DNA from: a virus
Reading direction: 5' to 3' (one strand)
DNA length: 49,581 bases
IMG/VR virus record: IMGVR_UViG_3300037242_000110
Coordinates: 1-49,581 of that record
Shown here: positions 1-49,581 of the stretch, piece by piece
Numbering within the stretch: the first letter of the stretch is position 1
How the letters are laid out: every line of letters starts with the position of its first letter
Made by a program: the position numbers and the translations under genes
Notes under the pieces: generated by a model
What the model saw: only the letters and a program-made list of their open reading frames with translations
What the model was told of the DNA's origin: nothing
The model's database searches: none

Positions 1-2
1 GC

Positions 3-455
3 AAAGGAGCTACCGGACCTACCGGCGTAGAAGGTCCAAAAGGGGCTACCGGACCAACCGGGTCAGAAGGCGTAAAAGGGTCAACAGGAGCTACCGGCGT
101 TGAGGGCGCAACTGGGACAGGCGGGGCGGCGGGCTCTACGGGCTCGACTGGTCCGGAAGGTAAAGCACCCGAACCGGGAACACCTGAAGCGAGCGTCTCC
201 CGAGAAACAGGTAAAGCGTATGAAAACACTTCCGGCGGGCCTCTCAACGTGTACCTAACATTCGTACTGAAACCAGAAAAATCCGTCGCCGAACTGCTCG
301 TTGAAGGCAAAGGGGTTTACAAAGTCAGTGAGACTCTTGTCGCAGGCTCAAAAACTATTTGGTGGCTTTTCCAGATCAAAAAAGCTGCTAAATGGGAAGT
401 GGTTCTCACCGAAGGTAAACTCGAATCACTATCCTCTGTCTACCAAGCCACATAA
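3..455 (+). CDS. Collagen-like tail fibre, C-terminal part (5' truncated by window edge)
   Basis: The frame that opens at base 3 has no start in the window. It reads about 50 residues of Gly-X-Y triplets rich in GAT, GPT and GVEG, then a non-repetitive tip of about 95 residues ending in a TAA at 453-455. Collagen-like stalks in phage fibres trimerise, and the globular tip usually binds the host; that role is inferred. The other end of the window carries a Gly-X-Y gene with nearly identical repeat DNA, so the two are probably one gene cut by the assembly. The glycosyltransferase follows after 28 bases. Confidence 0.8.
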
Positions 456-483
456 AAACGTCAACAGCTCAGGAGGCGACTAC

Positions 484-1509
484 GTGAATTTCCATGTAGT
501 GAGTCTGCCCCACACCGCGACTACCAGAAATTTCAGTTGGTGCGCCTACACGGAGAAGTGTAGGAAGTTCTCCACGATGATGACCAAGCGTGGGCACACG
601 GTATACCTGTACGCAGCGCGGGAGAACGACGCAGAGTGTGCAGAGCTGGTCCCCTGTGCCCCCCAACCCCGCAGCAACAAGGTGACGGAGCCTGTGTGGA
701 CGCAGGACTACTTCTCCAAGATGAACAACCGTGTAATCAAGGCAATGCGCAGTCGCCTCGATGAGCACGACTTCATCTGCCTCATCGGAGGTATCTGCCA
801 GCAGCCGATCGCTGAGGCTTTTCCTGCGCACACAGCGGTTGAGTTCGGTGTCGGCTACCAAGGCACGTTCGCCAAGTATAGGGTGTTTGAGTCCTACGCG
901 TGGATGCACGCGGTGTATGGGCACCAGCAAGGAGCGATGGGCGCCAACGGGCACTTCTATGACTGTGTGATCCCCAACTACTTCGAGGTCGACCAGTTCC
1001 CCGAAGGCAAAGGCGACGGTGGGTATCTCCTTTACGTCGGCCGATTGATCGAGCGTAAGGGGCTGCAGGTTGTGGTCGATACCGCCACGCGAGCGGACTT
1101 GCCGCTTGTGATCGCAGGCCAGGGCGAGCCGCCAGACTACGGAGAGTACGTCGGCGTGGTCGGCCCGGAGAGGCGCGCCGAGCTCATGGGCGGCGCTATT
1201 GCCCTCCTGTGCCCAACGCTGTATGTTGAGCCGTTCGGCGGCGTCAACGTCGAGGCACAGATATGCGGCACCCCTGCGATCTCAACGGATTGGGGAGCAT
1301 TCACGGAGACGGTCGAGCAGGGTGTCACAGGCTTTCGTTGTCGGACGCTAGATGAATTTGCTAAAGCTGCCATCAAAGCTTCCAAACTGAACCGTAAGAA
1401 GGTCCGTCAGCGTGCTATCGAGCTGTATTCTACTGACGCTGTAGCTATGCAGTATGAGGTGTATTTCAGGCGATTGTTGGCATTGTGGAATGACGGGTGG
1501 TACACATGA
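484..1509 (+). CDS. GT-B fold glycosyltransferase (GT4-like)
   Basis: The product of 341 residues transfers a sugar from an activated donor. Near residue 180 it has the LLYVGRLIERKGL segment that opens the C-terminal Rossmann domain of GT4 enzymes. Near 247 it has the E-x7-E motif (EPFGGVNVE), followed by CGTPAIST and GVTGF, which bind the nucleotide-sugar. The GTG start is chosen because AGGAGG lies just upstream; an ATG in the same frame at 301 would overlap the fibre gene. No membrane segment is seen, so it should act in the cytoplasm. Lying directly behind a threonine-rich collagen fibre, it may glycosylate that fibre; this is inference. DNA or host surface glycosylation are alternatives. 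Confidence 0.85.
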   Translation: MNFHVVSLPHTATTRNFSWCAYTEKCRKFSTMMTKRGHTVYLYAARENDAECAELVPCAPQPRSNKVTEPVWTQDYFSKMNNRVIKAMRSRLDEHDFICLIGGICQQPIAEAFPAHTAVEFGVGYQGTFAKYRVFESYAWMHAVYGHQQGAMGANGHFYDCVIPNYFEVDQFPEGKGDGGYLLYVGRLIERKGLQVVVDTATRADLPLVIAGQGEPPDYGEYVGVVGPERRAELMGGAIALLCPTLYVEPFGGVNVEAQICGTPAISTDWGAFTETVEQGVTGFRCRTLDEFAKAAIKASKLNRKKVRQRAIELYSTDAVAMQYEVYFRRLLALWNDGWYT

Positions 1510-1548
1510 TGCGACCTTCTCTCGTGCATAATCGCAGGACTAACCGTA

Positions 1549-1558
1549 GGGGGGGGGG
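1549..1558 (+). repeat. Run of ten G in a ribosome-binding site
   Basis: Ten consecutive G residues lie immediately before CGG and the ATG at 1562, where the Shine-Dalgarno sequence would be. A run of this length can change by slippage, which would alter ribosome binding. It is also a common place for sequencing error. Confidence 0.8.
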
Positions 1559-1561
1559 CGG

Positions 1562-2002
1562 ATGGCTGATGAGCACATAGAGGTTGGACGGTCCACGAAC
1601 GGCAGAGAGCTAGCGCGCGATATTGTCACGCTGCGCGACTACGTAGACACGATGTTCGCCGAGAAGGAGAAGGCGCTCCAGGCTGCGTTGCTGGCGGCGG
1701 AGAAGGCCGTCACTGCAGCCCTCGCCGCGTCGGACAAGGCAATAAATAAGGCTGAGGTCAACGCAGAGAAGTGGCGGGAATCAGCGAACGAGTGGCGTGG
1801 GGCGATGAGCGACAGGGACCGGGAGTTGCCCTCGCGCAGGGAGGTCGGGACGGAATTCTCTGCAATGAGGTCCGAGCTCAAAACGCTCAGCACCTATATG
1901 TCCATGAATAAGGGCGGGAGTGCGCTTGTGGATCGGGCGTGGGCGACTGTGGCAACCGTTGCCGCTGTCGTTATGGCCATCGTTCTTATCCTCCACGGTT
2001 GA
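1562..2002 (+). CDS. Coiled-coil protein with C-terminal membrane anchor
   Basis: The 146-residue protein has a long Ala/Lys/Glu-rich amphipathic helix (about 30-110) and one hydrophobic segment at about 121-145, ending in LILHG. It lies between the fibre/glycosyltransferase genes and the endolysin, and its stop codon overlaps the start of the next gene (TGATG). Position and architecture fit a lysis accessory protein such as a holin-like or antiholin-like membrane protein, but no family is recognised. The G10 tract just upstream is the only plausible ribosome-binding site. Confidence 0.75.
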   Translation: MADEHIEVGRSTNGRELARDIVTLRDYVDTMFAEKEKALQAALLAAEKAVTAALAASDKAINKAEVNAEKWRESANEWRGAMSDRDRELPSRREVGTEFSAMRSELKTLSTYMSMNKGGSALVDRAWATVATVAAVVMAIVLILHG

Positions 2003-2361
2003 TGTCCCTTATACCTGGCATCGACCGACTGACCGCTACGCTGGATGCGCAGAACATCGCAACCGCGCAGCACCGCGAATGGGAGGGAAAGACCCTACAC
2101 GACATCACGACAAGGATCAAGGAGACACGAGCTTTCGCTGAGGAGACCAACGGCAAGATCAACCAAGCTGCTATTGATATTGCAGTCATTCAGGAGGCTG
2201 AACGTCAAGCAGCAATTATCCAAGCAGCCAAGCTCAAGGCTGAAGAGGACGCCAAGAACCGTAAGGTATCGTGGCAGCAGGGGATTGTGTTCGCGATATC
2301 CGGAGCCGCTATGACCGGTGTTCTAGGGACTCTCGGTTTGTGGCTGGCCCACGTTCTATAA
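2002..2361 (+). CDS. Second coiled-coil/membrane protein, lysis cassette
   Basis: The 119-residue product starts at the ATG overlapping the previous stop codon; a more upstream ATG at 1939 lies inside the previous gene and is not used here. A charged helix (about 20-90) rich in Ala, Glu, Lys and Gln leads to a C-terminal membrane segment (about 94-118, Gly/Ala/Leu-rich). The same plan as its upstream neighbour suggests they work as a pair in the cell membrane before lysis. Function is inferred from position only. Confidence 0.75.
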   Translation: MSLIPGIDRLTATLDAQNIATAQHREWEGKTLHDITTRIKETRAFAEETNGKINQAAIDIAVIQEAERQAAIIQAAKLKAEEDAKNRKVSWQQGIVFAISGAAMTGVLGTLGLWLAHVL

Positions 2362-2382
2362 AGTGTAACTAGGAGGTGAAAC

Positions 2383-2997
2383 ATGTCAGTGCTTATCTCA
2401 AAGAGTCCAAGACTCCCTGAGGATCTGGCGATTGCCGAGTCGCTCACAGGCAAGGTCCAGACTCTTTCTACCGCCAGCCTGTCCAATTGGCAGTGGCGGG
2501 CAGCGAACCTCATCAGCGCCTACGACGTGGAGAACGCAGAGGCGATCGTCCTCGCGCAGTCGACCGGCACACAGCGACCGCAGTTGTCACAGTGCCTAGC
2601 GATGGTTGAGAACGAGTCGGCCGGACGTAATATCTTCGGTGAGGAAGGCACAGCCTGCCCGTCGGAGTGGTATGAGGGCTACGTCAATGAGCCCCGCTAT
2701 GTCGTCTATCGTGACCGTCGTGACGCAGGCGATTCACCGGACGGTGTAGGTCCGACGCAGATCACGGACGCTGCCCTGCAGATCGAGGCGCAGCGGCTTG
2801 GGGGGTGCTGGAATGCGCAGTACGACTGTGATGTTGGTTTTCACTTCCTGCACGAATTGATGGTGGTCTACGGCACAGCGGACGGATACATGCACTACAA
2901 CGGATCGGGACCCGCCGCAGAAGACTACCGTGACAAAGCGCTTATTTGGGAACGTGTGTGGCACGGTCGCTTTGTTGCACACGGTCTAGCTAACTAA
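2383..2997 (+). CDS. Endolysin, lysozyme-like/transglycosylase fold
   Basis: The 204-residue product has the signature of lysozyme-superfamily muralytic enzymes: a glutamate in ENESAGRNIFG (E78 is the likely catalytic acid), then GVGPTQIT at about 121-128, and YNGSGPAAEDY near the C-terminus, which matches the YNGG-x-Y segment of lytic transglycosylases. No signal peptide is visible, so export would rely on a holin. AGGAGGTGAAAC precedes the ATG. The holin candidate follows 16 bases downstream. The N-terminal 50 residues are not recognised and may bind the wall. Confidence 0.8.
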   Translation: MSVLISKSPRLPEDLAIAESLTGKVQTLSTASLSNWQWRAANLISAYDVENAEAIVLAQSTGTQRPQLSQCLAMVENESAGRNIFGEEGTACPSEWYEGYVNEPRYVVYRDRRDAGDSPDGVGPTQITDAALQIEAQRLGGCWNAQYDCDVGFHFLHELMVVYGTADGYMHYNGSGPAAEDYRDKALIWERVWHGRFVAHGLAN

Positions 2998-3013
2998 CGA
3001 GGAGGAACAAGAA

Positions 3014-3223
3014 ATGCCACTTTCATCCATCGAGGCTGCAGGAGCAGCCCTAGTTGTAGGTGTAGGCAACGCTGCCGTTGCGCTTGGCGTGATTGGCGTC
3101 GAACGGGCCACCGTGCTTGAGACCGCGATCGTCGGCGCGATCTCTGCGGTGTTCCTGCTGGCGAACTCGATCATCCACCACGGGGCCACAGTTGCTGCCG
3201 GCAAGGACGTGAGTCACCCCTGA
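3014..3223 (+). CDS. Holin candidate, two membrane segments
   Basis: This 69-residue protein has two hydrophobic stretches (about 8-28 and 33-56) with a short charged turn (VERAT) and a polar, His/Lys-containing tail. That is the usual plan of small phage holins, which open the membrane to release endolysin. It follows the endolysin, with GAGGAGGAAC before the ATG, and is the last gene before a terminator. No sequence family is recognised, so the call rests on topology and position. Confidence 0.65.
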   Translation: MPLSSIEAAGAALVVGVGNAAVALGVIGVERATVLETAIVGAISAVFLLANSIIHHGATVAAGKDVSHP

Positions 3224-3271
3224 CTTCTAGCCGGGTTTTCGTTCGCCTCCTACCGGCTCTGGAGGCACTGC

Positions 3272-3293
3272 GGGCGCTCCTTCGGGGGTGCCC
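3272..3293 (+). terminator. Rho-independent terminator with UUCG loop
   Basis: GGGCGCTCC, TTCG, GGGGTGCCC forms a 9-bp stem (two G-T pairs) capped by a stable UUCG tetraloop, followed by GTTTGTG. It ends the rightward fibre-lysis transcript just before the convergent leftward genes. Confidence 0.7.
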
Positions 3294-3333
3294 GTTTGTG
3301 CATCTAGAACAGACGTCCAGACGGTGCGTGAGG

Positions 3334-3621
3334 CTACTTGACCCGTGAGGGTAGCTGCCGCTCGATCGCTCGCCGCTGCGCCCCTGTGAGCTCGGACATG
3401 AGCAGGTGTGGCCACACGTATGCGCGCTCGAACACCTGCCGGGCGCCCTCGCGGCCGAGACCGCGCGCGGAGATACAGACGTCGTACACCTCAGCCTCGC
3501 GCAGGCAGAGCATCTGCTTGTTGGACCGCAGCAGAGCCCGCAGCGAGACGATCCCCGCTGCGAGCCCCAGGAACGTGTTCGCACGCTCCGTGCGGATCCT
3601 ACGCGCGTGCTCGATGCTCAC
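3334..3621 (-). CDS. Hypothetical protein, last gene of leftward replication operon
   Basis: The 95-residue, Arg/Leu-rich product is predicted to be largely helical and has no motif I recognise. Its start lies inside the end of the VRR-NUC gene (23-base overlap), which suggests translational coupling and a role in the same pathway. It ends close to the convergent terminator. Confidence 0.6.
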   Translation of the reverse strand: MSIEHARRIRTERANTFLGLAAGIVSLRALLRSNKQMLCLREAEVYDVCISARGLGREGARQVFERAYVWPHLLMSELTGAQRRAIERQLPSRVK

Positions 3622-3979
3622 AGCGCAGCTTCGCTTGTATTGCCAGACGTTCGACGGTCTGCGTGCTGCTGCGGTAGCCGAAGCCCCAGCGCGACGCCTG
3701 ATCGACGCAGTCGAGCACGTGGTCGACCTGCCGTACGCTCGTGAGCATCAACGCCACAGCGCCAGCGTTGCGGAGATCCTTGAGCGTCTGTGCCTGCAAC
3801 TCCGTGAGTGTTTTCTCTTTGCCTGGGAGCTTGACCTCGATCGCGAGCATGACGCCGCGGTAGACCCCTACATTGTCGGGCCAGCCGGCACCGTAGGGGC
3901 CTCCCGCTACCTTGCGCATCCAGCCGCCGCGCTCGCGTACGCGCTTGGCCATCTTGGCGGATAGTGCATTCTCACGCAT
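3599..3979 (-). CDS. VRR-NUC domain nuclease
   Basis: The 126-residue protein matches the compact VRR-NUC fold of the PD-(D/E)XK superfamily. After a basic N-terminus it has GGWMRKVAGGPYGAGWPDN, where the Asp is the first metal ligand, then the core IEVKLPG (E-x-K), then TELQAQTLKDLRNAGAVALMLTS. Phage-encoded members of this family are thought to act on branched or structured DNA in recombination and repair. It sits downstream of the Sak4-like ATPase and the acidic-tailed protein, which supports a recombination role. Confidence 0.85.
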   Translation of the reverse strand: MRENALSAKMAKRVRERGGWMRKVAGGPYGAGWPDNVGVYRGVMLAIEVKLPGKEKTLTELQAQTLKDLRNAGAVALMLTSVRQVDHVLDCVDQASRWGFGYRSSTQTVERLAIQAKLRCEHRARA

Positions 3980-3984
3980 GCTGG

Positions 3985-4620
3985 CTACTCGAAGTCGTCA
4001 AGATCCAAGTCGTCATCATCGTCCTCGTCGTCATCGTCTGAACGTGGACGTTTGCGTTTCGACGATTTACGCAAGGACGTTCTTTTACGTTGTTTGGCAG
4101 TCGGCTCGTCGTCCTCTTCATCCTCGTCGTCCGTGTCGTCTAGGTCATCCTCTTCCCCGTCTTCGTCGTCTTCATCGAGATCGTCATCGTCGTCATCCTC
4201 GCTCTCGGCGTCTTCAAGCGAGATGAACCCGCCTTGGAACTTGACGACGCTCTTTGTGTCGTAGCCGTCCTGTTCGTCATCGACCAAGTTGACGGCGATC
4301 TCTTCACCCGAGACAGCTTGGCCGATCTTGCGAATGTCGATGCGTCCTTGGGGCACTTTCTTACCGCACGCTTCGAGAATTTCACGTAGGCGGTGGTACG
4401 CCTTCGGCGACAACCACAGGCGCTCGGTCATTTTCTTCTTCTTGTCACTCGGGCCGAGCAACGTCAGAGGTACAGCCAGCCCCAGGCTGCCCTTCTGGCT
4501 TGAGCGCACAGGCTTGCATTTACCTATACGAGCCCTGCGGATGCCGGGTTTGACGCGCAGCCCGCCTTCGGGCTTCTCTTCTTTGCGGAAGTCAATTATA
4601 TAATCGGTACTCTCAGCCAT
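3985..4620 (-). CDS. Acidic-tailed protein, probable ssDNA-binding protein
   Basis: Residues 1-130 form a mixed region (GGLRVKPGIRRARIGKC onward, with LWLSPKAYHRLREIL). Residues about 135-211 are an almost unbroken Asp/Glu run with one basic patch (KQRKRTSLRKSSKRKRPR), ending DLDLDDFE. An acidic tail with terminal Phe-Glu resembles single-strand-binding proteins, whose tails dock partner proteins. Overlap by 8 bases with the Sak4-like ATPase matches the common phage pairing of that ATPase with a small ssDNA-binding partner. The family is not certain. Confidence 0.65.
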   Translation of the reverse strand: MAESTDYIIDFRKEEKPEGGLRVKPGIRRARIGKCKPVRSSQKGSLGLAVPLTLLGPSDKKKKMTERLWLSPKAYHRLREILEACGKKVPQGRIDIRKIGQAVSGEEIAVNLVDDEQDGYDTKSVVKFQGGFISLEDAESEDDDDDDLDEDDEDGEEDDLDDTDDEDEEDDEPTAKQRKRTSLRKSSKRKRPRSDDDDEDDDDDLDLDDFE

Positions 4621-5365
4621 CTGTACTTCTCCTGTTCCACGCCCTAATTATGCCGGGCATTGTTGGGTTTCGTGTAACTGCTCTGAGCTCGTTAGTGCGG
4701 TCCTTCGTCTTGTACAGCTTGCTGTCACCGGTGAAAAGCTCGTCTGTCCACTTTCCATTTACACGCTTGCGACGTGTGTAGCCAATGATGCCTACGATGT
4801 CACAGGCGGCTCCACGGGCCTGCTCGGGAAGATCGGCGGTGACTTCGGTGACTTCGTTGTCCTCGTTCTTCACCTTGCGTTCCTGTGCCACGAAGATGAC
4901 GTGCATGGGCAGGTTGCGGAAGGCGAAAAGCATCGCCTCGGTCAGCTTGCCTGCGCGGCCGTAGATTTGCTGTGTGGGTTGAGATTTCTCGCGTGTAGGG
5001 TCGCGTGCCTCTGCCTCTTGCATGACCTTCTCCATCGCTGCGGCGTGCATCATCGTCACAGTGTCGATCGCTACCGTCTTGTACGGGTGATTGCCTGACT
5101 TCAGGTACCAGTAAGCAAGCCCGATCTCGTCGAAGCTGGAAACCTCCCGCTTGTGCGCGTGACTGCCAACGGTTGATCGTGTGCCCTTCTCGCGCACGTC
5201 GATGATGAGCACCTTTGGCGCCGACGCAGCGAAACGCGTCTTGCCTGTGCCATTGTCACCGTAGACGAGGATCTTCGCCCACGGATCAAGCTTGTCCACT
5301 GACTGGATTCCCTGTGCGAAGCGCTCGATCGTCTCGGAGGATGGTTGTGTGCGTGGCCTAACCAT
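4613..5365 (-). CDS. Sak4-like RecA-fold ATPase (single-strand annealing/recombination)
   Basis: The 250-residue protein has a Walker A motif VYGDNGTGKTRF at about 34-45, a Walker B-like strand TVAIDTVT near 98, and a sensor-like strand HVIFVAQE. It is short and lacks an N-terminal helicase region, as in Sak4/AAA_24 recombinases, which help anneal or exchange DNA strands. Neighbours fit: an acidic-tailed protein downstream and a Cas4-like nuclease upstream. Overlap of 8 bases at its 3' end implies coupling. Confidence 0.8.
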   Translation of the reverse strand: MVRPRTQPSSETIERFAQGIQSVDKLDPWAKILVYGDNGTGKTRFAASAPKVLIIDVREKGTRSTVGSHAHKREVSSFDEIGLAYWYLKSGNHPYKTVAIDTVTMMHAAAMEKVMQEAEARDPTREKSQPTQQIYGRAGKLTEAMLFAFRNLPMHVIFVAQERKVKNEDNEVTEVTADLPEQARGAACDIVGIIGYTRRKRVNGKWTDELFTGDSKLYKTKDRTNELRAVTRNPTMPGIIRAWNRRSTDG

Positions 5366-5392
5366 TGTGCATCGAAAAGGTAGTCATGCTTG

Positions 5393-6400
5393 TTACTTGC
5401 CTCCAGTCAGGATCTGCATGTGTGTGTCCTCCAGGTCTTTCTCTCGGCTGACGGTTGTAAATTGCAGGCGGGTGATCTCATCAACCTTGCCGCCTTGCAT
5501 CTCAACGATACACGGGTGAACGTACTCGCAGTCCCATTCACACTTCTTGTCAACTGTTCGAGGGAAATAGTTACGCTCCGTTGCATCCTTGATTTCTTGG
5601 GACGTCATCATCATCTCCCGCATCGTCTGCTGCACAGTGGGCTTGTCGCGCGGCATACGGGTACGACGGAACCAGCGTTCGGTCTGTTGGTTCAAGTGGC
5701 GTATCATTACACCGTAGTCACGCGGGTTGAGGTCGTGCCGGCGAATCTCGCGGTAGTAAGTGTGAACGTCACACCGGATGTCTTTGCGCTGCTCCAAGCT
5801 GCCGCTCTGCAACACCTTCGGCAGCGTAGGCGTTGCTGTGCAAATCTCATCGAACATGACACCGCGGATCTTCTTGTAACCAATTTGAGCAGCGGCCCAC
5901 ACGTACTTGGCTAGCTGTGAGTCGAGCAGCATGAAGTTGTCACTCATCAGGTTGGTCACGCTCTTGTAATCGACCAGCCATATCCCTCCGTCGTCCTCTT
6001 CTGTGACCTTGTCGATAATGAAGTTGAATTGATCACCGTTGGGCAGGTCGACCGTCTCGTCAAGCTCCGTGTCAAGTGTGCGCCAGTGTGCATCCTCGTC
6101 TTTGTAGTGCGCAAGGTAGTTTTTCATTAGGCGCGCGCACTCGGCAGGCAGGTCGCCATATTCCTCGCGCTCCTCAAAAAGCAGGTTGTTGAATTCGAGA
6201 GTAAGGTCACGGTGACGCTGTCGCCAGTCGTGTTCGCCGTCGTAGTGAACCATCAACAACTCGTGCAGCCATGAGCCCTTCTTGAGTTGGATCGCTATGC
6301 GCTTCTTCCTCAGTTTTTCAACGTACCGGAACTTGTACTTGCGTGGGCAGCGGCGGTAACACGCACACTTGGAATTCGACAATCGGAGTGAGTCAGACAT
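5393..6400 (-). CDS. PD-(D/E)XK nuclease, Cas4/RecB-like with Fe-S cysteines
   Basis: The 335-residue product begins LRLSNSKCACYRRCPRKYKFRY, the usual opening of Cas4/AddB-type nucleases. In the middle it has FNFIIDKVTEEDDGG and IWLVDYKS, which supply the metal-binding Asp and the D-x-K core (about 130-145), then a Gln-x3-Tyr helix (SQLAKYVWAA). Near the C-terminus CEWDCEYVHPC gives three cysteines which, with the N-terminal ones, should hold an iron-sulfur cluster. Such enzymes resect DNA ends for recombination, consistent with the adjacent Sak4-like gene. Confidence 0.85.
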   Translation of the reverse strand: MSDSLRLSNSKCACYRRCPRKYKFRYVEKLRKKRIAIQLKKGSWLHELLMVHYDGEHDWRQRHRDLTLEFNNLLFEEREEYGDLPAECARLMKNYLAHYKDEDAHWRTLDTELDETVDLPNGDQFNFIIDKVTEEDDGGIWLVDYKSVTNLMSDNFMLLDSQLAKYVWAAAQIGYKKIRGVMFDEICTATPTLPKVLQSGSLEQRKDIRCDVHTYYREIRRHDLNPRDYGVMIRHLNQQTERWFRRTRMPRDKPTVQQTMREMMMTSQEIKDATERNYFPRTVDKKCEWDCEYVHPCIVEMQGGKVDEITRLQFTTVSREKDLEDTHMQILTGGK

Positions 6401-6635
6401 TTGTGAGAACCTTACCCGCGAGGCGCTCTAGAACTCTTCCAACTCGCTCCAGTTGGCCAACGCACGCAACCAGCGCATGAAGGTCGGCGGATGTGTATAC
6501 TTCTTGGCAGGGATCCTCGCTACGGATGCTAATGACTCGGATTAGCTCTTGTATCTTGTCTGCATATTCGTCAAGCTGGCAAGACTCCTCCGTTATACTT
6601 TCCAGGTGGATTCGGTCTGCCCGTGATGTTTTCAC
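6393..6635 (-). CDS. Hypothetical helical protein
   Basis: This 80-residue protein is mainly helical, with leucine/valine spacing suited to a coiled coil (ISIRSEDPC, LVACVGQLERVGRVLERL). It overlaps the nuclease gene by 8 bases and the upstream gene by 4. No domain is recognised. Its place between the polymerase and nuclease suggests an accessory role in replication. Confidence 0.6.
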   Translation of the reverse strand: MKTSRADRIHLESITEESCQLDEYADKIQELIRVISIRSEDPCQEVYTSADLHALVACVGQLERVGRVLERLAGKVLTNV

Positions 6636-6865
6636 GACAACTGCTCCATGTTGTTAGCGACGCGCCTGGCCACCTGTGCGGCACGTAGACACAATTCCTC
6701 CGCTATGAGTACAAGGGCTTTCTCCTTACCTGCCACAACATCCTGGTTGCGCGCGTCTTGAACGTTACCGATAACTTCCTCAAGTTCGTGCGCCGACCGT
6801 TGCAGGCTGCGTGCCACCAGCTTGCGATCCGCGATAGTTTCTTGGCGTGTCCTTTTCATTTCCAC
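6632..6865 (-). CDS. Hypothetical helical protein
   Basis: The 77-residue protein has a basic N-terminus (MEMKRTRQETIADRK) followed by two amphipathic helices. Its start overlaps the end of the polymerase gene by 10 bases, so translation is probably coupled. No family is recognised. It resembles the next gene in size and helical content but not clearly in sequence. Confidence 0.6.
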   Translation of the reverse strand: MEMKRTRQETIADRKLVARSLQRSAHELEEVIGNVQDARNQDVVAGKEKALVLIAEELCLRAAQVARRVANNMEQLS

Positions 6866-9273
6866 TCCTTTCCTTCTCCAAAGTGGGTACCGATCTCTAC
6901 ATCCACGGTTATAGGCACGTTGATGTCACACTTGAATTGCCGCTCGACACGCTCCGTGTCCTCCATCACTTGGCGAATCACGGGGCACCACTTCTTGACA
7001 TAGCCATCTCTCACCTCAAATAGAATTGAATCGTGGATCGTGGCAATGATACGGGCCTCGTCGGACGGAAGAATTCTGTGGAGCTCGATCAGAGCGAGGA
7101 GCATGATGTCCGATGCCATGACCTGCACAGGGGAGTTGATCGCCTGGCGCTCAGCCTCGCCGCGCACCTTCTCGTCGTTGGAGAGGATGTCTGGCAGATG
7201 CCGCACGCGGCCCATCGGTGACGAGACTTGATGGTAGCGTTGAGCGAGTCGGCGCTGACGCCTGTGCCACGGCAGCAGAGCGGGGTAGTCGGAGAAAAAC
7301 TCACGTCGGGCCGCTTCGGCTTCAGCCAACGTGTATTCTACATTGTACTCCTCGAATGCGTACTGCACCAAACCCTTCGCACTCATTCCATACATCAGAC
7401 CAAAGCTCACAGGCTTTGCCCGAGATCTCTCCTCTTTCGTTACGAGTTTGGCGAGCGCCTTCTTTGTGATTTTCATTGCCCGCAGAGTGTGTATATCTTC
7501 TTTGTTGGCGAACTGGCGTAGCATCCGCTCCTCGTTGGAGAGCATAGCTGCGATCCGCAACTCGATCATTGAGTAGTCAGCGGCGACCAATTTCCATCCG
7601 TCTTCAGCGCAGACGATCGAGCGTATGAAAGTGTCGCGCGGGATCTGCTGTATTCCACCTTGCCCGCTAAGCCGGCCGGTTACAGTTCCAGACACATTGT
7701 ACGTGCTATGGATGCGTCCGTTGGCGTCACGGTGTTGGAACCACCACGGCAGCAAGTACGTCGACAGATACTTGTACCACTTGCGATATTTCAACAATAC
7801 GCGGACGATCGGCTCGTCACGGCTGAGTCGTAGCAATACACCCTCAGCGGTGCTTGGGGCCTTGGTCTTCTTGGAACGTGCGAGCACAGGCAGGCCAAGA
7901 TGGTCATACAACAGCCGTGCGACCTGTTGAGGCGAGCGCAGATTGATCGGACGCATGTCAGCGGGGATTCGCCGTTCGATGTAGTGCTGCAGCTTCTCGA
8001 CGTTCTCCTGTGCCTTGTCGTGACGCTCTTGCCAACGCTCGGCGTCAATGCAGACCCCTGTGGCCTCGATCTCGGTTAGAGCGCGGCTGGCGGGCATCAG
8101 CAGGCGTGTGAAGAGACGTGCTGCGTTCGTATCTGCAGCGAGGTTCCGTCGGAAGTGTTTGGCAAGTCGCAAGGTGTAATCTGCGTCCTTGCCGTTGTAT
8201 ACTGCTAGGTCATGCAAGGGGATCTTGTGGGCTTCCTTGAGCTCCTCGCCAACGTCATAGCCGTCTGCGCCTAGTACATTGCGTGCAAGGCTCTTGAGTT
8301 TCTTCTCACGATTCTCGTCTAGTACGTGTGAGGAGAACATCGTGTCAAACCTCTGCGGTACATTGATGCCAAACGCTTTCATCCACTTTGCATCAAAAGG
8401 TCCGTTGTGGGTGATATACACGCAGTCTTGGCGTTCGAGTACGGGCTTGAGGAAACGCAGCGTGCCTGAAGTGAAAATACGAGACTCATGCCACAACGGC
8501 AGTACAGCGGTTACACCTTCCTCCCAAGCGAAGGCGATCGAGACAATGTGAGACTCCTGCTCGTGCCAGTATTGGAAATTAGTGTGTACGAATGGAGGCT
8601 CGGCCGGCTCGGTGTACGTCTCGATGTCCCAGCTAATGACCTTAGCGTGTAGTAGTTGTGCGTACAACCATTTGAGGTGTTGCGGTGTACGAATGATTTT
8701 CACTCGTGTTATTGGCGTGGTGCGTTCGCCGCGAACGAGTTGACCGAAGCGTACGAGATCAAGTGCGAAGTCCTCGCCCCACTTTGGGTTACGTAGGACT
8801 GCGGCGGGGTGAAGTGTGGGCATTACCTGAATTGAGAGGTCACCGAAGTCGAGCCGCGTCGGTGTGCCGTGGTGCTTCATTATCCCGGATTTGCCGAGGA
8901 CGCCAAGTAGGGCACTGTTACCCATCAACAGCATGAAATTGGGTCGTACACTTGCGATCTCACGATCGAGGTAGTGCTCAACGCAGGTCTTGATCTCCTT
9001 GCGTGAAGGTGTGCGGTTGTCAGGTGGTCGGCATTTAGCTACGTTCGTGATGTACACTTCACTGCGATCGATCTGTGCAAATCGCTTGAGTGCTTGGTTG
9101 AGCAGTTGACCCGCCTGGCCGATGAACGGCTTGCCGTGCTCGTCCTCGTTAGCTCCAGGGGCCTCGCCTACAAGGAAGATCGGCGCCTGCTTTGGCCCGT
9201 TACCGAGCAGACAAACGTGTTTAGCGGATTTGTTGAGTGCGCACAGGTCACAGGCGGGGTTACGAAGTGGCAC
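6856..9273 (-). CDS. Uracil-DNA glycosylase / family A DNA polymerase fusion
   Basis: The 805-residue protein joins three units. Residues 1-195 are a family 4 uracil-DNA glycosylase: cysteines C8, C11 and two near 81 and 97 for an Fe-S cluster, GEAPGANEDEHGKPFIGQAG, and the HPAAVLRNP motif. Residues about 205-385 are a 3'-5' proofreading exonuclease with DIETYTE, HNGPFDAKWM and YNGKDADYTL intact. Residues about 400-805 are a family A polymerase with motif A DYSMIELR (near 565), motif B KPVSFGLMYG (near 622) and motif C TIHDS (near 745), where Ser replaces the usual Glu. This should be the phage replicative polymerase. From memory, the SPO1 polymerase also carries a glycosylase-like domain. 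Confidence 0.92.
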   Translation of the reverse strand: MPLRNPACDLCALNKSAKHVCLLGNGPKQAPIFLVGEAPGANEDEHGKPFIGQAGQLLNQALKRFAQIDRSEVYITNVAKCRPPDNRTPSRKEIKTCVEHYLDREIASVRPNFMLLMGNSALLGVLGKSGIMKHHGTPTRLDFGDLSIQVMPTLHPAAVLRNPKWGEDFALDLVRFGQLVRGERTTPITRVKIIRTPQHLKWLYAQLLHAKVISWDIETYTEPAEPPFVHTNFQYWHEQESHIVSIAFAWEEGVTAVLPLWHESRIFTSGTLRFLKPVLERQDCVYITHNGPFDAKWMKAFGINVPQRFDTMFSSHVLDENREKKLKSLARNVLGADGYDVGEELKEAHKIPLHDLAVYNGKDADYTLRLAKHFRRNLAADTNAARLFTRLLMPASRALTEIEATGVCIDAERWQERHDKAQENVEKLQHYIERRIPADMRPINLRSPQQVARLLYDHLGLPVLARSKKTKAPSTAEGVLLRLSRDEPIVRVLLKYRKWYKYLSTYLLPWWFQHRDANGRIHSTYNVSGTVTGRLSGQGGIQQIPRDTFIRSIVCAEDGWKLVAADYSMIELRIAAMLSNEERMLRQFANKEDIHTLRAMKITKKALAKLVTKEERSRAKPVSFGLMYGMSAKGLVQYAFEEYNVEYTLAEAEAARREFFSDYPALLPWHRRQRRLAQRYHQVSSPMGRVRHLPDILSNDEKVRGEAERQAINSPVQVMASDIMLLALIELHRILPSDEARIIATIHDSILFEVRDGYVKKWCPVIRQVMEDTERVERQFKCDINVPITVDVEIGTHFGEGKEWK

Positions 9274-10132
9274 AGTGGAGACGCTTTCTCGCTAGACTGA
9301 CGTACTGTGGATTTAGCTCTATACCGACCCCAAGTCGATTAAGTTCAACAGCAACTTGCAGTGTGGTCCCTGACCCTGCAAATGGATCAAGCACGAGTCC
9401 ATGTCGAGGGCAGCAGCTTTGGATCATGGGCTCGATTAGCTTTGGAGGAAAGGTAGAGAAATGCGCCCCTTGATATCGGCTTGTAGCGACAGTCCAAACT
9501 GACCGCCTATTTGCCGAGTGGCCCTTCTTCTTAGATACTGTGCGAATAGCCGTAGCGTTATAGTAGTAACGTGGGGCCTTGGCAAGTAGGAAAACTGACT
9601 CGTGCGCTTTTGTTGGGCGGTCCCTAACACTCTCGGGCATTGGGTTTGGCTTGCTCCAAATGACCTCGCTGCGGAGATACCAGCCATCTGCTCGCAATGC
9701 TAGTGCAACCATCCAAGGCAGTCCGAATAGATCCTTTGCCTTGAACGGCGCTCCGTCTGGGATCGTGCCGGTTTTCGTGCCCCTTGGGTGCGCCATAATT
9801 TGTCGTCCGCTTAGCGGCGAGCCTGTTAGTGTCGAGGTGCCATTGGCGGTCGCGCTGCGTGACTGAGCCCCCCACGAACCTGCGTAGGAGTCACCCATAA
9901 CCAGCCAAAGTGTACCCTCGTCATGTAGGACACGTTTTACCTGACGGAAGACTGTAACGAGCTTGGCAACATACTCATCAAGCGTAGCCTCTAGGCCAAT
10001 CTGTCCATCCATATTGTAGTCTCGCAGCTTGTAATATGGTGGAGACGTGATGCACGTGTGCACACAACGATTAGGCATACGCTGTAGCGTATTAAGTGCA
10101 TCGCCGGTAAATAGTAGCCATTGTCGCTTCAT
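9260..10132 (-). CDS. DNA methyltransferase (N4-cytosine or N6-adenine, beta class)
   Basis: The 290-residue enzyme has the catalytic SPPYY at 30-34 and the SAM-binding DPFAGSGTT at about 249-257, an order (motif IV before motif I) typical of beta-class amino-methyltransferases. SPPY is most frequent in N4-cytosine enzymes but also occurs in N6-adenine ones. No restriction endonuclease is adjacent, so it most likely protects phage DNA from host restriction. It overlaps its two neighbours by a few bases. The recognition sequence cannot be read from the protein. Confidence 0.88.
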   Translation of the reverse strand: MKRQWLLFTGDALNTLQRMPNRCVHTCITSPPYYKLRDYNMDGQIGLEATLDEYVAKLVTVFRQVKRVLHDEGTLWLVMGDSYAGSWGAQSRSATANGTSTLTGSPLSGRQIMAHPRGTKTGTIPDGAPFKAKDLFGLPWMVALALRADGWYLRSEVIWSKPNPMPESVRDRPTKAHESVFLLAKAPRYYYNATAIRTVSKKKGHSANRRSVWTVATSRYQGAHFSTFPPKLIEPMIQSCCPRHGLVLDPFAGSGTTLQVAVELNRLGVGIELNPQYVSLARKRLHCATS

Positions 10133-11606
10133 ACTCGTAGTGCTCGCATTCTGTTCTCAAGTGTTGCGATTTCTTCCACACGCTCAGGATTTGACACTAT
10201 AAAATCGGCTACGTTCTTCTTCATTTGCAATGCTGCGTATGTGACCTCATCACGTGTGCCGTTTGCGATCAGGTAATCGTACATAAGTGTACGGGTGTCC
10301 TTGTATTTCTCGATGCGTCGTGTGAACTGGTCGTGATCGACGTAGCTCTCTGACAGGGAGTAGAACATCATCACAGACGCGGCGGACAGATCGATTGACT
10401 CCTTGCCGGCTGAGATCTGCGAGACGAACAACGCTGGGCGTTTGGTTTCCTGGAACAGGGCGATCCGGCGTGTGCGCTCGTCACCTTTGGGTACGGAGCC
10501 GTGGAATAGGATCGGCAGAAAATCAAGATCTCGTGCGATGCGTGCGACGGCTGCGAGCTCGGGCAGGAAGCGGCAGCCGATCACAGCCTTCTCTATGCCT
10601 TGCTCCATATACTCGCTGAGTCGATCGCGGCACATATCGAGCTTGTCCGAGCCGATCTGTGCGACCGTGTCCTCCCAGCGAAGGAACCCTCCGCAGATTT
10701 GTTGTAGGCGCAGGTGTTTGGTGAGCACAAGCGGGGCGGTTGATAGTTTGTCGCCGTCCGTCACCGCACCTTTACGATGCATGGCTGAGTAATACTCCAA
10801 GTTGCGCCCTGTGAGATCGAACGTCAGCAGGTTCGTCACAGGAGGGCGCGGGGGCACATACTTCTCCATGTACACGAACGGTTTGAGTTGACGTGTCATC
10901 CACCTTAGGTTGCGGTAGCGTAGGACCTCGTAACCACCGTAGCCGCCCATGACTGCTATGCGTTTCTTGTAGTGTGTGAATGAGCTGCCGAGCGCTGCTC
11001 CGTCGTCGTAGAACTTCACTTGGCCGAAGACATAAAAAAGATTGCGGTGAAACATGGAGCCCGTCATGAACACACGGAATCGCGCTTTGCGGCCGAGTCG
11101 ACAAGTCTCGCGGGACTGCACGGCTGTTGGGTTGCCGATGTGGTGTGACTCGTCAACGATGACGAGATCAGCATCCCAATCGAGCAGGGCTTGGTTGGGG
11201 GCTGTGAGCCACTCGCGCGGGTGACGTGTATCTTTCTCCCGGCTGTACACGTTCTGGAAGTTGACGATAAGAAAGCGCAAGTGCGCCTTACCGTCGAAGA
11301 TCGCTATTGGATACCCCCGCGCGTGGATGCGCTCATACTCTTCCCCATAAAGACGAGATGAGCACGATACGGGGCAGTGCTCGGCAATTTGGTTCTCCCA
11401 TACGCCGAGTCCTGATGTCACAGTGATTACGAGAACACGACGGACGTCCTCAAGATGGTACAAGGATGCTGCGAAGTTGATTGCTACCCAACTCTTCCCC
11501 CACCGAATAACATAGGCACCTGAAGCCCTCCACCGCGCTTGCGGAGTAGCATTTCAAGAGCGCGTTTTTGGTGCGCGTATGGTTTTGTCTTGAATTTCAA
11601 GTACAC
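10129..11606 (-). CDS. SNF2-family helicase/ATPase, frameshifted near its Walker A motif
   Basis: The GTG at 11606 (GGGAGGTG eight bases upstream) opens VYLKFKTKPYAHQKRALEML, the Q-motif region. This frame stops at TAG 11484-11486, just as the Walker A segment RWGKSWVAINFAASLYH appears in the -1 frame. That frame then runs to 10129 with VIVDESHH (motif II), MTGS (III), KAVIGCRF, SVPKGDERTR, QISAGKESIDLSAAS and QFTRRIEKYK (V-VI). The gene is intact apart from one lesion at about 11485-11515. A missing base or a 5-base insertion (TTATT) would explain it, as would a sequencing error. If real, translation could restart at 11463 but would lack ATP binding. Confidence 0.8.
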
Positions 11607-11788
11607 TATGGCATCACCTCCCCTGTACGTCGTAGGTAGAGGATTGCCTGCTTCAACCAGTCTTCGTTGTCCTCGAAATAACCGAGTCCAACATTGCGGT
11701 TGGATCCGCGACTGAGACGACGATCCGATGTCAGGGCGGCTCCGCACCAAAGACAGGTCGGTAGGCAAGGACGAAGGCTGACGCTCAT
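11606..11788 (-). CDS. Small CxxC protein
   Basis: This 60-residue protein has CLPTCLWCG at its N-terminus, which may bind zinc, followed by a charged region (FEDNEDWLKQAILYLRR). Its stop shares one base with the GTG start of the helicase gene (TAGTG), and its start overlaps the upstream zinc protein by 4 bases, so it is part of the operon. No family is recognised. Confidence 0.6.
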   Translation of the reverse strand: MSVSLRPCLPTCLWCGAALTSDRRLSRGSNRNVGLGYFEDNEDWLKQAILYLRRTGEVMP

Positions 11789-12243
11789 GCGCGTTGTTTG
11801 CGTACACCGTCAACGTAGAGTCGACGTGCTATTGGATTGTACTTCCGTACGGCTCCGTCACGGTGCGATATTCCACAGACAGGGCAGTGATACCCAGGTT
11901 CGGGCACGTACACACCGCTAGTCGTAAATCCCGGCTTGTACACGAACTTGCGCAGTTGCATGCAGTACGGACACCACCACCAACCACGCAAGTTGTAGTG
12001 GACGAGCGGCTCGACGGTGATGAGCTCGCCGCGTGTCTGCGTGTATGCACGCAGTCGTTGTGGAGGTGGAAATCCCTTGTTCTTGCAGTGGAGAGTTACA
12101 CCTTGACGACCGTGCTCGATCAGTTGCGTGTACGCGTATAGCGCGCTAGCGAGGTCATCGTGGAAATTCTTGACGAGGACGTGGCGGTTGTGGATCCAGC
12201 GCACGTCCCAGAGCGCTGCGGGTGTCGTCTCCATGCCCGGCAA
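11785..12243 (-). CDS. Zinc-ribbon hypothetical protein
   Basis: The 152-residue product has a central zinc ribbon: WWWCPYCMQLRKF, then YHCPVCGISHRDGAVRKYNP (about 90-135), two CxxC pairs about 30 residues apart. The N-terminal half is helical and unrecognised. It is the first gene of the block that leads into the helicase, methylase and polymerase, and may bind nucleic acid. Start is the ATG at 12243. Confidence 0.65.
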   Translation of the reverse strand: MPGMETTPAALWDVRWIHNRHVLVKNFHDDLASALYAYTQLIEHGRQGVTLHCKNKGFPPPQRLRAYTQTRGELITVEPLVHYNLRGWWWCPYCMQLRKFVYKPGFTTSGVYVPEPGYHCPVCGISHRDGAVRKYNPIARRLYVDGVRKQRA

Positions 12244-12308
12244 ACTACTTAGCCCGTCGGACGGAACCCCTGTGACTGAAGGTTTAGTGCTCAGTTGCGG
12301 GCAAAAGA

Positions 12309-12332
12309 GAGGGCGCCCCTCGAGGCGCCCTC
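12309..12332 (-). terminator. Rho-independent terminator, leftward
   Basis: GAGGGCGCC and GGCGCCCTC form a perfect 9-bp stem with a 6-base loop. On the minus strand the stem is followed by TTTTGCCC. It lies downstream of the acidic protein gene (12403-13083), so that gene is largely separated from the replication operon further left. Confidence 0.8.
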
Positions 12333-12402
12333 AAGCAATGTTCGATGCGTCAGTCCCGATCCGGCAGACACTCGACCGGACGCTTACGAGCCTATCACAA
12401 AC

Positions 12403-13083
12403 TTACTTTGAGATCGTTCCCAAGCCTCGCAGGAGCACGCGCACCTGGCGGGCGTTGAAGCGGTAGTGCGCCTTGGGCGAGTCCTTGGGGAACGCCTTGG
12501 AGTGTTTGCGCGCGAAGTCGCGCACCTGATGCTCAGGCACCTGCGCGATCTCCGCCACGTCGTCTGGCGTGAATCTCGGCTCGTCGGACGGCTCTTTTAC
12601 ACGCGTCGGTTTGCTGCCCGAACCTTTGGGACGCCCGCGTGGTTTCTTGGGAGGCTCTATCTCCACGTCGTCCTCCTCGTCATCGTCGTCTGCCTTATCT
12701 GCAGCCAGCGCTTCGAGGATGGCTGTGCGGATATCGTCGTCAGACATGGACTTTTTCACGGCCACGTCCAACTGCTGCTCTTTGATGTATGTCTTGAGCT
12801 CCGAACGGTCTAGGTCGGCGATTGGAAGTGTATCGCCGTCCTCCTCGTCATCGTCGTCTAGGTCATCCTCCTCATCATCGTCGTCCTCAGCTTTCGCTTT
12901 GGATGCTGTTTTACGTTTCGCAGGCGCAGGCTCCTCCTCATCTTCCTCAAGCTCATCATCGGGCTCGTCGATGTCGAGGTCGTCTAGGTCGGTCGCTGCC
13001 TCAAGCTGAGCAAGCTCCTCGTCGAGGCCCGTCAGCTCGTCGTCCTCAGGCTCTTTCGATTTCTTCGCTGCTTTGACGGCCAT
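12403..13083 (-). CDS. Acidic DNA-binding protein candidate (SAP-like and AT-hook-like segments)
   Basis: Start is the ATG at 13083 with AGGAGGC upstream; a longer frame to 13239 would cross the divergent gene's leader. The 226-residue product has an acidic N-terminal half, then LKTYIKEQQLDVAVKKSMSD-like sequence resembling SAP/HeH helix-turn-helix elements, a second acidic block, the AT-hook-like KKPRGRPKGSGSKP, and a C-terminal domain (FTPDDVAEIAQVPEHQVRDFARKH) that looks like a helix-turn-helix. It may organise or regulate DNA. It has its own terminator and a divergent regulator on its other side. Confidence 0.7.
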   Translation of the reverse strand: MAVKAAKKSKEPEDDELTGLDEELAQLEAATDLDDLDIDEPDDELEEDEEEPAPAKRKTASKAKAEDDDDEEDDLDDDDEEDGDTLPIADLDRSELKTYIKEQQLDVAVKKSMSDDDIRTAILEALAADKADDDDEEDDVEIEPPKKPRGRPKGSGSKPTRVKEPSDEPRFTPDDVAEIAQVPEHQVRDFARKHSKAFPKDSPKAHYRFNARQVRVLLRGLGTISK

Positions 13084-13107
13084 GCTTAGTGTTGCCTCCT
13101 GTAGTCG

Positions 13108-13130
13108 TAGGGTCGATCGCGCGGACCCTA
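13108..13130. promoter_or_regulatory. Inverted repeat in divergent intergenic region
   Basis: TAGGGTC and GACCCTA are separated by 9 bases, between the leftward acidic protein gene and the rightward winged-helix gene. It may be an operator. No convincing -35/-10 pair could be read in this 105-base gap. Confidence 0.35.
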
Positions 13131-13169
13131 GCACGTAACCGTAGACGGATCGTGTATTCTGTGCGGTGT

Positions 13170-13181
13170 TCCTACGTAGGA
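13170..13181. promoter_or_regulatory. 12-base palindrome over the ribosome-binding site of the winged-helix gene
   Basis: TCCTACGTAGGA is a perfect palindrome that overlaps the TAGGAGG Shine-Dalgarno sequence of the gene at 13189. It could be a protein operator for autoregulation or an RNA hairpin that masks the ribosome-binding site. Confidence 0.4.
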
Positions 13182-13188
13182 GGTCGCA

Positions 13189-13452
13189 ATGAGCGCAAAC
13201 ATCCACACCGTTGATGAGGGCTACAGCGTCGCTCGGCACCTTCTTGTAGCGCTTGACGATGCTGGTGATGATGGCTGCATGTCGGTCGACCTGGGCGCCG
13301 ATCTGGACGCGACGGGGGCACAGGTGGGGGCGTGGCTGCGTGATCTGCGCTGCCGCGGTTGGGCGACGTGTGCTCCTGTGTCGCCCGCCAGCACTCGCCT
13401 GCGCTGGTACATCACGGATGCCGGTCGATCGTACCTGAACGAGCCCGAGTAG
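13189..13452 (+). CDS. Winged-helix protein
   Basis: This 87-residue protein reads as a small winged helix: helix SVARHLLVALDDAG, a helix-turn-helix-like segment MSVDLGADLDATGAQVGAWLRDLRCRGW, and a beta wing STRLRWYITDAGRSYL. The ending ITDAGRSYL is typical of MarR/PadR-like wings. TAGGAGG precedes the ATG. It is the first gene of a short rightward operon opposite the acidic DNA-binding protein and is a candidate regulator of the divergent region. Confidence 0.65.
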   Translation: MSANIHTVDEGYSVARHLLVALDDAGDDGCMSVDLGADLDATGAQVGAWLRDLRCRGWATCAPVSPASTRLRWYITDAGRSYLNEPE

Positions 13453-13478
13453 AACATTCGGCCAGGGTGTAGGCCAAC

Positions 13479-13497
13479 GTTACATACTAAGATGTAG
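13479..13497 (+). repeat. 19-base repeat GTTACATACTAAGATGTAG
   Basis: The same sequence with one mismatch (T for A) occurs at 24735-24753. Here it lies 51 bases before the GTG at 13548; there it lies 10 bases before an ATG. Both are on the plus strand before a gene, so a phage-specific promoter or leader element is possible. Confidence 0.6.
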
Positions 13498-13547
13498 ACT
13501 GTCGATATACAGACTGCAGAGCAAATCGACTACAAGGAGCAGACATC

Positions 13548-13991
13548 GTGGACCCTGAGAAGACCATAACCGTCGCAATCCCCGCCAGCGAGATCAAGCT
13601 CGGCGATATCTACGTCACACAGGCCGCGTTTGCCCCGATTCGCTACCGCGAGGTCATCGGCATCCGGCCTTGCGTCGGAGAAGACGAGCACGAACACGTC
13701 GAACTGACGCTCAAGAAGGACAAGCGCGCTCCGCACGGATCGGAGGCATCGGTGCCCGTGGATCGCGTCGTCAAGGTGCGACGTATGGAACCACAACCCG
13801 AGAAGCCCACCTTCGCAGGGATGACAGAGGACGAACGCCGGTACGTCTGCGAGAACCGCAGCGAGTTCCCCCACCTGGACGCCGAAGTCATAAAATTCTT
13901 CGCGGACTTCTGGGCCGAGAGTCGCAGGAAGGAAGACGAGCGCGCGGAGCTGTACCCGTCCATCGGCATCTACTACGATGGAGATGAGTGA
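13548..13991 (+). CDS. Hypothetical protein
   Basis: GTG start with AAGGAG 10 bases upstream. The 147-residue product has a beta-rich first half (ITVAIPASEIKLGDIYVT, VELTLKKDKRAP, ASVPVDRVVKVRRME) and an acidic helical second half (AEVIKFFADFWAESRRKEDER). The first half resembles small beta-barrel RNA- or DNA-binding folds, but no family is identified. It overlaps the next gene by one base (TGATG). Confidence 0.6.
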   Translation: MDPEKTITVAIPASEIKLGDIYVTQAAFAPIRYREVIGIRPCVGEDEHEHVELTLKKDKRAPHGSEASVPVDRVVKVRRMEPQPEKPTFAGMTEDERRYVCENRSEFPHLDAEVIKFFADFWAESRRKEDERAELYPSIGIYYDGDE

Positions 13992-14377
13992 TGACGTCTC
14001 AGCAGGCGGCAGCCCTGCGGCACAACCCCGTGGCCCGCAGCGTGCGGCTTGCCTTCCCCGTCGGAGCCCGTGTGGAGGGCCTGGCGGGCAGTGGCCCCAC
14101 GGGAGCCCTCGGCACAGTCAAGCGGCACGTGGTGCAGAACAACGCCCAAGGTGGCTACCTTGTCGTCAAGTGGGACAACGGGGAAGTCGGCCGCCACTCC
14201 GCGATCTCCCTGCGAGTCGTCGAGGGCGAGGGCGCAGGAGCCGAGCACTATGTGCAGGTGTTTGACGCCGTGCAGGTGGAAAATAAGGTTGCAGACGCTC
14301 GTCGGCTGGAGCGGATAACAGACGCTGAGGCGGTTATCGCCGCCGACCAAGCGTTTGACGCAGATTGCAGAAGGTAA
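13991..14377 (+). CDS. Hypothetical protein with SH3/KOW-like segment
   Basis: The ATG overlaps the upstream stop; a GTG three bases earlier is an alternative. Of 128 residues, about 25-75 read FPVGARVEGLAG, TGALGTVKRHV and GGYLVVKWDNGEVGRHSAISLRVVE, the pattern of SH3-like or KOW-like barrels that bind nucleic acid or protein. The remainder is an acidic helix. It ends 25 bases before the convergent leftward operon; no terminator is seen between them. Confidence 0.6.
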   Translation: MTSQQAAALRHNPVARSVRLAFPVGARVEGLAGSGPTGALGTVKRHVVQNNAQGGYLVVKWDNGEVGRHSAISLRVVEGEGAGAEHYVQVFDAVQVENKVADARRLERITDAEAVIAADQAFDADCRR

Positions 14378-14402
14378 CGGACATGAAACCCCCGTTCAGC
14401 GA

Positions 14403-14606
14403 TTACGGCTGATCGGTCGGTTCCTTGCTCAACACGTGTGGTTGGTGGGGCTTGCTGTTGTCTTTAGCCGTCTGCTCGTCGTTCTTTGCAGCTCGTCGTG
14501 TGAGCTCAGCTTGCTCGTCATCCGCGTGTTTGGCAGCGGCACCAAGCCCGATCACTACCACCGTGGACACGACAAGAAGAGCGATGCCGATCACGATGAA
14601 AATCAT
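14403..14606 (-). CDS. Small membrane protein
   Basis: The ATG at 14606 overlaps the upstream stop (ATGA). The 67-residue protein begins directly with a membrane segment (IFIVIGIALLVVSTVVVIGLG) and continues with a charged, Gln/Asp/Lys-rich cytoplasmic tail. It is the last gene of the leftward small-gene operon. Function is unknown; such proteins are often superinfection-exclusion or membrane-stress factors. Confidence 0.6.
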   Translation of the reverse strand: MIFIVIGIALLVVSTVVVIGLGAAAKHADDEQAELTRRAAKNDEQTAKDNSKPHQPHVLSKEPTDQP

Positions 14607-14911
14607 GTGAGCTCTCGAGCTTGGCGAAGCAAGCATTCTGTCCGTGTCAGTGGAGACGGTTCCCTGTACGTCCGCTTGATTGCCTCGTCGATCAGCGCTC
14701 GCACCTGTGCTGCATCGTGGTCGATGTTGTGTCCTGCACGGGCGCGCTTACTACGCCGCTGACGAGCCTGTGACGCCGCTACACGTCCGCTGTGGCACGC
14801 TGCTCGCTGCTTGAATTGTTTAGCCGCTTTATCGTACACTTTGCAGGGGTTGCCTGTGTAAGCGTGGCAGGTGGGGCAGCGGACTTGTAGGTGTAGAGGA
14901 GTGACGCTCAT
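14603..14911 (-). CDS. Zinc-finger small protein
   Basis: The ATG at 14911 follows GGAGGAG. Within 102 residues, VRCPTCHAYTGNPCKVYDK and AACHSGR supply three Cys and a Cys/His pair in the order seen in the small CPxC-x-A-x-G-x-PC zinc fingers of actinobacteria and their phages. A basic stretch (RQRRSKRARAGH) follows. A nucleic-acid-binding role is likely but not proven. Confidence 0.65.
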   Translation of the reverse strand: MSVTPLHLQVRCPTCHAYTGNPCKVYDKAAKQFKQRAACHSGRVAASQARQRRSKRARAGHNIDHDAAQVRALIDEAIKRTYREPSPLTRTECLLRQARELT

Positions 14912-14965
14912 GTGCTCCTCCGGGGGTCGAAGTGTAGGGTTGCGAACCACATATCCCGTACGTTG

Positions 14966-15322
14966 TCAGTGTAGCGTAGATCCTCTCCTACTCGATAGCG
15001 GGTCTCGCCTGATCGGTTTCGCGTCCTCCGTTGTAGCTGCGAGAGCGGCACGGGCGGCGTTGAGCAGGTCTCCGATGGTTGATAGCGCTCTCAGCACCCC
15101 GTCGCGCGCTGCTGAGGCGTCCTCGTTACGAGATGACCACGCTTGGCAGATTCTTGACGCCTCCGATAGCTCCCTGATCGCTTCGGGCAGCACCTCGTCC
15201 TCGACGGCGTCAGCCAACACCGATCTCAGGTTGGCCTGCTGCCTTCGAGCTTCCCTCAGCGCACAACCCACGCAGCCCTCAACGAATCTAGAGTGGTCTG
15301 GCGATAGTTCCCGGTCAAGCAT
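14966..15322 (-). CDS. Hypothetical protein with DRELSP start
   Basis: The ATG at 15322 follows GGGAGGCACC and overlaps the end of the upstream gene by 8 bases. The 118-residue product starts MLDRELSP, as its neighbour starts MPDRELSP, and the DNA encoding both starts is a 25-base repeat with two mismatches. It has cysteines in EGCVGCALRE and is otherwise Ala/Arg-rich and helical. Function unknown. Confidence 0.6.
   Translation of the reverse strand: MLDRELSPDHSRFVEGCVGCALREARRQQANLRSVLADAVEDEVLPEAIRELSEASRICQAWSSRNEDASAARDGVLRALSTIGDLLNAARAALAATTEDAKPIRRDPLSSRRGSTLH
15298..15322. repeat. 25-base repeat covering a gene start (copy 2)
   Basis: It matches 15524-15548 at 23 of 25 bases. Both copies contain the first eight codons of a gene on the minus strand (M[P/L]DRELSP). 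The pair suggests duplication of a gene start when the intervening gene was gained or split. Confidence 0.75.
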
Positions 15323-15548
15323 GGTGCCTCCCAATGCCGCGTATCTTCGGCGACGCCTCGGCGGCGGCATCCCGAGCCCATTTGCCCGAGTCGCCAAGCT
15401 CACGTCCAGCAGCACCGAGCTGTTCGCATAGGTCCAAGGCGATCTTGCGCAGATCTTCACGCTGACGCTCTGCCTTCCACAGCGCATCGAGCAAGCCGTC
15501 GCGCTCGACCGCTGCCACCGCCGCTGGCGATAGCTCCCGGTCAGGCAT
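15315..15548 (-). CDS. Hypothetical helical protein with DRELSP start
   Basis: The 77-residue product is strongly helical (VERDGLLDALWKAERQREDLRKIALDLCEQLG) and overlaps both neighbours by 8 bases. Its first residues MPDRELSP are shared with the next gene. No domain is recognised. Confidence 0.6.
   Translation of the reverse strand: MPDRELSPAAVAAVERDGLLDALWKAERQREDLRKIALDLCEQLGAAGRELGDSGKWARDAAAEASPKIRGIGRHHA
15524..15548. repeat. 25-base repeat covering a gene start (copy 1)
   Basis: Partner of 15298-15322 (two mismatches, offset 226 bases). It spans the ATG and the following seven codons of the gene at 15315-15548. Confidence 0.75.
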
Positions 15549-15891
15549 TGATGCGCTCCCATGCTTCGAGCAACGCAGCGTCAGCTACGCCGATCAGGAG
15601 TTCCTCCTGGCCGCAGATGTGCCAGATGACGTGGAACCACACGCGCATCGGGTAGCGCGTCTTGTCGAAGATCGTCCCGGACGTGATCGACGTGCGCTTG
15701 CGGCACGCCTTGCAGCGCAGCGTGTCGCCCTTCATCCGCCACGGCTCGTCAATCACCCCGCAGTGCGGGCACACAAAGCCGTTGGGCCAGCGTATGCGCT
15801 CGACGTAGGCCAAGCAGGCGTCCTCGCTGTCGAATCGCCGGATGAACTCGTTGAAGGTGCGCGGGTAGTCCGCACTCGCAGCGGGAGTCAT
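15541..15891 (-). CDS. IS1595-type transposase zinc ribbon, stand-alone
   Basis: The 116-residue protein matches the N-terminal zinc-ribbon module of IS1595-family transposases: TFNEFIRRFDSEDACLAYV, RWPNGFVCPHCG, a second pair LRCKACRKRTS, then ITSGTIFDKTRYPMRVWFHVIWHIC. The DDE catalytic domain that normally follows is absent; instead there are about 23 unrelated residues and a stop. No inverted repeats or transposase remnant are visible downstream. It sits in a tight operon with intact overlaps, so it looks like a domesticated DNA-binding module rather than debris. Confidence 0.75.
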   Translation of the reverse strand: MTPAASADYPRTFNEFIRRFDSEDACLAYVERIRWPNGFVCPHCGVIDEPWRMKGDTLRCKACRKRTSITSGTIFDKTRYPMRVWFHVIWHICGQEELLIGVADAALLEAWERINA

Positions 15892-16164
15892 CTAGCTCGC
15901 CTCTTCGGATCTCAGCGCTGCCTGGATCGCTTCCTTGCGCGTCGCGTAGCTATCGCCGAACTTCTCCCAACGGCCCAATACCTTCTTCTGGCGTCGCAGT
16001 CCCCAGCTCTGTACTTCGACCATGCCGCGCCAGCCGCCTGCGCTGATGTCTCCGTAGCGGAAGATCCGCCACAGCGTCTCGCCGTCGTTCCCGAGAAGCC
16101 GATATTCGCTCCCCTCGACGGGCTCGAGCACCTTCTCCAGTCTGTACTTGCGCTCAATCATCAC
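15892..16164 (-). CDS. Hypothetical protein
   Basis: The 90-residue protein ends exactly where the next gene starts (TAG then ATG). It appears beta-rich (EYRLLGNDGETLWRIFRYGD, GMVEVQSWGLRRQKKV) with a C-terminal helix (TRKEAIQAALRSEEA). No family is recognised. Two ATG codons in tandem at 16164 and 16161 make the start uncertain by one residue. Confidence 0.6.
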   Translation of the reverse strand: MMIERKYRLEKVLEPVEGSEYRLLGNDGETLWRIFRYGDISAGGWRGMVEVQSWGLRRQKKVLGRWEKFGDSYATRKEAIQAALRSEEAS

Positions 16165-16184
16165 TCAGCCCTGCCTGCGGGCCA

Positions 16185-16394
16185 TCAAAGTGGATACCCC
16201 ATCAAAGAGAACGCCGGCGCCTCGCCGGGAGCTGCGCGCGTCCCTGCGCAGTCCTCACAGCAGGCGTCGCGCTCCGGTGATCCGGCGCCGGATATCTCTT
16301 CACAGCAGGGGCAGAACGTCCAAGTCTTGATGCGCCGGGCCTCGGCCTGGGGGGTATCTCTATGATCCATTATGTCCCACTCAATGTCGCTCAT
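16185..16394 (-). CDS. Small Cys-rich protein
   Basis: The ATG at 16394 overlaps the upstream stop (ATGA). The 69-residue product has TFCPCCEEISG and ACCEDCAG, two cysteine pairs about 18 residues apart that could form a zinc ribbon. The rest is acidic or neutral. Part of the leftward small-gene series; function unknown. Confidence 0.6.
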   Translation of the reverse strand: MSDIEWDIMDHRDTPQAEARRIKTWTFCPCCEEISGAGSPERDACCEDCAGTRAAPGEAPAFSLMGYPL

Positions 16395-16507
16395 GCCGGG
16401 TACATCCAGGATCCTAGCAGGTATGCGCCTATACCTGCAAGCACGACGACGACCACGGACAGCATCACGTACATGTTGAATTCGTGTTGGTCTTGCGGTG
16501 TTTTCAT
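16391..16507 (-). CDS. Tiny membrane protein (38 residues)
   Basis: GGGAGA lies just before the ATG, which overlaps the upstream stop (ATGA). The product has a short polar start (MKTPQDQHEFN) and one membrane helix (MLSVVVVVLAGIGAYLLG), ending WMYPA. Overlaps on both sides support translation. Confidence 0.6.
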   Translation of the reverse strand: MKTPQDQHEFNMYVMLSVVVVVLAGIGAYLLGSWMYPA

Positions 16508-16710
16508 TTCTCCCAGCCGATCGATTTGGATGCCACAACGTACGCAGCGAGATCTTGGGCTCGCAGCTCGCCTAGCCGGTTTACAATTGCGGTGACGGCT
16601 GCAAAGTCCTCCTCGTTTTGGGCGCGGGGTAGAAATCGGTTCCAGCGTATCACCTGCTCTACATCTGTGGAGTTTTCCACTTCGGTTACACTTGGGAATC
16701 CTGCGCTCAT
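16504..16710 (-). CDS. Hypothetical protein
   Basis: AAGAGGTG is placed well before the ATG. The 68-residue product is acidic and helical (EDFAAVTAIVNRLGELRAQDLAAYVV). It starts a chain of overlapping small genes after a 152-base gap. No family recognised. Confidence 0.6.
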   Translation of the reverse strand: MSAGFPSVTEVENSTDVEQVIRWNRFLPRAQNEEDFAAVTAIVNRLGELRAQDLAAYVVASKSIGWEK

Positions 16711-16780
16711 TTTTCACCTCTTGTTGTCTCGCGCGCACGCGAAAGGGACCCCTCCCTCGCGCGCTAGTCCTGCGTGGTGC

Positions 16781-16832
16781 ATAGCGCGTAGCGTAGCGTA
16801 GCCCCTTAGGGGGCATAGCGTAGCGCAGCGCG
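16781..16832. repeat. Short GCGTA/TAGCG repeats around a GCCCC-TTAG-GGGGC hairpin
   Basis: In the 152-base gap 16711-16862 several TAGCGTAG/GCGTAGCG units flank a 5-bp hairpin (16801-16814). The gap holds no convincing gene. It could be an mRNA processing or regulatory site within the leftward operon. Confidence 0.45.
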
Positions 16833-16862
16833 TAATGCAACCACTTGGTTTTGGTGTTTAGA

Positions 16863-17306
16863 TCATTGCTCATCTAGAGGAAGGATGTAGAGAGGGTATG
16901 CAGTATAGCCTCCTGCATTGATGTATGATCGTCCACCACGAATAATTGTGTACCCGGCCGCGCGGAAATGATTGGCTACCTTTTCACTTTGCCAGCCTTT
17001 TTTATTTCGTGTAATGGAACGGATAGGTATAGGTGTATCTGTTACGATGCCGCGCAGCTCCACGGGTAGGGAGTGATGCTTTTTGAAGGGCGGAAGATAT
17101 CGAGGTGTACCGCTTGGCGTCAGGGCGTCAGCTGGATACTTCTTGTATAGCGTGATTGTTTGGGTACGCTTCGTTCTGGGTGCACGTGCAGATCGTTGAG
17201 CGGCTTCAAGTGCTCGTACACGCCTGTTGAGGTGTACAAGCGCACGTGTAAGCGTTGCAACATCCGCTGCGTTCGCTGCGCTACGCTGACGCTTCGCTTC
17301 GCTCAC
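16863..17306 (-). CDS. Hypothetical protein
   Basis: GTG start overlapping the upstream stop (GTGA). Of 147 residues, the first 50 are a basic coiled coil (VATLTRALVHLNRRVRALEAAQRSA). The second half is beta-rich and ends with a glycine-rich segment (AAGYTIIRGGRSYINAGGYTAYPLYILPL). The coding DNA is less GC-rich than its neighbours, which may mark later acquisition. No family recognised. Confidence 0.6.
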   Translation of the reverse strand: MSEAKRQRSAANAADVATLTRALVHLNRRVRALEAAQRSARAPRTKRTQTITLYKKYPADALTPSGTPRYLPPFKKHHSLPVELRGIVTDTPIPIRSITRNKKGWQSEKVANHFRAAGYTIIRGGRSYINAGGYTAYPLYILPLDEQ

Positions 17307-17443
17307 TTCGCCTCGGCAGGTGTTTGCTTGCCGCCAATCTTAAGGGCGCAGCTTTGGCAGTACGGCAATTTGCGCCCGTCAATGAAGTGAATAACGACGA
17401 TTGCTATTTTCGGGCAGTTTCCATTGGAACACAAAATATCCAT
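17303..17443 (-). CDS. 46-residue zinc-finger-like protein
   Basis: AAAGGAA precedes the ATG at 17443, and the stop overlaps the GTG of the next gene (GTGA). The product has CSNGNC near the N-terminus and YCQSC about 20 residues later, a two-pair cysteine pattern suited to one zinc ion, around a hydrophobic strand (IAIVVIHFIDGRKLP). Confidence 0.6.
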   Translation of the reverse strand: MDILCSNGNCPKIAIVVIHFIDGRKLPYCQSCALKIGGKQTPAEAK

Positions 17444-17511
17444 GTAAATTCCTTTCCCGCTACGTTTCGTCTCGCTGCGCTGGCGCTGCGCTCGACTTCA
17501 CTTCGCCCGGC

Positions 17512-17883
17512 TCATTCATTGAGGAACCGATCTTCCCCATCCATGCGCTTCACACGTGCGATGCCCTGCCGCAGGCGGTCATGCTCACTCATAGGCATAG
17601 GTTGCCTTTTTGCCTGTTGCTCTTGCTCAACGTGAATCTGCAGAGCAACAGCGCCGCCGATGGCCAGCAGCGTAAATGCAGCAATGCGTGGCGCTTTGTC
17701 GCTGTTGATCTTGGGTGACTCTATCACTTGTGCGACCTCTGCCTGTGCGATACCAAGCGCAAGTTGTGCGAGCTCGTCCACTTCATTGAGGGTGAGATCT
17801 CCAAATGCACGCTGGACTATCTCATGGTTGGCTGTGCCCTCCAACAGTCGAATGCGATCAGCTATTGTTACTTGGCTATTCAT
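17512..17883 (-). CDS. Membrane-anchored hypothetical protein
   Basis: The ATG at 17883 overlaps the preceding gene by 8 bases. The 123-residue product has a helical N-terminal half (DRIRLLEGTANHEIVQ, TLNEVDELAQLALGIAQAEVAQVI), one membrane segment (about 68-85) and a charged tail. No family recognised. Confidence 0.6.
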   Translation of the reverse strand: MNSQVTIADRIRLLEGTANHEIVQRAFGDLTLNEVDELAQLALGIAQAEVAQVIESPKINSDKAPRIAAFTLLAIGGAVALQIHVEQEQQAKRQPMPMSEHDRLRQGIARVKRMDGEDRFLNE

Positions 17884-18154
17884 CGCACGCTGCAATCGCT
17901 TTGTCGTACAGGTCCAACACCTCAGCGTGTGTATGTGTATCGTTGAAGTAGGTGATCGATGGCGCCGTTGCCGGGAGCTGCGCATACAACGCGGCGCGTG
18001 CGGTTTCTGTGGCAAATGTTAGGCACGCGACTGCGTGTAGGGCAGTTAGGGCGCACTTCCTGCTGCCCGGCTCCACCAACCGTCCATTCCCAGCCCATCT
18101 TGTGGGATCGGCAATTACTGCACGCGCAGCTTCTAGGTGTCGCTTTGTTGTCAA
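17876..18154 (-). CDS. DUF6197-like protein
   Basis: The 92-residue protein has the layout of the DUF6197 family known from actinobacteria and their phages: HLEAARAVIADPTRW, a CALTALHAVA helix, then SITYFNDTHTHAEVLDLYDKAI, where FND-x-T-x3-EV is the family's most constant part. Function of the family is not known. It follows the primase-helicase gene by one base. Confidence 0.6.
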   Translation of the reverse strand: MTTKRHLEAARAVIADPTRWAGNGRLVEPGSRKCALTALHAVACLTFATETARAALYAQLPATAPSITYFNDTHTHAEVLDLYDKAIAACDE

Positions 18155-18155
18155 T

Positions 18156-20162
18156 TTACGCCTCTTTCTTTCGCGGGTGTACGACGTAGTAGCGGGATTT
18201 AGTGTGCTCGGCGCGGCTGAGCGGGTAGCCGGCGGCGGCGTACGCCTTGCGAAGCTGCGGGGCGGGAATATCCATGTCGCGGGCGAGGGCAGCTATGCGG
18301 GTCGGTCGGGCGATGGCGGGCAGGTCTATCGTGCCTACCTTGGCGGCGATGGAATCGCTGACGGCTGCGGATCTAGCTGCTTGGGCCTCTTCGGCGTCCT
18401 GAGGGGTTTGCAGGCGTACGTGGGCTTCATAGGACATGTCGTCATCGTCGGGCATCTCGAAGGAGACAATATACACGCCGCCACTGGCTTGTGCGCGATG
18501 ACTGGACGAAAGGCGTACGACGGGCTTGTTCGCGTCTTCTTGTAGGACCTCGACCCACATCGCCGAGTCATAGCGCCGCCCAAACACCCCCGTGCCCGAC
18601 ATGCGGTGCATCGCGCGCTCGTTCTTGTTCGCGGTCTGGGGCTTGCGGTAGTGGTGGACGACCTGGATGGAGGTGCGTGTGGCGTTCTGGATGTCAGCCA
18701 GGTTGCGCAGCATCGGCGTGATCGCTGCGGCCTCGGACTCGTCGAGCGTGGGGATCATCATGTACAGCGGATCGAGGATCACGAGCTTCGGCCGATAGCG
18801 GTGTATTTGACGCAGGATGTACTTCAAGTCTGTTGGGTCGTTGAGGTCGATCGCCTGGCGGTTGCCGAAGATCAACGGGTACTCGCGGCCGGCAAGATCG
18901 AGATGGAAGCCTGTCGACGTCGGGCCGAGCCCGCGAGCAAACTCAATTCGACGCAGGCGTTCCTGCACGAGACCCTCGTCGTTCTCCTCCTGCCACAGCA
19001 GCACAGGGCCTGTGGAAGGTGCAGGGATCTGAAAATAGTTCAGGAACGGTGTACCAGAGGCGACGGAGACGGCCATATCGAGTGCGAGCAGCGACTTGTA
19101 GGTCTTGGACTCCCCGGCGAGGAAGCCGAACGCGCCGAGCGTCCACATCTGGTTTACAAGCCATGTCGGTGTGGCGTAGGTGCGCGAGCGGAAGTTCGAG
19201 ACAGGCACCATTTCACGTTTCCGGCTCTGAGGCTTACTGCGCGAGCTTCGTTTGGCGGTTGGCGGGTCGGGCGATGCTTGCTGTCCTTTGTCTACGTTGG
19301 CCGTCGCCTTGCCGATCTCGATCCAGAGCTGCGTTGCCTCGCGGCGTTGGCCTTTGTACTTGTTCCAGATCGATCGGCGGACGAGGACGTACACCTCCTC
19401 AGGTTCGAGCCCTGCTGTGACCAAAAGCGATTGAAGTTCCCAGAGACGAGCGCTGCGATCATCGCCAGCGACAAGGGATTTGGTGTGTAGGAGCTGGCGG
19501 GCACGGATCGGGATGGCCTTGCGGTGCTTGGCGTAGGTACCGTCGGGATCGGGCAGGGTGTTCGATGGAGGCAGTGTGCCGGGCGATCGTGCGGGCGAGG
19601 TGTCCACGTCCTTGAGCAGCGCGCGCATCTCCTCGACGCGATAACGACGTCGCTTGGGCAGGTGTAGGAGCCTGACGCGAAAGGGCCTCTCGTACTTGGT
19701 GGATCTCGAGCCGGGCACGCGTAGGACCTTGGTCGCGCTCCAACCGCCCTTGTCCGCTCCCGTGGCATAGGTCAGGCGTTGGTTCAGGCGCTCGAACGTC
19801 TGAACCTTCAGTGGGCGGTCGATCAGCCAGATCGCCTGGTACCTGCCTTTGGACGTCTGCCAGGCAAGCGTTGGCGCAAGCTCGATCAAGGACCGCGGGT
19901 CGACCTCGTCCAGGTCGGCGTACAGGACACGGCTGGCCAACGCGCGGGCTTTGAGCGCGCGGGGTGTATCGAACAGGCAGGGTGTAAAATACAGGTCATC
20001 GAGCGTCGGGAGCTCGGGCTCGGCAGGGTCGACCGGCACGTTCGTCCACCCCCCTGTGTCCCAGTCCTTGGTGGCCAGCACGCCGTACACCTCGCCGCCC
20101 GGACGGGGTTGGACGCTCCATACGCGTGCGACGAAGCGCGCGGCAAGATCGCTGGACGGCAT
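18156..20162 (-). CDS. Primase-helicase fusion (AEP/RepB-like primase + RepA-like ATPase)
   Basis: The 668-residue protein has an N-terminal archaeo-eukaryotic primase-like region: VLYADLDEVDP (near 79, metal-binding acids), TSKGRYQAIWLID and SATKVLRVPGSRSTK. From about 330 follows a RecA-fold ATPase of the AAA_25/RepA type with GESKTYKS (Walker A, near 350), LVILDPL (Walker B, near 459) and VVHHYRK. The C-terminal 60 residues look like a winged helix. It should prime and unwind DNA at the phage origin. GAGGGAG precedes the ATG; it is the first gene of the leftward operon. Confidence 0.85.
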   Translation of the reverse strand: MPSSDLAARFVARVWSVQPRPGGEVYGVLATKDWDTGGWTNVPVDPAEPELPTLDDLYFTPCLFDTPRALKARALASRVLYADLDEVDPRSLIELAPTLAWQTSKGRYQAIWLIDRPLKVQTFERLNQRLTYATGADKGGWSATKVLRVPGSRSTKYERPFRVRLLHLPKRRRYRVEEMRALLKDVDTSPARSPGTLPPSNTLPDPDGTYAKHRKAIPIRARQLLHTKSLVAGDDRSARLWELQSLLVTAGLEPEEVYVLVRRSIWNKYKGQRREATQLWIEIGKATANVDKGQQASPDPPTAKRSSRSKPQSRKREMVPVSNFRSRTYATPTWLVNQMWTLGAFGFLAGESKTYKSLLALDMAVSVASGTPFLNYFQIPAPSTGPVLLWQEENDEGLVQERLRRIEFARGLGPTSTGFHLDLAGREYPLIFGNRQAIDLNDPTDLKYILRQIHRYRPKLVILDPLYMMIPTLDESEAAAITPMLRNLADIQNATRTSIQVVHHYRKPQTANKNERAMHRMSGTGVFGRRYDSAMWVEVLQEDANKPVVRLSSSHRAQASGGVYIVSFEMPDDDDMSYEAHVRLQTPQDAEEAQAARSAAVSDSIAAKVGTIDLPAIARPTRIAALARDMDIPAPQLRKAYAAAGYPLSRAEHTKSRYYVVHPRKKEA

Positions 20163-20666
20163 TGCTCCCTCATCGATGGCCTTAGTGCCGTGGGAAGCGG
20201 CACGCGTCAGACCCTACTGCGCACCGATCGGCGTGTCCAGGGTTGCGTGCTGCCGCGCGGCTTGTTAGGCTTGGAGTGCCTCTCTCCATCTCCATCCTCC
20301 CTCGGATGGTCGCCAGCCCTGCGAGGGTCGTAATCGGTTTGGGAGCCGGTTGCGGCCCTCGCCTCCTTTCGTGTACGCTGCAGAGCGGCAACGTGGGGGT
20401 GTGGTCTACCCCTTGACCTCATGCCGCCTACCTTTCGAGGCGGCCTCCCGCGTTGCCGCTATTTGCGAGAAGATCTTTACGACGTGCCGCCGGTAGGTCG
20501 TGTAGCGTGCCTCGCAATGGATAGATCAGAGGCGTACTCCCAAGCAGACACGGCTAGAAGAGAAAATCTCCTAGCGCACTATGCGGACGAATTCGTGCAT
20601 GCGATTACACGTGCGGCACGAATAATGATCGAGACAGCAACATACATTCGAGGAAAGGTAGATCAA
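20163..20666. other. Divergent intergenic region, no confident gene
   Basis: This 504-base gap separates the leftward primase operon from the rightward late region and should hold promoters for both. A weak hairpin GCCGCCT/AGGCGGC lies at 20423-20444 and a TTGACC -35-like hexamer at about 20413, without a clear -10. An in-frame extension of the next gene to the ATG at 20517 is possible. The origin of replication could be here, but no iterons were seen. Confidence 0.4.
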
Positions 20667-21032
20667 ATGAGCGCAGCTCTAGAAGCGCTAGAAGATCAGG
20701 TCAATGCCCTGGAAAGCACCGACGAAGCGATCGTCAACGCCGCGACCGCTGTAGTCGCAGAGGTCGGCGAACTGGAGAAAGAGGTATCAGAAGTCAAAGA
20801 AGGCCCCAAAGAACCTGCCGAAGTGGAACAGAAGCTCGAAGCCATCGCCTCACGTGTAAGCAGCGTGACGAGCAAGCTCTCGAGCACCGTGGAAGCGCTG
20901 AAGAGCGCCGAGCCCCTAGGCGCTACACCTGGACCGTCTGGCGCAGAAGGCGCTTCGGGAGCTTCTGGCAGCGAAGCAGAAACGTCGTCAGGGACTGAAA
21001 CGTCGTCAGGGGCTACTACGGACAGCTTCTGA
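20667..21032 (+). CDS. Coiled-coil protein with Gly/Ser-rich tail
   Basis: The ATG at 20667 is preceded by GAGGAAAGG; an in-frame ATG at 20517 would add 50 residues (MDRSEAYSQADTARRENLL onward) but lacks a ribosome-binding site. The 121-residue product is a coiled coil (LEALEDQVNALESTDEAIV) followed by a low-complexity tail rich in Ser, Gly, Thr and Glu with some Gly-X-Y character. Similar small coiled-coil proteins occur as minor virion or decoration proteins. Function is inferred weakly. Confidence 0.6.
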   Translation: MSAALEALEDQVNALESTDEAIVNAATAVVAEVGELEKEVSEVKEGPKEPAEVEQKLEAIASRVSSVTSKLSSTVEALKSAEPLGATPGPSGAEGASGASGSEAETSSGTETSSGATTDSF

Positions 21033-21175
21033 TACGATTTACACGCGTCCCTCGCCGCATAGGAGGCGAAGGAGGCTTCTGACGATCAACGGCCGTCCTC
21101 TCAGGTAGTTGGGGGCGGTCGTTGTCGTTGTGGTATAGACTGGCCGGCGACGAGAAACTCTCGTTTACGTGACAC

Positions 21176-21213
21176 CGCTGCGGGGGCGCTCGAAGCATCA
21201 AACCCCCGCAGCG
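21176..21213 (+). terminator. 11-bp perfect hairpin, possible terminator
   Basis: CGCTGCGGGGG (21176-21186) and CCCCCGCAGCG (21203-21213) pair perfectly around a 16-base loop. On the plus strand TCGTTTCTGT follows, a weak U-tract, so it may end the transcript of the coiled-coil gene. It may equally be part of a larger RNA. Confidence 0.5.
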
Positions 21214-21297
21214 TCGTTTCTGTCCGCGGCGCGTTGTAGCCTGCCTGATCGTTGAGCACGGGCCCCACTATCGAGCGAAGGCCGTGATGCTCAGCTA

Positions 21298-21478
21298 GGT
21301 CAGGATGCCGGCGTTTGATCTGTGGAGGATGCTCGCTGGCATCCTGACCAAGTTTCCGTCCGGTGGGCGTGTAGTATGGGGGTCCGCTGCCAAGGTGCGT
21401 CAGAAGACGTGGCACGCGAGAGAGTGAGCCCCAGGGCTGGCCTAAACGCCGACAGGAAGCGCACTCCTGGCCCTGGGG
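21298..21478 (+). ncRNA. Candidate structured RNA with two long stems
   Basis: GGTCAGGATGCCGGCG (21298-21313) pairs with CGCTGGCATCCTGACC (21334-21349): 16 bp with one G-U and a 20-base loop. A second stem pairs CCCCAGGGCTGG (21429-21440) with CTGGCCCTGGGG (21467-21478). Together with the hairpin at 21176 they form a multi-stem RNA candidate before the gene at 21522. No known RNA family is recognised. Strand is assumed from the surrounding genes. Confidence 0.45.
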
Positions 21479-21521
21479 GTGCGCCTCGTTCCGTCCGACG
21501 GCTGCGCTATGACTGTGCGCC

Positions 21522-21836
21522 GTGAGCGGTAAAGCAGCAGACTTCTCGGCGAAGCTGGAGCGCAAATGGGCCAACGAACAGCGCCAGCTCGACGAGCGCA
21601 ACGCGCGCCAGGTCGCGCAGACGACGGTTGAGGACGAGCCCCCGCAGGCTGTTGTCGTACACGACCCCGCCAATGAAGACGGGCCTGCGCCGCTGGAGCC
21701 GCGCTTGGCCACTGTCTCCACCCTGTGCCGCCTGTGCTGCAGCTATATCGAGCGCGGTGAGGCGATCGTCAGCGCAGACGGAGTGACGTGGGTGCATGCA
21801 GCCTGCGCTGAGACCGCTGGGTGGTCGGTTGCGTGA
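21522..21836 (+). CDS. Small zinc-binding protein
   Basis: GTG start. The 104-residue product has a charged helical N-terminal half (FSAKLERKWANEQRQLDERNARQ) and a C-terminal Cys/His cluster, CRLCCSYIERGEAIVSADGVTWVHAACAE in outline: CxxC, then H-x3-C about 20 residues on, as in small treble-clef or LIM/PHD-like fingers. Its stop overlaps the next GTG (GTGA). Confidence 0.65.
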   Translation: MSGKAADFSAKLERKWANEQRQLDERNARQVAQTTVEDEPPQAVVVHDPANEDGPAPLEPRLATVSTLCRLCCSYIERGEAIVSADGVTWVHAACAETAGWSVA

Positions 21837-22021
21837 TAGCTGTCGCTACACCTTGGGATTGGACGGAAGTTATCGAGGGCATAGCCGTCTCACTGGCAGT
21901 CGTATTGGCTCCGATCCTCTGGCGCGTAGAGAAACACCGTAAAACCGCCGAGCGTCATCACGCCGAGCAGCAGACGCACAACCAACGTGTACGCGAACAC
22001 CTGGGGATGAACGAGCCGTGA
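21833..22021 (+). CDS. Small membrane protein
   Basis: GTG start overlapping the upstream stop by 4 bases. The 62-residue product has one membrane segment (about 15-33, IEGIAVSLAVVLAPILW) and a basic, His/Gln-rich cytoplasmic helix. It overlaps the next gene by 4 bases. Function unknown. Confidence 0.65.
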   Translation: MIAVATPWDWTEVIEGIAVSLAVVLAPILWRVEKHRKTAERHHAEQQTHNQRVREHLGMNEP

Positions 22022-22347
22022 ACACTGCTCTGTTCTACGTGCCTACACTCTGGCATTTCCTCAGCGGAAACGGCTACCAGTTCTGGTCGGGAATAGCAGG
22101 GAGCTTCTTGATGTCCTCAGGTATCCTTGTATTTCTCACCAAGCATAATTGCCATGAACATAGATGTCTGCGACTATCGTGGCATGCCGACCATGAGGGA
22201 CATCCGGTTTGCAAGGTACATCACCCCGACCACCCTGCTCGCGGCTGGTTTCGCAGCGATCGCACGCACCGGCGGCATGCAGCTAATCGACAGGTGTATA
22301 CATACCCGTCACCGCAGCGACCTGTTACACGGGAGAGCCAGAAATGA
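22018..22347 (+). CDS. Cys/His-rich membrane protein
   Basis: GTG start in a GTGA overlap. Of 109 residues, the first 45 contain TLWHFLSGNGYQFWSGIAGSF and a membrane segment, followed by KHNCHEHRCLRLSWHADHEG and CKVHHPDHPARG. The NCHxHRC...C-x2-HHP pattern recurs in small membrane proteins of actinobacterial phages and probably binds a metal; this is recalled, not searched. Two adjacent small membrane genes suggest a membrane complex. Confidence 0.65.
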   Translation: MNTALFYVPTLWHFLSGNGYQFWSGIAGSFLMSSGILVFLTKHNCHEHRCLRLSWHADHEGHPVCKVHHPDHPARGWFRSDRTHRRHAANRQVYTYPSPQRPVTRESQK

Positions 22348-23036
22348 TCGTCTCCCAAACCGAGATCGACATGATTCGTACACGTCACGGCAAGCCGGCG
22401 CGACGGATGATGCGACTGCCAGTGACTTATGACGCCGAAGCGATCAAGCGACCATGTCCGATGCGGATGGGATACTCGTATAAACTGCAGACCAGGGATC
22501 TGTCCGAGACGCAATGGGTACTTGTAAATGCAACGCCCTACGCTCGACGCGCCGGCGGCATGACGCTCGATGAGGCGCGTCACGAAGGCTACCGTACGCT
22601 CGACGAGCGGATGCAAGCGTTGGGTGATCTGGGGGAACCGACCGGCGGCAATGTGTGGGTTATCGCCTTCCAGCCGGTCGACGCCCCTGTGAGCGCCCTC
22701 GACGCGCCCGTCTTCCTGTCCAAGGTCGGCGACTACACGACGCTTGCAGGCCGTCAGGCGGTGCCCGGCGATCCGGAGGCGTGCGTCATCCCCGGCGAAG
22801 GCGAGCGCGCTCGCGTGATGGCTCTGGCCGAGCGTCAAGGGCCTCAGCTCGGGGCGATCAACCGCGCTACGCGCGAGGTCGAAAGCCTGCGCGACAGCTT
22901 GATGTCGATGAAGGCACGCAACCGCGCCAAGCTGATCGCCAAGGAGCTCGCAAAGCTCCAAGCGGAACTGCCGGTGGGCGAGGTGGTACGCTCTGGCGCG
23001 ACAAGCGAGCTGCCCGCCGAGCGACGCGCAGTCTGA
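22344..23036 (+). CDS. Hypothetical protein, possible ASCH/PUA-like domain
   Basis: The ATG overlaps the upstream stop by 4 bases. The 230-residue product has an N-terminal part with YKLQTRDLSETQWVLVNATPYARRAGGMTLDEARHEGY in outline and GNVWVIAFQPV, the arrangement seen in ASCH/PUA-like barrels that bind RNA. The C-terminal part is a basic coiled coil (LMSMKARNRAKLIAKELAKLQAEL). The domain call is tentative. Confidence 0.55.
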   Translation: MIVSQTEIDMIRTRHGKPARRMMRLPVTYDAEAIKRPCPMRMGYSYKLQTRDLSETQWVLVNATPYARRAGGMTLDEARHEGYRTLDERMQALGDLGEPTGGNVWVIAFQPVDAPVSALDAPVFLSKVGDYTTLAGRQAVPGDPEACVIPGEGERARVMALAERQGPQLGAINRATREVESLRDSLMSMKARNRAKLIAKELAKLQAELPVGEVVRSGATSELPAERRAV

Positions 23037-23094
23037 GCGCGATCCCAGGCAACTGCGGCTCTGAATCCTAGGTGTCCCCGCAGGAGGCGATGCA

Positions 23095-23457
23095 ATGCAG
23101 ACGATTGTCTTGAAGGGCCCAGATGTCCCACACCCGCTGCAGCTTGCCAACGGCGGCATGGTGCGCGAGTACGACGTGGTCCTGCAGCGCGACGACGGCC
23201 AGACCTGCCAGCTACGCTACCACGCGCCCTGGACGACTGAGAAGGACTTCGTGTCGCTGGAGTCGATCGCCAACGCGGCCGCGGCGACGTCGTTCGTCAC
23301 GCAAGGCAAACAGCATCGCTACGCGGGGATCTCCGCGATGATGCTGGACGAGTTGAAGTTTGAGACGGATGGGTCGCCTGAGAGGGAGAATCATCCAACC
23401 GCAGGCACAACGGCCCCGTATGAACCAGCCGCAGGCATACACAACACAGACCTGTGA
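23095..23457 (+). CDS. Hypothetical protein
   Basis: CAGGAGGCG precedes the ATG. The 120-residue product is beta-rich in its first half (TIVLKGPDVPHPLQL, EYDVVLQRDDGQTCQLRYHAPW), then has an Ala-rich helix and a polar tail. No family recognised. Its stop overlaps a possible tiny membrane gene. Confidence 0.6.
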   Translation: MQTIVLKGPDVPHPLQLANGGMVREYDVVLQRDDGQTCQLRYHAPWTTEKDFVSLESIANAAAATSFVTQGKQHRYAGISAMMLDELKFETDGSPERENHPTAGTTAPYEPAAGIHNTDL

Positions 23458-23519
23458 CTCTGCTTATCGTCATCGTCGCTTGCTTTGTGGTCGCAGGCGT
23501 GCTGGCTGCTCAGGTGTAA
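23454..23519 (+). CDS. Tiny membrane peptide (21 residues)
   Basis: GTG start overlapping the upstream stop (GTGA). Apart from the first two residues the product is a single hydrophobic helix (LLIVIVACFVVAGVLAAQV). Two similar tiny membrane genes follow near the terminase, which makes chance less likely. No independent ribosome-binding site is seen, so it would be coupled. Confidence 0.4.
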   Translation: MTLLIVIVACFVVAGVLAAQV

Positions 23520-23537
23520 AAACCTGCATGTTGATCG

Positions 23538-23852
23538 GTGACTTTGAAGACGGAGAAAGAGGTAAGCTCGGATCCTGGCTCGTTCGAGTCAATGATAAGC
23601 AGCGTCATTAGCGTGTTGATCGGTGACGAGTTGAGGGACGCGCAAGAACGTGTAGAGGCGTTCTTGCGCAAGTACGGCAAGTCAACGACAGACGAGCTTG
23701 CCAACACCTTGCATATCGAAGAGATAGGACGTGTGCTTTACATGCTGGCCAAAGAAAAACGTGTGAAGTGCGTCGGCAGGATGCGTGATATGAATGCCGT
23801 AGAGTGGGAAGTTGTAGAGGGTGGACGAGTTGCAGGTGTAAGTCGGTCGTAA
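23538..23852 (+). CDS. Winged-helix-like hypothetical protein
   Basis: The 104-residue frame has a C-terminal two-thirds resembling a winged helix: DAQERVEAFLRKYGKSTTDELANTL in outline, IEEIGRVLYMLAKEKRVKCV, and a strand AVEWEVV. The start is unsure: GTG at 23538 or ATG at 23592, neither with a strong ribosome site. It lies just before the terminase small subunit and might regulate late genes or bind packaging DNA. Confidence 0.55.
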   Translation: MTLKTEKEVSSDPGSFESMISSVISVLIGDELRDAQERVEAFLRKYGKSTTDELANTLHIEEIGRVLYMLAKEKRVKCVGRMRDMNAVEWEVVEGGRVAGVSRS

Positions 23853-23869
23853 CGTCGGAGGTGTAGAAA

Positions 23870-24466
23870 ATGAACGCTCAAGTTGAACAAGCACTTGACG
23901 AGGTAGAGCGTAACCTTACACGTCGGAAGAAGGTCGGCCCACGACTGTGCCACGGTACACGTCGAGATGGAAATTCTTGTGAGGCTGCACCTTTCAGACC
24001 CGGCACCGTGATCGAGGGTGTAACGGTGTCAGGTGATTATTGTCGTACACATGATCCGGATATTCCGGATTCCGCTCGAATCCAAGGTGTACAACCTGGG
24101 GCAGGCCGTAAGCCGCTACCTCGTGAGGTAGATGTTATCCGTGAGGTTATGGAGGAGCACATTGGTGAGGTCAACAGTGAACTGCGGGCAATTGCCTTCC
24201 ACGCAGTCCGCCCCGTGGTTGTAGGTAATGGCCCATCAGCTTACGTTGAGTTGCAACCGGATTACCCGACACGGCTTGCTGCGCTGCGGGAAATGCTTGA
24301 TCGTGGCTACGGCAAGCCCAAGCAGTCAAGTGAGGTGACTGTCGTCTCGCAGAGTGAGATCGACATTGCGATCCGTGAGATTGAGGCCGAGATCGCACAG
24401 GCTGAGGCTACGATCGAGGGCACAGCGGTCGAGGTCGAGCAGTTGCCGGCACCGCAGCAAAGCTGA
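23870..24466 (+). CDS. terS: Terminase small subunit
   Basis: The 198-residue product has a short zinc-finger-like region (RLCHGTRRDGNSCEAAPF, GDYCRTHDP), common in small terminases of actinobacterial phages, then GAGRKPLPREV, helices (EVNSELRAIAFHAVRP) and LREMLDRGYGKPKQ, a DNA-binding and oligomerisation layout. It should recognise phage DNA for packaging. The large subunit follows after a folded intergenic stretch and two tiny membrane genes. GGAGG precedes the ATG. Confidence 0.75.
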   Translation: MNAQVEQALDEVERNLTRRKKVGPRLCHGTRRDGNSCEAAPFRPGTVIEGVTVSGDYCRTHDPDIPDSARIQGVQPGAGRKPLPREVDVIREVMEEHIGEVNSELRAIAFHAVRPVVVGNGPSAYVELQPDYPTRLAALREMLDRGYGKPKQSSEVTVVSQSEIDIAIREIEAEIAQAEATIEGTAVEVEQLPAPQQS

Positions 24467-24490
24467 TTCACTCTTTCACTCTTTTACAGT

Positions 24491-24616
24491 CTTCACTGAA
24501 AGGTGAAGTGGTGGAGGCACGCAGATGTGCCCCTAGCGCACGGCGAGCGGAGACGGACCACGCTGTGGGAATGTGGGCCTGCCTCGGTCCGAACTATCAG
24601 GCAGGCGCCGTGCGCT
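24491..24616 (+). ncRNA. Candidate structured RNA between terminase genes
   Basis: Within the 177-base gap 24467-24643 these stems can form: CTTCAC/GTGAAG (24491-24508); GGCAC/GTGCC (24516-24531); an 11-bp perfect stem AGCGCACGGCG (24535-24545) with CGCCGTGCGCT (24606-24616); and, enclosed by it, CCAC/GTGG (24558-24568) and GCCTGCCT/AGGCAGGC (24577-24606, sharing its last base). The long stem enclosing two hairpins resembles a multibranch RNA rather than a terminator. It matches no riboswitch or ribozyme consensus I know. Confidence 0.5.
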
Positions 24617-24643
24617 GTAGTTTCTAAGAATGGAGGTGAATGC

Positions 24644-24718
24644 ATGGGCACGCTAATAACCGTTCTTGTTATCGTCGTGATTGTAGTTGTAATTCTTGCT
24701 GTTCTGCGGAAACTCTAA
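24644..24718 (+). CDS. Tiny membrane protein (24 residues)
   Basis: GGAGGTG precedes the ATG at ideal spacing. The product is one hydrophobic helix (GTLITVLVIVVIVVVILAVL) with a basic end RKL. The strong ribosome-binding site argues that it is translated. It lies between the two terminase genes, so it is likely expressed with late genes. Confidence 0.55.
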   Translation: MGTLITVLVIVVIVVVILAVLRKL

Positions 24719-24734
24719 GCAAGTGTAATACCTT

Positions 24735-24753
24735 GTTACATACTAAGTTGTAG
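24735..24753 (+). repeat. 19-base repeat GTTACATACTAAGTTGTAG
   Basis: One mismatch from 13479-13497. Here it runs into the ribosome-binding site (GTAGGAGG) of the tiny membrane gene at 24763. Function is unknown; a promoter or leader element is the simplest idea. Confidence 0.6.
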
Positions 24754-24762
24754 GAGGCTGGT

Positions 24763-24870
24763 ATGTGGAAAGCAGTCGTTGTCGTTGCGGTGATCGTGTT
24801 CGTAGCCTTCATCGTCATTGGCGGGCTCTACTGGCTACATCTGGTCAACGTCTTGGGCGAACTGAACTAG
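24763..24870 (+). CDS. Tiny membrane protein (35 residues)
   Basis: TAGGAGG precedes the ATG. The product is a membrane helix (AVVVVAVIVFVAFIVIGGLYW) with a short tail LHLVNVLGELN. It ends 6 bases before the terminase large subunit gene. With its neighbours it forms a set of minute membrane proteins around the packaging genes. Confidence 0.6.
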   Translation: MWKAVVVVAVIVFVAFIVIGGLYWLHLVNVLGELN

Positions 24871-24876
24871 CCGCAC

Positions 24877-26691
24877 ATGCCAACGACGATCACAGCCAGC
24901 AGGGAGTCGATCGAGTTCTACAAGGAGCGAAAAGCCTACCTTGAGAAACTGAAGCGCCAGCTCAACGAAGACATCACACCCGGCACGCTCGCTCGACGCT
25001 TGGACCCGACGACGGTTCAGACGCCGGCACTCGACCTGATCGACGCCGAGCTCATTGCCATCCGTGACGGTCTGCGCATGATGTTCGCAAGGCGTAAACA
25101 CTTCGCTGACGCGATGGCTGCCGGTCTGCCTGACAGCGAGGCTGTAGCCGCTGCTCAGCAAGCCGTTCCGTCGAGCGGTAATGACCGTCTGACGATCAGC
25201 ATGCCGCCGCAGGAGGGCAAGAGCTCACGTGTAGGCCGTTACGGTGTGCTGTGGTGGCTGCGGCAGTTCCCTGGTCTACATATGGGGATCGTGTCCTACG
25301 ACGGCGACCACGCCAACCGCATAAGCTACATGATCCGTGCGGACATCGACGTGTTCAACGGTCAAGGTGGAAACCCCGACCTGGGGCTGCGTTTGGCCAA
25401 GGACCAGAAGGCGGTCGGGCGATGGATGCTCGCAGCGCCACATAACGGAGACGTGTACGCCATCGGTATCGGCGGGGGGATCACAGGGCGCCCAATCGAC
25501 CTGTTGCTGATCGACGACCCTGTGAAGGACATCCGTGCTGCTGACTCGCTGCTGCTCAGCTCACAGGCTTGGGAGTGGTGGCAGACCGCAGCTCGACCGC
25601 GGTTGGCGCCGTGGGCGCCTGTGATCGTCGTCGCCACACGTTGGCACGAGGCTGACTTGATCGGTCGCCTGCTGGCCAAGCAGCGCGAAGACGCAGCGGC
25701 AGGGCTAGAGCACTTCGACCGCTGGCGTGAGATCAACATCCCCGCGCAGGCAGATCACCACCCTGAGAAGGGCGAGGTGGATGTGCTCGGCCGTCAGCCC
25801 GGCGAGTTCATGGCCAGCGCCCGTGGACGTACACGAGCACAGTGGGAGGCGACCAAGGCAGCGACGGTTGCGCGCTTCTGGACGGCGTTGTATCAGGGTC
25901 GCCCGTCACCTGACGTCGGCGATGTGTGGCTGAAGACGTGGTGGCGCAGGTACAGCGAGCCGAAGTGGACACAGCAGTCGGACGGTACATTTCACCTGCC
26001 CGGCGTTGACAGTGCGCTGTTGTCGATCGACTGTGCCTTCAAGGACAAGAAGGACTCCGACTACGTCACGATGGGCGTGTGGGGAAAATGGGACGCTGAG
26101 GTGTTCCTTATTTACCAGTTGTGGGCACGGTTGAGTTTCACCGATACGTGTACAGCGTTGAAGCGTGTAGCGAGTCTGTTTCCGCAGGTGTATAAGAAGC
26201 TCGTCGAGGACAAGGCCAACGGCACAGCCGTGATCGACAGCTTGAAAAAGACGGTGCCTGGCCTTATCCCGATCGTGCCTGTACAACACAAGCGGGCACG
26301 TGCCGAAGCAGTCTCACCGTTCGTGCGTGCCGGCAACGTGTACCTGCCTACGGCTGAGCTCGCAGCGATGGAGGCGAGTATCAGTTGGGACGTTGAGGCG
26401 TTCATCACTGAGTGTACAGGCTTCCCTAACGCTACACACGATGACCAAGTGGACCAAGCGTCACAGGCGTTGGCTGAGTTCTACCTGCAAGGCGGTCAGG
26501 GTGAAGCGTTCCTGAAGATGTGGAATGAACAGATCGCTGACATGCCCGACACTCCCTTGCCACCTGAGCTGCAAGGACTGCCTATGCCCGGTGACAACAC
26601 GCCATCGATGCTCAAGCCGGGGTGTAAACACAGGTGGGAGCGGTGGCCAAACGGACTGAAATGCAAGATGTGTGGAGGTGACAAACCGTGA
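24877..26691 (+). CDS. terL: Terminase large subunit
   Basis: The 604-residue protein is the packaging motor ATPase and nuclease. Walker A is SMPPQEGKSS (near 107), Walker B is LLLIDDP (near 208), and ATRWHE follows as coupling motif. The RNase H-like nuclease has LSIDCAFKD (near 379), VEDKANG and the terminal THDDQVDQ (near 520). The C-terminus carries a zinc ribbon (CKHRWERWPNGLKCKMCGG). It cleaves concatemers and drives DNA into proheads through the portal encoded three genes downstream. Its stop overlaps the next start by 4 bases. Confidence 0.93.
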   Translation: MPTTITASRESIEFYKERKAYLEKLKRQLNEDITPGTLARRLDPTTVQTPALDLIDAELIAIRDGLRMMFARRKHFADAMAAGLPDSEAVAAAQQAVPSSGNDRLTISMPPQEGKSSRVGRYGVLWWLRQFPGLHMGIVSYDGDHANRISYMIRADIDVFNGQGGNPDLGLRLAKDQKAVGRWMLAAPHNGDVYAIGIGGGITGRPIDLLLIDDPVKDIRAADSLLLSSQAWEWWQTAARPRLAPWAPVIVVATRWHEADLIGRLLAKQREDAAAGLEHFDRWREINIPAQADHHPEKGEVDVLGRQPGEFMASARGRTRAQWEATKAATVARFWTALYQGRPSPDVGDVWLKTWWRRYSEPKWTQQSDGTFHLPGVDSALLSIDCAFKDKKDSDYVTMGVWGKWDAEVFLIYQLWARLSFTDTCTALKRVASLFPQVYKKLVEDKANGTAVIDSLKKTVPGLIPIVPVQHKRARAEAVSPFVRAGNVYLPTAELAAMEASISWDVEAFITECTGFPNATHDDQVDQASQALAEFYLQGGQGEAFLKMWNEQIADMPDTPLPPELQGLPMPGDNTPSMLKPGCKHRWERWPNGLKCKMCGGDKP

Positions 26692-26900
26692 ATGGACCTA
26701 TACCGCAGCAGGACGCGGCACGCCTGGCGGCTATCGCCGACGAGCTGCTCGACGGTTTGGACTACGGTGTAACTGCGTTCTTGACGATCGAGCAGGTGAT
26801 GGAGGTGTGTAATGTAAGCTGGATTGAGGCTGCATGGGTGTGGGGATTCTGCCGTGCCGGTGATGCCCAACGGATCGCGTGGGCTGCACTATGGAACTGA
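26688..26900 (+). CDS. Hypothetical protein
   Basis: GTG start overlapping the terminase stop. The 70-residue product is helical, with two repeating HTH-like helices (ARLAAIADELLDGLDYGV, TIEQVMEVCNVSWIEAAWVWGF). It is followed after one base by a helix-turn-helix protein. Function unknown. Confidence 0.6.
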   Translation: MNGPIPQQDAARLAAIADELLDGLDYGVTAFLTIEQVMEVCNVSWIEAAWVWGFCRAGDAQRIAWAALWN

Positions 26901-26901
26901 A

Positions 26902-27219
26902 ATGAATCGCGGTAACTTGAAATACCCGCAGCTACACGACCCCGATTGGCTGCGTAGTCACTACACCGGGGTTAACTCACACACTCTAATTGCAGAGTTG
27001 TTGGGCTGCTCAGAGTCTGCCGCACGTGCCGCACTACGTCGGCACAGCCTGATTGCGATCACACGCAGAGACGGAGAGGTGAAGTTTGCGCCGCCTACAG
27101 CCGTGCAAGTGTGTACCTGCGATCGTCCATGGGCCGACGATGACGATACGTGTGTGAAGTGTGGTAAGCCTCTTGAGGGTCTCGCACCGCTTGAGAAGGT
27201 TGTGAGGGCAGCAGCGTGA
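26902..27219 (+). CDS. Helix-turn-helix protein with zinc ribbon
   Basis: The ATG at 26902 follows the previous stop by one base. The 105-residue product has SHTLIAELLGCSESAARAALRRHSL, a helix-turn-helix, then CTCDRPWADDDDTCVKCGKP, a small zinc ribbon. It lies between terminase and portal, where small DNA-binding or head-joining factors are common. Overlaps the portal start by 4 bases. Confidence 0.6.
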   Translation: MNRGNLKYPQLHDPDWLRSHYTGVNSHTLIAELLGCSESAARAALRRHSLIAITRRDGEVKFAPPTAVQVCTCDRPWADDDDTCVKCGKPLEGLAPLEKVVRAAA

Positions 27220-30200
27220 ATGTACCGATCATCAGCCGGCGTCGTGAAGTGACGCGCAAGGCGATCGAGGACGAAGCGATGAACAAGGTCCTCAAGGCCA
27301 CCGCTGAGGCGTTCGACTGGTCAGGCGCATCCAAGTCGTTCATTGGCGGTAACGCTGGGCTCGGCAACACAGGCATGGGCAGTGCAGCCACAATGCTCTC
27401 AGCCGCAGCTAATCGAGGAACACCTGCACAGCCCGGTACGTCGTGGTCTAACCAAGGTGGAATGCAGAACGCCTTGATCGCACGTGTGACGCAGAACCTC
27501 TCTTCAGGCTTCGCACGCGCTCCGGAGGAGCTTGAGCTCGCGATGGCCGAGCAGGGCCTGTCGTGGGGGCCACCGTTCCCGCCAGGCCGACCGCTTGATC
27601 CGTTTTGGGGCTACCGACGCGCTCCGCGCACGTTCGACTACAGCGTCGGTGAAAACGTACAGCTCACACCGCGTCAGAAGCGCATCAGCTTCGGGACGCT
27701 GCAGTCGATCTGGGAAGCCTACGACGTGGCACAGATCTGTACACGCCACCTCATCAACGATGTGCGCTCGCTCGACTACGCATGGGAGCCGCTGCCAGGC
27801 ATAAGAGACGACGTCTCCGATGACATTGTTGAAGCTGAAGCGTTCTGGGACAGTCCTGATAAGCGCCAGCCGTTCAGAGCGTGGTTGGCAGAGTACCTGC
27901 AGGACGTCATCAAATACGACGCCGGCACACTGTACATCCGCCGTACCAACGCGGGCGATCCGTTGGCGCTTGAGGTCGTCTCAGGTAAAACGATCATCCC
28001 GCTCATCGACTTCTACGGACGCCGGCCGGAGGACGAGGACGACGAAGAGACACCTGAGGATCTATTCGACGGTGAAATAGTGCCGGCGTTCCTACAGATC
28101 ATCGAGGGCCTGCCGTGGGACTGGCTCGCTGCCGACGACCTGATCTACCAGCCGTGGAACCCCGAACCGGACTCACAGTACGGCCGCGCGCCGCTCGAGG
28201 CTGTGCTGCTGTCGGCCAACACAGACATACGCTTCCAATGGCACTTCCTGCAGTTCTTCACTGAGGGCTCGATACCGGAAGGCTTCATGGAGGCGCCGCC
28301 CGACCAGTCTGACCCCGCGCAGATCCAGCACTGGGAAGACACGTGGAACGCGATCATGGTCGGCGACCAGCAGATGAAACGCCGTATACGCTGGGTGCCG
28401 AGTGGATCTAAATTCACCGAATCGAAGCCATCGGCAGGCAAGTTCGACGACACCTTCCCGCTGTATCTGATGCGACGCACCTGTGCCGCACATGGGATCA
28501 CGCCTAACGATCTCGGCTTCACGGAGAACGTGAACAAGTCTTCCGGTGACACGCAGGTAGACGTGCAGTTTCGTGTTGGCACAGCGCCGCTGCTGCGCCA
28601 CTGCGAGGATGTAATCAACCTGTTCACCAAGCAGTACCTCAAACTGCGCTGTCGGCTGAAGTTCGACGACGGTCGCGAGACGGAGGATCGTGTTGCCACC
28701 GCGACGGCTGAGGGCATCTACATCGATCACGGTGTTATCTCACCCGACGAGCCAAGACAGCGACTTGGCTACCCAATCGACAATTCACGTCCGACAGGGC
28801 GGCTCATCAACAACGCACGTGTAGGACCTATACCGTTGTTGGCGCTTGAGTCTATATCCGGCAAGGTCAGCCCGGAAACCTACGGTCCCGATGACTCTCA
28901 GGAGCTGGTGAGTACGCCATATGCGGCTCCTGCCGGCGTTATTCCCCCGCAAGGCACGCCCGAGCAGATCGCCTCCGCAGAAACTACCGCTCAGCAAGCT
29001 CGTGATCTGATCGAGACGACCACCGGCGAAAAGCCTCCGACTACACCTGTTCCTCCCAACCCTGCAGACCCCGCGCCCGTTACGTCTGAGGGTGCGCCGG
29101 CCAAACCTGAAAACGGAAGCGCGGGCGCACCTGAAGACGGGGAAGCTGAAAAGGGCGTGGACAACACAGGCGGACCAGGTGTTACACGCTCGTTCTCGAA
29201 CCCAACGACGATCACAGGAGGCACAGACGGGATCACCGTGCCGATCGATGACGATGAGGAGGATGATGAAGAGGAGGACGAGATCAAGAAGGCGGCTGCG
29301 TCGTTGGCTCTACGTCGTTGGCGCAAGAATGCGCACACGCGGCTACGGCAGGGCAAAGCTCCTCGCAAGTTCGTAGATCCCAACCTGCCGTCAGACGTAC
29401 ACGATGCGGTGTGGTCGCATCTCGGCAAGGCGCGAACACGAGAGGAGGTGGATGCCGCGTTCAAGGCGGCGTCAAAAAAAGCCTCAGCCGGCTCTAGGCC
29501 GGCGTTCCACGTAAACGCACAAGCGATAGTCGACCACTACGCGCCGCTGCTACACGCTGCGATCGAAAAGCTGTTCAGTTCCGGTGCGATCGATGTGGCG
29601 ATCAAAGCCGCGGATGCGAAGGTGTCAAAGTCGGCAGGTCCGCCGCCAAACCTACGGCCGTCTGAAAACTCCTTGCAGCGATGTGTAAACTGCTGCCTGT
29701 TCGCTCATCCCGTGTGTGTAAAATACGGTGATTGGCCCGTCGGGCCCGACCAGACCTGCGATGGCTGGGAACTGGCGATAGACGACCAACCGGTAGCGAA
29801 GGACATCGACCCTGCGATCGCCGCCGCTCGAGCAGCCTCAGCCAAAGCCCTTGCCGGTAAAGCAGCCAACTCGGCCGAGCTCAAGAAGATCTTGTATCGC
29901 CTGTACGGTGACTCGTTCCTGCAAGGCACGCATGAGGCGGCACAGGCTGCCGGGGGCAGCATCGTCTCAAGCCTGCAAGGTGTAAGCGGTATGCCTGAGG
30001 ACTATTGGAGCAAATGGACGCCCGGCTACGGCGAGGCAGCGGCCAAAGCAGCCGATGGCGGCATGCGTGAAATGCTCGACGCGGCTGACATTACGATCAA
30101 GGGCATGACCGACACGACGATCGATGAAATAGGCAACACGATCGCAGACGGCTTGGCCAAAGGCGACAGCTACGAAGCGACAGGCAAAGCCGTGCGTGAA

Positions 30201-30467
30201 ATGATCGGCGAAGTGAACCGCTCGGAAACGATCGCCAACACCGAGTATGCCCGAGCGAGCACCGAAGCCTCGATGGAAACGTACAAAGAACTTGGCGTGG
30301 AAAAGAAGGAATTCATGGCTGAGGCGGATGCTTGCCCGGAATGCGAAGAGAACCAAGATGCAGGAGCGATAGCTATAGACGATGAATTCCCCAACGGTGA
30401 CGTTCCAGTTCATCCAAATTGCAGGTGTGCTATCGCACCTGTCAGTGAAATCGGTGGTGGAGAATGA
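27216..30467 (+). CDS. Portal protein fused to MuF-like head morphogenesis protein
   Basis: The 1083-residue product starts at a GTG in a 4-base overlap. Residues about 100-560 form the portal region (DYSVGENVQLTPRQKRISFGTLQSIWE in outline, LIYQPWNPEPDSQYGRAPLEAVL). An acidic linker (DDDEEDDEEEDE, near 690) leads to a Cys-rich block (CVNCCLFAHPVC and QTCDGW, about 820-850) and a MuF domain ending ACPECEENQDAGAI and HPNCRCAIAPV (about 1039-1070). The portal forms the DNA channel; the MuF part is a minor head protein usually encoded separately. The fusion is long but shows no frameshift. Confidence 0.88.
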   Translation: MNVPIISRRREVTRKAIEDEAMNKVLKATAEAFDWSGASKSFIGGNAGLGNTGMGSAATMLSAAANRGTPAQPGTSWSNQGGMQNALIARVTQNLSSGFARAPEELELAMAEQGLSWGPPFPPGRPLDPFWGYRRAPRTFDYSVGENVQLTPRQKRISFGTLQSIWEAYDVAQICTRHLINDVRSLDYAWEPLPGIRDDVSDDIVEAEAFWDSPDKRQPFRAWLAEYLQDVIKYDAGTLYIRRTNAGDPLALEVVSGKTIIPLIDFYGRRPEDEDDEETPEDLFDGEIVPAFLQIIEGLPWDWLAADDLIYQPWNPEPDSQYGRAPLEAVLLSANTDIRFQWHFLQFFTEGSIPEGFMEAPPDQSDPAQIQHWEDTWNAIMVGDQQMKRRIRWVPSGSKFTESKPSAGKFDDTFPLYLMRRTCAAHGITPNDLGFTENVNKSSGDTQVDVQFRVGTAPLLRHCEDVINLFTKQYLKLRCRLKFDDGRETEDRVATATAEGIYIDHGVISPDEPRQRLGYPIDNSRPTGRLINNARVGPIPLLALESISGKVSPETYGPDDSQELVSTPYAAPAGVIPPQGTPEQIASAETTAQQARDLIETTTGEKPPTTPVPPNPADPAPVTSEGAPAKPENGSAGAPEDGEAEKGVDNTGGPGVTRSFSNPTTITGGTDGITVPIDDDEEDDEEEDEIKKAAASLALRRWRKNAHTRLRQGKAPRKFVDPNLPSDVHDAVWSHLGKARTREEVDAAFKAASKKASAGSRPAFHVNAQAIVDHYAPLLHAAIEKLFSSGAIDVAIKAADAKVSKSAGPPPNLRPSENSLQRCVNCCLFAHPVCVKYGDWPVGPDQTCDGWELAIDDQPVAKDIDPAIAAARAASAKALAGKAANSAELKKILYRLYGDSFLQGTHEAAQAAGGSIVSSLQGVSGMPEDYWSKWTPGYGEAAAKAADGGMREMLDAADITIKGMTDTTIDEIGNTIADGLAKGDSYEATGKAVREMIGEVNRSETIANTEYARASTEASMETYKELGVEKKEFMAEADACPECEENQDAGAIAIDDEFPNGDVPVHPNCRCAIAPVSEIGGGE

Positions 30468-30856
30468 GTTGTAGTGGTGCCTGCTGTGTGGCGTTCACGC
30501 TGAGTCGTCATCCGGGCGTGGCGATCATGGGTGGGGGGGATGCTATTCACCACCCACCTATCGCACTTGAGATCTTCACGGTAGCAGGCATGGTCGAGCC
30601 ACTAACGCTCGAGGAGACGATAGCGCGTCTAGCTCGCTTCGGTGTTATGAAGCCGCCCGTTGAGGGGATTCAGCATTACAAATGCCGTCACTGGGATGAG
30701 GAGACAAGGCTTTGCAAGATCTACGATCGTCGGCCGTACATGTGTCGTGACTATCCCGGCTACGGCGAGGCAGCGGCCTGTGAGTATGGTTGTGACTGTC
30801 AAATGCCGGCTATACCGGGCTTGTTGGATGTCATCGAAGGTACAGCGTGCTTGTAG
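30464..30856 (+). CDS. YkgJ-like cysteine cluster protein
   Basis: The ATG overlaps the portal-MuF stop (ATGA). The 130-residue product has CSGACC at the N-terminus, then YKCRHWDEETRLCKIYDRRPYMCRDYP in outline and CEYGCDC, the arrangement of the YkgJ/Fe-S or zinc cluster family (IYDxRPxxCRxYP is its hallmark). Its job in a phage is unknown; it may process or load metal into the adjacent Cys-rich MuF region. Confidence 0.7.
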   Translation: MSCSGACCVAFTLSRHPGVAIMGGGDAIHHPPIALEIFTVAGMVEPLTLEETIARLARFGVMKPPVEGIQHYKCRHWDEETRLCKIYDRRPYMCRDYPGYGEAAACEYGCDCQMPAIPGLLDVIEGTACL

Positions 30857-31215
30857 CCTTGGACATCGATGGCACAGTGGATGCTGCCCCGCCTGTGTAC
30901 CTCTCGCTGATGCAGGCGTTGCGAGCTGCGGGTCATCGTGTGGCGATCTTGACCGGCTGCTCGGCGGAACAGTGTACGTCGGAAGACGTCGAGCAGAAGA
31001 AGGACTACCTGCAAGCACTCGGGCTCGGCGAAGCGTATGACCAGCTTGTCGTGTTTCCCGATCCGCCAGCACAGATCAAGGCGGAATGGCTGAAGGTTAA
31101 TCACGCTGAGATGCTTATCGATAATGACAGGGCGAATGCTCAGGCAGCGAGCAGCACTTGCGTTGTGTTGCTGCCGTGGGCTACACGCTTGGGTAATAAG
31201 AAGGATGGTGAATAG
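30847..31215 (+). CDS. HAD-superfamily phosphatase-like protein
   Basis: GTG start with 10-base overlap. The 122-residue product has VALDIDGTVD (motif I with the nucleophile Asp), VAILTG (motif II), a lysine in AEWLKV and LIDNDRAN (motif IV). The short cap fits small nucleotide or polynucleotide phosphatases of the superfamily. Substrate is unknown. It is set between head genes, which is unusual for a metabolic enzyme. Confidence 0.75.
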   Translation: MLVALDIDGTVDAAPPVYLSLMQALRAAGHRVAILTGCSAEQCTSEDVEQKKDYLQALGLGEAYDQLVVFPDPPAQIKAEWLKVNHAEMLIDNDRANAQAASSTCVVLLPWATRLGNKKDGE

Positions 31216-31431
31216 ATGGCCGAACCGGTTGCACCTAAAGTGGTTGTGACAGTCTCTCCAGGTGAAATGCGCTCGAACTTCAAGGGTGCGTACTCGGCCG
31301 AGAGGACATACACCCCCGGTCAATGGGTGAGCGAAGAAGGCGGGCTGTACACCTGCACACAAGAGACGGAAGGCAACACGCCCAAAGCAGGCTCCGAATA
31401 CTGGGCTCTCATCGGCGCCCTCCCCGAATAG
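31216..31431 (+). CDS. Small CBM5/12-like protein
   Basis: The 71-residue product has FKGAYSAERTYTPGQWVSEE and GLYTCTQETEGNTP, then YWALIG, matching the W/Y-rich pattern of chitin/carbohydrate-binding modules (CBM5/12). It starts directly after the HAD gene stop. It may decorate the capsid or bind sugars. Confidence 0.6.
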   Translation: MAEPVAPKVVVTVSPGEMRSNFKGAYSAERTYTPGQWVSEEGGLYTCTQETEGNTPKAGSEYWALIGALPE

Positions 31432-31442
31432 GAAGGATCGTA

Positions 31443-32123
31443 ATGTCATTCTCGCAGGTAACTGTCACAGATCAACTGATAGGAGCGAACGGACAGCCGT
31501 TGGTTGGTGCGCCGGTTACGGCGACGCTGTCCGGTATTATCCAAAACAGCGGTGCAGCATTCACCAACCTCGTCCGAACGGCTGTTACGAATCGATCAGG
31601 TGTATTCCTTATCACCGTACCGGCTAACACCGACCAAGGTACGGCACCTCCAGGATCGTATTACACCTTCACATGTCCTGCCGCCGAACTGGACTCTGAG
31701 GTGATCGTCTCACCGCCGGCCATCGGCAGCACCGTGAGGTTGTCTCAGTTGGCTGCAGCTCCAAGCGCTACGGGCGAGGTTCTGTCCGTCTTCGGGCGTA
31801 CAGGTGCCGTGGTAGCCAAAGACGGTGATTATCCGTTGGGAGCGTATAGCGGAAAAACCGAACGCACAACAGGTGCCGAACACGAAGAGTCTTCTACATG
31901 CCGTACGCTCGTTACGCTCACTATTGAAACGAAAAGCGTTACACGGACAGTTGTCGAAGCCTTGTCGGACGGAGTGTTCGTTGGCAAGACAGGCGACTCT
32001 GTGACCTCAGCAGGTGAGAGCGTCTTGTCGATGACCTTTGCGGTTGCGGCCGGTGAGAAGTGGGAACTGGTAGTCCTCGAAGGAACCGTGGAAAAGCTCT
32101 ACTCATCTTCTGTGGAATTCTAA
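31443..32123 (+). CDS. Virion decoration or fibre-like protein
   Basis: AGGAAGG precedes the ATG at 31443. The 226-residue product opens with an Ig-like/carboxypeptidase-regulatory fold (VTDQLIGANGQPLVGAPVTATLSG, AVTNRSGVFLITVPANT), followed by VFGRTGAVVAKDGDYPLGAY, a linker motif frequent in phage fibres and decoration proteins, and a beta-rich C-terminal domain. It lies among head genes, so capsid decoration is the first guess. Confidence 0.6.
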   Translation: MSFSQVTVTDQLIGANGQPLVGAPVTATLSGIIQNSGAAFTNLVRTAVTNRSGVFLITVPANTDQGTAPPGSYYTFTCPAAELDSEVIVSPPAIGSTVRLSQLAAAPSATGEVLSVFGRTGAVVAKDGDYPLGAYSGKTERTTGAEHEESSTCRTLVTLTIETKSVTRTVVEALSDGVFVGKTGDSVTSAGESVLSMTFAVAAGEKWELVVLEGTVEKLYSSSVEF

Positions 32124-32124
32124 C

Positions 32125-32625
32125 ATGAACGAGGTGCTGATAGACGGTATTCGCTACGTGCCGAGCGAGCCCGCGCAGGCATTGACCACCAACCTCGCGG
32201 GTATAAATCTGCTCAAGGCATCAAAGAGCAAACGCTTTTCGCTTGGCGTCGCTTACCCGGCAATGAAGGCGGATGTGTCGAGGGCACAGGACGGGCATGT
32301 CGATTTCGTCTCGCCTGAGGTGCTGGAGCAGACTGCCTGGCGGTGGATGTCCAAGGGCGACATTGGCTTGTTTCACCGTGACGGTACAGAGGGGCATGCC
32401 AAGCCTGTCGAGAGCTACATCTACCGCGGCCCGGACTGGCACATCTCATCCCCTGTGGACGGCAAGGATTACGTCGTCAAGGCCGGCGACTGGATGCTCG
32501 GTACGATCTGGGATGAGTACGGCTGGGATCTTGTAGAGCAGGGCCTGGTGAAGGGTTGGTCTCCAGAGGGCGGCGCACGACGGATTACACCTGACGCTAC
32601 TCGCCTGGCTCAGTTGCGCGTCTAA
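32125..32625 (+). CDS. XkdF-like prohead protease
   Basis: The 166-residue product has VAYPAMKADVSRAQDGHVDF, LEQTAWRWMSKGDIGLFHRDG, ESYIYRGPDW, GDWMLGTIWDEYGWDLVEQG and GWSPEGGARR, the sequence of landmarks in XkdF-type putative serine proteases. Such enzymes cut the scaffold during head maturation. The scaffold gene is the next plus-strand gene, after two antisense genes. The last 34 bases of this gene are repeated at 33078-33111. Confidence 0.8.
   Translation: MNEVLIDGIRYVPSEPAQALTTNLAGINLLKASKSKRFSLGVAYPAMKADVSRAQDGHVDFVSPEVLEQTAWRWMSKGDIGLFHRDGTEGHAKPVESYIYRGPDWHISSPVDGKDYVVKAGDWMLGTIWDEYGWDLVEQGLVKGWSPEGGARRITPDATRLAQLRV
32592..32625 (+). repeat. Left-flank repeat A (end of protease gene)
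   Basis: TGACGCTACTCGCCTGGCTC and what follows to 32625 recur at 33078-33111 with about four mismatches. On the minus strand each copy supplies the last codons of an antisense gene (ATEPGE or ATEPSE and TAG). Confidence 0.85.
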
Positions 32626-33028
32626 GTAGTTCCGCATAGACGTCCACTGATAGCACAACGGCCCGGAGTTGGTTGTGCTTCATTAGAACAAACTTTTCAG
32701 CCTCGCCGCGATCAAGACGGTCGATCAACGTGTTGAGTTCGCGCATCGCATCTCGCACCGTGTATAGCTCGGCGTTGGATGTGGAAACTCTAGGGGCATT
32801 ACTCACTCGTGCAGTTATAGAGCCGCGACTCGTTGGAGGCAGCAGGTTCAGGGGCTCACGCCTACACCTGTAGATCCACTTCGCCGCCTGTGAAGGCGTG
32901 ATGTTGAAGTGCTCGCTGACCGCCAGTCTTGGCGGTGCGTCTTGCGTGACTGCTTGGAGGTAAACGTCCGCAACCTCCTTGAAGTGTGCGCGGTTGTATG
33001 TAGGTGGGCGACCAATCTTTTTGGGCAT
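32597..33028 (-). CDS. HTH plus Phd/YefM-like antitoxin-type regulator, antisense in head operon
   Basis: Start taken at the ATG 33028 (MPKKIGRPPTYN); an ATG at 33046 is possible. The 143-residue product has an N-terminal helix-turn-helix (RLAVSEHFNITPSQAAKWIYR) and a C-terminal part like Phd/YefM antitoxins (AELYTVRDAMRELNTLIDRL, LMKHNQLRAVVLSVDVYAELL). No toxin gene lies beside it. A TATGAT -10-like box lies 12 bases before the start and no Shine-Dalgarno is seen, so the mRNA may be nearly leaderless. Its 3' end is antisense to the protease gene end. Confidence 0.65.
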   Translation of the reverse strand: MPKKIGRPPTYNRAHFKEVADVYLQAVTQDAPPRLAVSEHFNITPSQAAKWIYRCRREPLNLLPPTSRGSITARVSNAPRVSTSNAELYTVRDAMRELNTLIDRLDRGEAEKFVLMKHNQLRAVVLSVDVYAELLRRATEPGE

Positions 33029-33038
33029 GTACGTCAAT

Positions 33039-33081
33039 CGTATCATAAAGGAGCTGATCGCGTGAGCGACACCGACGTGAC
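33039..33081 (+). repeat. Right-flank repeat B' (copy of scaffold gene start)
   Basis: It matches 33359-33401 at 40 of 43 bases and includes AAAGGAGCTGATCGC, the GTG and codons for VSDTDVT. This copy is not followed by the scaffold; repeat A' begins within its last bases. Confidence 0.9.
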
Positions 33082-33111
33082 GCTACTCGCTTGGCTCAGT
33101 TGCGGGTTTAG
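33078..33111 (+). repeat. Left-flank repeat A' (copy of protease gene end)
   Basis: Second copy of 32592-32625, fused directly to B'. The fused B'-A' junction separates the two antisense genes and creates a plus-strand decoy start (GTG 33062) with no protein-like continuation. Confidence 0.85.
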
Positions 33112-33346
33112 CTGTTGGCAGTCCCTTAGCGAGATTTGTAATCAATTCAGCGTAGGCGCGTGCGTGCTCGCCGGTCGGGCGTTGCCGGCCGTTGAGCCAC
33201 TTGCTAGCTGTAACAGGGTGTACACCACACCATGCTGCGACCTCCTTCACTTGCACGCCTCGCAGATAGCACGCTCGTTTAGCCGCCGCGGGATCAGGCA
33301 GCGGTGGATGACTATTTACAACTGCTCGTATGTTTGATTTTTCCAT
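33083..33346 (-). CDS. Xre/Cro-like HTH regulator, antisense in head operon
   Basis: The 87-residue product has a helix-turn-helix of the Cro/CI type: LRGVQVKEVAAWCGVHPVTASKWLNGRQRPT, given here in outline, followed by ARAYAELITNLAKGL. It has no ribosome-binding site close to the ATG. Its last residues ATEPSE come from antisense repeat A'. Being opposite to the head operon and flanked by duplicated junctions, it looks like an inserted regulatory gene (moron), perhaps for immunity. Targets are unknown. Confidence 0.7.
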   Translation of the reverse strand: MEKSNIRAVVNSHPPLPDPAAAKRACYLRGVQVKEVAAWCGVHPVTASKWLNGRQRPTGEHARAYAELITNLAKGLPTAKPATEPSE

Positions 33347-33358
33347 AACGCATGTAAG

Positions 33359-33401
33359 CGTACCACAAAGGAGCTGATCGCGTGAGCGATACCGACGTGA
33401 C
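33359..33401 (+). repeat. Right-flank repeat B (true scaffold gene start)
   Basis: Partner of 33039-33081 at an offset of exactly 320 bases, three mismatches. It contains the ribosome-binding site and start of the scaffold gene; its antisense strand lies just upstream of the Xre-like gene. Confidence 0.9.
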
Positions 33402-35355
33402 CGAGATCACAGAGTTGGAGGCCACCAAGGTAGCTGGCGTGGCATCTCCGGCCAATGGAACACCGTTTCTGCTGCTCAAGGCGGCAGAGGACGCAAAGGA
33501 AGACTGCCCGACGTGTAAAGGCAAGGGCACGATCCTCGAAGGCAACAGGAAATGCCCGGACTGTAAAGGCTCTGGTGAACAAGCTGCCAAGTCCGATTCC
33601 GCTGAGGCAGACGCAGAGGAAGAGGAGGTGACGGAATCCAAAGCGGAGAAGAAGATTGCCGCCTGGCAGGATGCAGCGAAGGAGGAAGCCGCAGAGTGGG
33701 AGGCGTTGGATAAGGCGCTTAGTGACTCCGACCGTGAAAAGATGCCTGCGAGCTCGTTCGCCTTCATCGACAAGAACGGCAAGCGCCACCTGCCTGTGCA
33801 TGATGAAGGACATGTGAAATCAGCGCTTGGACGCTTCAACCAGCAAGACTTCTCCGAAGCCAAGGGCGATCCGGCTGACGCCAAGAAAAAAGCAGCGGCC
33901 AAGATACTCTCCGCAGCGAAAACGCACGGTATTGAAGTCGACGCCAAGGCCAACGTCAGCGAAGCGGCCAAGAAGGCGATCGAGGAGCTTGAAGCGCTCG
34001 CCAAGTCGCCAGGTGTACCCGATGAGTCCGTGCAAGAACCGAAGGTAGCCGGGCATCTTGACTCCGGTAAATCTGGCTTGTCGGGGTCTCTGGCTGTCGG
34101 TACAGCTACACCTCCAAGCGACTCGGCGTTGACGCTAGGCGGCAAGACCACAGCCAACATCTCCGCGCTCGAGGCTAAGGTGACAAACACCCCGACCGCA
34201 GGTCTTCAGGGCGTAACAGACGGCGCGGGGATCATCAACCCGCAGGCGATGGCCAAGGGCGTTGCGGTCGCCTCACTGTTTGCCGCAATGGAGCAGATCG
34301 AGCAACAGCGCGAGCTCGCAAAGACCGGCGGCTTCATGGAGGCTACAGGTGACGCGGCGCTTACACCTGGATCGATGCCGTGGGAGTCATACGACGCTGC
34401 CACCTTGAAACAGATAGCCGAATGTCTGGCGAACTGTTGCAATGCGCTCGACCATATGGCTAGCCGCGAGCGCGAAGAGGGCGTCGTCGCCAATACGGGC
34501 GACATGGCCAACGCCTGGGATCTTGAAGAAGCCGGCACGGCGCTCGATTACGCCCTAGGTGTAGTTGCGCGGCTGAGCTTCCACGAGGCTGTTGAGAGTG
34601 AAGCTGCCAAGAGTGCTGCGGATGAATCCGTGGCAAAGGTTGGCAGGAAGCTCTCAGGCAAGACCGCGGACGCATTGCGCGCCGCGCGCGACCACCTCAA
34701 CGCCGTAATTGACGGCGCTGACAATGACGACCAGGCCGGCGATGCCGGCTCGACCGAGGAGCAAGAAATGGCACTTACCGTTACAAAGGACGAGCTTGGC
34801 GAGCTGGTAGTGAAGTCCGTCAAGGCCGTTATCGAGGAGGAAAAGGCAGCAAAGAAGGCCAAGAAGAAAGCCGCCGCAGAAGAGGCCGCCAAGAACGCCA
34901 ACAACGGCGGCGACATCTCAGAGGCTGACATCAAACCGACCAGCGGGCACGACGCCGATGACATTCAGGCGGTCGGCAGCTCAGTCGACCCGACGTTCGT
35001 GAACAAGGGCGCCGCCGACGGTGAGGGCGATGAGACGTTCACAAAGCAGGTAGCAGGCCAGCTCGAGACACTGACCAAGGGTTTGTCAGATGTACAGGAG
35101 ATGGTGACCAGGTTCGCCAAGCGTCCCCGCTCAGGCGGTCCATCGCTTGACGGCCAGCCGCGCGGGCTCGCACCCGCGCTAGAGGGCCGTCTGGGCGACG
35201 CGACCAAGGGCGTAGACGACGGTGAACTTGAAGCTCTCCAGAAGTCCTTTGACGAGGCAACCGACCCGCGCCAGAAAGAGCAGGCCGGTGAGGTGCTGAC
35301 GAAGGCGCGTCTCGTCCGCGAGATCATGGCAGGTAAGTACGGAGTGCCTCGCTAA
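33382..35355 (+). CDS. Capsid scaffold-type protein with DnaJ-like zinc motif
   Basis: GTG start after AAAGGAG. The 657-residue product opens with VAGVASPANGTPFLLLKAA, as in XkdF-associated proteins, then CPTCKGKG and CPDCKGSG (about 41-64), one zinc unit of the DnaJ type. A segment AFIDKNGKRHLPVHDEGHVKSALGRF in outline resembles DUF6582. The rest is Ala/Lys/Glu-rich coiled coil, ending in RLVREIMAGKYGVPR. It lies directly before the capsid gene, where scaffolds are encoded. An internal start at 34768 may produce a shorter scaffold. Confidence 0.75.
   Translation: MSDTDVTEITELEATKVAGVASPANGTPFLLLKAAEDAKEDCPTCKGKGTILEGNRKCPDCKGSGEQAAKSDSAEADAEEEEVTESKAEKKIAAWQDAAKEEAAEWEALDKALSDSDREKMPASSFAFIDKNGKRHLPVHDEGHVKSALGRFNQQDFSEAKGDPADAKKKAAAKILSAAKTHGIEVDAKANVSEAAKKAIEELEALAKSPGVPDESVQEPKVAGHLDSGKSGLSGSLAVGTATPPSDSALTLGGKTTANISALEAKVTNTPTAGLQGVTDGAGIINPQAMAKGVAVASLFAAMEQIEQQRELAKTGGFMEATGDAALTPGSMPWESYDAATLKQIAECLANCCNALDHMASREREEGVVANTGDMANAWDLEEAGTALDYALGVVARLSFHEAVESEAAKSAADESVAKVGRKLSGKTADALRAARDHLNAVIDGADNDDQAGDAGSTEEQEMALTVTKDELGELVVKSVKAVIEEEKAAKKAKKKAAAEEAAKNANNGGDISEADIKPTSGHDADDIQAVGSSVDPTFVNKGAADGEGDETFTKQVAGQLETLTKGLSDVQEMVTRFAKRPRSGGPSLDGQPRGLAPALEGRLGDATKGVDDGELEALQKSFDEATDPRQKEQAGEVLTKARLVREIMAGKYGVPR
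34768..35355 (+). CDS. Possible nested scaffold from internal start
   Basis: An in-frame ATG at 34768 is preceded by GAGGAGCAAGAA. It would give a 195-residue protein starting MALTVTKDELGELVVKSVKA, with a Lys/Ala-rich coiled coil (EEEKAAKKAKKKAAAEEAAKN in outline), the usual look of scaffold proteins. Nested scaffolds sharing the C-terminus of a larger protein are known in lambda (Nu3 within C). Here it is an inference from the ribosome-binding site and composition. Confidence 0.45.
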   Translation: MALTVTKDELGELVVKSVKAVIEEEKAAKKAKKKAAAEEAAKNANNGGDISEADIKPTSGHDADDIQAVGSSVDPTFVNKGAADGEGDETFTKQVAGQLETLTKGLSDVQEMVTRFAKRPRSGGPSLDGQPRGLAPALEGRLGDATKGVDDGELEALQKSFDEATDPRQKEQAGEVLTKARLVREIMAGKYGVPR

Positions 35356-35394
35356 AACAAACCCCTAGTTATGTAGAAGGGAAGTGAAATCACC

Positions 35395-36933
35395 TTGGGT
35401 ACTACTGCTCTTGAGTTGCAGCAGGTAACCGAGGAGACCTTGGAGCAGGTGTGGAAGTCCCAGACGTCAGGTATTCTGGCGTCCACGGGTCTGTATGGCT
35501 ATGACCTCTCCGGTCTCGTCGCGCAAGTCCCGGTCAACGTGCCGGCACGTAACAACACCTCAGCATTTCCACGCTCGATTGCCGGGGTCGGTAGCGAAGC
35601 GGCTGTATGGCGTGCGCTGCTGAACATCAACAACCAGCAGCAGGACGCGGCTGTCGGGCTGGACTTCGCCGGTACGCTGGCGAAGGTCAATCTCGTCAAC
35701 TGCTTCGCTCCGTACAGGCCGTTGGCAAAGGCGGGGCGTGTGACGCTCGACGCACAGGCGCTCTCACGCAACTACGCCGACGCGCTGGCGGTGGACACAC
35801 TGCAGACGCTCAACCAGTTGTTCATCTCACAGGACATGCACATCATCAACTCGCAGGACTGGCCGCTAGGCAAACCGTCGAAGCCTACGTTGGTGTTCTC
35901 GGAAACCGGCGGTACGATCAAAAAAGGCGAAAAAGTGCAGGTGTCTGTGGCCGTACGCTCAGGCGCCAACTACTTCGTCGGCGGTCCTGTGCTCGAAGAC
36001 GCCGAAGTGCCGCTGTCCGGATCCACGGAAGGCTCCGAACTGGAAACGATCGAAACGAAAACGACAGAAACCGGCTCGATCGTTGCCTCACACGCGGCGG
36101 TCAAGGGCGGCGTCGCTTATGACTGGTACGTCGGTAAAGAAGGCGGAGAAAAGTATTACTACACAACCACCACAGTCGCACAGGTCACGATCAAAACGAT
36201 ACCGACCAAAGCGGAAGCGCTGCCGTCACTGCCGCTGCTCAGTGCAACCGCTCCGCCGGCAACGTACAAACTGCTGACGGAAAGGACTCCAAAAGACACG
36301 TCGTACAGTAACAACTGGTACAATGGGGTCATCGCCTCGACGCTCGGCGACTATGGGGCTGCCGGCCCTGTGAAACCAGGTGAAGGCGAAGGCTCGGGTG
36401 CAACGTTCATCGACTACGGTGGAAACCCAATCGAAGGTGAAGGCGCGAGCATCACGCTCCTCGATCAGATCAACGACGAACTGTGGTCGTCGGTGCAGCT
36501 CTCGCCGACTGCCTACATGATGAACTCAAAGCAGGGTGACGAGATCACAGACAAGCTGCTTGGCACCTCTGCCGCGACGACGTTCCTGCCGCCGACGGAT
36601 GCCGCTGCCAGGACCAACCTGGCCGGTGGTGGGTACGTTGGCACGTATGTAAACAAGGCAGCCGGCGGTGTTCAGGTCTCGATCGAGATACACCCTCGCG
36701 TCCCGCCTGGCACGATCATCGCTCGCACCGATCGCGTTCCCTTCCCCGGGAGCAACATCGGCTCGGCGTTCGACGTCCGTTGCCAGTACGACACGATGCA
36801 GTTCGACTACGCCGCAAACTACAACCCCGGCCACATCGGCGGCGGTCCTCGATACGATTACGAGATCCGCTCCATGGAAACGCTGCGCAACTTCGCACCT
36901 GTTGCTCAGGCCGTAGCCTGTAACATCAAATAA
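35395..36933 (+). CDS. Major capsid protein, HK97-like
   Basis: TTG start with AAGGGAAGTG upstream. The 512-residue protein has an N-terminal helix (ELQQVTEETLEQVWKSQ), the E-loop/P-domain segment (TSAFPRSIAGVGSEAAVWRALLN in outline) and a C-terminal beta-rich A-domain ending YDYEIRSMETLRNFAPVAQAVACNI. Between about 180 and 290 lies an extra beta-rich insertion (KPSKPTLVFSETGG onward, with runs of Thr and Glu) that looks like an Ig-like surface domain. It is the most likely capsid subunit by position and length; fold assignment is by pattern. Confidence 0.82.
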   Translation: MGTTALELQQVTEETLEQVWKSQTSGILASTGLYGYDLSGLVAQVPVNVPARNNTSAFPRSIAGVGSEAAVWRALLNINNQQQDAAVGLDFAGTLAKVNLVNCFAPYRPLAKAGRVTLDAQALSRNYADALAVDTLQTLNQLFISQDMHIINSQDWPLGKPSKPTLVFSETGGTIKKGEKVQVSVAVRSGANYFVGGPVLEDAEVPLSGSTEGSELETIETKTTETGSIVASHAAVKGGVAYDWYVGKEGGEKYYYTTTTVAQVTIKTIPTKAEALPSLPLLSATAPPATYKLLTERTPKDTSYSNNWYNGVIASTLGDYGAAGPVKPGEGEGSGATFIDYGGNPIEGEGASITLLDQINDELWSSVQLSPTAYMMNSKQGDEITDKLLGTSAATTFLPPTDAAARTNLAGGGYVGTYVNKAAGGVQVSIEIHPRVPPGTIIARTDRVPFPGSNIGSAFDVRCQYDTMQFDYAANYNPGHIGGGPRYDYEIRSMETLRNFAPVAQAVACNIK

Positions 36934-36940
36934 GCGAAAG

Positions 36941-36985
36941 GGCCTGACCGTCGGGTAAAGTGAGTGAAAACCCGACGGTCAGGCC
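36941..36985. terminator. 16-bp perfect hairpin after the capsid gene
   Basis: GGCCTGACCGTCGGGT (36941-36956) and ACCCGACGGTCAGGCC (36970-36985) pair perfectly around a 13-base loop. No U-tract follows on the plus strand, so it may attenuate, block 3' decay or be processed, leaving the capsid mRNA more abundant than downstream genes. Confidence 0.65.
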
Positions 36986-37014
36986 GAAGGATTATACACC
37001 TAGGAGGCAGCAAC

Positions 37015-37296
37015 GTGAAGATCTATCAAGTCATCGCAACCGAGGAGCTCAGACACGAAGTCGACCCGATCAAGGGCGTACGCGCACGCAAGGAGACTGT
37101 GCTCGCCCGCGGCGGGTCGACGTCTATCGCAGACGGTGAGGGCGGCACGTATGAGATCGGCCCTGATGGGTCGTTCGAGGTGCCCGACGAGCTAGGCCAC
37201 TTCCTACTCAAGCAGCCCGGCTGGTACGAGGGTGTAAATCCTCTCGGCGGTCCCACACCTGCCGAGGCTCCGAAGACGAAGAGCGAGAAGAGCTAG
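37015..37296 (+). CDS. Small head protein, hypothetical
   Basis: GTG start after TAGGAGGC. The 93-residue product has a beta-rich core (KIYQVIATEELRHE, VLARGGSTSIADGEGGTYEIGPDGSFEVP) and a Pro-rich tail. Small proteins directly after the capsid gene are often head-completion or decoration proteins; no family is recognised. Confidence 0.65.
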   Translation: MKIYQVIATEELRHEVDPIKGVRARKETVLARGGSTSIADGEGGTYEIGPDGSFEVPDELGHFLLKQPGWYEGVNPLGGPTPAEAPKTKSEKS

Positions 37297-37484
37297 TCGT
37301 CTAGGGGATTCCAGGGTCGAACATAGGTAATCTCGCCGCAGGAGTCGATCATGTTGGGAGGCTGTACCAGACCCAACGAGTAGATGTCGTGTCCTTCTAG
37401 CGTGCGCTCAAGGTCGGCTGTGTCGTCTGCCGTCCAGTCCCGTGCGTGCTCCACATGTAGCTCTACACGAATGATTGATTGCAT
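37293..37484 (-). CDS. Small antisense gene in head operon
   Basis: The 63-residue product has MQSIIRVELHVEHARDW, then an acidic helix (DDTADLERTLEGH) and VRPWNPLDD. AAGGTG lies before its ATG and a TATGCT -10-like box just upstream, next to the ribosome site of the next plus-strand gene. It fills a gap that has no plus-strand gene, and its end overlaps the preceding gene by 4 bases. No family is recognised. Confidence 0.5.
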   Translation of the reverse strand: MQSIIRVELHVEHARDWTADDTADLERTLEGHDIYSLGLVQPPNMIDSCGEITYVRPWNPLDD

Positions 37485-37513
37485 CCGTACACCTTAGCAT
37501 AAGGCAGGTGTCA

Positions 37514-38509
37514 ATGAACGCCTTCGTCCCAGAATCCTTTGCAGAGCCGATCGTCAGCCCCGACACGGCTACGCTGTTCCGGCGTACGCCCTACATCTCG
37601 CCGAGCGAGTACAGGCAGACGCCTACGGCCGTCGGCACGCAGACGCTCGTGCCTGGAGGCTCGCCACAGGCTCAGGAAGCGGCGCTAGCGGCTGTGATCT
37701 CTCGAGCAAGCGACTGGCTGGACCTGATCTGCTTCCACAAAGCGGACGGCACGCTGGCAGCGAGCCCAACGACGGAATCGGGGTGGATCAAGCCGCGTGA
37801 AGAAGGCTCGCTTGCGCTCATCTGTAATTACAAGCCGATCCTAGAGGTCGACGCGCTTGCAGTTGGACCATCGCCGCAGAACCTTGCCAACATCGGCGCC
37901 ACCGCCTCCAAGAACATCACGATACAAGACCCGATCATTTGGCTGCAGTCCTGCGGCTTCGGACCGATCTTTCCAGGGTCGTCGGGGTACTCGATCGGCG
38001 CAGTTGGGCCTAACGGCAAGGTGTACGTCGTGTGGATCTACGTCAACGGCTACCCGCACACCTCACTCGCTGAGGAAGCCAAAGCCGGCGAAGACGTGCT
38101 ACACGTCGAACCTTCTAACCCCGGCGAGTCGAAGGTGTACGGTGTCTATGAAAACACACAACTTACGATCCACGATGGCGCGAACACGGAGGTGATTGTC
38201 GTCTCGGCTATCGAAGGGCTGACGCTGAAACTCACCGCGCCCTTGGCCTACGACCACACCTTGCCCGAAGCGCCGAACACCACCCGCGTCTCCGCTGTGC
38301 CTTGGGCTGTTGAGCAGGCGTGCATCTCGCTTACCTCTTTTCTCATCAAGAATCGCGGCTCGCGTGCGATGGTCCTGCCATCTTCACCTGGCGGTGGCGG
38401 ATCGCCGCCAAAGCAGGAAGACGGACAGGCTGGAGGCATGCGCGACTTCGACACTGCGTACGAGATCCTGCGTCCGTTTATTACGCCGTTTGTTCGGAGC
38501 TCGTCATGA
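37514..38509 (+). CDS. Head-tail connector/adaptor protein
   Basis: AGGCAGGTG precedes the ATG at 37514. The 331-residue product has helices typical of gp6-like adaptors (EAALAAVISRASDWLDLICF, PWAVEQACISLTSFLIKNRG) around a large beta-rich insertion (about 100-260: VYVVWIYVNGYPHTSL, GEDVLHVEPSNPGESKVYGVY). The C-terminus FDTAYEILRPFITPFV fits a connector helix. Its position between capsid and tail genes supports the role. Confidence 0.65.
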   Translation: MNAFVPESFAEPIVSPDTATLFRRTPYISPSEYRQTPTAVGTQTLVPGGSPQAQEAALAAVISRASDWLDLICFHKADGTLAASPTTESGWIKPREEGSLALICNYKPILEVDALAVGPSPQNLANIGATASKNITIQDPIIWLQSCGFGPIFPGSSGYSIGAVGPNGKVYVVWIYVNGYPHTSLAEEAKAGEDVLHVEPSNPGESKVYGVYENTQLTIHDGANTEVIVVSAIEGLTLKLTAPLAYDHTLPEAPNTTRVSAVPWAVEQACISLTSFLIKNRGSRAMVLPSSPGGGGSPPKQEDGQAGGMRDFDTAYEILRPFITPFVRSSS

Positions 38510-38568
38510 GTAAAAAAGGGTTGAAGAAAAAAGGACTCAAAAAACGGAAAAGCGGATGGGCCGTCTAG
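38506..38568 (+). CDS. Possible 20-residue basic peptide
   Basis: An ATG overlaps the upstream stop (ATGA) and opens a 20-residue peptide with the internal repeat KKGLKKKGLKK, ending SGWAV. It overlaps the next gene's start. It may be translated only as a coupling device between neighbours, or not at all. Confidence 0.3.
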   Translation: MSKKGLKKKGLKKRKSGWAV

Positions 38569-39071
38569 AAGTCCGAGAAGCGGTTGCGGCGTATTTCGCC
38601 GAAGCCGAACTGCCGTTCGTAGGTAAAGTGTTTCCCGCGCGCCCGACGATCATGGAAGAGGACGCATACCAAACGAGCATGTTGGGCGAAGCTGTAATGT
38701 CGGCGAATGGATCAAGCGCGGTGTTGGTAGTGAACATCACCGATGACACCCGTCAACGACGTGCGCTCGCAGGACGGGGAGCGGTGAATGATAGTTGGCT
38801 TCACAAGATGCACATGGAGGTGTTCTTCGGCAGCACGGGGGGCGAAGCAGAAATTGCGCAGAAAGACTACGACACGATCGTCGACGGCATGGTGAACTTG
38901 ATTCGTGCCAATGCCACCTTGAATTCGACACAGATTTGGTCGGCAGGTGAGTACGACATAGGCATCGAGCACAAACAAGGCGCCCCGTTCACCGGGGCAG
39001 ACGGACTGACTATATGCATTATCGGCGATGTCCTGTTTGATGCGTATGAGTGGATTGCTGGGCCCGTTTAG
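38556..39071 (+). CDS. Head-closure/tail-terminator-like protein
   Basis: The 171-residue product has an N-terminal helix (LEVREAVAAYFAEAE), a beta region (SSAVLVVNITDDTRQRRA, HKMHMEVFFGSTGG) and IVDGMVNLIRANATL, a layout shared by small tail-terminator and neck proteins. It lies between the adaptor and the tail tube. Assignment is by position and length, not by a clear motif. Confidence 0.5.
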   Translation: MGRLEVREAVAAYFAEAELPFVGKVFPARPTIMEEDAYQTSMLGEAVMSANGSSAVLVVNITDDTRQRRALAGRGAVNDSWLHKMHMEVFFGSTGGEAEIAQKDYDTIVDGMVNLIRANATLNSTQIWSAGEYDIGIEHKQGAPFTGADGLTICIIGDVLFDAYEWIAGPV

Positions 39072-39097
39072 GTAACGTGTAAACAAAGGAGACTCGA

Positions 39098-40081
39098 ATG
39101 CTTTACAAGAACATCGATGAGGAGCGGCGGGTCTGGCCGAACATAGCGGTACCGCCCTCAAACAAGCTGGAAACAGTTGGGCATACACTTGAACTCGGTG
39201 CGGGTGAGGAAGTCGATCTCGACCTACCTGAGGACTTTACGGACGAGTATTTGCAGCCCGTAGAGACGGGCACGAAGGCAGGGGCAATATCGTCGTCAGA
39301 TGTCTTGCAGTCTGCGACCATCTCAGTCCAGAATCTCTCGTCTGTGATCTCGGATGAGGCGGCACAAGCGATCGTCGTGGCACTCGGCACACAAGCTACT
39401 CAGGATTACAACAAGTCGTGTTGGGTGACGCAGAATTTGGCTACAGCCATTGCGGTTGTGCTCTTCCTCAAAGAGGGTGAGGCAGTTCCATCGGATACGT
39501 GGCACATGGAAATCCTCGACACGTCAGATCAGCCTGGAGCGGTCGGCTACCACGAAGAAGAGGCATTCGACAACCAGCTAGAAGGTAAGAACAGCGGCTT
39601 CGCTGGGCCGACCAAGCACCCACGTAAAGCCTCCGCACGTTCCAGTCGCGGGCTGCGTGCGGACAATCCTGAGCTGCCATTGATGAAGATCTTCGCCAAG
39701 ACAGCGGCGGAAGATCGCGTATCCCTCAGTGAAGTCGCTTCACATGAGATGCTTGAGGCTGCAGTGGATCCATGTCCGATGCGCGAACCTCGTACAGTTA
39801 CCAACTCAAAGGCAGGTAAGGTCGTGATCGTTGAGGTTGGCGACCCCGTGCAGGAATGCGGGTATGAGGTTGATGGTCTCGTTGTGGCTGACTTCGCATT
39901 GCCCGCATGGTTCGGCTACCCTCAGGTTGTGAGCCCCGATCAGATGTCATTCCGGTCCAGTGTGCATGAGCCGTTCGAGCTAGCGCCGGGCGGCTACATC
40001 AGCGAGACGCCTGAGAGCGAACCGGAAAACTGGACGCAAGTGTTCGGCACACCACAACCCGCTGAGGAGTCGCAGATATGA
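39098..40081 (+). CDS. Putative zincin metallopeptidase in neck/tail region
   Basis: The 327-residue product contains SLSEVASHEMLEAAVDPCP near 215: H-E-x-x-E followed by D-P. It continues with VVIVEVGDPVQECGYEVDGLVVADFALPAWFGYPQ, as in a group of HExxE...DP proteins in phage and prophage tails that I recall as putative zinc peptidases. N-terminal 150 residues are beta-rich and unrecognised. It might mature a tail protein or help cross the cell envelope. AAAGGAG precedes the ATG; its stop overlaps the tail tube start by 4 bases. Confidence 0.55.
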   Translation: MLYKNIDEERRVWPNIAVPPSNKLETVGHTLELGAGEEVDLDLPEDFTDEYLQPVETGTKAGAISSSDVLQSATISVQNLSSVISDEAAQAIVVALGTQATQDYNKSCWVTQNLATAIAVVLFLKEGEAVPSDTWHMEILDTSDQPGAVGYHEEEAFDNQLEGKNSGFAGPTKHPRKASARSSRGLRADNPELPLMKIFAKTAAEDRVSLSEVASHEMLEAAVDPCPMREPRTVTNSKAGKVVIVEVGDPVQECGYEVDGLVVADFALPAWFGYPQVVSPDQMSFRSSVHEPFELAPGGYISETPESEPENWTQVFGTPQPAEESQI

Positions 40082-41283
40082 CACCGTTCCCGCCTTTCAG
40101 TGCAATCCCAGTACCCGAGACGCAGATCGGGATCATTCTAGAGAAAGAACGTGGCGTACCGGAAGAACCCAAATTCTGGCTGCCGATCATGGGGCCGAAG
40201 TACAAGCCAGACCTACAACTGCTCCCCGACGAGACGCTGCGCGGCTCGATGGTCACACTGTATGATGAGGTGCCCGGCTTGCGTTTTGACTCGCACGGTT
40301 GGGATAGCTATCCATACCTCGACACTCTGCCCGTGTTCTTCCGTGCTCTGCTTGGCTCGGCGGACTTCAAGACCGTGGCGCCGGCAAGCACCGAACTTGT
40401 CGTCGAAGCGAAAGCAGGCGCAACGAAAATACTTACCAAAGTAGAAGTACCGGAAGGTAGTTACATCGTCATCGGTGCAGGTGTAGGCGTGATGGAGACA
40501 CACCTCACAGGTAAACCCAAAGAAGTCACAGCTGCAGAATGGGAAATTCCGTTGGCGTACCCATTGTCGTTCACACACGCCGACAAATCTGCCGTCGCGG
40601 GGCTGACCAAGCACCGCTTCAGCCTGCTCAATAACAGCCCGGAAACAGGCAACCAGCCGCCAAGCTGCACGATCACGGACTACGACGGCGAGGAATTCGC
40701 ACGGGCGTTGCCTGCCGCTCAGCTCGACTCGCTGAACATCAGCGGCACAGCGGAGTCCCTGCCCAAGGTGACAACTAGCTGGTTCGCGAACAAGGCTGTA
40801 ACTCCAAGCGAACCGTCATCGTCGTATTCAACCGCTGAGGCGCCTCCCGGTTGGACCGTGGACGCGGCGATCAACGGGACGCAGGTCGGATATCTCGTGT
40901 CGTGGGAGTTTGGCCTCAAGCGCAACGTCAAGAACGTGCCGGCGATTACAGGTACGCCGAACTACTACCAGCACTTCGCTGGAGCGCTCGACGCCACCGC
41001 GAAGGTCACTGTGCTCGAGAACCGCGAAGCGACGCAGTTGTCGATCTATGAGGCTGGTGAGGCGATCACGGTCGACCTGACGCTGTCCGACGTCAAATCC
41101 GGGTTCGCGATGAACCTGCACTCGACTGTAACGAAGTACACCACAGGCGAGATCGACCGCTCGAAGGAGTGGATTGAGGTCCCACTGGACATCCAGCTCA
41201 TTCCCTCAGCGACTGATGCGCTGTCAGGTGGCGTATCGCCGATCGTAGCGACAGTGGCTAACGGACATACGGAAGAATACTAG
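40078..41283 (+). CDS. Major tail tube protein
   Basis: The 401-residue protein is beta-rich throughout, with GLRFDSHGWDSYPYLDTLPVFFRALLG in outline, an insertion (about 105-185) and a C-terminal part (YLVSWEFGLKRNVKNVPAITG, VTKYTTGEIDRSKEWIEVPLDIQL) like tail tube subunits with an added domain. It lies just before the tail chaperones and tape measure, the usual place. Contractile sheath genes are absent, so the tail should be flexible. Confidence 0.7.
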   Translation: MTPFPPFSAIPVPETQIGIILEKERGVPEEPKFWLPIMGPKYKPDLQLLPDETLRGSMVTLYDEVPGLRFDSHGWDSYPYLDTLPVFFRALLGSADFKTVAPASTELVVEAKAGATKILTKVEVPEGSYIVIGAGVGVMETHLTGKPKEVTAAEWEIPLAYPLSFTHADKSAVAGLTKHRFSLLNNSPETGNQPPSCTITDYDGEEFARALPAAQLDSLNISGTAESLPKVTTSWFANKAVTPSEPSSSYSTAEAPPGWTVDAAINGTQVGYLVSWEFGLKRNVKNVPAITGTPNYYQHFAGALDATAKVTVLENREATQLSIYEAGEAITVDLTLSDVKSGFAMNLHSTVTKYTTGEIDRSKEWIEVPLDIQLIPSATDALSGGVSPIVATVANGHTEEY

Positions 41284-41296
41284 GAGTGAAAAAACT

Positions 41297-41331
41297 AGAG
41301 CCTCCAGAGGGAGCAAATCTCTGGAGGCTCT
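41297..41331 (-). terminator. Rho-independent terminator for antisense gene
   Basis: AGAGCCTCCAGAG (41297-41309) and CTCTGGAGGCTCT (41319-41331) form a perfect 13-bp stem with a 9-base loop. On the minus strand AGTTTTTTC follows, so it terminates the leftward gene at 41355-41633. It may also slow rightward transcription after the tail tube gene. Confidence 0.8.
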
Positions 41332-41354
41332 ATGCGCGCGCAGATTGGTCGGTA

Positions 41355-41633
41355 TCAGGCGCTCTTGGCGGCAGTACGTTCGGCTGCCCTGGCTTTACCC
41401 TTCTCACGGCCGCGCTGCCACGCCTCGCGGAAGCTTGGGCGCTCAGCACGCATCGCTGCGGTGCGGGCCCTGTTGCGATCCGTTGCGGCTTGTATGCGCT
41501 CAGCGCGCTCGTCCATCTTTTTACCGCTCATGCGGATTGCTGCCAGCAGCGGATCTTTTGACAGTTCACGCTTCTCGATTTTTTTAGCAAACCTGTATTC
41601 CTTGCGGGTTTTGTAGTCGCTACGGTTTGGCAT
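41355..41633 (-). CDS. Small basic antisense gene in tail operon
   Basis: AAGGAGCAGGAG precedes the ATG at 41633. The 92-residue product is highly basic and helical (YKTRKEYRFAKKIEKREL, RNRARTAAMRAERPSFREAW, ending RAAERTAAKSA) and may bind nucleic acid. It has its own intrinsic terminator, which strongly supports independent transcription. Long overlapping frames on the same strand (to 42293) are not coding. It is a typical moron arrangement. Confidence 0.7.
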   Translation of the reverse strand: MPNRSDYKTRKEYRFAKKIEKRELSKDPLLAAIRMSGKKMDERAERIQAATDRNRARTAAMRAERPSFREAWQRGREKGKARAAERTAAKSA

Positions 41634-41739
41634 TGCTCCTGCTCCTTGTGTCGGATTGCTTACAAGAGCATTATCGGTCGTATCGGGCAAGACCTGAAGG
41701 TGTCTGGACGTATGTACTAAACACGCCATAGGAGGCGAT

Positions 41740-42306
41740 ATGAGGACAGTCACGATCCCCGGCGGCAACGCCGCGCTGCGGGAGAAACACGAGATAAGAC
41801 AACGCCATCGCCGCCTGGTTGAGATCGCAAGCGTCGCAGCGGCGCCAGCGATCGACAAGGTGCGCAAGAGCCTGCCGACAGGCGCCTCAGACGAGGACGC
41901 GGTCAAGACGCTTGAAGCGATGACCGACGCAGACCTCCACTTGACCAAGCAGGAAGCACAGGCACTCTGTGAGCTCCAAGACGCGCACATACTCGCAACG
42001 CTCGTCAGTTGGTCGCTAGACACCCCTGTGCCAACTGATGAGGACAGCTTGGGGGATATTGATCCAGAGGTGTACGACGCGTTGGCGCAGGCGCTCAAGG
42101 GCGAGCTGTTGGGCACCAAGGTGGATTTCGATCCCGGCGACCCGCGCCGTCCCGATTTCAAGGATAGCCCTACGTCGCCCTCAGACGACTCCGCGAGCGT
42201 CTTGAGGGCAAAGAAGGAGTACCCATCGACCGGGCCACTGCCGAGCGATGGGACGAGTATCGATACAGGTCCCGCTTCCCTGGCATCACCCACGAGCAGT
42301 ACCTAG
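41740..42306 (+). CDS. Tail assembly chaperone
   Basis: TAGGAGGCG precedes the ATG. The 188-residue product is acidic and helical (REKHEIRQRHRRLVEIASVAAAP, ADLHLTKQEAQALCELQDAHILATLVSW) with a low-complexity end (DSPTSPSDDSASV). Between the tail tube and tape measure, this is the first of the two chaperones that fold the tape measure protein. The last part overlaps a -1 frame with protein-like content. Confidence 0.65.
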   Translation: MRTVTIPGGNAALREKHEIRQRHRRLVEIASVAAAPAIDKVRKSLPTGASDEDAVKTLEAMTDADLHLTKQEAQALCELQDAHILATLVSWSLDTPVPTDEDSLGDIDPEVYDALAQALKGELLGTKVDFDPGDPRRPDFKDSPTSPSDDSASVLRAKKEYPSTGPLPSDGTSIDTGPASLASPTSST

Positions 42307-42419
42307 ACGAGCCCGGCGAGACCGTCGATTGGATGCTCGCCATAGACGACACCGCTCGCAAGGTGGAAGCCCGGCGCCTACAGGAAGCAGAAGCCCGTGC
42401 CGCCAGTCGACGACGCTAA
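42168..42419 (+). CDS. Second chaperone segment in the -1 frame
   Basis: This frame is open from the TAG at 42165 to the TAA at 42417-42419 and reads LRRLRERLEGKEGVPIDRAT, then EYRYRSRFPGITHEQYLDEP and helical, basic residues, clearly protein-like. In siphoviruses the second chaperone domain is usually reached by a -1 shift from the first. A candidate shift site is GGGCAAAGAAGG near 42207-42218, where AAG can slip to AAA. No perfect X-XXY-YYZ heptamer was found, so the mechanism is inferred. Confidence 0.5.
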   Translation, partial: PYVALRRLRERLEGKEGVPIDRATAERWDEYRYRSRFPGITHEQYLDEPGETVDWMLAIDDTARKVEARRLQEAEARAASRRR

Positions 42420-42780
42420 TACCTTGGCTGCTCTGGATGCGCTGATCGGCCGTGTGAAGGCTGCAGGGCCAGTCGTGGTGTCCAAGGGCGCACTGGCCAT
42501 ACAGCAAGCCGGTATGAAGCGTACGAAGGTGCGCTCGGGCACGCTGCGTCGATCGTGGCGTGTGGAGGTAGAGGCAAATGAAGGTGTAAGCAGTGCGTTG
42601 GTTGGACCAACAACCGTGTACGCCCGCCGTCAGGAGTTGGGATTCAAGGGACCGGATAAGTTGGGGCGTGTATACCACCACGATCCGGGCTGGCCGTATG
42701 TCAAGCCGGCGTTCGAGATCACGTTGCCGCTGATCGAGAAGTTCGCCGTCAGTACCTACACCGCAGCAATTGCCGGATAG
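42397..42780 (+). CDS. HK97 gp10-like neck/tail completion protein
   Basis: GTG start. The 127-residue product has helix LAALDALIGRVKAAGPVVVSKGA, then RSGTLRRSWRVEVE, VYARRQELGFKGPDKLGRVYHHDPGWPYVKPAFE in outline, matching HK97 gp10-type proteins (RTGxL...YAxxQEFG...PYxxPA). These finish the tail end at the neck. It usually lies before the tail tube; here it is between the chaperones and the tape measure. Confidence 0.75.
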   Translation: MPPVDDANTLAALDALIGRVKAAGPVVVSKGALAIQQAGMKRTKVRSGTLRRSWRVEVEANEGVSSALVGPTTVYARRQELGFKGPDKLGRVYHHDPGWPYVKPAFEITLPLIEKFAVSTYTAAIAG

Positions 42781-42790
42781 GAGGTGAAAT

Positions 42791-45700
42791 ATGGCTGAGG
42801 GCACATACCTGCCGCCCACGGTAATCGCGCTTGTCGTTGATGACGAGGCGGGGCTTGCTGAGCTTGCTGCCTTTCGAGAGGCATACGTCGACACCGTTGC
42901 AGATGTAAATGCCGCTTCAGCCGAGATGGGCGCGGGCATGAGCGCTGCAGGCAGAGATGTTGAGACTCTTGCTGCTGACAGCGCAGCACCGTTGGCTGCT
43001 GTAGGTACGAATTTGGATAAGGCTGGCGATGATGTCCGAGACTTCGCCGACGATGCAGACGTAGCTGCTGCAGATGTTGCTGGTTCGATGGGCGGCGTGC
43101 GCGGTGCGGTTGACGATACGGCGGAGGGCGTGCATGACAGTGCTGAGAGTGTAGGTAAAGATTTTGAGGGGGTAGGAGAGAGTGCTGCCCTGGGAGCTTC
43201 TGGTGTACATGAGGCTGCAGGCGACGTAAAAGACGATTTTGAGGACGCTTCTGATGGCGTACATGATGCTGCATCCGGAATAGGTGAGGATCTTATAGGT
43301 ATGGGTGCTGTCGCCGGCCTGAGCCAAGATGAGATAAACAAGGCTCTAGAGGGTACGGCTTACGAGAGGGCGACTCAAGCGGCTAAGGACGCTGAGGACG
43401 ATTTGGAGGGTCATACAAGCGCTTTCTCATCGAAAATCGCTTCTATGTTCGAGAGTGTCGGCGGCTCAATGAGTAGTATTGGGTTGCCGTTTAGTAATAC
43501 CGTCACTAAGATGGGAACAAGTATTGAGGACGCAGAGAAAGAGGGAAGCGGGTTTGCGGCATCGATACTCCAGATAGGTAAGGTCGCTACAGGGGTAGGG
43601 GTTGTTGCGTTTGCTGCGCTCGCCACTGAGGGCGTAAAAGCCGCTATTTCCTTTGAACGTGCCGACTCGATTCTAAAGCAGGCGGTCAAGAACACGGGCG
43701 CGTCTGTGTCAGCGATGAATCCAGCCATCGAAAAGAACATGACCGACATGGAACACCTTGGATTCAAGAATACCGAAGTGGCGCAATCACTTGCGGTTCT
43801 TACTGTTGCGACTAAGAACCCGACTAAGGCACTGGAAACGCAGGGGATAGCGGCCGACCTTGCACGAGCCAAGAACATCTCGCTAGGCCAAGCAGGTGAA
43901 ACGCTCGCCAAAGTATTCGCGGGGTCTAACCGCGCGCTGACACAGCTTGGCATCAATCTCAACATTGGATCGACCAAACTGTCAACGATGCAGAGCGCTA
44001 CTGAAAGCGTGGAAAAAGCCAAGGTAAAGCTAAAGGCAGCCGAAGAAGGGTATGCAACCGCTAGCAAGAAGGCAGCAGAAGAAACCAAGGCTAACGCTGA
44101 AAAGGTAGTCGCAGCCGAAGAAAAGGTCTCCCAGGCACGCCAGAAACTCAAGTCTGACAGTGAATCTGTTACGGTCGCGCAACGATCACTCAAGGAAGCA
44201 CAGCGCGAAGAGGGAGAAGAGGCAAAGAAGGCAGCAGAAGCGGTCGTGGTCGCTGAGCGTCAAATGACCGCAAGTAGTGAAGGTCTAGCCAAGGCACAAC
44301 GCGGCGTCCGTGAAGCTCAGCGTCAAGTGGCAGAAACGGCAGAAAAGGAGGCTGAGGCGGTCAAGAAGGCAAAGCAGCAGTTGACAGGTGCCGAAGAATC
44401 AGCCACAGAAGCCGCGCAGAATGGAGCTAATGAAGTTTCACAAGCTCACCTAAAGCTCGAAAAGACGCAGAATGAAGTCAATGAAGGAACTCTCTCGGGT
44501 GCGCAGGCGTCGATTGCACTAAGGGAAGCTCAACTCTCACTTACAGAAGCCGAAGAGAAGTCAGCCGATGGTCGTAAAAAGGCTGCCAATGAAGTCACTA
44601 AGGCACAAGAAGAAGTCACTAAAGCGCAAAAGGCAGATACGCCAGCGAGCGCTGAATCTGTCGCAGCCGCAAATAAGGTAAAGGAAGCACAAGAACAGGT
44701 TGCAGCGGCCGAGCGCACCTTGAAGTCCAGTCAAGAAGAAGTGAGCAAGGCCCAAAAGGAAACCGCTGCTGGTAGCCCGACATCGATTGCCGCCGCTAAC
44801 AAGGTGGCAGAAGCCCAGCGCAACCTTACTAAGTCAGGTGAAACACTTACCCAGGATCAAAAGGAAGTTGGCAAGGCGTCAAAGGAACTAGGCGCAGCGC
44901 AGGATGCTGCTAAGCGTCCGAGTGAAGCCCTTGTAGCCGCATCGGACAAGCTCAAGTCCGCGCATGAAGCGCTATCCACGTCGGAACGCAAACTCCAACG
45001 CGATCAAACCACAGCAGGGAAAATCATGGACGCCCTCAAGGAACGTTTGAAAGGGATGGCTGAGACTTACAGTAAGGGACTAAAGGGTGGCATCGATGAG
45101 GCTGACGCTTCACTGAATCACTTTGAGATTACACTCGGCAAAGACTTGATTCCGATACTGCTAACGGTCGGTCGGTTGATTCTTGGAGTCGCTAATTTCT
45201 TCTTGCAGGGCAGCACAGCAGCCAAAGTCCTAGCGGTAGCAATTGGAGGTCCGCTTGTGCTCGCAATGGCTGCATACATCGTAAAGCTAGGGATTTCAGT
45301 AGCCGAGAGTGCTATCGGATTCGCCAAAATGCTCGTTATGGGTGGACTGTGGGCAGCACAGTACGTGGTTTGGTTTGCAGAGATGGCTGCAGGATGGGTA
45401 TCGACTGCCATTGAGTCTACGGCTTCGGCGGGTGAGCAGGTCATTGCGTGGGCTTCTGTTGGCGCCGCGGCTGCCGCTGCCTTTATTGCGGAGAACGCAG
45501 CATCCCTTGGGATAGTCGCCGCAATAGGGTTGATTGTTGCAGGTATTGTGTACCTAGCAACGCACTGGTCTGAAGTGTGGGATACAATCAAGTCGGTTAT
45601 CAATACCGCAGTTTCATTTGTGAAACATCACATTATACTACTTGTATCGATCATTTCACTGCCTATTGCGGCCATGATCTACCTCGCTACACATTGGACG

Positions 45701-46339
45701 GAAATCTGGAATGGGATAAAGTCCACCGTGAAAAAAGTGGTTGACGACATCAAAAAGATCATGTCTAGTGCTTGGAGTGATATTGAGTCTGTCGCGACTC
45801 GGGCGTGGGAAAAAGTCGAGTCGGTGTTCTCTAGCGCTTGGACCAAACTCAAGGGCATTGTACGTGACGGTATACGCGATCTCGTAAAGTTCTTCACCTC
45901 ACTGCCAAGTAAAATCATGAGCATCCTCTCGACGCTCGTTCACGACTTTGAGAACCTGGGCTCGGAAATGATCCACGGGCTCATCAGTGGGATCACAAGC
46001 GCTCCCGGCGCCGTTGTCAAAGCCGTCGAGGGCCTGATTCCGGGCGGCGGCACGATCGGCAAAATCGCGGGCGCGATCGGGCTCGCAACAGGCGGAATCG
46101 TCACACAGCCCACACTTGCGGTGATCGCCGAGAATGGCCCTGAGGCTGTAGTTCCGCTAGGCAAGGCCGGCGTATCACCTAGCGGGGTAACTCCACTGCC
46201 GCCATCTACTCCAGCGCCGAGCACGGGCGGGGGAGGCTTGTCGATCGGCACCATAAACATGATCTCCGAAGCCAACCCGAACGAGCTCGTACAACGTCTG
46301 TATGAAAAGGTCCGCCCGCTAATGCAGAGCGCAGCCTGA
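42791..46339 (+). CDS. Tape measure protein
   Basis: The 1182-residue protein sets tail length. Residues 1-230 are Ala/Asp-rich helices; about 390-740 are a long Lys/Ala/Glu coiled coil with repeated AQ-x-E-V-x-KAQK units. Hydrophobic segments follow from about 780 to 970, including two copies of a YLATHW-[ST]-E-[VI]-W motif. The end GLATGGIVTQPTLAVIAENG and PEAVVPLGKAG is typical of tape measures. GGAGGTG precedes the ATG. By the 1.5 A per residue rule a tail near 0.17 micrometre is expected. Confidence 0.9.
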   Translation: MAEGTYLPPTVIALVVDDEAGLAELAAFREAYVDTVADVNAASAEMGAGMSAAGRDVETLAADSAAPLAAVGTNLDKAGDDVRDFADDADVAAADVAGSMGGVRGAVDDTAEGVHDSAESVGKDFEGVGESAALGASGVHEAAGDVKDDFEDASDGVHDAASGIGEDLIGMGAVAGLSQDEINKALEGTAYERATQAAKDAEDDLEGHTSAFSSKIASMFESVGGSMSSIGLPFSNTVTKMGTSIEDAEKEGSGFAASILQIGKVATGVGVVAFAALATEGVKAAISFERADSILKQAVKNTGASVSAMNPAIEKNMTDMEHLGFKNTEVAQSLAVLTVATKNPTKALETQGIAADLARAKNISLGQAGETLAKVFAGSNRALTQLGINLNIGSTKLSTMQSATESVEKAKVKLKAAEEGYATASKKAAEETKANAEKVVAAEEKVSQARQKLKSDSESVTVAQRSLKEAQREEGEEAKKAAEAVVVAERQMTASSEGLAKAQRGVREAQRQVAETAEKEAEAVKKAKQQLTGAEESATEAAQNGANEVSQAHLKLEKTQNEVNEGTLSGAQASIALREAQLSLTEAEEKSADGRKKAANEVTKAQEEVTKAQKADTPASAESVAAANKVKEAQEQVAAAERTLKSSQEEVSKAQKETAAGSPTSIAAANKVAEAQRNLTKSGETLTQDQKEVGKASKELGAAQDAAKRPSEALVAASDKLKSAHEALSTSERKLQRDQTTAGKIMDALKERLKGMAETYSKGLKGGIDEADASLNHFEITLGKDLIPILLTVGRLILGVANFFLQGSTAAKVLAVAIGGPLVLAMAAYIVKLGISVAESAIGFAKMLVMGGLWAAQYVVWFAEMAAGWVSTAIESTASAGEQVIAWASVGAAAAAAFIAENAASLGIVAAIGLIVAGIVYLATHWSEVWDTIKSVINTAVSFVKHHIILLVSIISLPIAAMIYLATHWTEIWNGIKSTVKKVVDDIKKIMSSAWSDIESVATRAWEKVESVFSSAWTKLKGIVRDGIRDLVKFFTSLPSKIMSILSTLVHDFENLGSEMIHGLISGITSAPGAVVKAVEGLIPGGGTIGKIAGAIGLATGGIVTQPTLAVIAENGPEAVVPLGKAGVSPSGVTPLPPSTPAPSTGGGGLSIGTINMISEANPNELVQRLYEKVRPLMQSAA

Positions 46340-46340
46340 C

Positions 46341-47402
46341 GTGTTTCCGCCGCCGTCCATCACGCCCCCCGCGCTCGAAGACTGGGAGTTCTACTACAAC
46401 GGGCTGACGTTCGGCAACGAGACAGCCTGGGGCATTCTCAAGATCGAGGGACTGGACCTCGCCTCGATCCGCCACGGTGACGTCAACCTGCCCCGCGACC
46501 ACGGGCAACTCAAAGGCTTGGACCTGTACGAAGACCGCAACATCATCTTCGACATGTGGGTGAAATCCGACGGCACCTCTCTACAGCACGCACAGCTAGC
46601 GCTGGCTGCGGCGAGCGTTGTGCAGCCAAACGAAGAACCTCCATTGTGGTTCCAGCTACCTAACCTGCCTGTGATGTGCGTCCTGTGCCGCCCGCGCAAA
46701 CGCCCAGCGTCCTATGACTCGGACTATGCGGCCGCGCAGATCCTCAAGCCTGAACTGGGCCTACACGCGTCCGACCCGCGCATCTACGGTGTAGGTGAAG
46801 AAACCGCCTTGACGCGCGGCACAACGACTGCAATCACCAACGAAGGCAATACGGAGATGCGTCCGATAGCGATCTTCACTGGCCCGCTCGCGCGCCCGTT
46901 GGTAGGCAACAACAGCATCACAGGGGATCCATACATTGAGCTCATCAACCCAGAAGCCGAAGAAGCGGAAGAATTGACACGTACGAAACGTGAGCAGGAA
47001 GAAGCGGCCAACAGGGCTTTCTGGGAAGAAGAGTATGTAAAAGGGGATATAAACAAAACGGAACTAGAAGAAAAAATCGCGGCGCAGAAAGTTACACGTG
47101 AAGCCGCGGAACTTGAAGAAAAAGAAAAACTCGAAAAACGTGAAGAAAAAGAAGAAAAAGGCGAACACTTGGCCGTCCAAGCCGGAGACCAACTGCTCGT
47201 CGACTTGAGCACACCGCACCTCGCGTTGTATTACCCGGGTGGGATCACGGCCAACAAACCTGAAAACGTAATGCAATGGGTTACACCTGGCTCAACTTGG
47301 TGGGACATTCTTCCGGATGTAAATGACATCTACTTCTCTTCGTTTGAGACAACGACAACGGGCACTGCAGCGTTGCAGGCGGCGAGCGCGTGGCAATTGT
47401 AA
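46341..47402 (+). CDS. Distal tail protein (Dit-like) with charged insertion
   Basis: GTG start. The 353-residue product begins ALEDWEFYYNGLTFGNETAWG, followed by GLDLASIRHGDVNLPRDHGQ, the opening of Dit proteins that cap the tail tube. At about 215-275 a highly charged helix (EEAEELTRTKREQEEAANR, ELEEKEKLEKREEKEEKG) interrupts the C-terminal beta domain, which resumes with GDQLLVDLSTPHLALYYPGG. Its end overlaps the hub gene by 13 bases. Confidence 0.75.
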   Translation: MFPPPSITPPALEDWEFYYNGLTFGNETAWGILKIEGLDLASIRHGDVNLPRDHGQLKGLDLYEDRNIIFDMWVKSDGTSLQHAQLALAAASVVQPNEEPPLWFQLPNLPVMCVLCRPRKRPASYDSDYAAAQILKPELGLHASDPRIYGVGEETALTRGTTTAITNEGNTEMRPIAIFTGPLARPLVGNNSITGDPYIELINPEAEEAEELTRTKREQEEAANRAFWEEEYVKGDINKTELEEKIAAQKVTREAAELEEKEKLEKREEKEEKGEHLAVQAGDQLLVDLSTPHLALYYPGGITANKPENVMQWVTPGSTWWDILPDVNDIYFSSFETTTTGTAALQAASAWQL

Positions 47403-49120
47403 CCGTACCCCCCGGTCTAGATCATAGGATCACGTACAAGTTCACTAACCTGCCAACCATTGTTGGTGCGGCAGGTGGCCCATTCCGCACGATCGCTGAG
47501 CTACCCGTCAATAGGATGACGTTCTCCAAGGTGCTCAACGGTGTTGGGCCGCACTCCTGCTCGCTAAACCTGGAAGACAAGCAGGTCCGCCGCGCCGACT
47601 GGGCTCGCGCCACCGCCCGCAACCGCTCTGCTGCGTGGATTGACATCGACGGCGCGCTGCTGTACGGAGGGCGCAACACAGGGCGTACTCACTCGCTGAG
47701 CTCGGGGATCCTGTCCGTAACAGGCAGCGACTTTTGCGGGTACCTGTCCCAGCGCGTGCAGGCGATGGACTACAAAACGTACACCGATCCCGAAGGGCAT
47801 CACTGGGCCTTGGCGCCCGGCGCCCCTGTGCCCCGGATTGCGTATTACATCTTGATCCAGGCGCTCGAAAAGGCGTTCTCGATCCCAATCAATGTGGAGG
47901 TTACAGGTAGCGCTCCAGACGAAGAATTCTGGACGACATTCTCTCTGCCTGAAGAACAGCAGCAGTCGCTTGCGTCGTTGCTGTCCCAGTTTCAGGGCTT
48001 GGGCTACTTGGTAGGTATCGACTACACCCAGAAAGTCTCATATGTGAACGGCCTGCCAACGGTGACAATCACCTTGGCATACCCACGACTAGGTACAGTT
48101 GGGTCGAGAAAATCGGTAGTGGTAGAGTCGTCGTCGATTCTCGATTGGGAATGGGATGAGGACGGCACGGGCCAGGGCAACCGGATCATCGAGCTTGCTG
48201 GTGCTACGAAATTCCGTCTCTACGCAGTGGAATGGAAAAAAGCCCTTGAGGAAGGGTACCCGCTTTTGGAGATCGTGGAGTCACATTCTGCTCTGGCACC
48301 TTCAGGAGCCGACGCGGCGGTTCTCAAAGCTTACGGTGAAAGCGACTTGGCAGCGCTGGCGTATGGGCTCGTTACGCCTGTAATTACGCTCCCTATGTTT
48401 GGCTACCCGTCAATTACGGAATTGGATGTCGGCGACGACATCTTGTTTAGGGTGCCCGTCACAGCGGGTCAGCAGCCGCAGAACAACCCGCTGTTCCCGG
48501 AAGGCTTGGAGTATTACTTCCGCATTGTGCGGATCGACTGCGAAATACCCGACGAGGGCGTGCCGTTGATGAAGTTGTCGCTAGCGCCCCCGCCTGGCCT
48601 GTTCCCTGTGCCTCCACCTGAAATGCTAAGCAACCCTTCAGGCGGCGGCGAAGAATGGGAAGAAAAAGAAAAAGAACGTGAAGAAAAGGAAAAAGAAGAA
48701 AAAGAAAAAGAAGAAGAAGAAAAAGAAAAAGAAGAAGAAGAAAAAGAAAAAGAAGAAGAAGAAAAAGAAAAAGAAGAAGAAGAAAAACTGTTGGGTGAAG
48801 GAACTGTTACGCTGTTCTCTGAGAATCTGTTCAATAACCCCGAAGTCCTAACACGACTGCTCGCTGAAAACCTGCCTTTGATTGCTGGATCAATATCTGA
48901 AGTCGAAAGCAGTGGGCCTGAAAAGAACCGTACCACTGTGACTAAAGTCGAACCCTCTTTGCCTGGAGGGACAGTACGGGTTGTTTTGACTCAAGTAGGT
49001 GGCCCAAGTATAGGCCCCAAAGTCGTTGAAGGTACTGACATCAAGGAACTGTACTCGTACGAAATACCCACGCCGGGCTCGCCAATTACAACCGTCTTCC
49101 ATTACAGGGCATTTAGCTAG
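47390..49120 (+). CDS. Tail hub protein (Gp37/Tal-like) with EK-rich stalk
   Basis: GTG start. The 576-residue product has a hub-like N-terminal region ([21 protein letters not shown] in outline, [33 protein letters not shown]) resembling siphovirus ReqiPepy6 Gp37-type proteins. Residues about 425-465 are almost only Glu and Lys in EKEKEEE heptads, a single charged helix. A 110-residue C-terminal domain follows ([17 protein letters not shown], ending [20 protein letters not shown]). Its stop overlaps the fibre start by one base, so the fibre probably attaches here. Confidence 0.7.
48680..48787 (+). repeat. 108-base pure purine tract with 21-base tandem units
   Basis: From 48680 to 48787 every base is A or G. 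The tract includes about four tandem 21-base units that encode EKEKEEE. It can expand or contract in register without a frameshift and could form unusual DNA such as a triplex. Confidence 0.85.
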
Positions 49121-49581
49121 TGCCCCGGTCTCTTGAACCTTCTGGGCTGCGTCATCTGCAAACGATGACGAGCGACACGCGCAACCAGCTTGCACAGCTT
49201 CAGAGTCGGCAGGGTTTGGAAACGGGTGAAGGTGGAGGCGAAGGCAAACCCGGAGCTACGGGGCCGAGCGGTCCTCCTGGCGCCACCGGGGCAACCGGAC
49301 CTGAAGGCGGCAAAGGCAGCACAGGGGCAACGGGCGTGGTTGGAGCGACAGGCGTAAAAGGTGCTACAGGTGCAACTGGAAGCGAAGGGCCTCAGGGCGC
49401 AACAGGCGTAGAAGGTCCCAAAGGGGCTACAGGTGCCGCCGGCGCGGAAGGCGTACACGGTGCGACCGGTGCCACGGGCGTCGAAGGCAAAGAAGGAGCT
49501 AAAGGTGTCGAAGGTGGAAAAGGCGCTACAGGCGCGACGGGGGTCGAAGGCAACGAAGGTAAAACCGGAGCTACCGGAGCA
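49120..49581 (+). CDS. Collagen-like tail fibre, N-terminal part (3' truncated by window edge)
   Basis: GTG start overlapping the hub stop (TAGTG). The 154 codons run to the last base of the window. After a 35-residue head ([20 protein letters not shown]) come Gly-X-Y triplets with GATG, GVEG and GPKG, many with Thr in the Y position. Repeat DNA is nearly the same as at bases 20-60, where the C-terminal part of a collagen-like gene lies. Direct joining would put the two frames out of register by one base, so sequence is missing or misassembled. Confidence 0.85.

Follow-up and report, generated by a model that had tools for sequence, protein, structure and literature searches.

How did two antisense genes come to lie in tandem between two head genes of an uncultured phage, each bracketed by its own copies of the same gene ends? 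The sequence analyzed, IMG/VR record IMGVR_UViG_3300037242_000110 (49,581 nt; hereafter the window), encodes on its plus strand a head maturation protease of the Peptidase_S78_2/XkdF type (32125..32625; Pfam E 3.8e-10; 182 IMG/VR relatives), with a portal-MuF fusion identified by profile match further upstream. The 657-aa product of the gene at 33382..35355 (plus strand) is a scaffold candidate, a label taken from its position only, and the protein encoded by the next gene, which matches phrog_13692, is probably the capsid. Elsewhere, the window encodes a family A DNA polymerase whose N-terminal domain resembles uracil-DNA glycosylase (6856-9273, minus strand; Pfam UDG 1.7e-30, DNA_pol_A 7.9e-88), and its last ORF, which is cut by the contig end, contains collagen-like GATG repeats (49120-49581).

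Along the plus strand, the protease-scaffold junction reads A, antisense ORF1, B', A', antisense ORF2, B, an order given in a preliminary description of the locus and recovered here from repeat and ORF coordinates. Repeat A (32589-32624, plus strand) is the 3' end of the protease gene, and its minus strand supplies the last codons and stop of ORF1; A' (33075-33110, plus) is a copy of that 3' end and abuts B' at the sequence TGAC. B (33356-33401, plus) comprises the functional ribosome site AAAGGAG, the GTG start and the first codons of the scaffold candidate, and B' (33036-33081, plus) is a copy of the same elements. A repeat search placed the identity of A and A' at 32 of 36 bases (89% over 36 nt) and that of B and B' at 42 of 46 (91% over 46 nt), bearing out the matches first described (about 30 of 34, and 40 of 43). 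The ungapped B/B' alignment scored 36, against a highest score of 10 among 200 shuffles, and the similarity continues, with a gap, to approximately 33025, the predicted antisense start. A perfect 18-mer common to B and B' (AAAGGAGCTGATCGCGTG) occurs only twice in the whole window, ruling out B as a phage-wide start-associated repeat. Because ORF1 stops inside A and ORF2 inside A', the last six codons of both read ATEP[G/S]E-stop. The earlier proposal that the repeats serve both strands also held, with a sense ribosome site and start on one and antisense stops on the other. On the sense strand, the full ribosome site and GTG of B' open a frame of ~90 codons across ORF2 (33062-33337), possibly a spurious or decoy translation start.

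ORF2 (33083..33346, minus strand, 87 aa) is an HTH_3 protein that passes the PF01381 cut-off (28.9 versus 23 bits, E 1.2e-6). It also matches the N-terminal domain of the Streptomyces telomere-associated protein Tap (NCBIfam NF047542, E 1.1e-9, model positions 5-83 of 695) and resembles HTH proteins of Streptomyces plasmids. ORF2 is not itself Tap: with 87 aa against 695 model positions it resembles the N-terminal HTH only, and it scores 37.6 bits against a cut-off of 600. Helix-turn-helix repressors were among the top matches of a fold search in which none was significant (best E 0.1), and a genome scan with the ORF2 alignment gave no match. An antisense homolog is present in a relative, contig UViG_3300050134_000050 (22.7 kb; hereafter G001), and comparison of the two in the antisense frame gave dN 0.16 and dS 1.64 (dN/dS ~0.10), from which we conclude that ORF2 is a real protein. 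The notion that the antisense ORFs are not genes draws on the lack of close relatives of ORF1 and on both ORFs being known from sequence alone; for ORF2 it is largely refuted by this substitution pattern together with the HTH_3 match, and we consider it extremely improbable. An inverted repeat read from the sequence at the ORF2 promoter and start, ACGC-N6-GCGT (33348..33361), is a possible operator, and ORF2 may be a DNA-binding regulator, perhaps autoregulated; the same is suggested for ORF1.

ORF1 (32597..33046, minus strand) encodes 149 aa if read from 33046 and 143 aa from a likelier ATG start at 33026-33028. Its N-terminal region is helix-turn-helix-like at low confidence and shares 36% identity over 61 residues with a Rhodococcus plasmid protein, and its C-terminus is weakly Phd/YefM-like, below the PF02604 cut-off (14.8 versus 29.8 bits). 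A Phd/YefM antitoxin is not supported by this score, and no toxin gene is adjacent: the sole neighbor within the site is the HTH gene ORF2, whose product has no toxin domain. Searches of viral contigs, phage records, plasmids and genomes returned no convincing relatives of ORF1, and its structure model (pLDDT 51) was too poor for use. No nuclease family match rose above noise for either ORF, and defence-system models gave nothing convincing. Both genes had at first been called regulators; the name suits ORF2 by virtue of its HTH_3 domain, and for ORF1, with its sub-cut-off C-terminal match, a DNA-binding regulator is the probable if weakly supported reading.

Predicted extended -10 elements stand close to the starts of three antisense genes in the window: TGATACGAT (33037..33045, minus strand) lies 8 nt before the ORF1 ATG, TGGTACGCT (33357..33365, minus) 10 nt before the ORF2 ATG, and TGCTAAGGT (37491..37499, minus) 6 nt before the ATG of X4, a 63-aa antisense ORF at a second late junction (37293..37484, minus). 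The pattern TGnTAnnnT was present 6-10 nt before the start of 4/4 antisense genes and 0/18 sense genes of the window and G001, with a background at the same spacing of 0.28% of all ATG/GTG/TTG positions; the antisense starts in this count were partly chosen, and the four cases are not fully independent because the ORF1 and ORF2 promoters lie in homologous DNA. In two further relatives introduced below (L012 and L015), TAnnnT occurs 7-9 nt before an antisense start. From this spacing we predict leaderless transcripts, with promoters beside the ribosome site of the downstream gene. A scan for full sigma-70 -35/-10 promoters and intrinsic terminators found neither, and because this general promoter scan was empty and the starts were partly chosen, the leaderless promoters stay a prediction. 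A leaderless promoter next to B would probably serve each antisense gene separately, making its expression independent of the late operon, and B would by the same prediction provide one strand with the scaffold ribosome site and the other with a leaderless promoter.

To place the inserts in context, we surveyed the junction in 80 protease-bearing IMG/VR loci, of which 79 were assessable, counted without de-duplication. Approximately 74 of the 79 were empty, with 25 nt or less from the protease stop to the next start, as were the isolated Arthrobacter phages Mufasa8 and Sonali, in which the protease and the next gene overlap by 4 nt. The exceptions carried an antisense HNH nuclease (L012; 361 nt, 2.3e-23), an antisense endonuclease VII (L110; 3e-29), three antisense ORFs, one of them for a ribbon-helix-helix protein (L015; ~1.9 kb), a non-coding array (L003; 111 nt), a sense ORF (L063) and possibly a further insert (L073). 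The antisense gene terminates within the protease tail in L012, L110 and the window alike. Pentamer-period GCCNN arrays lie within two of these inserts (L003 5494-5540 and L015 5468-5485). With most relatives empty and a few holding other cargo, insertion at the protease-scaffold junction has been recurrent. The cassette (moron) site of the preliminary description is thereby upheld as a place of different, mostly antisense cargo; a single cassette in the same frame, A-X1-B or A-X2-B, was found neither among the IMG/VR relatives nor by A/B pattern scans, those with exact B and degenerate A/B patterns returning G001 alone or nothing.

The nucleases among this cargo bear on a homing explanation, in which HNH or endonuclease VII enzymes would cut empty sites, cargo would enter by flank-homology repair, and ORF1 and ORF2 would have replaced the nucleases or hitch-hiked with them. 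Both nuclease types occur in antisense at this very junction (L012, L110), and another relative has an antisense HNH endonuclease directly upstream of the protease, one junction upstream (L108 741-1337, minus strand); T4 provides a precedent, its intergenic regions housing 12 free-standing homing endonucleases (PMC2988022). However, neither ORF1 nor ORF2 contains a nuclease domain, and homing alone leaves the tandem frames unexplained. We hold it doubtful as the explanation of this locus, and it could also be the entry mechanism under the recombination account that we favor below.

G001 is ~80% identical to the window at the nucleotide level across scaffold and capsid, and B is also present there. 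No protease, portal or terminase is found on its 22.7-kb contig; upstream of its scaffold gene lie ~9.9 kb of ORFs that are mostly on the minus strand and include an endonuclease (contig positions 1-9893). ORF2 has its counterpart elsewhere in this relative, the homolog (77% amino acid identity over 64 residues, antisense) lying at the junction equivalent to window 37296-37495, the second late junction, which X4 occupies in the window. Antisense cargo also varies between close relatives at this junction. The ORF2 protein of the window ends in ATEPSE, derived from A', and the G001 copy ends otherwise. The X4 stop overlaps the stop of the upstream gene at CTAG.

In the empty relatives, the scaffold ribosome site falls within the last codons of the protease gene (for example, TTGAGGAGCTGATATG in L007 and CTAAGGAGCTGAACAGATG in L016), and B of the window matches this protease-tail segment with AAGGAGCTGATCGCGTG, the 18-mer AAAGGAGCTGATCGCGTG representing the same segment. 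A and A' both lack the ribosome-site segment, reading LRV-stop in place of LRS, and therefore both appear descended from an insert-bearing ancestor. In that ancestor, incoming DNA would have separated the protease tail from the AAGGAGCTGA segment, the stretch that carries both the last protease codons and the scaffold ribosome site in empty relatives; this segment would have been kept downstream as B, and the protease would have gained a new end, A.

The inserts themselves (X1 and X2, for ORF1 and ORF2) are unrelated: their interiors aligned with a score of 17 against a shuffled mean of 16.6, and residual homology is limited to the A-derived tail. Read in the protease frame, none of the four A/A' differences changes an amino acid (P 0.008 under random placement); three of them fall inside the ORF1 and ORF2 tails and alter residues there (RRATEPGE versus KPATEPSE). 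One B/B' difference lies in the shared scaffold start and is synonymous; the other three are upstream of the ribosome site. Because the coding differences are synonymous, an argument that counts five substitutions in total, the flank copies seem to have diverged as working sense-gene ends in different phages. The preliminary description had proposed a tandem duplication whose inserts then diverged, a history disfavored by inserts without residual similarity and by synonymous differences in the flanks.

The joint between B' and A' is abrupt, with 4 nt of shared sequence, TGAC (6/7 with one mismatch). Descendants of the ancestral insertion may have differed in which antisense gene, X1 or X2, the A/B frame enclosed. 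If an X1 phage and an X2 phage then recombined unequally once, through the TGAC in B of the former and A of the latter, the product would be A-X1-B'/A'-X2-B. We prefer this because a single step accounts for the unrelated inserts, the synonymous flank differences and the abrupt joint. The TGAC is also what would be left by an in-genome tandem duplication of a 486-nt A-X-B unit, after which one insert was replaced through flank recombination with another phage, and different cargo does occur at the junction in relatives. That history, however, needs two events and a total loss of X similarity, and the dead copies A' and B' would be expected to carry non-synonymous changes, of which there are none; we judge it unlikely. 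An assembly chimera of two strain variants is a further alternative: the contig is metagenomic and uncultured, its structure resembles two joined haplotypes, and a contig 100% identical to window 36634-43930 (L088) stops short of the protease-scaffold junction. Yet 4 nt of shared sequence is far under usual assembler k-mers and there are no Ns, and we consider a chimera very improbable. Our favored reading, which we think rather likely to be correct, is that a moron site, a hotspot where small genes insert, mostly in antisense, was doubled by one unequal recombination between two related phages.

The closest described case is the pid moron of P22, a small gene opposite to the surrounding late genes, whose relatives are empty or hold another insert (PMC3573128). 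The present locus shares this antisense orientation and a junction that is empty or otherwise filled in related genomes; unlike pid and the Hendrix-Juhala morons, its single site is shared by two unrelated inserts, each flanked by copies of the same gene ends, and it belongs to an uncultured phage known from its DNA only. As no intrinsic terminator was found, we use moron broadly, for an added gene (PMC6316719), and not for a strict promoter-ORF-terminator unit. Short conserved boundary sequences and illegitimate recombination at gene boundaries have been discussed (PMC3029335), and joints at gene ends leave genes working there as here; in the present case the boundaries of both parents seem to persist one after the other, so that the unequal joint is directly readable. 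Free-standing homing endonucleases of T4 are likewise inserted between conserved phage genes (PMC2988022), whereas ORF1 and ORF2 are not nucleases, though the junction cargo of relatives includes them. Inserted genes between conserved head genes are known from several actinobacterial phage clusters (PMC7302621, PMC5513430).

More speculatively, and we advance this only tentatively, the A and B ends may form an exchange platform, B being a two-way hinge and A giving the antisense stops, on which recombination within these short common ends could swap or even stack unrelated DNA-binding genes with head expression undisturbed. The PeSL mobile regulatory cassettes of T4-type phages hold swappable genes within shared regulatory flanks; here the phage type is different, the cargo is antisense and B doubles as the scaffold ribosome site. 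The gain and exchange of extra genes by phages is usually inferred by genome comparison, and this arrangement, which predicts one short segment working for opposite strands, appears to make the ancestral insertion point, like the joint, almost directly readable within one genome. The apparent gene swapping is a clear example of an already known kind; what stands out is the unusual double occupancy, two unrelated inserts in tandem, with the frame repeated for each of them.
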